A program made the position numbers and the translations under genes. The notes beneath the pieces were generated by a model. That model was not told the DNA's origin and did no database searches. It was given only the letters and a program-made list of their open reading frames with translations. Shown here piece after piece: positions 1 through 64,000 of a stretch of DNA of 64,000 nucleotides. Source of the DNA: Straminergon stramineum (Eukaryota > Streptophyta > Bryopsida > Hypnales > Calliergonaceae); contig OY987267.1 in the NCBI GenBank assembly GCA_963920665.1, positions 21,638,001 to 21,702,000 on the forward strand. Direction: 5' to 3'. The first letter of the stretch is position 1, and each line of letters starts with the position of its first letter.

Positions 1-1765
1 CATTTGGCTGGGCTTATTGGACTACCAGCCGGTGGAGTGGGAGGCGGTGTGCAGGAGTCGTACGAGGCATACTGAGCATTGGAAGGCCACCCCCACCCAA
101 GGTCGTTTTGCAATGAAATGGGTCTGTAATGACTTGTTTTTCGTGATGATCGACATCGGCAAGAGGTGGGCACTCTCTGGCCCAAGGGCCAAGGTTGTTT
201 TCAAACCATCTTAGGAAACCTGCGCTTGGCCAACGTGTGTTGTTGTGTTGCTTGCCTGGTATTTTAGTTTTCCTTGCCCTCCCGGGCCGCATGCGGCTAG
301 GCAAACTTGTTGGCTTTTTTTTTTCTTGCAGTAAAGGGAACCTTTTCTTGTGTCAAAAATAAAATAAATAAATGAAAACGAAAATCCAGTACTGTCCCTG
401 TCTTCGCTCATGGATTGGAGATCCTCTTAGCAAACTGTGGACCGGGACTTGCACAACTATTTGTCCAGTTGTTATTAATTGTAAAAGCAGTGCTGACAAT
501 TTCTTCCAAGGCACATACTCCTTTCCCAGTGATTTCATCACTGACCACTTTGAAATTTCTTCCTAGGCGCAGAATCTTTTCCCAGTGCTTGTGCTACTGA
601 CCGGCCACTTTGAAAATTTCTTACAGTTCACAGACTCTTTTCAAAGGATACTCTAGTTAGATCAAAGATTCATAGCCTGCTCTTAATTGAATTTGGCACT
701 GTTGTAGGCGACCATGCGATGCCTTCATTAATGTCTCTGCAGAGAGGTCACACGTCCCAAAATCTTATAGATATATTGGGAATTGCGTACTACACGTGGC
801 TGAGGAATCAATCAAACCACGAACAATATTGCAGTCTTTGTGTAAGTTTCACTACAAATGCATAACTTACTCCCACGAATGGATTGCTCTAATCAATTGC
901 ATGATACTGCATAGAACTCTATGTATAAGTTATTTCTAGCAATTTTTATTTCTGATATTATTCTGCACTGTCGTAGAACATATATTAGATCAGAGACGTC
1001 CCTTCTGTGTCACTAAGTCTGAGACTTCATATTCTGCTTGGCGAGTATAAGCTCGCATCAAACTTGTTTAGGAATTGTCCACACAATATGCAGTGTAAGG
1101 AAAACGAAATGGCAGAAGAGAAAAAAGAAATGGAACAGGAAATATAGAACATAAATTGTCTTGTACTTTACATCTAGATCGTCTGCATCATACACATCTC
1201 CAAAAATGTAGCCCATCATGGTCTGGTGTTTTCAACCATCCATAGGATCAAACAGTTCCGAAATTTTCATGTACACTTGATTCTATTGTTCAAAACCAAC
1301 CCTACCACTGCTCATAAGGGGTGTCAGAGAGCAAGCTTTCGACTCCGCCATAACACACGATTCTCAGACTCTACGCCATGCCTGAAACGGAAAGAAATAC
1401 TTAAATTTCACACAAGAAATCGAGAGCTCTGACACCCCTGTGTAATACAACTACCTCCGAGAAATTCAGAAAAATGAAACTGCCTAGACTACTGATAGTC
1501 ACCTCATGGCTTCGGCACACCGAAGACAGAGCCACTGGGAGTCATAAATATTGTACATACACGATTCGATCAGCTTGTCCTAAGAATGAGCGAGACAATC
1601 ACTCACTCTTGACCTAATCTTGATACGATGAGCGAAAGATTGTTCACCACGATGTGACAGTGAAGAGACGAGGCGTACAAAGTTCTCATGTCTCTCTCAC
1701 TGCCCTGTGTGCTTTGAAGTGGTAACTGAACAAATAGACCCTCCTCAATGTTGAAATTTCTCTCT
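1..1765. other. 3' flank of the TRM-like gene, no gene recognised
   Basis: This stretch lies downstream of the minus-strand TRM-like gene and probably holds its 3' UTR. The plus strand has a TTTATT near 945, which is a possible AATAAA polyadenylation signal on the minus strand, but nothing else fixes the end. The base composition is more balanced than the deep repeat regions to the right. Several ORFs of 60-100 codons exist on both strands between 1 and 600, but none resembles a protein I know and they overlap in conflicting frames. A neighbouring gene ending near the window edge cannot be excluded. Confidence 0.4.
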
Positions 1766-4700
1766 TCAGTCAAGAAATCCACTGACAAGGTCAAGCACGA
1801 CCTCCTCCACCATCACCTGCCAAACCATGCCCTCAATCTCGGCGCCAATTTCCGAAACATCTTCACTAAACTCGGTCCACTTCCCTTCCTTGCTGCTCAT
1901 ATCCAGATCAATCAAGGTATCAATAGCATGAGACGCCAGCTCCCGCCACCCGTTGATCTTCTCATGCACCTCCTCCACGACCTTCTGGCGCACAGCCCGG
2001 TGTCGCAGCACGGGGACTCTCCGAAGCCATGGTTGCGGGTCCTTGAAGTGGCGGGTGTTTTGTGAAAAGGCCTCATTCACGCAGTCGAAGAGAAGCTTCC
2101 GGTCACATCGCCACATCCCGGCGGATTCACACCGGAAGTCGCCATCCACGCCCTCCAGCTTCTCGAAGAGCGTGGGGTCCACGGCGAGGTCGCGCTCGTA
2201 CCAGTTGGGGGAGCGGCCGGGACTGCACAGCAGTTGAGCCGCGGACAGGACTTCTCTCACGAACGTCTTTTCGGTCTGGGGCGAGCCTTGGTTGGAGTCC
2301 AAAGCTTGGTCACGGTTCGTGAACGAGGAGATGTCCAGAATGGCTTGCCGGATTCTGTCAAGAGGCGTCGGGGTGCAAACCACCTCCTGCTCCTGCTCAA
2401 TTTCACATTCAGCGACAGTAGGCTCCGTGAAGCTCGTGGCGGTCTCAGTTTGCTCTTGAGAGCTGGTCGCTCGACGATCGGACTCTGTAATCAACAAGGC
2501 GTCACCAATTTGTGAGGAGAGGTCATATTGGTGCAAAGAAGCCAAAATGAATTCAGGATTTGGCGCTCGCAACGGGGAAACGGAATATTCAGATTTTCAG
2601 GTTCCTAAATCAGCGACAATTTGTGAGACTTCGTACGTTTTTCAATCTTTAAATGTGCACTTTGTGCTTAAGCACAGAATCTTTAAAACAGAAGAAATAA
2701 AATTGCACTGTAAGACAATCAAAAACGCTATCCACTAACTGTGAAACCGGGAATATTCTGTACTCCAGGAACACAGATTTGGAATCAGGGTAGAGATGAA
2801 GTGGTGCAGAGGATGAGAAGCTATATTAAGCTGGCGAGATTGGCACCTGGAATGCTGGATTCTGAAGTGGTGCAAGCTTCGTCTCCGAAAGGCGACTCTA
2901 ATACAGAGACAGGGCTGGTTTCTCCCATGTCCACGTCCAGCCTCAATGGCTTGCCCAGAAAGAACTTCATCAAAACGGGAGTCGAGCTTTCGCCTCCATC
3001 CGCTTCTGAACATTCCCCTGCAAACTGCATACCATGCAGAAAATTGGAATCAGCCGGAGCACGATGAACAGTACTGCTAAGGCCATGACAAATGGATGTG
3101 ATCAAGAATTAAGGAAATCTACCTTCTGCGGCGAAGGAGAGCTTTCATCGTCAACGTTGCAGATGTCTTCGTCAAATGCACCACAAATTGACCGCAAAGA
3201 CTCGCCAGATGCACGGATTTCACAGTATCTAGCACGACATGAGGTATCTCCTGCTTGCTGCTCAACCGTCGCATCATCCCAATGGAGATCCTCCATTCCA
3301 AGTACCAGCAACTCGTTGTTGCATTGAACCATCTCCGAAGAAGGGAACAAGTCTCTCTGAATAATTTGCTCAACTTTCTCATGTCGAAGATCTTCGCCAG
3401 TTTCGTGTAAAGTCTCATCTCTACAATCTGAATTCACATCGATCATTTCGACCTTAACTCGGGAATCAGAATGAGCAATGTCAGGCAAAACATTGGAAAA
3501 ACTACTTTCCGAATCTTTCTCTCTTGTAGGAGTTCTTGTGGATGTTTTAGCTTCCAAGTTGTGCTCGCCTAGACTGCGCTCCTCGTGCAGATTTGACCTT
3601 AGAGGTGTTTTCACGAGGCTCCTTGACGGGCCTGAGATCTCTCTGAGCTTCGGTGATCCGTGCCTAGCCTTTCTTCTGGTTCGCTTCAATGGAGCCCCGG
3701 TTGGCAATGGAGTGCGGCATAGAAGAGCAGGGGATTCAGTTGCGGCGGCTCGTCCCTGTTTCTCTTGCTTGGATGAAGCATCTTTGTTAATGTGATCTGC
3801 GAGCTTCAAGTCGTCCTTCTGTCGTCGGCTATGGTTGAGAGAGCTTGCAGGGCTTCTCGACTTAGCAAGTTCAGTCGACTGCACGCGCTTGCTTGAGACT
3901 GGCAAGCCATTCTCTTGTTGCCGACTACGTGACAATTGGATAGATTGCACCCCGTCATGTAAGCCTCCTGGGGTGGAACGAGAGCGCAATTGTGGTGATG
4001 ACACCTCATGCTGGACGATTCGTTCCCTTGAGTCTCTTGCAATCCTAAAGTCTCCAGCAGGGGAAGACATCACGCCCTTTCTGGGAGATTTTTTCAAACT
4101 CGAGCGATGTTCGTTTCCAAGAGTCTTACAGTTTCTAGTCACTGCGGTAGAGGCGAGAGGAGATTCCTCATCAGACGTGAAGGCATCGCAGTGATCCTCC
4201 AAGCCATTTGAAATTCTTGTAACTTGGAAATGCAGACTCTTAGCCCTCTCCCGCACCGGTGTCGCTGTTTGTGGCAAATACTTGGTATTCGCTTTACTAT
4301 TATTCTTTCGTGCGCCTGATGAAGCCTTCCTCACATCGGTCTTAAAATCTCCTACCGCTGCCTCCTGCGTTCGGAGAATTCTCCGTCCTTTTGAAGTATT
4401 TCGTGGAGGAGGAGACACAGACTGCGCGCGCTCAGAGAGCGAACCTTCGAAGATATCTTGGCAGATACGGTCTCTTCTCTGGGAGTCTCGGAAAGAAACC
4501 GAGCCGCGGCTCATTAAGGAGCGATTACTCCGGCTGCCGATAGATTCCGCACCATCGCTTCCGTACCTGGCTTTGCTCATCGACCGGCAATGTAGCGGAT
4601 CAGTGCCTGCAGGACTGGAAGCAGCTGCAAATTCAGCTATGGAGCGCATCCCTTCCCTTTCACTCGGGAAGCGTTCCTCATTGTCCGAAATCTCTTCCAA

Positions 4701-5336
4701 AATTTTCACAGCTGCTTCGAGGAAGCGAGATGCGCGCTTCCTCACAGCGGCTGGGCTTGTCGGAGTCACCATCTGATTGTGGCACTTGGATGGTTGCAGC
4801 ACCGGACTCGGGTGCAAGCGCGCAAGAAATGGCGACTTCTCTCCCTTGTACGGTAGCGCGTAGACGGAACGGCAAGGAGAATCCACATAGGGCACGAAAC
4901 TATCAGTCTTCATTGGGGTTGTTTCCACATCGCCTTCTCTCACACGTTGCCGATTCTCGTACTCCATATTAGGCACAACAAGAATTTCATCGTTCCAGGA
5001 AGTTTCAAAATGTTCACTGTGATCCTGTTTCAACATATCTCGCAGTGGTAGTCTCTCCGGACGACTGTCTCTTTCCGAGAAATAATAAACCGACTCGCTT
5101 CCCGAAAAGCTTTGCGATCTTCGGTGTTTGTAGCGGGCAGTCGCTTCCGGAAATGACTCCAATCCCATCAGACGCGCAACCAACCCCACGGGTGGCCTTG
5201 AGCTCGCATCGTCGTCGGAAATAACCCCACCGTCGTCGGCCTTCTCATGTGACCCAACCCTCACAGATGGCGAGCAATCTCTGCTGCGGTCATCGCGGAA
5301 ACTCTTGGATCTTCCCAGAGGTTTCTCGGGGCGCTC
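1766..5336 (-). CDS. TRM/LONGIFOLIA-like protein (DUF4378 family), 5' exon unresolved
   Basis: TON1-recruiting-motif (TRM)/LONGIFOLIA proteins bind microtubules and recruit the TON1-PP2A (TTP) complex to cortical arrays, setting cell shape and division plane. Three exons are readable on the minus strand: 5336-3123, 3024-2847 and 2565-1766. The donors are AAG|GTAGAT and CCAG|GTGCC; the acceptors are ATGCAG|TTT and TTGCGAG|CG. Phases agree at both introns (98 and 281 bp). Exon 1 carries VARLMGLESFPE, the family M3-type motif, followed by about 650 Ser/Arg-rich, mostly disordered residues. Exon 2 carries SPVSVLESPF, another family motif. Exon 3 ends in a typical DUF4378 block (DRKLLFDCVNEAF, then a helical tail ending EEVVLDLV). 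The frame runs upstream of 5264 to a stop at 5340-5342 with no ATG, so an acceptor near 5337 and a further 5' exon are needed. The N-terminal M1-type motif was not found. No frameshift or internal stop is seen, so the gene looks intact. Confidence 0.88.
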
Positions 5337-5342
5337 TGTTCA

Positions 5343-5837
5343 TCACAACAGCAATCAATCAGCGAAAATTCGAACTATGTCTATCTACAAGTTGGGTTTC
5401 AGAGCAGCTTGGGAGGGAAAATGTTCAGCGTTGGAAAGGGAGGAAAAGTGAAAGTGGCAGAAATGGAGAACACTTCGAAACCCCATCTTCTATCAATTCT
5501 CTTAGTAGAGGCAGCATGAACATGGGTCTTCAATCCCAACCTTAAAGACCGGTTTTCAGCCTTGAAAATAATATCAACTCTTTCACGCGAGTGATAACTT
5601 CCAATCTGAGAAAGTTCTTCAAGAAGGCGAATGCACCACAAGACATATTCTGTCCGAAGGTGAGAAACCTCAAACTATGGAAATGGCTACTCTGAAACCC
5701 ACTCTTAGAAAATGCAGAACAGAACTCACATCTCGCAGATGGATAGTGACACTATGCAAATTTAATTTTCAAATCACGACAGTGACAACAGCTGCGGCCC
5801 GGCGCCTAAATCCCCGCAATATTTGCGACCATTCAAA
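5343..5837. promoter_or_regulatory. Spacer between divergent genes, candidate shared promoter
   Basis: About 500 bp separate the first resolved exon of the TRM-like gene (minus) from the plus-strand ORF starting at 5838. The head-to-head arrangement would suit a bidirectional promoter. However, the TRM-like gene needs a missing 5' exon that may lie here or beyond the plus-strand ORF, so part of this could be intron. No clear TATA box or repeated motif was picked out. Confidence 0.3.
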
Positions 5838-6429
5838 ATGAACTTCCCCATCCCACAAATTCATGGCCATCAAGACTTGCCTGCGGGGAGGCGCTTGGTA
5901 GAAGCGAAGCGTTTGGAGTTGTTCCAGTCGAAGAGGTTAAAGAAGGCACCCGTGCATCCTCCAACTCGGGGAGATTGCTGGACGTGGTTGTTGGAGCTGG
6001 ACCTTCTAACCTCCGCCATCCCGTTACAATCCATTTCTAATGACACCTCAATCCCTAGTTTTCAACTTGCAGCTTCAATACTTCCCCGCAAGGATTGGTC
6101 TCAGTACTTCAAATCTCCATTTCCGCCTGGCGCAGTGCCCCGTCTCAACCCCGCTCTAGAATTTCAGCTTCTTTGACGAGTTTCTACAATCAGATCTCGC
6201 CACTCTAGAATCATCTTTGCCTCACCCTCACTGGCCTCTATCGCATTGCTCTTGTACTAGATTCAGGAAGCCAGCTATACATCTGATCCAATTGCTCTCA
6301 ATTCTTCGCATCCCAGAAAAGAATTCTACCGCAACCGAAGCTCATGACCGTCACAAATTCCTCCACCAGTTTTCCACTGCGAAATGGCGAAGCTTCCTAG
6401 AGTTTGAAAACCGAACTGACCTCTGTTGA
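5838..6429 (+). pseudogene. Unrecognised protein-like ORF with a frameshift
   Basis: An ATG at 5838 opens about 112 codons rich in Leu, Pro and Lys (for example RRLVEAKRLELFQSKRLKK and DWSQYFKSPFPPGAVPRL) that end in TGA at 6174-6176. In the +1 frame a second coding-like stretch begins near 6168 (SFFDEFLQSDLATLESSLPH) and runs to a stop at 6429. The two read as one broken product of about 195 residues, because the second begins where the first ends and both have protein-like composition. I do not recognise the family; no signal peptide or clear membrane segment is visible. The frameshift may be a real mutation, an assembly error, or a small unrecognised intron. It is transcribed away from the TRM-like gene. 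It may be a gene fragment rather than a complete gene. Confidence 0.45.
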
Positions 6430-7495
6430 CATCAAACTGTTTCAACGGCCGTGTGTTGCAGCATTCTCGCAGCACCGTCGTTCATTAAAGTAGTCTGTCG
6501 TGCTGAGAGCAACATCACTAAACCGAGACGTCGACCCCCAAATAACTACGTTACTGTTGCTCCCTAGAAGCAAAGGTATGATCCACCCAACATGAAGCTG
6601 GCAGCTGTAGAGCAAAACACCTACTACGTGACGAGATAGTGGTTTTATTTATAAAAAAACAAAACGCAAGAATGAATAGAGAGCCGAGCTTCACAGACAT
6701 CGAGGTGCCCAGGATTCGGTACAGTGGGTGGACTTCCTGGCTTAACAACAAAAGTAAGAAGTTTGGTTGGGACTTGGAAGGAAACTGAACTGAACTGAAC
6801 TCACTCAAAGTCGATCTGCAGTAAATGACATTCTGGCTTCAGATTCCAGAAACTCATAACTAAACAGACACAAATGCAAACACCCAGAAACAAACAATTC
6901 ACAAGCGTCCAACCAACCGATCACAGAAAGGATCAATGTTTCCAACTGAGATCGAGGAATGTGGCAGCAGCTTGAAATCCTGGATCATTAAAGAGGACTC
7001 TTTGAAGGTACTACTATCCACGTCGGTCACCTTATTCAAGGTGGATATCGATCACCACTACTGTTGCTCGGTAGTACAGACACAGCATTTTTTTTTCAAA
7101 TATTGACCGCTTACTGCTGATTGCCTCGCCAACGGTTGGCTGGGTTCTCATTCACCAAGAGGCTGCTAGTAAGAAAAATTTACAGGTCTACTTCTGCAGG
7201 TTTTGTGTACAAGTTACGCAGGGTCGGCTTCAGGACCAACGCGTTTCTGCAAGGCCGGGAACTCCAGTAATTTTGAATTTTCTTTTTGTAAGTTGGCGGG
7301 TGATACGATTTGCCGGTATGGGAGCGAGCATAGGCACAAGTCTTGCAAAATGGTGCCCTATTGTGAAGTTGTCTGAAGAGCTGGTAAATGAAGAGCGTTC
7401 CATGTGGGGGATGGATGTAAAAAACATGCCCCGTATTTTGGAGTAGTAAATTTTGTATTTTGTAACCTCTCATAGCCAATCCAAAAAATCTTTAA
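6430..7495. other. Intergenic, no gene seen
   Basis: The sequence is moderately AT-rich without a persuasive ORF. Reading frames after the stop at 6429 do not continue the preceding protein-like sequence. The stretch ends at a TTAA tetranucleotide that borders the first TTAA-type element. Confidence 0.5.
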
Positions 7496-7499
7496 TTAA

Positions 7500-8068
7500 C
7501 CCCTAAACGTCCAGATTCATTTACAGAATTGACGATTTGAGAAAAATCACTATAAAGTGCTATTTGGAAGCATATTTTGGAATTGATATACAAATGAAAG
7601 TTATAGATTATGATTTGTAGATTCCATCTATACGGTTAGATTCACCAATTCTATCACCAATATTTTTTTATAAACTTTGAGAGAAAAATTCCAAAATTCC
7701 TTCAAAATTCAATCACAAGCAAAATATTATCAAATTTTGAGTAAAATTTGTTGGAATGGCTATGAAATGAGGTTCTCTTCACATGGTGATTTTTTGAAAT
7801 TTTTGTGTTCTTCCTATCTATGACCTCATTTTCACTAATCCAATTTAGAACTAAAGTCAATGCAGTTTGACCACTTGACATACTTGCACATTTGTAATTT
7901 TAGAAAAATATGAACTCTAGTAATACCAAATCCAACCCTTAGATAGGACAAAAGCTTGATAATGTATCTTCACAAATTAAAATAACTTTCATCCAAGTAG
8001 TTAGGAGGATGAAACTGGTGTTTCAAATTGTTCATCGTCCAGAAAATGGACGTCGACGCGTTTAGGGG
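7500..8068. mobile_element. TTAA-flanked element with CCCCTAAA ends, copy A
   Basis: A 569-bp non-coding element is bounded by TTAA on both sides (7496-7499 and 8069-8072). The left end reads CCCCTAAACGTCCA; the right end, reverse-complemented, begins CCCCTAAACG and reaches the same GTCCA after a short insertion. A TTAA target duplication with ends beginning CCC is the hallmark of piggyBac-type elements. The length and lack of an ORF make it a miniature, non-autonomous copy. Confidence 0.72.
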
Positions 8069-8072
8069 TTAA

Positions 8073-10441
8073 AACAACATTGGAATGGAATGTAAAATAT
8101 ATCAATGTGTTTTCTGAACTACTACAAATTGAGAATTGAACTCAATTAGAAATTGAGTTGCAAAATTGTATGGTATGGAAAGTTGTAGAGTCTATTGGTT
8201 CCTTCAAAAAGGGACATTAACAGTGAAACTCTTAATTTAATTACATATGATTTAGGGGTGCTTCACACTACGTCCCAAGTCCCAACTCTTTGTTCAAGGC
8301 CAAATCACAATTTTCTTGGTTTTAGAAGGTGAATAACAAATATCAAATGTATTACTCGAGATTTCATAATGTGAAGACCAAAGTCCAACCCTAAATCCCA
8401 ACTTGTCTCTTGTATATTATTATTTAGCAATCGAGTGCCCCAAAATTAAATTAGAAAGTTAGAAATCCATTATAGCCTTTTAGAGGATTTTTTTTCCATC
8501 AAATCTATATTGGATAGATTTGGACAAATTTTCAGCCCACTAGGATGCTTAATATTGTGTTTTCTCCTCATGCTATATTCAAAGAAATTGTGGGGACTTT
8601 GAAGCCAAGTTGGGCTTCTATTTCTGTTAGACCCAATTTAGACTCCAAGTCCCACTTCCTTGGCACCCAAACTCTCAGAAAGTGTTGTTGTATAGACATT
8701 TGGGAGTGATGTAGGACCTTAAAATTGGGACATAGTGTAAAGTGGCTCTTAGTTTGAGCATGAGGACCTAGTGATAGAAATAGATACAACAATAATAATG
8801 TGATAATAATCATAATAATAATAATAATAAGTTGCAAAAATTGATATAATATCAATTAAGAAACAATAAATGAATACATATTAATTTAACTCTTGAAGGC
8901 GAGCTAACAACACCAAGAAAGAATAGGAATTTTTCAAGAAAAGATACCATTGACACTAAACTAAATTGTATCAATCTTTTGTAGCTAAAACAAGTTAGTT
9001 ATGTACACACCTAGTGCACACTAATATTACGTAAGCTTCTTATTTTAACATGCCCATCCAATAAAGTTTTAGTAGATTAGCCTTTAAAAATGAAACATAC
9101 TAATTGGATTATGGTGTTACCAAAAAAATGAAATCTTCTTCCAAAATGCATTGTTTACCTTTAAATCTTTAATATTCATGGATGTTCTAGATAGTGCTTT
9201 TTGATAGGGGGAATTTACCACTCAAACCTACTCAATTTTTTGGAGGGAATATTTGGTAAAAGATTTTCTATTTCAATGAATGGAATTGCTCAATTGCTGT
9301 AAAATATAGGGAAAATATTGCTCTATTGTGGATGAATTTATATACTTTTAGATGAATATGTGTATTTTCATCCACTATTTCATCCATATCAATGGATGTA
9401 AATAGCTTCGCCACTCTACTAGAGAATTTTTTTTGCATTATCTAAAAATAATGAAAAGAAGCCCTCTGTTGTTGAGATCTGTGTATTTTGTTTTTGTTTT
9501 TCTAGATACTCCTTGAACATGTACATTGGTCAAAGATCATAGTTTTTTTAGATATTTTTATTTTTATTTATTAAATAACAAATCAATTTGATTTTCAATA
9601 AGAAAAAATCACCAATGACACAATCCTTCAATAATTTTGAGATACATGTCCCATAAGAATGAGTAATAAGAATTCCCAATAATGGTATATGCATAGATTC
9701 TATATACAACATATTTGTCAAATAGGCTTACACCAAGTTTATCAAAACATTTGTAGGATAGATTTGAAATCTTTTCCTACCATTTAGGAAATCTCACACA
9801 TCAACGTTTATCCTAACACATATACAATATGTTATCACGTGTGGATTCAGACTTTGATTTTTTTATTTTGAACCCACATGTGACAATAGTGGGCATGTAG
9901 TGTAAACAAAAACTCTTTGCTATGAGCATTCAAATCTTACAAATGGTAAAGACTTTGAGTTTGACACTTTTTCTACTTGTCTACAAAGGTGGAAGTAAGA
10001 TCATAAGTTTCATTTTTTCCTTTATGACAATTTTTTCTACTTAAAAGTCTTGATTCAAAAGTGACCATCTTCAACATTTTTTAGGGCTCAAAATGTAAAG
10101 GAACATTTTCAATTACAAAAACATTGTATTCTCACACATAGGTTATATGTCCATCCAATAGAGTTAATCATAAGTTGTGTGCAATGAGGGACTAGGAGCC
10201 GGAGTTTGAGAAAACCACATAACCAAACTTCTTAAAGCACCCAAACATAGTTTCAATAGGAGTTTGGTGTTGTGTTTCTTCTATACTATTCTTAGTTTAA
10301 CTTTCCTCTAACACCCCTTCTACAAACTAGGGTTCACTTTACAATTGACTCTAATATGTCTTTTTTGTTTATACCCATTCAAACTTTCATAGAAACTTCC
10401 CAAATTCCATTTGGCCACTTTAAGACCAACTAAATTGCCCT
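8073..10441. other. AT-rich repeat desert, no gene
   Basis: No ORF longer than about 95 codons is present and none looks coding. An irregular AAT-type trinucleotide run lies at 8791-8830. The rest is AT-rich sequence with the texture of old decayed repeats. Confidence 0.6.
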
Positions 10442-10445
10442 TTAA

Positions 10446-11004
10446 CCCCTAAAAGACCAAGTGTCCATTCAACATTCGTAAGAAATCTTGGGTAGGTTCC
10501 TACGAAGTCATTTTTGGTTGGATGATCATGAAATTTGGAAACAATACATAACTATGTCCCTCCTTCTTGGAAACCTACTTTTTTTTTTGATCAGGTGCCC
10601 GGATCAAAACTTATGATGCCCTAAACTTTGCGGGCAGCATGTGCAAAATTCTTCCTATGATTTTGAAATTTTGTGGGTGTGTAGCTTACATGATACAAGA
10701 TGCAAATGGAAAAAAGAATAACCATGTTTAGTGTCAGAATCTCATTCTGGAAGGAATTAAAGTTTGCAGGCCTTTTTAGGCAAGGTTTGAAAAAAACTTT
10801 TTCACCTAACTTCGAACATTATAATCTTTCAATCCATGCAATCAAAGTTTCTTAAATTTTTTCCATATGTTCCCAAAGAAGTCTAGTACAAATTTGTACA
10901 ATTGAATTTTGAAAAAAAACTTTTTTTTCATTTTTTTCTTGCTGCCCTAAAAAGTGTCAGTTTTTGACAATTTCTGCCCGAAATGTGCCTCAGTCCTTTA
11001 GGGG
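10446..11004. mobile_element. TTAA-flanked element with CCCCTAAA ends, copy B
   Basis: A 559-bp element lies between TTAA at 10442-10445 and TTAA at 11005-11008. The left end is CCCCTAAAAGACCAAG and the right end, reverse-complemented, is CCCCTAAAGGACTGAG. This is the same architecture and nearly the same length as the copy at 7500-8068. No ORF of note is present. Confidence 0.72.
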
Positions 11005-11008
11005 TTAA

Positions 11009-12841
11009 ACAAGTTAATCAAACAACTTTCTGTATCTTACATGAATGTTTGCTTTGGCGCGGGATTGAATTTCCACGTCAAATTCTTTGGGTTCGACATC
11101 ACCTCAGACCATTCACAAGAGCACATGTGGCACTTATTTACGAAAATTACTTGAATTTCTGTGTAGGGTAGTTCCACATTTTAAACTCATGTACTGTTGG
11201 AGATTGGCAGTGTAACTTCTTCTTTTAAAGAAAATTTTGGCAAAGAGACACAATGAAGGAACAGTGTAACTTTTTCAAGAGGTGATTGCTGGACGAGATT
11301 AGTGCCGACTAAGTTACACTGCGCGCAGAAGAAAAAACAAAGGCATAACTTAATAAGGGGAAGAACGGAATTGGAAATGGCTGGTGGCAGATGAAAAGAA
11401 GGGCTCGGCTGACAACTGAAGAACTGAAGGCCAAAAACATTTGAATGGGGGAGAGAGAGAGAGGGGCCGCCGAACTCGGCACACGAACCCAAACCATAAA
11501 GGCCCTCAGCCCCTCACCCAGGTTTACCTTATATAAGACGAATCTCTTCGCCTTCGTCAGTAGCCTGTCCTGCAGTCACGAATGGAAAGGATATGTTTAA
11601 TGCTCCACTCCAAGGAAATGAAATTATTTGGTTCTTTCAAAATTAGCCTCTAGTCAACGCCATCCTAGTTTGAAAAACTATTATTTCACAAAAATATTCT
11701 AAATTCTTCCCAATTTATGAAGCAAAAAGGATTCTATATTTAGGCTTCTAAGTCTAGGCCCATTCTTTTAACTTCTTACTACTGTAGTGAACCTGGAGAA
11801 TCCAATTAACCATATTAAATGAAATATTTATGGGTCTCTGCCCGATATTGGGGATCTTCTGTTGAGCGGTTCAAAAAAATTCTCTTTCTCTTTTCGATTT
11901 TTGGGATTGGAGTTATTTTTGCATTTTCAAATTTCAGACTCAATTTGAGACGGGAAATTCAAGAAAAAGGATAATAGTGCAAAATGCTCACATTGAGTTT
12001 GAAATTTGAACCCCAATTTTACTAAAGTGTAAGTGTATTAGACCATCACGACAATGTGTGGGGAAAAAATGCAACCTACTTACCTGCATGGATTACAAGA
12101 TTATAAAGTTTGAAGTTTGAAAAAATATTTCTTTTTGTCTTTGCTAAATAGAGTTAGCGCATTTTGAGTCCTCTTGAAGTAAGTTTTTTGTTCTACTCAA
12201 AATTGAGACTTTGTATCCTTGAATAATTCAACTTGTAGTAGATACATGCATTCAAAATTTCAAAAGCAAACAAGGGGGGTTACCTTCCCTTGATCACTTT
12301 GCATTTTTGCAATACAAGGAGCTCACTTCATTTGGCAATACACTAGCACAAATCTTTTTTAGAAATTTGAAGGGTGAAAACATTGAGATAAGCATCTAGA
12401 ATATGTGGAATTTTTTTCAATATCATTGCCTACATGGATTGCAAAATTATAGCATTTGAAATTAGAGGAGAATATTTTTATTGAAATTGTTCGACGTGGG
12501 TAACAAAGTTTGACTCTTGGAGTGTGAAAATTGAGCTTAAATTCATGTTTTTCAAAATTGCATATGGTTGCATATTATTTATATGCATGCCAAACTTTAG
12601 AAGTAGATGAAGAATTTAGCAAAAGATTCATGTATTGATTGAATTGCCCAATTTTTTGGGCATAGAATAACTTTTCACCTAAATATTTAATCGGAACCCA
12701 CCTCATAAATGTGGTTGGTATATGCCCTCTTTGTCAAAATTTCAAAAACCTGCATTCTAAATTGACTTTGTACAAGTCTATTTGAACATTCATTTGTATG
12801 TTAAGTGGAAAATTTTCTTGTAGGGTATGATGTTTTTATCA
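11009..12841. other. AT-rich intergenic, no gene
   Basis: A slightly less AT-rich patch lies at 11190-11560. A minus-strand ORF there (about 100 codons) is rich in Ser, Pro and Phe and has no recognisable motif. The remainder is AT-rich, low-information sequence. Confidence 0.5.
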
Positions 12842-12845
12842 TTAG

Positions 12846-13336
12846 CCCCTAACGTTCCCAAAAATAAATGCCAAGGCAAAGTCAGTCCAATTATTTATCC
12901 TTAAAACTTGGTTCTAGCACCCAATTGTGCTTCATTACAACTTGATTGTAATCCCCCCTCTCTTTGATGGTGTTTCACAAAAATCACTCCATAACTACCA
13001 ATTTTAGTGCAATGAAAAAAATTAAACAATTAAAAGTTTTTTACTATATGCAATTATGTGATTTTAGTTGCTTAACTTCCATTACACTAGTTTGGGAATG
13101 TATAGAAAAAAATTCAAAAAAGAATTGGCTGCGTAAACTAGAAATAGTAATTTTGTAAGTATATCCTAAAATAAAAGTTTGATTTTCATAAAAAAGAAAA
13201 AAGTATATACATACTAAGTTCTTAGAATATTGTGTCTCTATAAAAAAATATAAAAAATATCATGGAAAAAATTGAAAGTATAGGAAATCATTCAAAATCC
13301 ATTTTCTACATGAAGGGGGTAGTAGGACTTCAAGGG
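12846..13336. mobile_element. Degenerate TTAA-type element, copy C
   Basis: The left border reads TTAG then CCCCTAACG; the right border reads AAGGG then TTGA. Each is one or two substitutions from the TTAA/CCCCTAAA pattern. Near its right end a stretch around TCAAAATCCATTTTCTACAT resembles the same position of the copy at 61979-62848, supporting family membership. The borders alone would be weak. Confidence 0.45.
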
Positions 13337-13340
13337 TTGA

Positions 13341-15149
13341 AGTTTATTTTTATTGTACATTACAATAGAAGATCATAAAACTTGGAATTCTCTTAATCCT
13401 TGAAGTCACAAAGTCCCTTCAAGGAACTATTGGGATTTTGAGTAGGCTTGTGTGACCTCAATTTTTGACATAATTCTCTAAATCTTTTTTGACGATAGGA
13501 AATCACAGTAGCTTTGTGGAAATATAATTTTTATTTCAATCAATGCCTAAGAGCAAAAATTTTGCCATCCTAAGTCTAAAAAGTAATTTGCCAAGGAGCA
13601 CCAAAGATTCACAAACAATTGATCTTTTAAAATATTTTATTTTCAAAGATTGTATTTTAATCTACATGTGAAGATTTTATTGATTCATTTGGATTAGAGA
13701 TGTGAAAGTTATGGAAATTTTGTTTTATGGGAAATCATTGCATCATTATGAGAAAATAACTTATTAGGATTCATATTTGAACTCAATTTTCACAATTCTT
13801 CATGTAGTTGACTATGTATGCTAGAACAATCTCATCATTGGGATTAGTGTATTTCAATTCCATCTTAAAACTATTGATATATTTTTTCCTTCTATCTTGT
13901 ACCTACTTCACTTAACAATGTTCTTAAGAATAAAAATTAAATTATGTATTTAAAAAAAAATCATGACTCCCTAGGTACTTCACTATAACCCCATATATAC
14001 ATATGTCAATTTTTTTCTTTAGGGAGATATTTAGATATTATTTCACCCTAAATATAACCCTATTTTTTCTACTTCTACTTTTTGCCCATTTTCCTACACC
14101 CTATGGTAGTTAAATTAAAATTGAGACAATTTAACATGTCCATATTATGATTCAAAAATGTATAAGCGATTTTTGGGTTGATTAGTACAACATGTATATC
14201 CTAATTATTGTTGAACACAACGCAACAAACAATACATATTTATAATAGGAGAAAAAAACCATGAAAACTATTCATACATATAATACAAACATCATATATC
14301 AAACAATTCACACATATAATAGGAGAAAAAACCACAAAAACTAAAAACTCTACAAGTAGTATTATATTGACTAAGCCTGACTTATACAACACATCCTTGA
14401 AAATTGTTGGCCACAAATTTGAGTTTGAGTGAATAAATGAATAGCAATCCAAAATGAGACATTTTTCTTTATTTTTTCTATTAGTAGATGGAATATGGAA
14501 GCTCCTCATGCAAGTTCTACCCTTTGTATAGATTTCCAAATTATGTATTATGCATCATTACTATATATCATATAGTATTTGTAATGTAGTGTGCTTCAAA
14601 GAAATGATGCTATAATAACTTGAATATTTTTTAAATGATTAGCTTCAACATTTAAAATGTATCCTATAAGAGGTAGGATTATTCTCCTAGACAAGGAGAC
14701 AAGGTGACAAATAGAGATGTCATACAATGTCTTGTAGACCCCTTGAAACGTCCAAGAAAGTCAAATTTACCTTTGATTTTTCAAAAAATTATTGCCTTTT
14801 AGCTAGGCCTCGTAGATGCCATGTAGCATCTGCATGACATATTTAGGGGCACATGTGGGTTTGATGAGAATAGGCAACTTCAGGTATAGGGTGTCCGTGT
14901 GTGTCAAGGAATGACTACGGGTCTCCATGAGGTGAGATGGCCCATGGTCACTTGGAACTACAATTCTATCATTTTTATCCAACAATTCTCATATATAGGG
15001 TTGTTGGTCTATGTAGATGTTGTTTTTGTTGGGTATCTTGTTAACATGATTGGGACATTCTATCTCTTGGGTTTTGACTATCTTTGAGCACTAATTCTCC
15101 CCTTTGATTTCTAGTATGGTCTTTTTAAGTTTCAAAGATCAATTGGGTG
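13341..15149. other. AT-rich intergenic, no gene
   Basis: No coding-like frame was recognised. The right part (about 14800 onward) may hold the worn 3' tail of the neighbouring LINE. Confidence 0.5.
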
Positions 15150-17340
15150 TTTTTGTAGTTTAACTCTCTTTGAAGTTAACATCCTTAGTTAGGAATTTTC
15201 AACACTAAAAGGTTACTTTTGTTGGATAAATTGAAAAAATAAAAATGAGCCCTAGTGACAACTCTTGGGCTTTAGCACAAAGGTGATCTCTATTAGTTGC
15301 CCAATAGTAAACATTTTCCCTAAGATTTTGATTAGGTCATGTATTGATTTTTTGGTCTTGCTTTGTGAAATTCTAGAGGTCTTGTATCTAGATTATTTGT
15401 TTTCTCATCTAGTTCCATATGTAGGTATAGATTGTATTTTTGAGCATACTTTCATTGGGATCCAAAATAGTACCATTCGAGGAAATACTTTGTCTTTGTT
15501 TGGAGTTGTAGGAGATTGAAATTTAAGGTCATGGTAGATATTTAACAATGCTTTCTATATTTTTTACCACAAATTCAAAATCTAATTTTAGACCCTAGTT
15601 GTGAACATGTTGAAGTCTATATGAAGAGGCCAACTCCCTCTTTTCTTGGACTACAAGTTGGGGATATAATATCATATCAATATTTACCATGGAGTTTCAA
15701 CTTGTAGTAATCTCTTCACAAAGAGCTTGGTGAGTAGTGCCTAAATTTGAAGTTTCGGGTTCAACAACTATAAATTTTCTAGATGTTATGGAAGAATGAA
15801 GAATCCCAAATGACCTTTGTGCAACATTCTTTGTTGCCTATATTTTGTGTAACCAAATGTAATTCTTGATGAGAACTTTGACATTGTTGATCAAACTTAG
15901 GTGAGGTCTCCAAGACAATACCATGTACTATATCAAGACCAATAAGACTTAGTGCCCTATCAAAAACCTACTTGCAAAGGGACATATGGATCATACTCCA
16001 ATAAGTTAAACTTCAACAAATCTAACCTTAGGCAGGGATTTAAAACAAATATTGAACCCAAGTTATTGGATGGTTCATGTGGTTGGAGCCACTTTAGACT
16101 ATCTTTCAACCCCTAGTCAAAATTCCTTTTGTTATTTGAACCCCATATTGCTGTAATCTTGTCCCAACTAATTTTTGTTCATGATGTTATTCAAGAAAAT
16201 GTACAAAGGGTTGCTTTTACATTGACTAGGTTTTGTAGATTACTAGCTAAGTACAAATTTATATCATCTATGAAATGTCAATTGATTGGAGATTGATCAG
16301 TGTTACTTAGGAGAAGAATTCCGTCTACTAGAGGCTTATTGTGGAGAAAATATCCTAAGCAATCTATGACAAATAAAATAAAAAAAGGAACCAATAGGCA
16401 TCCTTAGTGAATTGACCTTTAGAGTCTAAATGCTTCGCTTGTCGCTTTGTTTGCACCCACCGATCACCATGAGTTGATATACATGAACTTGGTCTAAGTT
16501 ATCCATTGGAAATGAAAGCCCATAGCTACTAAAAAACCTTATGAAAAATCCTTTTCCACCCTAGTAAAAGCCTTTTCAAAATCTAACAAAAGAAATATTA
16601 TAGGTTGATTGGACTCAAATGCCAATCCATGGATTCAAGGGATAGAAATATGCTATCAAGAATGCTATGACCTCTCAAAAATCACAACAAATTGGTTCTT
16701 ATAGGGTAACTATACCTAAACTACACAAATAAGTAATTCAAGATGATTTTCATTATTATACTGAGTTTTTTTGGTGGTCTTGTTGGCAAGCAAAAGGGGA
16801 TTTTAGATTCTCTTAGAACTGATTTTCTTGGACCTTGGATGAATAAACTACAAATATTCAAAGTGTTGAAAACGGTTGTTTCTAAAACTAACTATAGACT
16901 CTCATGAATAATAGGAGTACATTTTAAGCAAGAATTTGTAGTGATCAGTTCTAGAAAGCAATTGAAATTAGGTGTAGTACCTTATAGGTACTCAAGAGAG
17001 GTTGTATTCTAATGGCCATTGTTTTTGCTAAGAGTTTGTATACTATGCCCAATAAGGTTATTGGGTGTCAATATTTCTGTTTGTCTTAAGTCCACTTTTT
17101 GGTCTGCAAAGGAACCCTAGTTTTATTGCAAGCTTCTAAGGAAGACCTCAACTAAGGTAGGAGGTGCAAGCTTTGCCCATGCTCCAAGAATTATTCCTAG
17201 AGTGTATCAAGAATTGTCACTATAGGAATGAAAAATGGCCCATTGAAGTATTGGTGCCAATTTGGGATTCTCATTGCATAGTTCTAGGAATGGTTGGGGA
17301 TTGGGTTTGATTAGGAAGTTGACAAAATTTTACTGTACAT
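15150..17340 (-). pseudogene. Decayed LINE (non-LTR retrotransposon) with reverse-transcriptase remnants
   Basis: Reading the minus strand across several frames gives fragments in the usual LINE reverse-transcriptase order. Near 16850-17080 there is a worn equivalent of the 'pitLLn..yKilaka' block (NNLIGHSIQTLSKNN). At about 16580 comes DFEKAFTRVEKDF, matching the catalytic-block form DFEKAFDRVEWDF. Then AMGFHFQWI, then near 16400 GCPLVPFLF after frameshift. Around 16270 IDDI stands where FADD is expected, so one catalytic position is altered. Stops and frameshifts occur every few dozen codons and no intact ORF remains. No poly(A) tail or target duplication was located, so the borders are approximate. 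Copying activity is clearly lost. Confidence 0.7.
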
Positions 17341-19945
17341 AATGCGGAGTTATGAGTGGTGGGAGACTTAAGTTGTGTCATCCTAGACAATTAAATGCAC
17401 CATGTTGTTGCAATTTAAGGTTAGCACACCTTCATTTTGGGACTCCATTTGCACCATTGAAGGACAAGTGTTTGACATTTCATGGCAGAACCTATGGACT
17501 CAAAAAGCACCCTACTATTGTGATCTTTAAAAAATCATATCTAATTTAGTTTAACTCCAAGAATTACAAATCAAATTGTGATGGATGTGTCTCCCTCTTT
17601 TCTTTCTTTGAAAATTTGTTAGAAAATGTTTTGATCAGCATAGAAGACATCCTAAGCCAGAATGCTCTCAAGTGGGCAGTTTCTGCACCTCCTACCTTAT
17701 ATCATCTCCAACATCCCATAATTTAATGAAAAATTCAATAGGAAATGAAGACTGTCTACCCTGGGTGCCATTCATATTTCGTCATTTGTTGTTGGCTGCA
17801 TCAGTGCTTTGTTCAAATCCAAGGTCACCCTTCATGGTACCCAGCCCCAGCAGAAGCTTCGAGCTTGTGCACACTGCCTCCAAAGTCCATCCATTGTAAA
17901 CAAGCCAGTTTGAAAGTAGGAGTTTTGTGTAAAACACCATTTTTTCATTTGTTGGCTTTGTCCTTTGGACAGGGACTATGACATCCACTCTGACTCTGGT
18001 TTCTGAATCTGAGTTTCCAAATCCAATCTACAATTGCATTCACGCTGCACAACATGGTTAGGATTGGTCGGGGTGGACAAAGCCTCACAGTTGCACAGTT
18101 CTTGTAGAATTTTATGTATCATCAGCACCACCTATGATAGGCACCCCCAAAATGGCACCTGACCTTAAACCGCCATCTTCAAACTGTGTACATTTTCAAA
18201 ACCAATTATGCACCTATGTGGAAGAAACACTTTTAGAAACAAACCTTTGACCCTCCATAACTTTTGCATACTCTATCCAAATGGCTTGTTCTTTGGTGCA
18301 TTAGAACCTCCCTTTCACTTACTGACAAGACAATATGAAATTCTGAACAACCCAATATTAGTAACTAGACACAGTACCAATTTGTGGCACTTTTGGGTGT
18401 ACCCACCTTAGGATGGAGTTGGATGGGTCTTTTTGCTATGAGTGTACCTCCTCAAAATTAAACCATTCTGCCCTCCACTCTGGCCCTCTTGGTGGATGAT
18501 GGGATGGGGGTTCTCCATCTGCTTCTGGAAGCTCGCTCTCTTCCAGTGCCACCTGCAAAAATTCCACTGTGGGGTCCTTTTTGAGAAGCCTTTGAGCTAC
18601 TGCCACTGTGTACTCCTTAGTTGTAATTCACTGAGTTTTCGCCCTTATTTGCCTCGTCGTTTTCCTTCTCTTTGGCTGAATGTTTTTAATTCAGAGCAAG
18701 TGTAGTGCCATCAAGAGCGACTACCCTTCTTCACCTTGGGCTGGGATCTAATCCACTTATCAGTTTTGTATTTTTTGGGCTCTTGTGTAACAAGTATGAA
18801 AACTTTCAAGTTCGAACGGGCACAAAGCTCAAATAGTGTCTTTCTGAACAACTCATTTGGAAGGCAACCCTGGACCATGGAAGACCGGCGTGGCACTGGA
18901 CCTCAGTCCTCTGTGAGAGGTTCCCTGGCAATTCCAACAAGTTCCTGCGTAAATTCAATAACATCTGGCTCCGAAACTCATTCTTTGGCTCTAGACAGGA
19001 TAGAACTGTCACCTGGCATCTTGGGAAACCCATCTGTGGGGCCTTTGTGTAACTCAGGTGGTTTTTACGGTTTGATTTGTGCTTTGTGGGCTCTTCTTCT
19101 CCAGGACATTGCCCTCAGCTTTCCGCCATTTGTTCTTGGTCCTTTCTTGGAATAAACTCCGGGTTTCAAAAAAACCCAAATAAGTGTCTTTCTTCTTTCT
19201 ACTACATAGTGGTCATTTTCATATTTCTCAACATCTCTTGGCTACTGGGATCTCTTACTCCCAAACATACACATTAGAGTGTCCAAATTTATTGTTGGTG
19301 ATAAAATAATACTCCATAATTTTTTGTACTTTTCCTGAGGTGAAAAGAGAGTCAACGAGGGGTTCTTGCTGGCAGTGAACCTCAGTGGCTTTGAGCCAGT
19401 AGAAACTTACACTTGACCAAAGTGTAAGTTAAGGTACCAAGTCTGGAAAGTCTGAAACTTGGGATTTGGGGACGAGAATTCTTTTAGGCCTGTAAGTTTA
19501 CTTAACATAACTTAATGGAGTTGAACAAGCTCTCTTCTCAATGTCCTCGTGTGTAGAACTAAAACTTAAGTTATGCATGTATTGTACAGCAAAGTCATGG
19601 TTTAATAGGAGTCAGGATTATTTTATTAACTTGTGAGCCAGGTAGTTTGGTACTGTCATCCCATCATGTGATTTTTTTAAACTTCAGACCCCACTGGGCT
19701 CAATTCAAATGGCATGATGCAGGCAATTTTAAAAGTAACTTAATCCATAGGCAATTTGAATTCGAGGCTCAGTATTTGAGTTGGTGGCAGACCGAACTTG
19801 GCCAGCATCTTCTTCAGTTGGGTCCAGTATTTTGCTTTTTGTGTTCTGTTTGAATAGAGATTAAATTAGGACAATTGAGATAAAATAGTATATATATTCA
19901 ATGTGGTAGGAGGTTTCAAAGTTTGGTAGGAATGACTTCACCAGA
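17341..19945. other. Less AT-rich region with short coding-like relics
   Basis: Base composition is more balanced than in the flanking repeats. Several minus-strand fragments look protein-like, for example at 17782-17988 and 18430-19030. None was recognised and each is interrupted, so this probably marks a decayed gene or retroelement. Confidence 0.35.
18430..19030 (-). pseudogene. Broken coding-like sequence, family unknown
   Basis: The minus strand shows two protein-like stretches in different frames. One includes SEPDVIEFTQELVGIA and a cysteine-containing segment (FRKTLFELCARSNLKVFIL). The other, about 18450-18620, reads AQRLLKKDPTVEFLQVALEE followed by an acidic, Pro-rich tail. Stops and frameshifts separate them. 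The composition differs from the surrounding AT-rich sequence and suggests a former gene or transposon protein. I do not recognise it. Confidence 0.3.
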
Positions 19946-19949
19946 TAAT

Positions 19950-20904
19950 CCCCAGAGGTCCACATCCTTTTTTTTCATCAACAAACACCTAAAGGACCAA
20001 CATGTATTTTTTGGCTACATAGCAATTTTGGGTAGGTACGTTTCCATATTTCTGGCCCAAATTTTAAGAGAAGGTGGAGATGAGGAATATCTTTCAAGTG
20101 CACTAAACTTTAGGACATTTGGAAATACGAGTCAAAAGTTATGGCCTAATATGTTACTTTTTTTTGTAACTAGGAAGTTTGGGCAAATTAAAAAATCACT
20201 TTTTTCAAAAACTAAAATTTGAAATTGGTTTTCTAGAGTTATATATACTTGGAAAGCTTTGAATCATTCCATTTTGGTCAAGGAGTCAAAAGTTATGAGG
20301 ATTTTTTGATTGCGGGCAGTTATGGATTCTCTACTATAAAATAAACTTTAAAGTCCTTTATCTTACTTAATTTTCAATATTTTTGAAAAAACATAAAATC
20401 ATAGGATGTAGAATTGTAGATTGTTTATTATAACATTGCAGCCATTGGGATTGGCATTTTTCAATTCCATAATTAAATTCTTAACAATTTCGTATTTTGA
20501 ATCATTCTCTACAATTATCTACTTACTATTTTTTCCCTATATGTTGTACAATTCCAAATGATCTGAAAATTTTCAAGCATGTGACCAACTTTTCTAGGAA
20601 AATGAATCCAAAGAAGCACCACCATTTTGGACAATTTTTCATAGAAAAATTAACTTGTGAAATGCAATTGCCCTATTTTTTGTAGGGCCAAAAAAATGAT
20701 TTGAGTGAATTTAGATGCTTATATCTTGCAATCCACGTGGTGGAAATTTCTTAAAATTTTATCACATGCTCTCAAGTAAGCATAATATAAGATCCTATGG
20801 TTAAATGTGTCAAAAAAAGTTTTTTTTCAAAAATTTGGTACTTGTATTAAAATTGGCAGTTTTGGAGAATTTTCAATGAAAACATAGTCATGGAACTTTA
20901 GGGG
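19950..20904 (+). mobile_element. TTAA-type element, longer form, copy D
   Basis: The right end is TTTAGGGG followed by TTAA (20905-20908). The left end near 19950 is a worn CCCCAGAGGTCC preceded by ATAAT. Internal sequence around 20228-20300 closely resembles 60185-60250 (both contain a GTTTTCTAGA stretch then CTTTGAATC and CTTCCATTTTG-like text), so this and the copy at 59938-60816 are related. No ORF of size is present. Confidence 0.55.
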
Positions 20905-20908
20905 TTAA

Positions 20909-21742
20909 AATTGCCATTTCTAATGCAAAGAGAAAAAAGTTTGATTTTTTTTCCCATATATAATCTCATATCTTGCACTAGACTAACATAAGAATGTATG
21001 GAAGAAATTTTAGAAAACTTTGACCACATAGATTGTACGATATTTTTGTTTAAAGAGAAGTGTGAAGCCAGGTTTTCTTTGCACCTTGCATAACTAGAGT
21101 ATAAGACTTTGAATCTTCTTAACTTATACTTTTTGTACTACAAATTTTGATATTATAATATTTCTTGCTAAAGAATTGAGTTGAGTTGGGAAAAAATTTC
21201 AAAATGAATTAGTAAGTAGAAGTAGGTACAAGATAGAAGGAAAAACTAAATCATTAATTGCTCTAAGATAGAATTGAAATACACTAATCCTAGTGGTGAG
21301 ATTTTTCTAGAAAGAAAATTTAACCATGTGGAACTTTTTTTTTAAATTGTGAAAATTAAGTTCAAAAACAAATCCCACAAATTACTTTTTGAAGATGATG
21401 CTCTTATTGCTTAAAAAACAAGAGTCTCCATAACTTTCTCATCATTAGTCCAAATAGAATGAACCAAATCTCTACATGTAGACAAAAGTATTTCATATAA
21501 GAATTTTTTATTTAATTAATTTGAATTTTTGTGATTTTTTTTGTGATGCCCAACAAAATCCATTTTAAGCTTAGGGTGGCATAAATTTTGCTTCAAGGCA
21601 CCAATTGAAATTAAAACTATATCCTCCAAAAACTAATGTGTTTTATTGTCTTAAAAAAATTCAACAAATCTACCCTAAAATTAAAATAATAGAAACCTAA
21701 CTGGACCAATGTCCCCCAATGGAACACTTTGGACTTTAGGGA
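20909..21742 (+). mobile_element. TTAA-type element, left-truncated, copy E
   Basis: This starts directly after the TTAA closing the previous copy and ends TTTAGGGA before TTAA (21743-21746). Its interior around 21205-21310 (AAGTAGAAGTAGGT, then AAAACTAAATCATTAAT) matches 62313-62400 in the copy at 61979-62848. The left terminal repeat and about 45 bp of the family sequence appear to be missing. Confidence 0.5.
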
Positions 21743-21899
21743 TTAAGGCAAGGACCCTTAAACCACCACTTTCTATTGTATATAGATTCTATTATTATAT
21801 TGCTAGAATTTCTATATTTTTCAATGACAAGTGATAGGAGATTTTAGTGCATTAAAGATATTATCATTTGGATATTCTAAACTAAAGTTATAAAGGGTT

Positions 21900-22024
21900 C
21901 AGTGATAGAAACATGGTCTATCTAGACTAATCTTAAGAACTCACACTTGGTCTAACTTGCCATTTAGACCAAGTGTAAGTTGACTTAAAGCTTAATCTAC
22001 ATGGACCATGTTTCTAATAGTGAT
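21900..22024. repeat. Fold-back hairpin abutting the giant element
   Basis: About 125 bp fold into a near-complete hairpin. The left arm contains AGAAACATGGTC and ACACTTGGTCTAA; the right arm contains the complements TTAGACCAAGTGT and GACCATGTTTCT, with a short loop near 21960. AGTGAT occurs just outside both arms. It may be a small fold-back element. It ends exactly where the left inverted repeat of the giant element begins. Confidence 0.55.
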
Positions 22025-22085
22025 CAAGGTTGCTAGCAGGCGAGCCTGTGAGCGTGAGCTCATGAGCCCATGAGCCCGTGAGCTG
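22025..22085 (+). repeat. Left terminal inverted repeat of the giant element
   Basis: It begins CAAGGTTGCTAGCAGG and continues with about six GAGC tetramers spaced 4-8 bases apart. The right end, reverse-complemented, gives CAACAATGCTAGCAGG followed by a similar GAGC series. Regularly iterated tetramers at both ends look like repeated protein-binding sites. Confidence 0.68.
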
Positions 22086-22707
22086 GAAATTTTTTGGGGG
22101 ATTTTTCAAGAGGGGGACCTATAGCCATGGGTTGGGGATATTCAAAAATTACATAAATGTGAGGCCATTTTCTATGAAATTACTGACAAATGTCTTTCAT
22201 GCAACAATGAAATGTAATCCATTTCCATAGAAATTTTTCAATGCAAAATTGAAAAGGGTTACAGTACACACAAAAAAATTAGCCATAAAACATACAAATC
22301 CAATCATAAAAAAACCCAATACACAATGGTTAGTCATGAGATATATAAATCTCATGAACTAAGTTTCACTAGACTTGGTCTCTGAATCCTTAGTAGAATA
22401 AGAATCTGTAGATTCTCGGCACTCGGATGATGACCTATCAATAAACTCTAGAACATTAAGAGAATATGCTTCCCTATGTGATGTGGGATTTGAGCAACCA
22501 AAATCCACGAATGTGGATGCTAACTTCTCGGCATATATGGGAAGATCGAAAGTCTTCTCCAGACTTAACGTGAGATGTAGTTTCTTCATGGCCTCATCAT
22601 GAAGCATCAATCTAGAATTGTTGCAAACACATAAAAAAGATTAAAACTAGGAAACATTAGAATTAGTGCCCATACATTGATTTGAGAATGAATTTAAACT
22701 TACTTAC

Positions 22708-24622
22708 TGAATTTGGTTTTCTGCACAAACTTCCTAGGGACCATTGTCATCGCATCCAGATCTTTTGGTGTTGTCATCATTGTTGATGGTGTCACTGTAG
22801 CCGACGTGGTCCTCTTCAAAGGCTTCAGAATAGCGTTGAAAATGTCTACATCCTCCTCCAACGCCACGATGTGGTGGCCCGTGCCATGGCATGCGACAAT
22901 TGAAGCTCCTATCAAATTAGAAACCACAAATATGAATTCCATGATTGCAGTCACAAATACTTATTTAAATTAAATGTAGTTAAATTTCCAACGTATCGGG
23001 CGATGCTGTACAATCCAAGATAATGTCCCCTTCCTTAGTTGTTGCTTCAATGAGGAGTTGAAAAAATCATGGATCTTTCTATTGTGGTCCTCTCCATGGT
23101 TTTCCACCATTCATTGCTAAGTCAGCTTGACTGGTGAAGTTCATCAAGATGTCGTCTTTCCCAATATCCATTCCAGCTTTTTCCATTGTAGGTGTGCGCT
23201 TGAATGAGAACTTTGATTTTCCTTTCCCGCCAACATCCTTCACCAAGAGTGTGATGCCAAACTTCTACATCTGTAAAGATTCAGAGACTACAAACATAAA
23301 AAAAAGTGCAATCCATAGAAAGTGCAAACTGTATTTGTGATTTCACTAGTGAAGACAATATTGGGCACCCCCAATATTCTAAGCCGATCCTAATAATGCT
23401 TTGGGGTTCACACCAATAATACAAAACACAAAAAAAAATTATGAAGGATAATTGAAGACAAAAAATTGACAGAAACATGAACAAAATATCATGAGGTATA
23501 TTTTCAGAGTACCAACAGGCACCCAAAAAATCTTAGTCAGATCCGACTATAGTCTTCGGGTGCCTATTGATACTAGAGAAACCAAACAAATTATTCGGTA
23601 AGAGAAAGGACTAACTTGAGGAAGACCAAAAATTTCAATTTTTTGATTAAGTGAGGGTAGCATTAGGCACCCAAAAAACCTAGTTGGATCCAAATACTTT
23701 TTTTGAGGTGCTTAGTACTATTCAAAATCCAAGAAATAAAAGCATTATTTTTTGTTGTTGCAAATTTTTTTTGGAATTTCTACAGTTTCCTTATGGATTT
23801 CAAGGGTAGTATTAGGCATACTAAAAACACTAGTTGCACCCAAAATGTATTCTAAGGGCCCTAATACTCTTCTATAAATCCAAGAAGGGGTTCGAAATAC
23901 TTGCAATAGATAGATATAATGCTATTTGGAAGGGGGATTTGGGGTAGTGTTATGGACCCCAAAAACCTTAGTTGGATCCGACTAAGGTTTTGATGGTGCT
24001 TAGTAGTACCTCCAAAACCAAGAATTTTAGCACAATCTAGCAAAATATAAAGGAAAATATCATGAATTAATACTTTGTTTATTTTGGTTGTACTTATAGT
24101 ATAAGGCATCTCTGAGATGTCTACTACGATGAGTTCACTAGGTTTTTGGAGGTGCCAACCACTATGATTAGAAACAAAATAGGGTTTAAGGAAATGAGGG
24201 AGCAAAAACATGAATTGTTGAAAATCATTTTGGATTTCAAAAAACAACAACTAGTGCACTGCAAAGACTAACTGTGCTGGAGAGATCAAAAGGAGAAGAC
24301 AAATGGAGTCGATTCATTCCCATCCACTCTTTTCTGATGACAATGTTGTACGTCTTGCAAAGTCCCGCAATGCTTTCCTTCGACACAGTAGAATGCGAAT
24401 GGATGACAATGATGGATCCATCATCTTGTAGGTGTTTCTTAGCAAATTCGAATGCATTTTGAAGAGCAATGTGACCTTCATTTGCATTCCATCCCGGTAT
24501 CTTTGATGGTGGAGAAGATACTCTTGGCACTAGCAAATTTTCTTGGCAATCAACAATAACAAGGTCGACATTAGGCCAACGGTTCACCTTGCCACAATAT
24601 AGGCGGCCCTTGTCACCCGACA
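22708..24622 (-). pseudogene. Methylase-like C-terminal region of the cargo gene
   Basis: Exon 24622-24273 encodes VDLVIVDCQEN where beta-class N4/N6 DNA methylases have DLxxxDPPY, followed by a helical segment and VIRKEWMGMNRLHL. Exon 23270-22997 encodes KPWRGPQ, FFQLLIEATTKEGDIILDC and TASP. Exon 22908-22708 continues GASIVACHGTGHHIVALEED. Together the last two match the AdoMet-binding pattern (FxxLI..T..GDxVLDPFxGSGTT..A...GR..IGxE). The order, motif IV before motif I, is that of the beta class. The DPPY replacement and the altered glycine loop suggest weak or absent catalysis even before the stops. The donor after TASP reads ATACGT rather than GTACGT, so splicing there would fail. Confidence 0.68.
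23350..24165. repeat. Array of palindromic hairpins in a methylase-gene intron
   Basis: The 1-kb intron between exons ending at 24273 and starting at 23270 holds about six imperfect palindromes of roughly 65 bp. They begin near 23360, 23508, 23655, 23804, 23942 and 24098, so spacing is about 138-156 bp. The best copy (23942-24010) has AACCTTAGTTGGATCCGACTAAGGTTTT at its centre (two halves of one self-complementary core) with GGACCCC and GGTGC arms. The first and last copies are degenerate. Spacer sequences between the hairpins look largely unrelated. Confidence 0.7.
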
Positions 24623-26045
24623 CTTGACAACAATGTATTATACAAACAAATAGAAATTCATCCTCATTCATGATTCACATCTACTAAAATAGAAATGAAA
24701 AGATTATGTAAAATGTACCTTCTTTAAGAACTCCATGATGTCAATGTAAGAATTGGGAGCCTCTTTCTCAATGCCTTCCACCACCTCAATGATGGAGATA
24801 TTCAAAATGAGGTCCTCTGTGTTGCCATCATTGTCATCACCTATGTCGATGACATCAACACCATGTGAAATGTCTTCTTCAATCAATTGTGACAATCCAG
24901 CCTTCCTATTGACACCCCTCTATGAAGGAAGGTGCATTTTAGAGCCTTGGTCAACAGTGGATGAAGCTGGAACCGCTCCATCACCTTCTTTCTTCTTCCT
25001 TCCTTTGCCCTTGCCCTTCTCCTTCTCTTTCTCCATCAACTTGGCCAATCTCTTTGCATCTTTTGCTACCAACAATGCTCGGGCTTCAAGTTCCTTTGTT
25101 TCTTTCTTCTTGTCCGCATTTATTTGCTTCTCAATGGCCTTCTGCTTTGCATCTTCATCCAAGCCTACAAACTATTGGACTTGGAAGTCTGCCACTCCAA
25201 TGCCTTCAAGAGACTTCCGCAAATGTTGTTCACATGGGTGAACAAAGTTGATGGAGCAATCAAGGTACCACCTTCCACTCGTGAGGTGAGCAGTAGTCCA
25301 AGTGCGTAGCTGTAAAGGAGAGTACATACAGTCCTCGGAGCTCCGGTCACGCCATGATGCCAAAAAAGGAGGAAGTTGATCTCAGGTGATGGCATTCTTG
25401 GCCAACAACTTGTACTTGAAATAACTACAAAAGATAAACACATATTAAGAGAACATCGGAATAGAAGTGCAAGACATATAACTCAAAATAAAACCACTAG
25501 AATATTAACGCCTTACTGGAAAAGAACTCTCTTGACAATTTTCTTGGCCCCTTCAAAGTTCATAAATGAGTTTGATTTTTTGAAATGTCCACCTCCTTTC
25601 AGAGCTGGACCAAATCTATAGTCCCATATCTTCCTTCTCCATCCTTCTATGTACATTGTCAAAGACTCTCGCTCTAATGGGGTGTGCATGTTGATGTCGA
25701 TGTTGTCCTTTTTCACAACACCATCAAAGTACTTGATTGCTTCATCCTCAATCTACAAACATCCTCCATAGTTTTAGATTAAAAAATCAATTGTGTAGTA
25801 TTGTAATTAACTCATCAAGGTTGTTGTATGTAGAGAAATGATCTCATGGATTGCACATTAGCAACATTACTAATGGATAAAATAGCAAACCTACCCTGGC
25901 ATACCAAACACATTTGGTGAGAAATGGCTCCAATTTGTCTTTTGAAATAGGCTTTGTTGGGAAGTGCCTCGCCTTACGAGAAGGCATGGAGGAGTTTCAC
26001 CATTTCAAGAACTTCACTTTCTGGAAAGGAGTGGTATTGCAAGTA

Positions 26046-27188
26046 TGTCGCGCCCCTTAGTGACACTTACCACCTTAAGTTCCCTTCCAATGCTTTTCAA
26101 GCACTTGATACTTTAGTGGCACTAAGGGTCACGCTCTTCTAACACTGCACATGCCACGCACATCCAATGTTAGTCCCCAATTCCAACTCTTTGTGCTAAG
26201 TCCCAGTCATCGGGACTACTAGCACACACACACATCCATCATGACACCGGGGCACGTTACTTGGTAACATGGGGCGGAACTTCCATCTTATTGTGCAAGG
26301 ACCCATGGTGGCACTACTCACCATGGTCCTAACCGCCCTTGAATGTAACCCCAACTCCATACTAGGCTCCTTGTATATTTGCTACTTTCCACTTCATCAC
26401 TAATCGGGACTCACCATTCGGGACACCTCACATAGCCTAGCAAGGAGTGGGACTCCACCCAACTGGTGCCACGGGACACACCCAAGTGTCCCATGGTGCC
26501 TTGGAGTGGTGGTGACCCCACACCACCAACCTTGAGTCACCGGGACTCACCAAGGCTCCAAGAGGGAGTGAGGAGTGAGACCAACCCCTCCTATATTACT
26601 TTCTGTGGAATTCGGCAGACCCCCCCTTTGTATGTCAAGGGGGACTCCCAAACACCCTTTGGTTTTGGAAGACCACCCCGTTTCTCCCGATTCGCACAAG
26701 TTTGGGACTCCCGAACTTCCACCCGGCATAACTTTGCGGTCCGGGATCCAAATCGCACATGCGACCCCATTTTCGACATTTACGCGACGCGTAGATGCCG
26801 ATGGACTACTCACTTGCTCCATTCGGACAAGTAATTGCAAAGTTATCGCCCTCCAAAGATTCGGGACACTCCCGGTGCGGCCAGGGCACTCCCGGCGCGA
26901 CCGGGACACCCCCAACTTTGAACGCCCATAACTTTTGACGCCCATAACTTTTGACTCGCAAGTCCAAATCACGTGTTCTTTAGACGGCTAGAAGTGTCTT
27001 CTCAAGACCTTTCCAAGCATGTATCACACGCCCCCAAATTCGTCTAGATCAGAGCGCTAACACGCTCTGATCACTCGGGACTCCTAGTCCCCCTCACCTC
27101 ATCTCTTGCAAGGCTTGGGGAGTCACCCCCAATGTCCCCCTTGCTCACCAAGGTGGCACGGGCACGCCTTGTGATGAGGGTCGTGACA
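26046..27188. mobile_element. Solo LTR with AAGTA target-site duplication
   Basis: The element begins TGTCGCGCCCC and ends GGGTCGTGACA, which are near-perfect inverted ends with the canonical TG...CA. It is flanked by the 5-bp direct repeat AAGTA (26041-26045 and 27189-27193). At 1,143 bp with no internal gag-pol it is a solo LTR, left by recombination between two LTRs. Its GC content is clearly higher than the surroundings. It lies inside an exon of the ParB-methylase gene: minus-strand codons read KLQLIA on one side and TCNTTPFQK on the other once one AAGTA is discounted. The identical target repeats suggest it is younger than its host element. Confidence 0.9.
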
Positions 27189-27964
27189 AAGTAGCTATAA
27201 GTTGAAGTTTTTCCAACGTCATTTTTGGCACCTCATTGGAACTCCAATGTTTTTCCTTCTAAAATAGACAGACAAAAGTACAGGATTCAGAAGGAAAAAA
27301 AAAGAAGCAAAATGCAATAACTAATATCATGATAGGTCAAATCACGAACCTCTTCCAAAAAACCCGACCCGAACAGACCGCATAGCGTTTGCTACACCAT
27401 AGTCACTTTTCTCCTCATCTACTGTCACCTCGTGGTATTTGCAAAGGGTTGCGTTTGATGCCATGGCAATTTCTTGCTATATAAAGGCATACACAATACA
27501 CTCATTAGTTACAAGACATAACAATAGAAAGACAAAGAAGCTAATAAGAAAGCTTCAAGTAGGAAGTCCTAGTCTCAAAATAAATTTATGAAATGAACAA
27601 CAACATGAAACTGAGAAAATAGAATATTCTTACCCGAAATATAAATGAGGTGAAAACATCAACGAGCATAGAATACCATGACTTCCTTGGAGGCAAAGAT
27701 CCGCAACGTTTAACCTCAGATGGCCGGAGCAACTCATTGAATCTTTCCATTGGAAGACGGCCGTACTTCTAGACATGGTAAAGTGTATGGACTAGATTTG
27801 TCTTCACATATGAGTCCTCGGTTTGCCTACATCGTATGCAACAAAAAGTAAATGAAAATCAAATGGTTGATAAGATGAGTAAAGTGTCTACAAAAAAGAA
27901 ATAATTTCATTCCACTAAATTTATAGGTTTTTGAATTCAAGATTAGATATGGAAGGCAAATTAC

Positions 27965-28591
27965 TTGTTGATGTCATGCATGACTTGCATGACAAGTTCA
28001 ATTCTGCCTTTGGTGTCTAAGATAATGCAATCAACAGAAATGTGCCATGAAGGGTCCAAGGAATGAAGTCGTGATATGTGGTTCATCTACGCCAATCTTC
28101 TGTGATTTCCATCACAAACAAAGAACTTGAGGTTCTTCAACTGAGAAAGCTCAAGTACTGCATCCAATTTATCAATGAAGACTTTGTTTGCATCTCTCTA
28201 TAATGCCCCCCACCTCCATCTTGTCGCTAGTGAACTCAATCGACTCCCCAGCTTCATTAGTTGTTGACACATAAAAAACAAACGCACCATCATGATATCT
28301 GTGAACAAACTCTTGCTCGAGTTTTGTGGTATCGCAAGATAACGTTGGCCTCACTATTGGCATGGCAACGAGCTTGTATAATGGAATCTGAAGACGAAAA
28401 AGATGCTTTGGAGTCCTCTGCAAACTTGCAATAGTTGCAACAGAATTTACCTTCTAGAGCCACCGCAACTCATCTTCCAGCAACTTTGAATCCTCTTCCT
28501 CAACTGCATCATTAACATTGTACTCTTTGTCTTCTACAACAATAATCTCAAGTTGCGCGGTTTCTTTAGTGCCAGGTGTGACCATCTCCCT
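27965..28591 (-). pseudogene. ParB/Srx-like domain exon of the cargo gene
   Basis: The exon starts after CATCCTCAG (28592) and ends before a GTAATT donor. It encodes an acidic lead-in (EIIVVEDKEYNVNDAVEEE), then RPTLSCDTTKLEQEFVHRY, then after a one-base shift near 28212 the key block VCDGNHRRLA. That is followed by WHISVDCIILDTKGRIELVM. DGNHR matches the GxxHR/GERR box of ParB-fold nucleotide-binding domains. The Trp expected after RRLA is a TAG stop, consistent with a TGG-to-TAG change. A further stop (RWL-stop-KVNS) lies near the front. Confidence 0.7.
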
Positions 28592-29398
28592 CTGAGGATG
28601 CAAAGAAATCATCAATAAGTGAGAAGTCCATAAGGTAGAATGTTGAATACATAAATATAGCCCTCAACATTCCAAATTGTAGTGATATTGAATTCAAAAC
28701 CAATGGTGGTAATGAAGGATTAGTATATTTCGAAATCACTCATTTCCATACAATGAATGTTTGTCTAAGGCCTTAATGGTGTAAGGTCCCATATGAAAAT
28801 TCTACAAACTATTCATTACACATAGCATCTGGGTTGATGTAGTCCTCATAATATGGACTTACAATTGAACAAGATGATTTACTTGAATCATACTCTGAAG
28901 TATACTTAGTGTTGGAGCTCTCTCTTGAAAAGATAGGTTGCCTAGGATTTGCACGTTTTCTTGGGTTTGTGATGCGACTATGATAAAAAATTTCTCGAAT
29001 ATCCCATGCTCTATCAATAGCATCCAAAATGTCTCCCAAACTTACCAAACTACTCTCTTGCACAAGAAGTGCAGCATCCGAAGATCCCTCTGTTTGAATT
29101 AACAATGGAAGTGTCGTTGGTCCCTCAAAAACAACCAAGGGCTCTCTCTGTCGAGGTGTTGAAGTGTCCATCGGTTGACTCCGTTTGCCTCCAAGGATGT
29201 GAACCTGAATACCATAACAATTCATCTCTTTACTATTGGACTCCTTCTTTTAGAAATAGTAAAATAAAACGTGGCCAATTAATAAGAACAAGTCTGTACC
29301 TATAAAATATATAGACATCATAACTACAAGTTTACATTGCATATATTCATGGCAATAAAGATTTTGACTTGATCTTGAAGGTATCATTGGGCACCCCT

Positions 29399-29840
29399 AA
29401 ACACTATTTATTTTCAAAATTATTGAGGGTAGTGTTTGGCACCCCCACATCACTAGTAAGGTCCGACTAGTGTTTGGAGGGTGCCAAACACTACCCCCAA
29501 AATTTAAAAAAAAATGAAGGCATTTGTCTTTCGACCACATCAAACTCAAACACTATTTATTTTTAAAATTATTGAGGGTAGTGTGAGGTACCTCCACATC
29601 ACTAGTTGGGTTCGACTAGTGTTTGGAGGGTGCCAAACACTACCCCCAAATTTAAAAAGAAATATGAAGGCATTTGTCTTTTGACCACATCAAACTCAAA
29701 CACTATTTATTTTCAAAATTATTGAGGGTAGTGTGAGGCACCCCCACATCACTAGTCACGTCCAACTAGTGTTTGGAGGGTGCCAAACACTACCCCCAAA
29801 ATTTAAAAAAAATATGAAGGAATTCTAGATAGCAATGCCT
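29399..29840. repeat. Three tandem 150-bp units, each with a palindrome
   Basis: Units start at about 29398, 29548 and 29698, each opening AAACACTATTTATTTT. Each contains a palindrome (29427-29496, 29575-29645, 29725-29795) with GGCACCC-type and GGGTGCC arms around CACTAGT...ACTAGTG. Here the spacers are also near-identical, so this is a recent local tandem amplification. Distant copies of the same palindrome lie in other introns. Confidence 0.85.
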
Positions 29841-30064
29841 CTTGAGTAATGAAATACTAACAGATTCAAAATTCAGGTTACTTATCACTGTTGTAGCCTA
29901 ACTGAGACAACTAAGACATTTTATTTTTAAATTGACTACTTGTCAGCATGAAATCATTAGAAAAAAGTGAATTAATTAAACTTGTAGTTTAGTGAATAAG
30001 TATGATCATGATCAAGTAAAGACATCAAACTTCAATAAATTTTTTCGAATGTTATAGAAGAGGA

Positions 30065-30890
30065 TGGCCCCCCCAAAATATTACTCAGGTCCAACTAGTG
30101 ATTTGGGGAAGCCTACGCTACTCTATAAAAGTAAGAAAATAGGAAGCCCTTTATCTTTAATCTACATTACTCTTTTTCATAAGGATTGTTTTATTCATAT
30201 TCTACAGTAGTGTGAGGCACCTTCATAACATTAGATGGAGCCGACTAGTGTTTAGAGGGTGCCCATCTCTCCTATGCAATTCAATTATTTCTTAATAAAT
30301 TATAGAATAGAAATAGGAAAGTACATCAATCTATCTTGAACTACTTCCGCAACAAATGCCTTATATTCCCAAAAGTTTCTAGACAAGTAACATTGGACAT
30401 TGAAATACTTCAGTGGTAATTCACCTTATCATGATAAATTCTTTCTCTAAATGGACTCATACTAAGTATATCATTTTTTTTCTAAATGACCTCAAATGCC
30501 TGAACCCTAATCTAGCACTACTTCATGGGTTAAAGAGCATTTCACCTCAGTATTTCAAAAACATTGGGACCCAGTGATAACAAGCCCAACCCTGCGACTA
30601 ATTTGTAATTAAATAGAGTTTATAATTTGGGTAGCCCGAACTACCTGAGAAACACCAATCGACGCTAAGATATTGTTTCGAAGGAGGATGGAGGTCCCTG
30701 AGATTCAACTTATTTTGCCAACAAGATTTGTTTACACTTGGTGACAATTAGATTAATTAGTAGATAGCAATCGCAGTTGGAGTGTTATCATTCTGTTTTA
30801 ATTGTGAAAATCTTGAATCTAGGGTAGTGCAAGCCACCCATAAAACTAGAGTCGGCTCCGACTACTGATTCGAGAGTGGCTCACACTACC
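30065..30890. repeat. Further palindromes in the 5' part of the cargo gene
   Basis: Three more copies of the palindrome occur at 30065-30122, 30205-30266 and 30822-30890. The last has AGTCGGCTCCGACT at its centre and the arms GGTAGTGCAAGCCACCC and GAGTGGCTCACACTACC. They lie in what is probably a large intron between the tentative first exon (ending 31174) and the exon starting at 29204. Confidence 0.7.
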
Positions 30891-31392
30891 TCCGATTCAA
30901 ACTTCACTCGGGATGTTGATGTTGTAGTTGATGAGGTTGTTCCGTTTTTTTGAAAGAGATTTGGTCCAAACAGTTGGATCGAAGCACTAGCTCCTTGAAA
31001 CTCAATTCCTATCTACATCAAAGCTATGTGAACATGGGTGGGTTTAATGCTATCAATGAAGTCGTGTCAAGTGAATCTTTGACCTCTCACATACATCTCT
31101 AGACAACATATCTTGGAGCATGAAGTCGTGATCAAGCACCTGGTGAACTCTGAGTTTTCGTCAACTATGTCTTTCATTCAAGCAGATGACGAAGGAGCAC
31201 TGCAACAAAGTCCCATCTTTGCAAGAATGCGTGGAAGTTCAAAACCAGTCTCTCATGCAAGCCACAAATGAAAAGAGGGTTTTGACAAACTTGTCTTGCT
31301 GGACGAGATCTGACTTGTCCGCACGACTCCAATGGCTCCGAGGCTCTTGGGGCATCATCCTTCTTGCATGATCTAGTGCTCCGCTTTGTCAT

Positions 31393-33595
31393 CGCCTACA
31401 AATGTCGTTACCACCAACAAATTCAAATCATTGCAATGCGACCTTGGCCACCGTCTATGCAAACTAAGCTCTAAAATGTCACAAAGCATCCTCGGCTAAT
31501 GGCAAGGACATGTGTTTTCGTGAGGGTGGGAATCTCAGTGCGACAGTTTCGGGATTGCGCGCCACCGTAAACGCTACCTTTTCAAGACCAACGCGTTTCA
31601 AAGTCATGAGAAAATTCTTCAAAAGTGGGGTCCATCATCACCGTTGTTGCCTGAAGCTGAGCTTAGTGGTCAATGCAAGCGTGACTAGGATACCTACACT
31701 AACTGGTGACACGAGCAACTGGCCACGTCATCTCGACCGGCAATGCCAGTTCGGCCAACACGGGATGCTCACTTAGAGACTACAGGTCATTGGTTGGGGC
31801 CAGCTGGATGGTGAACATAAGCTCATTTGTCAACGTCAACTACTTTGTTAATGCTAAGTAAGCTTTTCAACTGGGGCTAGATCAATTTTCTTTGTTGAAT
31901 TAATGTAATTCCAAGTAACCTTTCACCGATTTAGTATTTTAGTTTCATTGTAAAATTATCTCGCAAAAAACATTTTACTGTGATTTATCCTATAAATTTA
32001 AGTATAATATCACAAGAGCAGTGTTTGATTGTTGAGTCCCCATGACATATATCTATTTTGAAGAAAGCTCTATTTCATGTGATTTCAATCCATTGGGAAA
32101 ATAAAATTCTTTGTTCATATAGTCAACAATATTGGTGGGCAAAACCCTAAATACTGAACTGAAACATTACTCACATCTACTTAATGCTAGAAAGTGGTTC
32201 AAAAATAATGTATTCATGATGATATATGTTTTAGGGAAGTGTTACATGTCCAAAGCATATGTTGATGTTGAATTCTCCATTATCCTTGCCATATTTACCA
32301 AACATTTAAAAGATGTCTATATACTTCTCACTTAAATAATTCCTACCAACTGCTTCACAAGACCAAAGCAAACGTATAAACTATAGATACCTTTTAATTT
32401 CAATGAATTATTTACATAATGGGATGCGTCTCCTCAAACCTAAAGCCAATGATACTGATCATGGAGGTTTAGGAGTATCAAGAATGTTAATTGACCCATA
32501 GAAATACTAGTTCTAATCAAGAATTGTTGTGTATGCATACATTTCCAATGGACATTCACTTAGGAAAGCAAGTGACTACCTCATCAAAATACAAGGTGCA
32601 AGAGAGAACTGTCACCATCAAGAACCATCCATACTCGACAAATTCAATTTATAAGCGCACTTCAAAGTTGTCACATAGACTCTAGGATTCACAGATGCTT
32701 ACAGCTCCAATGTTCTCTCCCAGTGGTTGAGCTTGCACACTACTATTCTCTTGAGACAACTCCGCTACTGCTTCCAGTTTCTGCATAACAGTGTCCGCTT
32801 GCCCTACACTCTCTCTTTCTCCAAAACTCAAAATTTTGCATAGGGCTCCTGGGGTATCTTGCGCTGTCTTGAAGACTACCTTTTTTTCCTTTCATTCTAG
32901 ATCTCCGAAGAGCTCTAGAAGATGAGAAAATGAGAGTTCTACGCTTCCTCCTCTTTTTCCTCTCCTTCACTTAAACACACTCAACTCTCTGGTACTCTAC
33001 TTGCATGAAGTACCTAAAAAAAATATAGATAACTATATTTGAAGCTCAAAAGAATATAAAGCAAACAAGGGTTTCTAGAAAGTGTGCTTCCCGTTCATGA
33101 ACACTTTCAAGCGCTTATAAGCAGTAGCCACCATGAGTAAGCTTGAATGCAGAGAAGACACTGACATCCACATGAATCGGCGTCTTTGATTCCTGAAATC
33201 TTCTGCAATTGAAGTGTGTTGTAATTAATGAGCCCCCATTTGTAAGTCCAAAAAATAAACTCACTAGTGGCCCTATATTATTATAATCTATGTAGGACAA
33301 CATATTTATTGAAGACTTGCTAAACGACTATAAAAGGATTGTCAAGTTTTCAAAATCATAACAGAGCTACCTTTTATTACAAGGTCGGAGCACCAAATGT
33401 CATTAGTGTATTTAATGGCATCAGTAGTGTTCATTTCGAAACATAAATGTAGGTAGACATTAAATAGCTTATTTTATTTGATGTGATTGATAAGCTATCT
33501 ATAGTCTTCTTACATTTTTGTTCTAGAATCAATGCCTCATATAGAATCTGAGGCCAAAGAATAGGAAAACTACCACCATTTAGTGCTCCTAGCTT
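31393..33595. promoter_or_regulatory. Central spacer between the two divergent giant-element genes
   Basis: About 2.2 kb separate the tentative start of the minus-strand cargo gene from the first readable codons of the plus-strand transposase. The left third (31400-31800) is clearly richer in G and C, with CpG-containing stretches, and would suit a promoter region. The rest is AT-rich and may hold transposase 5' exons or UTR that I could not read. No TATA box is convincing. Confidence 0.4.
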
Positions 33596-36500
33596 ATGCA
33601 ATCTAGAATAGTGCGTCCTCTATTCAAATCAAAAGTGGCTTGTCAACATTTATGGAGTAGTAAAGAAGAGATACAAACACCCACCTTCATTGGGTTTGAA
33701 TACTTCAAATTCGACGCTCACACCTTTTGTTATGTTGTAGTCCGTCATCATTTGAATTCTTCTTCGCTTCCACAAATTCAATATCCCTTCAATTGCTATA
33801 GGTAGTGCGGTTCTGTTTATGCAATGGCTTGCATTCGAGTAGATGGACAAGAGGTTTCTCTTGTATTTTTGGTAGAGGATGGAGGATGAGCTAAAGTCCT
33901 TAGTCACCTTCTTCACATGAGATTCAGATTTGTAGAGTCCTCCATCTATGTAGAGGAAGAGAGGATGTCAAAGACTGGTGAATTACAAGAGTCTGTGGTT
34001 GTTGTGAAGTCTATTGAAGAAGGAGGGCATTGTTGGTACCTTACTTCTAGAAACTATAGAGCGTATGGACTTCCATTGTCTTTGTTAGCAACATCTACAG
34101 AGATTCTAAGTCGTCACTCTAAAACGTCGACAATGGATATGCCCTACATGCCACCGTCGACTTCACCTAGTCCACCACAGAAAGTTCTTCCGGTCTTCTT
34201 ACACACTACACCAATACAAGCAATGAAGATTGAGAAGTTAGAGCCCATTATTGAATTGTCAAGTGAATTTGAGGGTGAATCACCTAATTTGACACTTACA
34301 AATCATGCTTCCTCTATTGAAATTGTATCTGATGTCAAGCCATGTGACAAGTCTACAAAAGTGACCTTATCAAATAGCCTAGCACAATCTTCATTTTCTT
34401 GTCCTCCATTGTATCCCAATGCAAATGATCGACTGAGCATAATCGACTGCTTGAGAAGACTAGCTAGTGTGCATCGTTCTCGAAATGAATTATCAATGAT
34501 CAATTTCAACTCCATCTAGCAACATCTGGTTCAATGTCTTCCTCCTATTTTTGACGGTGACATCATCTTTGAATTGCCAGCGTGTCGGGCATCTGCATCT
34601 TTGGTGGTGGCTTGAAACTTAGAAGGAATGGACAAGTGTTACGATGGACATCCGTGGTGCAAGCTAGTGACAACAAACATTCACAACTCCGACCATTTGA
34701 AGTTCCGTAAGTCATACTGTGCCGGTCATCTTGCATGTAGAAATGTTGAGTGCGAATACTTAAGGAGGGCATCTACTCGGAATGAAACAGAGTGGAGTGG
34801 TTGCATGGCGTTCCCATTTGTAGTAGGTGAAATTCTTCCAAAAGATTCCACTTTAGTTTGCAAGGTCTGTAGGAAATCTCCCTTGTACATTAGTACATGC
34901 AATGCTAGGATGTACTATTCCTACATCGAGAATCCAAAAATGACTAGGGACGCTATTCATTTTGGAAAACATGCACACCTTGTTGCTAAAGGTATATATA
35001 GAGACTCTATAGAAAAAATCTATGGACTTATTGCAGAGCAAGTTGCAAAAACACCAATGGCCACAAACTCTGCAATTGCTCTCTCCACCAGCAAAGAATT
35101 TCTGACCAATTATCTTTTCCACAATGGGGTTGGAGAGAAGCAAATGTTGAGTGGGGATGAACTAAAGGAGGTTATGGATCGCTTCCAATATTTGAGCAAT
35201 CCTAATATATGGAACGTCATTTCTTCTTTCCGCTCAAACAACTGAGGTGGGGTCCTCGACCACATCATGACTATGAAGAAAGACTCCAAGTTCAAATACA
35301 TACATGATAGTGTCTTCCCCGGACAAGGCAAGGAGAAAGTGCACTTATTCAAGATGTTGACGGAAGGACCAAGAAGTGGTGTGGACCTCATGAAGTGCAT
35401 GCAATCCAGAGGTGACCTACAAAATGCGTGGATGATGTTTGACCACGTGAAGCGGGTCAAGGAGTGGACCACAATGGCTTGCCATGTGTACGATTCCGGC
35501 CATAAGAAGGTGATGACAATTGCTATATGTGACATGCAGTCAAAGGACATGGAGGTCCAAGTGCAGTTCTCACAGGAAGAAATTATGTTTTTTTTGGTGT
35601 CGGGCCTTGACATGCTCGTGTCTAAGGCCTGGACACTTTATGTTCAACTTGGTGTCTACATGTCTTCTTGTACATCTCTACGTCTACTAGGAGTTGAAGT
35701 GGATGTTGGAGATGAAAAAGGGAAATTCGCATGAAAAAACATGGTGGTGTTGCTATTTGCATCCACTTTGACGTTGAGATGGTGCCTGACATCATCATGT
35801 TCAAATGGTTGTCTGAAAAAACAATATTTGACACGTCAGCAGTGGGGACCCACTTTGACCGTGGGTCATTTTCATTTACATTATTATATTTTTAAATAAC
35901 AACGCTGCCCGCTTGAAAAAAAGAGTTGGGCAGCATTTTTTGGGCAGGGTATGTTAAAAAGTGATGACGTGGTAGATGACATGGTAGATGACGTGGTCCA
36001 AAGCTGACGTGGCAAATAATATGCTGACTTGGTAGACACTGCCACGTCAGCAATTTCTTAGTTCAACCATTCTAATGGCCTTCTCTGGAATGCCATGAGC
36101 AACTTCAAGACGTCCCAAAAGACATCCACATAGACGTTTAATGTTGTAAATGATGTCTCAAAGGACCTATTGGCGTTGAGGGTGATCTTCCTATTAATAT
36201 TCGGGTATTTACATTGAGGCACATGAGACAAGAGGATGTTGATGAAGAGATTAGGATAAGGCAATACGAACATTCCCTAAGACATTCAATGGGGCATGGC
36301 AGTCTTCATTGTCTTGCACATGTGCACTTCAACATAAGGTATGTTTGTCTGAGATGACGTGCATTGAATTTATAAGAATTTAGCTTATGTAGTGTCTAAA
36401 GCATGAAACTTTACTATGATGTTTAGGATGTTCACCATGGAAGATAATTTCCAACTATAAATTTCCATAGGGAAAGGTTCATGAGTGCTCTTAATAGTCT

Positions 36501-37786
36501 AATACAAAAGTTATAAGAACAAGTGGCATGGAGGAGCATGATGATGTGGGAAACTACAAAGACGTGCATTGTGTAGAGGGTTCACATGAGGCACCTTCAA
36601 TGCAAATTGGCAATGTCATATGAATGTTTTGGGAGCACTGAAACATGCACTAAAACATACATATCGTCTATAGTATTGTCATGATGTCTGCACAGACGGC
36701 TATGTGTTAGGCAACCCTCTAGGAAAAAATTTGTAGGCCCTTAAAGCCTACTTAGGAAAAAAATGGAGACATGTTTTGCACCCAATTAAAAAAAATATGA
36801 AAACATGTGTAGGCCTCATAACTTCAATAACTCCAAAAGGAGGAACATCCATCCCACTAAAGAAAACAAACGTGAGCACATCTGTAGTATTCCAAATCCA
36901 TCTTAGGAAATAACAAAAGAAGATAAAAGGGTCCAAATTCACAGGTCCACATACACTAATTATGTCCACATACACTAATTATGTCCACATTCAAAAACAA
37001 ATGTCTAAAATGACAAAGAATGGACCAAAAATGTCCGAACTAACACATCTTAATTGATTGAAAGTGTCCAAATTGACAATGTTCATTTGAACTAACTTAA
37101 TATTTTGCTCCTCTTAATACTTCAAATATTGCTTTAAGCATTGACACAAAAATTCTCTTAAGAGATAAAGTATAAAGTATAAATATAATCTACTCAAAAT
37201 GACGTCAAATTCTCTCTTAAAGAGATTCTCCTTTATATAATGCTTTAGGCAAAGAATACTTACTCATCACTTAAGTGATTATTAAATTATTCAATTTACT
37301 TGATTTAACATTCATAAAATACTCAAGGTAAAATATCATCAAAATTCAACTTCATGCTTAAGCAATAATCACTATAACTTAAGTGAATAAAATAACTAAG
37401 AATGACACTTATAAATTTTCTTAAAAAAATAATCCAACAACAAAAAGCATAAAAACACAACCCCACGTCCCGAATGCAATAACAAATAAAGGAGAGAGAA
37501 AAAATGAGAGAAGAGAAAACTATATATCCCCATCCTCCCTCAAATATCTTTTCCAATCTCTTGATAAAAACCTGTCAAAATCCACAACCGCTCAAGCCAA
37601 AAAGTCATTTCACACTTTAACTTCAAATATCATCACATTCACACTTAATCTCACAAAACTTTAAATACCTAATCCATTTCACACTTAAAAAAACAAAATT
37701 TATTTAGAAAATGAAATTATCCTAATTACACGTAGCATCTGAAATGTCTCTACTGTTTTCAAGTAATCTCATGAAAGAACTTTGCA

Positions 37787-38085
37787 AGCGTCCAAGCCTC
37801 CTATTAAAAAATAAAATATGTAAAGATGGATAGGCCTCCAAGCATCCTCATAAAATAAAATAAAATATGCAAACATGTGTAGGCCTCCAAGCATCCTCAT
37901 AAAATAAAAATAAATGTGCAAACATGTGTAGGCCTCCAAGCATCCTATTTGAAATTAAAATATGCAAACATGTGTAGGCCTCCAAGCATCCTATTTAAAA
38001 CTAAAATATGGAAACATGGGTAGGCCTCCAAGCATCCTCATAAAATCAAAAGAAATATGGAAACATGCGTAGGCCTCCAAGATTT
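37787..38085. repeat. Minisatellite with about 53-bp units
   Basis: About six tandem units each contain TAGGCCTCCAAGCATCCT followed by an A-rich stretch and GCAAACATGTG or GGAAACATG. A lone related unit lies near 36790-36815. It is inside the CACTA-type element. Confidence 0.85.
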
Positions 38086-38328
38086 TGAAATTATATTATA
38101 CTACTGTTGTTGTCATCTATTTTGACAGAAATGGTTTAAAAAGGCGTGCCACCTGGGACTCTTAGATGTCTTAGAAGACATTGGAATGGACGTTCTAGTG
38201 ACAGTCAACAATCGTGACTACGGAACCCTAAAAAAGTCGGCGGCTGCTTTTGCCTGTCGCGTGGAACCCTAAGGCATCTTCTTGCAGACTATTCAAAAAT
38301 TTAGCTTTGGAATTGAGAGCAATCTTTT

Positions 38329-40343
38329 GTGTGCAACATGACACTTCACTTAGGTGCGCAGAGTTGTCTTCCTTTTCCAAGTGAAGAAGGAGCTTTAACA
38401 GAAGGAGATTATGATCTTGACAGGGATAGTGCAGGTCTCAGCATTTTCAAGAACTTTTTGGAGGGGGTTATGGTTGCATCACTCACTTCAACAATGGAAG
38501 CAGCCGAGGCGCCCACTGCATCCACCCAAAACCTCCATAGAAGTAGCCGCCTACACAATCCAAGTGAGTTTTAGGGTGAGAACGCTTGTGTGATGCCACA
38601 AATCTAGTCATTTGATGCTTGGTACGAGGTCTCAGTCTTAGTGCGGACGTCTCAATGCTGTCTTGGACCCTGTTTTCGACATTGAATCAAGGCAGTCCGA
38701 TTCCATTACAACGTCTTCTTATTTCTATGTTGGGGCTTAGGGGGGGATAATCTCAGTGAACTTGTTGCCTTGATCATGTTGCCTTCATCCTCAACCCTTG
38801 TCCTCAAGGAGCCTTTGTCAAGCTTTAATTAGGATCGTCGTTAGTTTTAGGGTGAGAATGTTTGTGTGATGCCACAAATCTGGTCATTTGATGCTTGATA
38901 CGAGGTCTTAGTCTTGGTGCGGACATGTCAATGTGGATGCAGATACTGTTTTGGACATTGAAGCAAACAATCTGATTCCAGTTGTTAACTACAGATTCTC
39001 GCCTCTCTGTGGGTTTAGGGTTTTAATAGGTCAGGAAACGTAGTTTATGTTCATGAACATTGAGGCCCCCATTGGAAGCCCCCCTGATGTTTTAAATTCT
39101 TTGTGTTGACATGGATTGGATGTGCCCCCCAAGGTGTTGGTGCTTGGGCTTGGGCTTATATTTTTATTGATTATTTTGGTGAGATTGCATGTCGCTGTTG
39201 ATGTAAATCCGTCGTTGTGGACGTCTAAGATGTCTAAATGTCATGGTGAAATTCCAGGACCATGGGACCGTGCTGTTGTAGTCATAAGGTGTTCAAGTCG
39301 GTAATTATGAGACTTGTGTTGTCATGATCAGTGATCAAGGCCTTGTGCATGTTGAATCTCAGTTTCTACCTACAACAATAGCTATGTTGCTTGAGTCACA
39401 TCCTTTTGGAAATCCCTATACTTAGACGCCCTTTTTGATATCTTGAAATATATGAAGGTCAGAGATTGGAGATCGTCTTGCTGAGATGACTAACTTGATC
39501 CGTTTGCTTGTGCAATCCTTTGGCCTTGACAGTGTATAGCATTAGATGCTTGCATCAACGCCCGCAGGCTTGGCACTCTTGTAGGGCAACGTCTGCACCC
39601 TATATTCCCCAAGTTTTTGACAGTCACAACACTGCTGCAGGTGACGTTGATGGAAATAGAACCAATACTGTGCAGGCTGGTGAAGTTGGTGCAGACGTTG
39701 GCGTGGATGCAGATGAGGACGCGGAGCCTAAGGTTGACTACTTGATGGACCATCCCCCGGACAACGCAGGAGACATTGATCCCGAACAGAGTGAGGTTGA
39801 TGCTGTTGTGGATACCACTCCCGGCCTTGACGGAGTGGCCCTTAACCCCCCTGCAACGCTTCTTGATAACATGGTGAGCGCTTGTGTGGACGTCCTTGCA
39901 GATCCATATGCCATAGTGGCTCAGCCTGCATCCGGCGAGGGAGAGGGTACTCCTATTGCCTTGGCAGAGCAATCCAACCCTCGAGAGGTATTTCTCATGT
40001 TGGACGGGACAAGAACATAGATGGGAGGTAGACATTGGTGTGTTGTTTTAGACATTGTATTGGACATTCTGTATCTCTCTCTTATTATAGTGTTTTATCA
40101 TTTAGTTCTAATAGTATGTACGGTGGTATTATGTGCAATCAGGTTGAAAATCTTCCATCTAAGGGATCTTCGTCTCGCATCAATCGAGTGACAAGGACCT
40201 TGAAGCCAACAGCAAAGCCAACAGAAGTGGTCACCACTGTGAAGGCTACGAAGGGAACCATGCAGCAAGTGCCCAAACCGAATCCTCCTACAGGAGGGGG
40301 CAGCCCAGAAAAGGAGAAGCATCACGGAAGAAATGACCATTGA
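38329..40343 (+). CDS. Possible multi-exon gene inside the CACTA-type element, function unknown
   Basis: Three stretches could be exons: 38329-38563 (ending HRSSRLHNPS before GTGAGT), 39508-39987 and 40143-40343. The second and third are joined by GAGAG|GTATTT and CAATCAG|GTTGAA in the same phase (intron 39988-40142). The middle exon is strongly acidic (for example GVDADEDAEP); the last is basic and Pro/Lys-rich (VTRTLKPTAKPTEVVTTVK). No known domain is recognised. CACTA elements often carry captured host gene pieces as well as their own DNA-binding protein; either could apply. Confidence 0.35.
38567..38935 (+). repeat. Two imperfect direct repeats of about 93 bp
   Basis: 38567-38659 and 38843-38935 share most bases, including GATGCCACAAATCT and TCATTTGATGCTTG, and continue to a GTGCGGAC stretch. 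They are separated by about 180 bp of unrelated sequence inside the CACTA-type element. Confidence 0.8.
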
Positions 40344-42532
40344 GGTGTATTTTGATTCTCTCAAAAGCATGGATATGTGGCTGGTAGGCCTTCAGTTGTC
40401 TGTTTGTCCATTGTCACTAACATCGAGCGTTTGTTTGTAGGACTCCTTCTGTCCATGGAGACCTCGCCTTCAATGCTCAGATGTTTGCTTAGACATAGAG
40501 GACGCTTCACGCAACATTGTGAGAACTTCTTGGTAGCACTATTTCATGATTATCTTAACGGGTTTAGTGTCTATCATATTTTTTGTGGGGCATGTTGTGC
40601 TATATTACCTTTTACAAAAGCTTTGTTCTCCTCATGGAGATTTGTTTTCCTTGCAACACTTTACCGGTATATGAATATGATATTTTTTATTTGTCTAAAG
40701 GTGGTGCATGTATTTTTTGTTTGCCTAAAGGACCATTCAGTGGTGCATGTATTTCAAGTATTGTGATTGTGCTAAGCTCTCTTGCTATGCAATGTCATTC
40801 ATTGATATAGTGTAAAACCAACTTTGGTAAATATGTGCCATGCCAGAGCGTTGTTTAGGTCTCTTCAAATGTAGGCACAATGTCTAATGTTCAACGTCCT
40901 CACGATCATTGCAATGTTGCACCGCATTGTTTTGATGTCTAAATGTGTGTCTACAAGCGCACATAGGAATGCACCATGTGGTTAGGTAGGACATAATCCT
41001 AGACCCCTTCAATTCAGTGTCAATGTTTGTGAAGTCTACAACATGTCTTCATTCACGTCTCACAGTGCACATTGCTATCACATTTAAGCTTGCCCTAAAC
41101 GTGGAAGCATCAAAAGCTATGCATGCATGTCATTAAACCTAGCCCTATACACGTCCTGAACATTATCTACACAGACTTGTGCTTGTCAATTGCCTAACTA
41201 GTTAGTGTCATTTCAGACATCCCATGCTCAAACCCAATCTTCAAGGACGTTGGTACGAAGCATGCACACGTTGTCTACAATGATTTGTTACTTGTAAAAA
41301 TGTTGTACATGTGAATGTTGACATCCAACGCGCCACACGTCTAGTAGAAAATAGCATGAACATGTCCCTAACCATGTCAAATTCCCCACTGTGAAAGCCT
41401 CAGACGACACAAATGGCGTTAGAATCGATGTGCTTACCAGCAGTGCATGTTCCGCATAAACATTGTCGTTAACGTAGGTATGTCTAGGACAACATCGTGT
41501 TAGACATTTTGATGTCTGGAAAGACATCTTCCAGACGTATGTAGAAAGCTCCAGAAGAGGCTTCTCCACGCACCAAAATTGTCCACGTCAGCATTCGAAG
41601 ATGCCACGTCACCTACTGTTGACTCCCCGGTCAATGTACACATCAGATGCCACATCACCAAAATTGGATGGATGAGAAAATTGCCAACCTGGCTGCCCGT
41701 GCTCACGTGGCACCAAATTTGTAGCCACATGGCAGAGTTTTGGCACCCGTTGACCAGTGTTTTTTTGGATGTCCGGTGCTTAGCATGCCGTTGTCTATGC
41801 TAATTCTTGGATGTCAAAACCCTGTTTTTGCAGACGCGATGTGATTAGACATCTACGTCGACATGCCTGATGTCGGATCCGACGTCTGAGTGTTTAAATT
41901 TCGCAGTCGGGCGACTGCGTGTTTTCTTCTAGTGTTCTGGACGTCCTTAAATACTATCATATTGAGGTATGGAGTGGATCATCCTAACTTTAAGGGATTC
42001 ATGGCAGATAGTGCCATGGCAAATTGGAATGCAGTTTGTATTGTTTATAGTAGTGGTTCAATAGAGAAGCCAATGGAGAATCGTGAAAGAACATGTTTAT
42101 TGCATTGGAGCACATCTCTGCAGAAACACACCCAAAATTTCATCAAGGAAGACTTACAACAGCAACACACCATACTGTGCAAACAATACAAAGAGTCAAA
42201 GACTATAGATGAGGCAGAGACACGCTACCTTGTGATTCGCTCTTGGTGGTTATCATCTAGAGCTACTACTAAAGATGCACTTCACCATCTAGATCATTGA
42301 TTAGCATTCTAGCATTTTAGATATAGACAATGGAGTAGCTTCAATCATATGGTAAGTGAATATAGAATTTAGCATAATCTATATTCCAGCTAATTTGTAT
42401 TATGTGAATGAGTATTTTCCATTTGGGATTTGATGTTCTCTTTAGTCGCATGGGATTGAGGATTTCATTTTATCATGTTCTAATTGAAGTGTTTGTTTGG
42501 TTACAAAATGAAGTTTCTCTTTATTAAAAAAT

Positions 42533-42899
42533 GAGAGTACCAAACAGCACCTCCAAAACCATAGTCGGATCTGACTAAGGTTTTGAAGGTACTCTACGCT
42601 ATTCTAGTTTTTGAAGGCCAACACTGTTTAGGGTGAAATTTTCCAAGAATATTACATAATCTTTTTTCCTATTTTTTCATAAAGAAGAGTAGTAGAAGGC
42701 CCCCCCAAAATCTTAGTCGGACCTTACTATGGTTTTGGAGGATCCTTATACTACTCTTGATTTAGAAAAAACAAATTGAAATGTTCTTAGAATTACTGTA
42801 CCACAAATATTCTTGGCCATCATAAATCAGAGTAGCATAAAGTACCCCCAAACCTTAGTCGGATCCATCTATGGTTTTAGAGGTGCCATTCTGTACTCT
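42533..42899. repeat. Three palindromic hairpins in the transposase intron
   Basis: Copies at 42533-42603, 42687-42756 and 42829-42899 lie within the 645-bp intron 42352-42996. They share CTCCAAAAC or CCCCAAA, then TAGTCGGAT and TATGGTTTTGGAGG-like arms with the copies in the cargo-gene introns. Start-to-start spacing is 154 and 142 bp. Confidence 0.72.
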
Positions 42900-44052
42900 C
42901 ATTTTTCCAAAAAAACAATAATGATCAAAATTTATTTCCTTCATCCTTTTGAATTGTATAAGTGTACTTATGATTTTTTGGCAAATGGACTTGTAGGGTT
43001 TGACCTTAGAGGAGATGGTCGACATGCCTTCTTGCACATTATCAAAAACGGTTCACAACAAGTGGTTGCAGATGTCTAGCAAAAGAGGAAACAATTTGTT
43101 TGATGCCACTTGTAATGATAGCAGTCGCACGTGGATGCATATGACAAACTACAGAGCATACTTGAGAGGTAACACTTCCGGATCTGGTCCATCAAAGGGG
43201 GAGTTGAAGCTTAGAGCTGCAAGACGTAGTGGAGATCCAAAGAAAATGGTAGAAGCACTAAACACATTACCTGGAGCTTAGGATTTGAGAACTAGGGTCC
43301 CACACTTGGAAGGAGAAGAAGTTTTGGGGAGCATGAAGAGGAAGTTTGACATACCTATTGATGATGCATGAGACTCACATCGACCGGACAAAGTGAACTT
43401 CTCTCAACCTCGTGTTCGTACAAGGTCTACAATGGTTGGTGTAGAGTCTTTCCATGGCAAAGCAAATCAATTACAAGCTAATACTACCCCTCACATGACT
43501 GTTGCTTTTGAGAGCGATTGTGACACATCTAAGTGGCACATTGCAAGGATCAACCACAAATCAAACAGCAAATGCCAAGCTCAACAACGCGGTTCAAATT
43601 TAAAGTGCACGGCAAAAATTGCAAGGGGAACCAAGGGCACACCAGCTCCAACATATCAGGGGAGGAAGGAAGATTATAGGAGTTGTCAAGAAGTAGTGTC
43701 GGATTTCTGGTTTTGTTGGGATGACATCGAAAGATGCTTGAAGGGAACTAAACGCAAATGGGTCCTTGATTGGCTTGAAGTGCCTAAGGTGTGGCCTATT
43801 TTGACAAGAACAAATCTCAATCGAGAGGAGGCCCTGTTGTTGCAACATGTTGACTTCCATTTGCAAGAGCACCCAACATTGTCTCCTCGTTGACTCTTCA
43901 ATATGTCTAATATATTTGAGAGCGTTTTGTATGATCATCAGCCACCACCAAATCCTGATACATATCCAATGATGAGGAACAACAAAACAATCCGACAAAT
44001 TGCAAATGCACCAACAGTAGAACAATGAAATAAGTGGGAGAGTGCTGGCAAT

Positions 44053-44385
44053 GTGAGAGGTCAAATTCTTGGAGTGACATTGCTTCCCTTTCCTGGCCTA
44101 GGTGCAAGAGTTTCTCTCGAGACTAGATTAGAGCATAACAAGAATGTGTATAGAATTTCACTGGGGCAGTTTCTAGCATGCAAATGTCCAAACTTTGTGA
44201 ATATGGTTGTTTCTACCATTGGAAGCCTCCAGCAATACATAAATTGCAAGCACTTATACTATTTGTATAAGTACTTCAGCAAGATGGATACCCATGAACA
44301 TAAGTTCATTCATGCTCCAAGTTATAGCTTCAACAAGTTCAAGCTTCTTCTTGTTCGAGCAGGGATCGTTAATATTCTAGAATAG
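44053..44385 (+). pseudogene. C-terminal SWIM zinc-finger segment of the MULE-type transposase
   Basis: The last 110 codons include SLGQFLACKCPNF and, 19 residues after the second Cys, CKHLYYLY, giving C-x-C-x19-C-x-H. This is the SWIM zinc-binding pattern typical of MULE transposases and FAR1-type proteins. An in-frame TGA at 44026 precedes it. Confidence 0.8.
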
Positions 44386-44880
44386 GCATGGTCATGATTT
44401 TCTAGGTATTTCACAAGTATTGTATTACTACATAGCGATTACAAGTGTAATGACCCCTAAACCTATGGAATGGAAAATGTGCATGCTTTCATAGTGTATA
44501 TGATTGCATAATCTAGCTGGACAGATGAAATTAGCTGGACAGATGAAATTAGTACTACGAACTTTCGCCCAAATAGCATGGATCTACCATATTTGCAACT
44601 TTTGCAATATTTTATATTGTAGTATATGAATGAAGTGCTGAAATTCTTCCCTTCCCTTTCCCATTTCTTTTTCACCTTTGTTTCTTTCTTATGCCTAAAC
44701 GCATAGCCCAAAAAAAAAAAGATAATAAAATAGAAAATTTAACATAATCCATGATTATAGAGGACAGAGTCATAGGTTACAAAACTTACCAAAAATAGGA
44801 AGTTTTTCTCTATTTTTGAAAAAAAATGTTACCAAATAATATTTCAAGGAAAATTTTTTTTTAAAATGTTTTGGGGGCTT

Positions 44881-44940
44881 TAGGCTCACAAGCTCCATGC
44901 TCACAGCTCACCGCTCCAAGCTCACCTGCTAGCATTGTTG
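44881..44940 (-). repeat. Right terminal inverted repeat of the giant element
   Basis: Read on the minus strand from 44940 it begins CAACAATGCTAGCAGG and continues with six GAGC tetramers. It pairs with the left repeat at 22025. Agreement is strongest over the first 20 bases; the GAGC series is alike in style rather than base by base. Confidence 0.66.
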
Positions 44941-45479
44941 CACCTAAAAACATAGTGTTTTCCTAAGGCAAACCTTCTCTACAATACAACAATAATATGA
45001 ATATTCTAATTATTGTTAAGATAGCTAGTCAATTAGCTGGAAGTTTTTAACCTAGACCAATCAATTTCCTAACTTCGCATTTTGCGGGGTGGTATGTCAT
45101 TCCACTGTTCTTTATGTCATTCGAAAATCTTCAAATTTTTTTAGTTAAGTCATAATTAAATCTTAGCACTCCAAGAACATTAGTGTGGATCTTTATTTTA
45201 GGGGAGTAAAACCCAATAATCTTTTTTCTAGAACCATAACTTAGAGAAGTTGGGCAACCATTGTATGTAACTCTGATTTGAAGCTCCATCAACAAAAGAG
45301 AGACCATGTTGTTCACCTAGAGAAATTTTAGGGTCTCAATTGAATGACCAAGAGCTTTTTATAAGAGAGAACTAAACTAGTCATATTAGGCATATACTAT
45401 TGTTGCTAGTAAAATTCCACTTGATTACCAATAATAAGTCCTTCATATGACACAAAGAATTACTTACTTAGTTATAGTA
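44941..45479. other. AT-rich spacer, no gene
   Basis: This short stretch lies between the giant element and the pogo-like relic. The first dozen bases (CACCTAAAAACA) were compared with those left of 22025 and show no target duplication. Confidence 0.4.
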
Positions 45480-46420
45480 CATAACATTGGAAGAAGTATG
45501 ATGGTTAGCATTGACCAAATAGAGATTCATTCAGTGTCTATCAAAGGTTTTTATACTTAGCTTGGAAAACTAAAGGATCAAAGGCAATCATAGTACATGG
45601 GACAAAAGACAAAAGACAAGTAACAATTGTTGTATCTTCTATAAGAAATGACACTCTTCTTCCCTTCCAAGATATCTTTGAAGGGACTACAAGTCATAGT
45701 TAACCTTCCTCCAACAAAGGTCACTCTATATGTGAAAAACTCAATGGCTTCTTACAATGAGTGCAAATCACTGGTCTATGTTTACTACTTGTAAGAACCT
45801 TATGAAATAAATTTTAGATCCTTATGGAGTTTTGTAAATTATAACAAGGAATCTTCAAGAAGTTTCAAAATTAATCTAGCTTATAGATTGTTGGTCAATA
45901 CACAAGTCAAGGGAATTTCTACAATGGATGATGGATAATTTTCCTTTTATTCTAGCTAATTGTACAATTATTTTTCAACCTCTAACATTATTCCTCAATG
46001 ACCCTTTAACATGCATTTTGATAAGAATTTTACAAGTAGATGATGGGATTAATTTCAAGACAACCAGATGCTAAAGGAGAGATCAAATTTGATTTCAAAA
46101 TGTCCATTATAAAACCTCTCATTTGTTCTTGGTTCTATACAATGTAGTAACAAATTTCTAACAAGTATGATTGAGAAAAGTTGGGAGCATTGTGGCATTC
46201 AATTATTTGTTTCAAGTAGCAAAAATGAAAGACAACATTCAAAATCCATTATCCAAATCTAAGATTCTAAGACAACAATCAAAACTAACTCAAAAGAAAG
46301 AGATGAAAACACAAATCCACACCAACCTTACAAGAGTTTTACAACTAATAATTCCATCAACAAGTGAAAAAGTCAATAGAATTGAAGCTCTTGCTCAAAA
46401 TAAATAGATACAATCTTATA
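45480..46420 (+). pseudogene. Decayed pogo/jerky-like DDE transposase
   Basis: Across three plus-strand frames the text follows the DDE_1 (CENP-B/pogo/jerky) catalytic region in order. IDQIEIHSVS stands for the first-aspartate block, then DKRQVTIVVSSIRNDTLLPFQ. Then comes SANHWSMFTTC, then near 45880-45940 a worn W-DCWSxHKS block, then FxPLTLFLNDPL-like text, and DFKMSIIKPLICSW near 46100. WEHCGIQ follows near 46190. Stops and frameshifts interrupt it throughout, so it is inactive. Terminal repeats were not located. Confidence 0.62.
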
Positions 46421-48282
46421 AAAAAAAATTTAATTGATTTTGGTTTATTTATAAATTAGGTTCAAATTTCCTCTAAGTTCTAAACACTTCAAATTTGCTT
46501 GACATTAGGGGAGATTTGGGGAAATAAGGGGCCAATTCAAGCCTATTCACTATGTTGTTCTTGTTGTAGTGAGGACATGACTAATTGTTGTTAACCATCA
46601 TAAATACTAAAAAAAATTAGTCCTAAATTAGAAAAAAAATTGATGCGGAAGGCTCCTAACCACATTAGCACGTTGCAATGGCATAATTCACTGAGTTCCC
46701 CACTGCCAGGAACTCGTAGTCTCTATTTGGGCCAGATCTCTTCTATTGTGTGAGAAATTTCATATTTGTTTTAAGTGAAAAATTTTAGATCAATTCTAAG
46801 TGAGAAATTTCAGATTTGCTCTCAAAACATTTCAAATTTGCCTAAACAACATAGAATCAACTAATTGATATTGAAATGAGTAAATGACACAAAAACAAGC
46901 CACATAGAATCAAGATGGACCAAAAGATTTGGATCATCCAAGCCTAAGTTTTAACCACCCTATATTAGTTTACAACATTCAAAGTAGCATAAATAACAAG
47001 GTGGCAGTAAAGCTCAAACATTGGGACCCAAGTTTTGCTTGAAGATGACACTCTAGCTGTAGTAGAAGCCAAAAAAAATACAAATGTCATACATAGCTTT
47101 GCTAGATGTTGCATGTCGAATTCTTTGTGTTGTACCTAATTCAAATCCATAGTCTTTTACAAACTCAATTTTCAATACTATGTTACGTTTGAATCAAAAA
47201 AGCTATCTAAAAATATAAATTCTAACTTTTGTGGCCTATATTTTCAAAGCCTGCCTCCCTAACATATAATGTAATCTAAATGTATAAATTGAAAAACTAA
47301 TAGCTTGAAAAGGACCCTTGTTTGCAAATTTGAGAGCAACAAGACTCATTTTGGAAGGACTCACAAGATAAGTACTTACTATGCAAACACTCTTTTGACT
47401 CCCTACAAAAAGTATTCCCTACAAAAAGACTCAAAGGCATGTAGATTCATGGTTGGAATTTTTTGGGGAAAAGTGGACAAAAGTAACTCTCTTAGAAAAG
47501 GTGGACAAATTGCATTTACTTATAATGGAGCCTTGATACTATAAGTCATAGAGATTTGGCTTCCTGCGCTATTGTGAAGCAACCTCAAACACTATAAATG
47601 CCCTTGTCTCTAAGAACCCACTGATATATGCAACAAGAAAAGTGAAATGATGATTGGGAGATGGGGCTTGGCTCATATGGCCCTTGGATTCACAACATTA
47701 GGGTGCTCAATATTCCTTGCAAGTAGCTTAAATCTTATGAATGTAAATTGTGGTGTCAATAGAATTTCCATAATTTTTGTGTCCTTGATTTGTCATTAAG
47801 TTAGAGGAATGGACTTAGATTCTACATTATTTAGTGGACATGTCTTGGCTGTGTTGGCATCAAGTTGTATTGGTATCTTTTCCAACATTTTGACTTACTT
47901 TACAATTGATTTTCCTTGGATTCGGCAAGGTGACTTGTTAAATTTTCAAAATCATTTGGCTTTGAAATTTTTAATTATTTTTGCGGAATGTGACCTCTAG
48001 CTACAATATGTAAGATAGATTTTAGGTTGAGGTGAGCCCTCAAGTTATCACTTGAAACTTCAAGTTTCCTATTTTTCTATTTTACATCTTATTGTTAGGT
48101 CAAAATCCACAAAAGATTGTTAAACCATATTAGGGGAAGTATTTATCAATATAGTATTTTGGTTGTAAGAACATGGAGTACCTAAAATATTTCAATATCT
48201 CGTTTGTAGAAAGGTTAGATGACCTAATCGTAGAAAAATTCTAAATTTGCAAAATCCATTGTAAATACCTTTCTAAACTACG
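46421..48282. other. AT-rich intergenic, no gene
   Basis: No coding-like frame of length was found; the longest ORFs are below 80 codons and have no recognisable motif. Confidence 0.5.
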
Positions 48283-48593
48283 CATTAGGAAAATTCTAAG
48301 CTCTAAACAAGGTTGCCAGTATTAGATTTTTGACCCCCCCGCGGTGCAAGTACAGAAAAAATAAAAATTATATTATTTTTTATAAATTCTTTTTGGAAAA
48401 AAAAATATTTAAAAAATATTAAAATATTAAAAAAACAGTCAATCTGACGTGGAGCTGGTGTGGCACTACTAGTGCCACATCAGATTCCAAAATTTAAAAA
48501 TTTAAATTTCATTTTTTTATATATTTTTTTCCATAATTGCACCACGGGGTGTAGAATTTGCAACCTTGTTTAGAGCTCAGAATTTTCCTAATG
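48283..48593. mobile_element. Fold-back element with long inverted ends
   Basis: The left arm reads CATTAGGAAAATTCTAAG then CTCTAAACAAGGTTGC; the right arm is its complement with one difference (48562-48593). Inside, the arms continue as GCGGTGCAA and TTGCACCACGG. The centre is an A/T-only stretch followed by a second small palindrome around GTGGCACTACTAGTGCCAC (48458-48479). No ORF is present. Confidence 0.65.
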
Positions 48594-51500
48594 ACCAACA
48601 CCTAAATCTACAAGTGCATATGACAAATCTTGACTACATAGAATACATAATTTCATAGGTATAAATTTCATTATGGCTTAGATATACTTCAAAGTGACAA
48701 AAACTAGAATCACCTATCATTCTAGAACCAAGTAGTAGTCAAATTGTTAGCTTTGCAAGTAAAAAATTCAAAAAACACAAAGAGAAGAGCATTTAAGGAT
48801 TCATGTGTGTTTTGTATTAGTAATGCACATTAACAAGTTTCAAGGTATTCCAACACTGACAAGTATCTAAACAAACAACACCAATTATTTATGTCAATTT
48901 TTAAACAAATTCAACGACTTATTGACTAGAACCCCTAAAACATATAACATATGTAGTCATAATTTGTATAGTATATGGTTAGGTTTTAACAACTAGGTGC
49001 TAAATTTTTTTAAATTCTTTAATTGGTGAGTCTCTATAGATGAATATATATTATGATGAATATGATATTTTTATGTAGTGGAAGTTGATAGTGCTATAGA
49101 ACATTATCAATAGATGGATGAATGGAAAGAATTGAATTTGTAGTGGTAGTTAATAACTTATTCAATTGGCAAGGGGGAGGAAAATGGTGGTTCTCAAGAT
49201 GTTTCTTCAATTTGGGAGGTATGTCGAGAGCTCCTATATGCTGAGAGATTAGTGGCTTGTGAAGCATTACAATTTTTTGTGTGGTTTGATTTTTATGGAA
49301 GTTGGGTTGATGTATGTGAGTGATGGATGAATTTGCAAATCAATGGGCAAGCTATTTATTGTGATGGATGTAGAGTCAATGGAGTCAATATTAATTGTGA
49401 GAAAATACATTTAGTTCTGCTAGGATGTACAGGGCTATTGGATTTTAATATATGTATAAACAATGAAAGTATGTAAGGAACAATGATGTATGTGAATGAG
49501 TGATTTTGATTGGTGGGTGTTGTTGAGATCAATTGTATTGGAAGCTTTCTACTCAAGTTGGACTTCTTTGATGTTAGAATTGGCAAGCATAATTGGATAG
49601 CTTCTCTAAGATTCATTATTGAATGATTTGTAAGTCGAGTGTGAATGAGGAATCAAACTCTTATAAAAAAAAGAATAACAAAAGAGTAGTAATTTGTTGA
49701 TAAGAGATACATAAAGAATCTATAGATACTTTTGCAAAGAAGTTTATGTTAAAGTTACAACAAAGTGGTATAACTATGGGGAGAGAGAATCTATTGGTTG
49801 AGCATGTTGGAATATGAATCTATAGCACTGTGGATTTGAAATCTCTAGAGAAGTTCAAGAGGTTGTTAGAGAAAAGGAAAGAAGTTTGAAGACTATAGAA
49901 TGATATCAACAATTTATTTGATACATGTACCAACCTTGGCTTTTATTGAACTATTATCTATTGTTATTTGCATGAGGCTAGGTAATCTTTATTTTAGCAA
50001 TTGTACACAACCTTGAGATTAATCAAACATCTCTTAGAATTGTCATAGTACATTCCTAAATCCATGAGAACAAACTCTACTAGATAGGAATTTATTGATC
50101 GTCAATCATTGTAAATTTTAACCTACAACATCCAAACAAAGTCAAAGAGGAGTTTTTTCTTCCTTCCTCAACTCTTCCAAATGCTCCAAGCAAGTCAAAA
50201 TCTTTAAAAAGGGAAAATTGAATTTTCTGGGATTTTTAATTATGACTCTTTATTTTGGCAATTCATGACTTTCATGAGTCCAAATGACCTTGTAGTACCA
50301 AATTTAGGACTATGTACACTAACTTGGGCCTTCTAAATCCAATGGCACAACCCATTTGGAAATTTGTAAATTCTCCACAAAATTCAGAAATAAGCCCAAT
50401 AGAAAATTTGACTTATTTTAGTAATTTGCAGTTAATTCCAAAAAAATCTTGGGATTAAAGGAGAAGGGGAGGCCTTTGAAATTTGTACAAAAGTCCACCT
50501 CTTATCTCCCCAAACCACCCCTTTTTCTATATATTGTCTTATCGTTTAGGTTTGTTTTAGTATATTTTGGCCATTTGACTACTTATACTAATTTGATGTT
50601 TTGTAGAGCATTTTTATGTTCAAATTATTGTTGTTTTAAAATCTTGTTTTGAAGGAAATTGAAGTCCCTTCAAAAATTGCATTCCTCTTTTTGTTATTAA
50701 GTGTTTTGTTTGGTCTAATCATTTGGTAGTAATCCTGAAGAATTAAATCTCTTTGCTTGGTGTTTTCAACCTTGAATTGAATGCCCATATCATTTCCCTT
50801 CTTTGGGATTGTCGGTATCATTTATTTCTCTTCTTAACTCATGTCTCGTCGTTCCAATCAGTTGTCCTTAAGTTGATATTGTGATTAGTCCCAATATAAT
50901 GGCTTGTTGACAATTGGTTAATTTCAAAGCCAAATACCTCAAGGATCCTTTCGATGATGATCATATCCTTTTGTGATTGACTCCCCTTGTTGTTGATGTC
51001 TTCAACCACTAATTTCACTTCTTCTCCATTTGGTATGAGACTTGCACCATGTACAATTTTTTTCATCTCTACCTTCATTGTTGCATTTGTTGTGGATTCC
51101 ATCCTACACTTATATTTTCTATAGTGATAGCACTTCAAAAATCTAGAGAATTGGGGGATTTGCTCATTAGAAAACTCCTTTTGTCAAAGTCAACAAAACA
51201 AGGTCATCGACAATTTTGATCCGTCTACAAATTTCTTGACTTATTTGTTTACGTACCAATATACATCCAACTTGGTGGTATTCTTAGGCAATAATACCAC
51301 ATTCTCCATTTTCTATGTACTAATTGATGGGGTTGTTGACAACTTGACATGTAGTCTCATTCACAAAATATCAAGGTTTTCCCTAGTTGCTAAAAAATTT
51401 TGCACTTTCCCTCCTTTAATAAGTATTTCCACTTTGCCATACACAATACATAATATTTTTAAGTACTTGAAACACCTTTGAAAATAACCAACACCATGAT

Positions 51501-51924
51501 GTGACATGCATTGCAAATGACTTTGCCATCTAATTTTGTCATGTACTTGTCTCTCAACAATTGGTCTATGCTAGTGTAAAATGCATTGTGCATTTGCATT
51601 ATCCATGTGGATTTTGCATCGTACTTCTAAGTTTATACCATATACAATTGATCCAACATATATTTTTGATCCAATCAAAGGGCATCATGACAATTGCATT
51701 TGCATGTCTTTCTCCCATTTGCACATTGTATACTTTCAAGTGTCACTTTCTGACTTGTTGACTACCCCTTCTCTCTTAGAGTTCTCACTTTGACCCTTTG
51801 ATTTGTCATTGAATACTTCTTCCTTAAAGTATCCATGAATATCCTCTTTGTAGTTATGAAATCAACATTTTTCCCTTGCATCATAGAAAAACTTCTTTCA
51901 TATATGCTTGTCTCACCAATGACA
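48594..51924. other. AT-rich intergenic, no supported gene
   Basis: A minus-strand ORF at 50839-51138 (99 codons, starting KCYHYRKYKC) has a few Cys/His residues but does not match a full zinc knuckle or other domain. It may be a transposon-protein remnant. The rest is featureless AT-rich sequence. Confidence 0.4.
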
Positions 51925-51927
51925 TCA

Positions 51928-52263
51928 CACTATAACAAAACATGGTAAAAAAATGCACTCAAAATCGAGTGTAGTTCTTTTGACCATGTTTTTGTTCAAG
52001 CCCACTACACGTGCAACCAACTTCTTTTGCAATTTTTTATTTCTATTTTTAGAATTTTGGGTGTCTAATATACCACTAGAAAGGTATTGAAAAGACCTTT
52101 CCAACTATGTATTACAAGCCCCCAAATTCTAAAAATTTCATTCGGAAATTGCAAAAGAAGATAACAGCCTACTACAAGTGTATGTACAAGAATGTGGTCA
52201 AAAGAACCCCACTCGATTTGGAGTGTGATTTTTATTTTTACCATGTTTTGTTTTGTTATAGTG
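51928..52263. mobile_element. CACTA-ended fold-back MITE with TCA duplication
   Basis: This 336-bp element begins CACTATAACAAAACATGG and ends CCATGTTTTGTTTTGTTATAGTG. The two halves are complementary nearly end to end, turning near 52090. TCA flanks it on both sides (51925-51927 and 52264-52266), which is the 3-bp duplication expected for CACTA-superfamily insertion. Confidence 0.82.
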
Positions 52264-52266
52264 TCA

Positions 52267-53378
52267 TTATTAACATAAGAACAAGAAGATGTTACCTAAA
52301 ATTAATTGTGTTACAAAAAATATGGGTTTCTTATAGTGACTATAAGATCCTCTTCTAGAATCAATACCATCATGAGCCACTTCTTTAACTTACACTTTGC
52401 AAGGGTTATGCAAGATATAGTCAAGATGTAGAGGATGTGGCAAACACTTAATGAGATTGGAAGTTAGCACCAGGGCTTTTTTTTGGATTGGTGTCCCATA
52501 TGTTGGCTTCATTGCACAAGTCAGATTTTGGAGGGACAAACTCACAATGGTTAGATTCTAACAAATCTAGAGAAATTTTGCCCCCCTTCCGAAAAAAGTG
52601 GAGGTTGACACTATCTACAATACAACATTGAGATGGCCAAGAATCATATCATGTAAGGTGTAAGAGAAGGTTCTCCAAGGAAAAATGTATTGAACTCAAA
52701 AAGTTGTATTTATGGATTTTTTTATTGTACATGCGGAGGGTTTGGAAAGAAAGACAAGGAATGGTCAAGCAAGGACTATAAAAATTTATTTCAATAGTTG
52801 TAGAACTGGATACCGTTCATTTTATGATGGAACGCCGTGTTTTTCTTTTTCATTGGGCTTTTACTATAATGAGGCAATGCAAATAAGCATGGTGTTATCA
52901 AAAGGCTACAAGTAACTGCGGGACATTTAGGCATTATGTTGTGAGATGGAAATATGGAATGGTTAAGTTAGTACACGAGAAAAATATTATAGTAGTGAAT
53001 TTTCAATTTTTTTGCTAAGCAAAAGGAATTAGAACCCTCTTAGCTTAAGTATTATACGTAGGCTCAAAAGACGAATCAAGTATTTTGTAACCAGATCCAA
53101 GACGGATCTAGAATTTGGAAACCCGGATAGAGACAGCCTATATCCTAGAGTTCCAGTCTAGAAATCTAGAGAACCATTATGGAAAACGGTCTTCTACCAG
53201 AAACGGTCGATAGGATGACAGGTTCTTAAGCTCTGCCACCTCCATTTCTCCTCCTTTCTTCCGCAAATGTTTGCACTTGTGTAGTTGAGTGAAAGAGTGG
53301 TGAGTTAGTGATTGTTTCAAGAAGAAGGAAGTGAGGACAGTGCTTTCCACACCAGATCTAGACTTAGTTAGGGTTTTG
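52267..53378. other. Flank of the mobile-domain-like pseudogene, no separate gene
   Basis: The right half (about 53050-53378) is less AT-rich and probably holds the 5' UTR and promoter of the pseudogene that starts at 53379. Nothing else was recognised. Confidence 0.4.
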
Positions 53379-55297
53379 ATGGCGGAGGGAAGTAGCCGTA
53401 AACTTACAATCACTATGCAAATGGTCTGTCCCACCATTCCTTCTAAGTAGAGCGACCGGAAGTAGTTAAAAGACGACCTAATGTGCATAGGGTGTGTCGG
53501 ATTCTTACGTAGACCGTGGACCTTCAAAAATGAGTGGATGATTCACGAGCTCATCGTAGAAGCTCTAAATCAATACGAATTGATAGTAAGGGGTTGACCC
53601 ATAACTTGGACAAATGAGGTTTGGGCGGACATCTACGGATTAGCCTCCCAAACTGATAATTTCACGGTCGGAAAGTTTAAGAATTTGGCCCATGCCAAGG
53701 AGGAATATGCTATTAGTGATTGTAAAGACGAGAGGCAGAAACAAGTATTAGAATTCCTCATTCCGATCTTGTATCTAGAAAAGCCTACTCGAGTTACAGT
53801 CATGGTGGCCAACACCATCTTTGGAGCAATGGAGGGTAGACTAGTACATTGGGGAGGGTTATTGCACAAGTGGTGTCCAAACTTGCACCCAATTAGAAAA
53901 GGCCAAGACCAACCCTATTAGTCCTTACCTGTTCTACCTCTATCACCAAGCAAAACTTTTGAGTAGTGCAGAGATGATAGAGTATAATATCGGATCCACT
54001 ATTTTACAGTATGGCCTCATGAACAAAGTCGAGGCGAAGCATCCAGAGTTTGAAGAAGAAGAACCGGAAGAGGAAGAGCTGCTCGTAGATCGCAAGAGAA
54101 GAAAATCCACCGATTTGGCTTCACAAGGAAAGCTTCATGTTCCAGAGAAGCAGACGAGAAGTGTTTCAACGTTCTTCAAGATCGGAATTGATTGGATATT
54201 GCAGGTGCAAGAGCACCATGACCACATGGTAGAACTCCTAATTGCAATCAGCAAGGAACTTAAGGTTGAGCCAGAGAATGTCTTGGATGAAGTGAAGCAA
54301 GTGCTGAAACCAGAGGAGCTGGGACGGAAGGACGAGCATATCCAAAATCTAGAGAAAGGGGGGATAACCTTTGATCCCAACTGAAGTGGGCGGATGGAGA
54401 ACTTGCAACATCGAAGCAGAGAGAGAGGGAGGCCTTGCAGCTCGTCAAGAACTTATCCAGCCTAGTGGAGAGACTAGCAGAAGTTATGAGCAAAGCCACA
54501 CTCTTCCAAGACCGATTGATTAAGGAAGGGCATCTAACCAGATCGAAGATAGTGACGATTCTAGTTGATTTTACAACCCAGATGGAATCCGTATTGAAGG
54601 AGATGCGACAACTATTGGGGCACATTGATTCGGATAGAGTCATGGACTTCACGCAGTTTTGGGAACTTCCTTTCGTAACAGGAACCCTGGTTAAGCAAAC
54701 TCCATTGATTCTACTACGGCCACGATCAAAAGGCTTAAGAGACGCCCTTTGTCAATCTACGGAGCCCTTCTCAAGTCAAGTTCAAAAGGTCATACAGGAG
54801 AGCGGGAATATAGTACCTAAGCCGCCAAAGTAGCTAAGCGTATCAAGAGATGTGGTACCCCTGGGAGTTTCCGCCTTGCCAATTCTCCCAACCATCTAGC
54901 TCATTATAATGGATGCTTTCCAAACACCTGGATTACCAATCCAGAATGATCTGATCAACCAGATGGGAGGCATGATGAATTCGGCCTGGACCCATCCGAA
55001 AAGATTCAAACACATGCAACAGCCCCAACCTAGAAAGGAAAGGATGACATTGTCTTGGATGAGACATCTCCAGTAGAGGAGGAGGAGGTCCAGCTCATTA
55101 GGAAGTTTGACAAAGAAGAATACCAAACTGGAACGGAAATCGACAAAGACAAAGAGGAAATGGAAGAGGAAGATTCACCACCAAAGATCCAAAAGATTCA
55201 GACTTGGACAACAATCAGGACGACTCCAGTGAGGGCACCTGTTCAAACACCAACGAATCAAAGTGGCAGCAATCAGAAGGAGGTGCAAAAGGCTAAA
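53379..55297 (+). pseudogene. Plant-mobile-domain-like protein, pseudogene
   Basis: An ATG at 53379 (MAEGSSRKLTITMQM) opens a frame that, with in-frame stops near 53448, 53463 and 53595, runs through RRPWTFKNEWMIHELIVEA and ITWTNEVWADIYGL. It continues with LEFLIPILYLEKPTRVTVMV and ends at 53919-53921. A shift near 53905 moves to the frame with ISPYLFYLYHQAKLLSSAE and an acidic stretch, ending at 54384. A further shift leads to 54435-54833 with helical, coiled-coil-like text. After another stop region, 55055-55297 is Glu/Lys-rich with a Pro/Thr tail. The N-terminal block looks like the helical aminotransferase-like plant mobile domain; that assignment is tentative. The family appears dispersed, so it may be transposon-borne. 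About 640 codons in total. Confidence 0.55.
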
Positions 55298-58200
55298 TAG
55301 TTAGGTTTTAGTTAATTAAATTTGAATAGTAGATCTAAACCAGATTTCCAAGCGTGGGCCCAATTTTTGGATTTTTAGGATCCACCTACTTTCCGTATTT
55401 CTCAGGAGGTTTGTGGTTGGTCGCCCGAATTTGTGGGTGACTTTTTGCCTTTGGGTTTTTGAGTTTTAAAAGGGAGGGCAAGTCTATTGCCTTCTCATTC
55501 TATCCTAGCGCTTATAGTTTTTATTTTGTTCTCCTCTCTTTAATCTAAACCACCAAGTGGATATTCAGGAATTGATCTATGTATATCCAACTTTGTTGTT
55601 TCTACTTGTGAGAGCGTTGAAGTATAAGAGGGAGAGAAAAAGGAGGAATCCGGATCTTAGGTGACTAGATCTGATTTGGAAGGAACATTTATGACGTAGT
55701 TTAGGCTTGTGAATACGATCTTGCGCGTGGTGCCTTTAAAACACTAGAATGGAAATCCGGCATGGAGTAGTACAGATGCGAGTCTAGAATAATAAGGAAG
55801 GTTCCATGCGGAGATAAGCAACCACTAGCGAAAAGATCCCTAGTCCACTCTTCAGAAGGTCTACCAACCCTAGGATCAGTCTAGTGAACGACTAACAATC
55901 CTCCATCGGTTCCGGTTGTTGTTGATCCGTCGTTGTAGTGGGAAAGGCTAGTTACAACCCTAAATGACCTGCCTTCTAGATTGGCCATCCGAGAAGTTGT
56001 GAGGGTACTTCCATACCTAAACTATTACAACACATGATTATGGGAGTTTTGTATAGTTAGTGAGAGAAGAGAGTGTGAGGAAAATGAGTGGTGAGTTCCT
56101 ATCCCTCTACAAGATCAAAAGTGGACCCTCTGAGGGTAAAACAAAGGAATAGAAAACTAGTGTGTTTGAGAGAAGACAGAACCAGATTCCGGAAAGGAGT
56201 GGATCCATATTGGATTCTGGAAAGATAGAGATCCGGAAGAAAGAAAGCAAGTGGATGGATTGGTTAAGTCTATAATATAGATAATCTTGGCTTGTAGCAA
56301 CATACTAGAATCCCCTAAGATGATATTTCGAGTCATTTTACGACATTTTGGTGTTGTAAGGATATTTACGCTCCTACGCATGTACAACACATTCCAATAA
56401 CAAACCATTTTTGCATATGTACATAATCTCCATTACAATGAACAATGACAACATGTCGTGCATGTAGTGAGCAATGTAGCCACCATCATGTAGTGTCTTG
56501 GTGAATGTAGTCTCATTGAGAACTTTTCTAGGGTCATGGACTATTTGATTGTCATGTTTGGGGATTCCTGAAATACGGAAGCATTGCTTCATATAGAGGA
56601 CAAGTTGGAGAGGATACCTATGGAGTTGAAGAGGATGGAAGAGATTTATTTGTCACAAAATTAGAGACTTGGAACGGTTGGCATTATGATAGCAATGCAC
56701 AAAATCTTGAAAATCTATTTTGTGAGCAATGAAATAATCATCAAGGAAGATGCATCAATCCAAATATAGTTCATGTACAACAAGTTGCAAGTGATGTATG
56801 GAGATAAGACAATGATAATAAAAAGTGTAGATAGGTTAATCAAACATAGACCTTTACAGGTGTTGAGCACAAGAAATAAATATATGACCCAATAGTAGTC
56901 TTTTCTAAACGCAAATGGGGATGCCATGTGGTAGGTTTTGGAAGGTAGTACAATCATCATGTGACTCATTGGAGAAAAGAGTAAGATTTCAAGTGATCCA
57001 ATGTGATAAGGAAAAAAAAAAAAAAAAATTAACTCAAGGGCATTGTTATTGAGCAATGATGGCATATGCAAAGACATTCCGACAAGTTACCAAGTAGTAG
57101 TCAAATACCAATTCTTTGACTGATGACCAAAGAGGGTGTGTAGGATTAGTAGACATTGAAGAAGACCCAAATTATATTCTTTTGAAATATATTGATGTTG
57201 TAGAGAACATAGAACTAGAGGATGATGAAGTAAACGTAGGAGGATGTGGAATGGCACTAGCATCAATGAGATCTATGTTGGCATTGTCTACATTCACCTT
57301 TCTACATTCTAGCTATGGAATTGACACCAAATAATGAAGAATATCTCTATGATAGGAAGACAACACAATACCGTTGAATTAGTGAAGAAGGGTGGCACAA
57401 GTATTACTCGGTCATGTCCATCTTAGAAGGACACATTGTATCTTTGGTTTTATCTAAAGGAGTGTCATCATTGATTGCAAACGTCGTGGTGGATAGAGCT
57501 TTGGAATACACCTATCCAACCTCCATTGTGTCCAATTTTTAGACCAAGTTTGCAAGAAGATATAGATGCAATTTGTAAAAGAGAAGTAGAAGATTCAACA
57601 CAATCATCTAAATATGTATTGCAAATACCAAAGGATATGATGCCATAATAAAAGAGCAGTACATGTTAAAAGAGTATAGAAAAATGCACCATGTGTGAAC
57701 ACCATTTGTGTATTTTAAATGTGTTTATAGTTACTAGAATGTATATTCAATACTTCGTGTGAATCCAAAACCAAAAATAGAAAGCTAATGCACATACCTT
57801 CAACTTGATTTTATTTATTTTTATATTTTTTCTTAGTGGTTGTAGTTGTTATTGATGTACATGTGAAATTGGCAAGAAAATGGTATAATCTATTAGATTA
57901 ATTATAGACTGTCATGGGATCTTTCACGACCCATTGTCACAAATTTGATCACGTTTTCATCCCAATTATTTCATCATGTCATTCAATTCTGAATGTTTTT
58001 CATCCGATTCTGTAAGGTTGAGAGTCGATTGGTTGTATAGTGCATATACTCCTAAGTTCCATATTACATTGCAATAGGTTGTGCTAGTATCAATATAATT
58101 ATACTACATAATGATAGAAGACTAGAACACTCAAGCAAAAAGAATTTTTGAGATCGAAAAAGTGTTTGTAATGCTTTTGTTCTACTAAAATAAAGAGAGT

Positions 58201-58680
58201 CCCCATCAAATAAATTGCATGCACAAATGGAATACTTCACATTAGAATGGATGAAATGAGTGTTTGAAAAAGTTAGGTATATCTTATTTTTGAAAAATAC
58301 ACTTTTTAGCAAACAATTGCGTATGCAGTTAGTACAATTGGCCAAGTGTAAGAATGTCTAATTCAATATTCTATGCCTTATTTTTTTATTGTTTTCTATG
58401 ATTTTTTTAATGTTTTAGTGTATTGCATGTGTCAATGGCATACTACTAACCAATGATGCATACAAAAATTAAAGCTAAAACTATAATAAGATAGCATAGC
58501 AAAGAAAAAATTGATTGATAACATTTATAAGTACTTAACCCCCCTTACTAGATGGAATAAATTACCAAATTATATAACACAAGGGTGCTATAAATTTATA
58601 ATGAAGAAAATGATACTTCCCCCTAAAAAATACTTATTAGTTACAAATGGATAGAAAAAAAAAATTTAATTTAAAAAAAA
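55298..58680. other. Downstream flank and AT-rich intergenic
   Basis: The first 800 bp are less AT-rich and may be 3' UTR or the outer part of the element carrying the preceding pseudogene. A 73-codon plus-strand ORF at 57116-57334 (EEDPNYILLKYIDVVENIEL) faintly recalls hAT transposase C-termini, but no dimerisation block is clear. Nothing else is supported. Confidence 0.35.
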
Positions 58681-58683
58681 ATT

Positions 58684-58686
<3 letters not shown>

Positions 58687-58730
<44 letters not shown>
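58687..58730. repeat. (AT)22 microsatellite
   Basis: Forty-four bases of uninterrupted AT dinucleotide follow an A/T-only leader. Confidence 0.97.
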
Positions 58731-58736
<6 letters not shown>

Positions 58737-58942
58737 CCATAGGATTTCATTGGTTGATATAGATCAAGTTTTATGTTGGAGGGAAAGATTCCAAGGTCTA
58801 AATTATTAGAGCTTTATAGGTTGACAAGAAGAAACCTTCAAAGTGTAAGAGCAACAATTTAAACCCTAAAATATTTTAGCCATTTGAGGCCTAATTTGGT
58901 GATTTCAGTGTCAAAGTGGGAAGCTAAAAATAATCATCTAAA

Positions 58943-59933
58943 CCCCTAAAAGACCATAAGGCCACCACATAGCTTCTGCAACTACATTTGTAGAAAATTT
59001 GGAATGTGAACTTCGCTAATAGTCCATGACCAATAGATCCACCTGAAATAGTGCAAATCCAAGGAGTTAAAGGAGAAGACAAGTGTCCCATTCTTATTTT
59101 TCATACAAACACTTACTCTCATTATAGTGACCAATGTGCATTGCAAGCTCCACCATGAATTGAAAAATTCTTGGAATGTTGTGAAATTTTACATGTACAT
59201 TTTCAACTCTTGTATCTTGCACTAAGCACAAAAAAGTCATCATTTTGAAATATCGACACAAAGATATGCTCTTTCAAGTGCGCTACCCTACATTTTTTTA
59301 CCCAAATAAAACTTCAAACTTAAATATCTCCTAAACCATACAATTAAATAATCTAAATTTTTTTGAGGTTCTCACTCTCAATATTTAATTTAAGATCTTA
59401 AGTTTACATTATATCCAATCTCAAGAAAAAAAATGAGGAAAAATATCGCTCAAGTTCTTGGTAGTTTTGGCCCATTTTGAAAATGTACCCCCCTTTTGTT
59501 ATTATGGTTTAATTTCATTCCAAAGGTGTTATTGATTTAGATTTCTCTTTCATCATGTACCACCTTCTACTTATTAATTTACTTAAAGATGAATTTGAAA
59601 TTTATTTTGTTAAATTTTTAATGTGTTTTCAAACCAGTTTTCAACATATAGAATAAATTGCACAAATAATGGTTCACATGTGTTTTTTCTAACAACATTA
59701 AAAGATAAAAATTCACATCTAGGAAGGTCAAGAAAAAAAATAGTTTTTGAACTCTTGGCATCATAATTTTGAAATTAGTTTTGAAATTTGGAGAAGATAT
59801 ACTTGAACAAGTTAACAAAAGGTCATATGATTGGATTCATAATAGAACACAAAATGATGAAGATTTTAGCTTAGCTTTTCTAAAGTATATTTGGAACTTA
59901 TTTTGGCCTCTAAACATCGAAGAATTTTAGGGG
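58943..59933. mobile_element. TTAA-type element, longer form, copy F
   Basis: The left end is CCCCTAAAAGACC preceded by TAAA (one base from TTAA). The right end is TTTTAGGGG followed by TTAA at 59934-59937. No ORF is supported. Its right border TTAA is shared with the next copy. Confidence 0.55.
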
Positions 59934-59937
59934 TTAA

Positions 59938-60816
59938 TCCCTAAACAACCACATAGCATTTGGGGGCAATATGGCATTTTCTGTCATTCATTTACAAATG
60001 GAATTTTTATTTTTTGTTAATTTTCACTCAATATATGGGCAATGAGTAGCTTTAAGGAGCAATAATTTTTGTAAATTTTGACTACATGGTTAAAAAAATT
60101 TATTTGTATGATATGTCATTTCTTTTGGGAGCCCAAGTAGTTCAAAAAAAATAACTTGTTCAAGAAATAAAAATTAGAAATTGGTTTTCTAGATTTCTAT
60201 ATACATGAAAAACTTTGAATCCTTCCATTTTGATTAACAAGATGACTATAACAAGGAGTTTTAATTTGTGGGAAGTTATGGAATTTCTATTCTAAAATAA
60301 ACTTTAAAGTCCTTTATTTTACTCAATTTTCTAAATTTCTTGAAAAAAAAATTTAGGGTGTAGATTGTTTATTACAATTTGGGATTTTCATTTTTCAATT
60401 TCATAACTAAATTCTTAACAATTTAGTATTTGAATCATTCTCCACTTCTTTCCACCTAATAATTTTTCCTATATGTTGTACAATTCCAAATGATCTGAAA
60501 ATTTTCAAGCATATAGCAAACTTGCCTTGAAGAATAAATCTAAAGAATCACCACCATTTTGGACTTTTTTGATACAAATGTGACCTTGTTTTTGGCATGG
60601 CCCAAAAAATATTTTTGTGAGTTCAAATGCTAATATCTTGCAATTCACATGGTGGAAATTTCTGAATTTTTTTTCACACCTTCTCAAACCAACTTTCTAT
60701 AAGATCCTTTGGTTACATGTGTCCAAAAATATTTTTTCTCTAAAATTTGGTACTTGTATTAAAAATGGCAGTTTTGGAGTATTTTGGGTGAAAACATAGT
60801 CAAGAAATTTTAGTGG
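59938..60816 (+). mobile_element. TTAA-type element, longer form, copy G
   Basis: It begins TCCCTAAACAACC immediately after the shared TTAA (59934-59937) and ends TTTTAGTGG before TTAA (60817-60820). Its interior is related to 19950-20904 over several hundred bases in the same orientation, including a poorly conserved poly-T/poly-A middle. Confidence 0.6.
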
Positions 60817-60820
60817 TTAA

Positions 60821-61974
60821 CTAACTCATCCTATGGTTAGATTTGTTAAAAAATAAATAGAGATGAAGATTTTAGCCACTTGCTTTGGAGACTAGTATCT
60901 TGGAGCAATTTAGGGCCTCTTAAAATGAAAGAACTTTAAGGGTTAATAGTACAAAAACCTATTTTGATTAATGCCATAAATTATTGATAGAATGCCAAAA
61001 GAAGACATTTTTGTAAGTTGGACCCTTCTCCAAACTATAGTTTTCAAAAAAAATTCAACCAAAATATTAATAATAGAAGCCAAACCATTGACTACGTGGA
61101 AACAACATCAACTCTAGTGAAGTTTTTTTATTATAGATATTCAAGTTTCAAATACCTTGTATGGTAAATGTATCCATATCCGAACCCTTAAGGGATTTTG
61201 GAGCAAATCATGAATAGTTTAAGGTGCAACAAGTTTATCCCATGTAAAAAGATTGGAAATACAAGGATTACCATTATTTTAAAATGTTATTGGTGAAATT
61301 GAAATAACTATGAATTTTGGGAGCCAAAAAGTATTTAGAGCCCAAAGCCGATGTCTAGGGTCTTCCAATTCTCATCATTCAATAACTACTTTCGACTCAT
61401 TACTTCCTACTTCCTTGCTCACTACTTCGAGACATGTGTCATGACCTCACTAGTTCCAACCTTAAAAAGGAAAAAAAAAGACACATTCCAAGCTTTGTTT
61501 GGAAACTTGATCTAACCTTGGTTGAAAACAATGCTTCCTAGAGGTTGGGTATGGGTCATAGTTGACAATGAGTGCATTTACCTTAATATGTAATCTACTT
61601 TGTCATCTCATGTTTGTTGAGTTTTGGCACATACGTTGACTAGCAACCACAACCAAGTTGCATCTAAGTTTATTACCGACCTAAGTAGCTCTAACTTATC
61701 CCAACATTTCCTACATGCAATATAACAGAAAATTTTAATCTCCTATTCTCTCAACATAAGTTATATCACCAATTTTCAAGAATGGTCCCATTTGCACAAT
61801 ATAAGGTGACCTATTTTCACAAATGGGGGAAATATGACGTGGTTTAGCAACTTCATTGTTGTGTGACAAAAAACACATTGCTACCTTTTAATGGTACATT
61901 TTAGTTATGTGCTTCTCAAAAATAGGGTTGCATATACATCAAGGACAAGTGGACTGTAATTTGTATGTACTTCC
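60821..61974. other. Repeat-derived spacer, no gene
   Basis: It includes another worn right end (CTTTAAGGG then TTAA at 60943-60946), pointing to a further fragment of the same TTAA family. No ORF is supported. Confidence 0.45.
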
Positions 61975-61978
61975 TTAA

Positions 61979-62848
61979 TCCCTAAAGGACCATGGCCATA
62001 TTTCTCTCATAAAGCACTCAAAATTGCCGTTTCTACTTCATTCACTCAAGAAAACAAAAAAATTGTATTTTTAGAATCTAAACGTAGGATATGTGTTTTA
62101 CTTGTTTGAAACCAAGTAATAAAAGTTTCATGAAGTTTGACTATACAGATTGGAAGATATTAGCATTCACAATTGGAAAAAAAAGTATTTTTGAACACTG
62201 GCCTACAATTTCAGATGACTTTGACTACCTTTTGTTGAATTCTTTTGCAATATGGACTTTGAATTAACAAACAAACAAACAAAACACTCTTGATTTTCAT
62301 TCTTTAAAAAATTGTTAAGTAGAAGTAGGTCTGAGATTGAAAGAAAAACTAGATCATTAATAGCTCTAAGATGGGATTGAAACAAAATGATCCCAACAGT
62401 GAGATTGTTCTAGCAAGGAAACTTAACATTGTCCAACAATTTTTTTTGAAAAATTATGAAAATTGCATTTGGAAATGAATCCAATAAGTTATTTTTTCAA
62501 GAAGATACTCATATTGCCCCAAAACCAAGATTGTTCATAACTTTCACATCACTAATCCAAATGGAATGAATCAAAGTTTGACATATAGAAAAAAAATAAT
62601 CTATGAGAAAAATAAATAAATTTAATTTCCAGTTTTTGTGGATCTATTTTTTTGCCCGGTGACATGAAAATAATATTTAAGATGGCATAACTTTTGATCC
62701 CGGGCACGAATTGAAAATAAAAAACTATTATATTCCCACCAAGCTAATCAATTTCTCTATCTTATGAGAAAGTTTTACTAAAAATGGAGGTCATAGAAAC
62801 TACCCAAAATCCATTTTGTTCCCCGAGGGGACAACAATCCTATAGGGG
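61979..62848 (+). mobile_element. TTAA-type element, longer form, copy H
   Basis: It lies between TTAA at 61975-61978 and 62849-62852, with ends TCCCTAAAGGACC and (reversed) CCCCTATAGGA. The 870-bp interior is related to the truncated copy at 20909-21742. The TTAA repeats are intact on both sides. Confidence 0.65.
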
Positions 62849-62852
62849 TTAA

Positions 62853-64000
62853 TTTTTAATAATTCCAAACTTGATGAAAAATTAGCAAAAATTAGTGCAA
62901 TCTTCATTATTTCTATTCCCTGACCCAAAAAGATTACACACACACTGTCACTCAAATGGTCATAAGCTAAAATGCTCAACATTCTCGGAAATACTTGATA
63001 TACCTTATCTACATTCTGGAATTTTATTTATTTTCATTTATTTTGAAATCCAGAGTTTAATCCAAGCAGTAGCCAAGAACAAAGGGTGGAAGCCTAGGGC
63101 AGAGCCCTGGAGAAAGAATTTTTTATATTAATTTCATCCCTTGAGTGGGTGATATCTTTTCCACAGCGATTTGGGCAGCACAATGAATAAATCAACATGC
63201 ATAGAACTTACATACTGCCAAGAAGCAGGAGTACTCTGTATCACTGTTCCCAGGTAGGTTCAACTGCTCACCACGATATGTAGACAGTGAAAGTCAGGAT
63301 TTCCCATCCCTTCTTATGCAATTTGTATCCCAGAAGAGCCTTCAACAGTGAGGTAAAAACAAGTAGCTAATGCTTCACAGATTTGGAATGCAGCATTCCA
63401 ACACCTGCTACAAAAGCATGCACTCAAGGCACACTTAAACATTTGCAATGCAATGCGAAAAATTATGTCAATTGCAAATACAAGGAAGATGCATAACTGA
63501 TATATTTTTTTCCATAACATTGCATAACTTAGCATTCAAAATTTGAAGGATGCAACAAGGCTGTCATGCAGGGAACTGGCAATGCATGCACACAGAAATG
63601 AAGTTCTGGCAACCACACTGTTTGTAGCAATAGTGCAGTTCCTTTCGAGGCAAGCCTGATGCAGAGGTAAGTTAAGGGAGTCAGGGATTCAAACTGTAAT
63701 CATTAGAAAGGACTTCACAGCCACACCTGACTCTTGAGCAACAAGTAACTTCAGTTATACAAATACTTTTCCTTCCTTGTGGCGAGCGCCACACAAGCAC
63801 GTGTCCTTGGCTTGCACTTTACACTTCCATTTGAAACCAGAAGCAGGGGGATCCCCTGAACTCCGATCAGTCACTTGAGAACATGCACCAGCTTTCCAAA
63901 ACCTGCCTGAAACATTACGACTATGCTAAGTAAGATAAGAGCATCCACACTGGCTGCGAGACAGAAAATTCAATTGACCCGGATTGAATGCCAATCACAG
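62853..64000. other. Right flank, less repetitive, no gene recognised
   Basis: From about 63060 the sequence is less AT-rich and lacks the repeat texture of the preceding region, so it may be UTR or intron of a gene beyond the window. A consensus-like donor (GCAGAG|GTAAGT) occurs on the plus strand near 63665, but no coding frame leads into it. Confidence 0.3.

What the first reader, a model, noticed from the sequence alone, without database searches (positions are those of the whole stretch)
22025..44940. A giant MULE-like element that carries a ParB-methylase gene
Inverted ends (shared TGCTAGCAGG, then iterated GAGC) enclose two large divergent genes, each ending within about 500 bp of an end: a MULE-type transposase with a SWIM finger and a ParB-like/DNA-methylase gene. 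Seen: ends, gene order and domain motifs. Known: MULEs can carry cargo such as Ulp1-type proteases. Inferred: one element mobilised both genes, and the methylase served the element, for example by marking or protecting its DNA. I know of no described element with this pairing.
Basis: partly seen in the sequence, partly recalled or inferred. Interest (0 to 1): 0.92.

Follow-up and report, generated by a model that had tools for sequence, protein, structure and literature searches.

The report
Plant Mutator transposon with ParB-methylase-like gene
This is a large jumping gene of the Mutator (MULE) kind in a land-plant genome that usually carries, next to its transposase, a second gene joining a bacterial-type ParB domain to a DNA-methylase-like domain, apparently because the jumping gene itself profits from it.

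Summary
The finding holds up. The ends at 22025 and 44940 are real termini: 20 other left ends in the host genome share their consensus, with unrelated flanks, and 5 of 8 two-ended copies have 9-10 bp target duplications. Pairing is the rule: 20 of 20 left ends, fetched by terminal DNA alone, carry pieces of the ParB-methylase-like gene; 5 of 5 copies followed further run left end - ParB-MT - divergent transposase - right end, 10.6-18.3 kb; 53 of 60 scored transposase genes have a head-to-head ParB exon within 20 kb, random mean 0.44. Both genes show purifying selection (median dN/dS 0.17 and 0.21). Predicted folds support a ParB domain and an IS256-like transposase core. Corrections: the window copy is decayed, shows no target duplication, and holds a 6.4-kb CACTA-like insert inside the transposase gene. 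The methylase domain lacks the canonical DPPY motif in 17 of 17 copies read, so ordinary DNA marking is doubtful. Best reading: an element-serving accessory protein, most likely binding its own DNA, like VANDAL VANC. Ten paper searches listed no description.

The parts
22025..22088 (+). left terminal inverted repeat: CAAGGTTGCTAGCAGG followed by six GAGC
   Evidence: aligned with 20 other left ends; terminus at 22025, flanks unconserved
44866..44940 (-). right terminal inverted repeat: CAACAATGCTAGCAGG followed by six GAGC
   Evidence: 88% identical over 203 nt to the right end of the 2.6-kb copy L015, which has a 9-bp target duplication; related right ends in 5 of 5 longer copies
22362..28594 (-). 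ParB-MT gene, decayed. Exon blocks (minus strand): 27964-28594 ParB fold; 27628-27846; 25516-25752 and 24707-25423 middle region; 24273-24629 methylase motif IV region; 23001-23264 and 22703-22909 methylase motif I region; 22362-22610 C-terminus
   Evidence: tblastn against relatives and against 20 copies; exon reading
28812..29249 (-). possible N-terminal exon of the ParB-MT gene
   Evidence: open frame upstream of the ParB exon; not confirmed by relatives
33824..35569 (+). transposase gene, part 1: N-terminal domain, GCM-like region, first catalytic D
   Evidence: 67% identity to P0001 residues 1-582; folds
35571..41934 (.). nested CACTA-like insertion inside the transposase coding sequence (starts CACAGGAAGAAA, ends TTCTTCTAGTG, flanked by TTCT/GTTCT)
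   Evidence: P0001 reads without a break across this point; flanking repeat and ends
41935..42360 (+). transposase gene, continuation: second catalytic D and C(2)H motif
   Evidence: 73% identity to P0001 residues 582-723
42976..44352 (+). transposase gene, last exon: candidate third acidic position (K here) and SWIM finger; the open frame ends at 44385
   Evidence: 40% identity to P0002 residues 786-1268; motifs
29399..30887 (.). largest of three clusters of palindromic 45-64 nt repeats (others at 23521-24007 and 42549-42887) in introns and the intergenic region
   Evidence: also present in related copies L012-L015, no match in the window outside the element

Best explanation
SHOWN: 22025-44940 is a decayed copy of an abundant Mutator-superfamily (MULE) DNA transposon family in a land-plant nuclear genome. 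The standard element is left TIR with iterated GAGC - ParB-MT gene (minus strand) - transposase gene (plus strand, divergent) - right TIR with iterated GAGC; five other full copies measure 10.6-18.3 kb, and target duplications of 9-10 bp are seen at most two-ended copies examined. The ParB-MT gene encodes a ParB/sulfiredoxin-fold domain followed by a domain homologous to beta-class N6/N4 DNA methyltransferases, a fusion known from phages. Both genes are under purifying selection between subfamilies. INFERRED (about 35% likely as a specific mechanism): the ParB-MT protein is the element's accessory protein. Its ParB domain acts as a nucleotide-switched DNA-binding module on element DNA, most likely at the iterated GAGC arrays of the ends, and the methylase-like domain, whose catalytic motif is altered, binds DNA or SAM rather than methylating in the usual way. 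The result would be local protection from host silencing, or help in assembling the transposition complex, in the way that VANDAL elements use VANC.
Against: No function was tested. Binding of ParB-MT to the GAGC arrays is conjecture. 7 of 60 transposase hits have no scored divergent ParB partner within 20 kb; and from the side of the left ends, only 12 of 39 have a scored ParB hit inside within 8 kb and 3 of 39 a scored transposase hit within 20 kb, which I put down to the scoring of only 150 of 812 and 60 of 1310 candidates, since the sequences of 20 of these left ends do show the gene. The window copy and 2 of the other 7 two-ended copies (E020, E024) show no target duplication. Within close subfamilies dN/dS is high, up to 1.06, as expected from decay after insertion. 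The ParB box DGNHR is intact in 4 of 9 genome copies that cover it and changed in 5. Foldseek E-values for the ParB model are weak, best 0.014.
Confidence: 0.85

Rival explanations
1. The accessory gene is an active DNA methylase that marks element DNA, with changed chemistry or target.
For: The methylase exons are under purifying selection, dN/dS about 0.25, and are homologous to CcrM/DpnA-type enzymes and phage methylases. ParB fusions with N6_N4 methylases are frequent in phages (PMC12704722, section 7).
Against: Motif IV reads D-C-x-E-N or a variant of it instead of D-P-P-Y/F/W in 17 of 17 rows that cover it (E in 15, K in 2), and the SAM-site glycine motif reads DCTAS-x-GAS or similar. 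Loss of the aromatic residue usually abolishes N6/N4 methylation (recalled).
Confidence: 0.2
2. ParB-MT is a structural partner of the transposase, needed for end pairing or insertion in the way MURB assists MuDR (MURB recalled), with no role in silencing.
For: Close pairing with the transposase; the selection level resembles that of the transposase.
Against: No direct evidence. Two short copies (L015, L018) in which only the 3' part of the gene was found have target duplications, but supply in trans explains that under every model.
Confidence: 0.25
3. Passenger: a host or phage-derived gene captured by chance and carried without function.
For: MULEs tend to acquire host gene fragments (PMC6446971, abstract start in the listing).
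Against: Purifying selection across subfamilies, gene pieces in 20 of 20 left-end copies and a ParB exon beside 53 of 60 scored transposase hits.
Confidence: 0.04
4. Chance composite: two unrelated mobile elements lie side by side, and the inverted ends are coincidental.
For: No target duplication at the window copy.
Against: The same order and ends recur across the genome.
Confidence: 0.01

Closest known systems
VANDAL MULEs with VANC anti-silencing proteins (Arabidopsis)
   Same: MULE transposons that encode, besides a transposase, a protein acting on their own copies; VANC targets are tandem arrays of short motifs in noncoding element DNA (PMC10398659 abstract and passages), and this family has iterated GAGC arrays at both ends.
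   Different: ParB fold plus methylase-like domain, which I did not see described for VANC in those passages; no anti-silencing activity has been tested here.
Phage ParB - N6_N4 methyltransferase fusion proteins
   Same: A ParB-CTPase-fold domain fused to PF01555-type methylase; frequent in phages and enriched in prophages (PMC12704722, section 7).
   Different: Here in a plant nuclear transposon with introns, with an altered catalytic motif and beside a MULE transposase. The ParB exon is so diverged that no ParB profile of Pfam (26 relatives) or PHROGs (3 relatives) matched.
Other MULE clades with a second ORF or domain (SET, OTU, PMD, MutB, unknown)
   Same: Second ORF or domain beside a Mutator transposase, TSDs of 8-11 bp (PMC6446971, table passages).
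   Different: No ParB or DNA-methylase partner in the table passages that I saw.
IS256-family transposase ISCth4
   Different: Bacterial insertion sequence without introns, SWIM finger or accessory gene (these points recalled).

Membership tests
Mutator (MULE) superfamily | 8-11 bp target site duplication | tested here: met
   9-10 bp duplications at 5 of 8 two-ended copies (E016, E017, E022, L015, and L018 with one mismatch); none at the window copy, E020 or E024
Mutator (MULE) superfamily | terminal inverted repeats | tested here: met
   ends align over about 54 nt in the window, score 28 against at most 26 in 1987 random pairs; left consensus from 21 copies
Mutator (MULE) superfamily | RNase H-fold transposase related to IS256/Mutator | tested here: met
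Mutator (MULE) superfamily | D-D-E triad with C(2)H between second D and E (motif recalled) | tested here: inconclusive
   D540 61/62, D606 62/62, C635 and H638 61/61; candidate E in SCNLxETVHNKW is E in P0002 and 4 of 6 genome copies, K in E017 and the window; not verified by structure
Mutator (MULE) superfamily | match to Pfam MULE or SWIM profiles | tested here: inconclusive
   no such match for the window protein at E <= 1, for 9 relatives at E <= 0.1 or for 18 relatives at E <= 0.5; a missing profile match does not exclude membership; the SWIM motif CxC..CxH is present in 4 of 4 copies covering it
ParB / sulfiredoxin fold | ParB-CTPase fold | tested here: met
ParB / sulfiredoxin fold | box II with conserved arginine (GxxR) | tested here: met
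   DGNHR: D178, G179, N180, H181 invariant and R182 in at least 90% of 26 relatives; intact in 4 of 9 genome copies covering it, changed in 5; intact in the window
ParB / sulfiredoxin fold | NTP binding | not testable with these tools
   needs biochemistry
Beta-class N6/N4 DNA methyltransferase | sequence and fold homology | tested here: met
   PHROG methyltransferases E 3.2e-5 to 1e-3; PF01555 E 0.0016, 18.8 bits, below its 26.7 cut-off; hhalign 95-97.5%; no structure was predicted for this part
Beta-class N6/N4 DNA methyltransferase | catalytic [DNS]PP[YFW] | tested here: not met
   0 of 17 rows with DPPY; E (15) or K (2) at the aromatic position; hence called methylase-like, not methylase
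CACTA (nested insert 35571-41934) | CACTA termini and 3-bp duplication | tested here: inconclusive
   right end rc CACTAGAAGAAAA, left CACAGGAAGAAAT; flank repeat 4-5 bp rather than 3

The most novel reading that the evidence does not exclude
A prokaryotic-type ParB switch fused to a repurposed methylase fold has become the standard accessory protein of a eukaryotic Mutator transposon family. It loads at the iterated GAGC arrays at the ends and recognises and shields the element's own DNA, a self-recognition system built from phage-type anti-defence parts and used against plant silencing.
Probability: 0.25. Interest if true: 0.95.

Novelty: new variant of a known kind. Interest (0 to 1): 0.82.

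Why it matters
How DNA transposons hold out against host silencing is open outside a few angiosperm systems. Here an abundant plant MULE family (first-look candidates in a 326-Mb genome: 812 and 787 for two ParB exon queries, 150 scored each time, and 1310 for the transposase, 60 scored) keeps a phage-like ParB-methylase fusion under selection. That makes three questions directly testable: does a ParB NTP switch work on eukaryotic DNA, what does a methylase fold do after losing its catalytic motif, and does it act on silencing or on transposition. It would also be a ParB-fold protein family in eukaryotes other than sulfiredoxin, which a 2025 survey calls the most common eukaryotic representative (PMC12704722, passages).
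Full report
What was claimed.

The ends. TGCTAGCAGG occurs exactly twice in the window, in inverted orientation; by itself this is weak, since with one mismatch shuffles give 2.06 matches on average and 6481 exact inverted 10-mer pairs exist in the window. The two ends align over about 54 nt; the score 28 exceeds all of 1987 random segment pairs, maximum 26. Six GAGC lie in each end; no other 60-nt window exceeds four. The host genome (G000, 326,016,511 bases, 59 contigs; the window is C5:21638001-21702000) has 40 scored matches to the left end out of 63 candidates, the window included. I fetched 10 kb inward from 20 of the 39 others, the best by E-value. The 20 fit, with scattered substitutions, the consensus CAGGGTTGCTAGCAnGCGAGCCTGTGAGC, and the 10 flanking columns are unconserved (largest base share 0.29-0.48). 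The window's termini are therefore 22025 and 44940.

Target duplications. L015 is a 2.6-kb derivative with both ends; its right end is 88% identical to the window's, and CCAATGTAC flanks it on both sides. L018, about 2 kb, has TGGTACTCAG/TGGTACCCAG. E016, E017 and E022 have CTCATGTCCA, TATAACCATG and ATATGATGTC. E020, E024 and the window copy have none. So 5 of 8 two-ended copies show duplications of 9-10 bp, one of them with a mismatch.

Gene content. Chosen by terminal DNA alone, 20 of 20 copies contain ParB-MT exon blocks on the expected strand; the ParB exon itself is within the fetched 10 kb in 11 of 20. I followed five further: 5 of 5 have the transposase in divergent orientation and a right end, with element lengths of about 16.4, 18.3, 11.0, 16.2 and 10.6 kb (E016, E017, E020, E022, E024). 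In the other direction, the best 60 transposase matches of 1310 candidates were compared with 205 ParB exon places from two searches (150 of 812 and 150 of 787 candidates): 53 of 60 have a head-to-head ParB exon within 20 kb, 52 within 12 kb; random placement gave a mean of 0.44 and at most 4 in 2000 trials. With the first ParB search alone the figure was 32 of 60 within 12 kb, 30 of them head-to-head. Seven of 60 have no scored divergent partner; as only part of the ParB candidates was scored, this is an upper bound for real absences. By coordinates alone, 12 of 39 left ends have a ParB hit inside within 8 kb and 3 of 39 a scored transposase hit within 20 kb; these low figures reflect the partial scoring, since the sequence of the 20 fetched left ends does show the gene.

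The window copy. It is decayed: 7 stops in the ParB-MT matches and 11 in the transposase matches. P0001 reads through without a break where the window has 6.36 kb of other DNA, 35571-41934, which begins CACAGGAAGAAA, ends TTCTTCTAGTG and is flanked by TTCT/GTTCT, a CACTA-like insertion. About 1.1 kb more lies between two ParB-MT exon blocks than in L012 and L014. Without the large insert the copy would be 16.6 kb, like E016 and E022.

Selection. Nei-Gojobori dN/dS over pairs with dS > 0.3 has median 0.174 (139 pairs, range 0.098-0.431) for ParB-MT and 0.209 (13 pairs, 0.127-0.284) for the transposase; close pairs run up to 1.06, as expected from decay after insertion. The pairs are not independent, stop codons were skipped, and saturation at high dS is possible; I consider the direction of the result, constraint on both genes, robust to these.

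Mechanism. Shown: the gene belongs to the element and is kept by selection. Inferred: it acts on the element. The analogy is VANDAL's VANC, which binds short tandem motifs in noncoding parts of its own element and removes silencing (PMC10398659, abstract and passages). The iterated GAGC arrays at both ends (4-6 copies in 20 of 21 left ends, 2 in L015) are candidate sites, for this protein or for the transposase. I put the specific anti-silencing or self-recognition mechanism at about 35%, a transposition partner at 25%, active marking at 20%.

Known or new. ParB fused to N6_N4 methylase is frequent in phages (PMC12704722 section 7); MULE second ORFs or extra domains such as SET, OTU and PMD are known (PMC6446971 table passages). 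I saw no MULE with this partner in the rows listed by ten searches. I rate it a new variant of a known kind.

Noticed in passing
23521-24007, 29399-30887, 42549-42887: Twelve palindromic 45-nt repeats (many about 150 nt apart) lie only inside the element, in introns of both genes and between them; matches at E <= 1e-4 also occur in the related copies L012-L015 but not in the other 16 copies searched. Possible transcribed hairpins.
   Followed up: partly
35571-41934: CACTA-like element of about 6.4 kb nested in the transposase gene; two of its plus-strand open frames gave no Pfam match, its longest open frame, on the minus strand, was not scanned; a 49-bp tandem array lies at 37808-38081.
   Followed up: partly
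about 26000-27200: GC-rich insert of about 1.1 kb (GC 0.52) inside the ParB-MT gene; boundaries and type not resolved.
   Followed up: partly
20190-21343 and 60146-62446: Diverged direct repeat family (78-91% identity) about 40 kb apart, with inverted relatives near 13686-13909.
   Followed up: no
1769-5264 (minus strand): TRM/LONGIFOLIA-like plant gene (name recalled) with DUF4378 and VARLMGL motifs.
   Followed up: no
49001-50000: Strong local GC skew, 0.478, in an AT-rich stretch.
   Followed up: no
L015, L018: Short two-ended derivatives (about 2.6 and 2 kb) in which only the 3' part of ParB-MT was found, consistent with mobilisation in trans.
   Followed up: partly
window 22025 and 44940: No target duplication at this copy although both termini are present, suggesting rearrangement between copies or later change of the flanks.
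   Followed up: no
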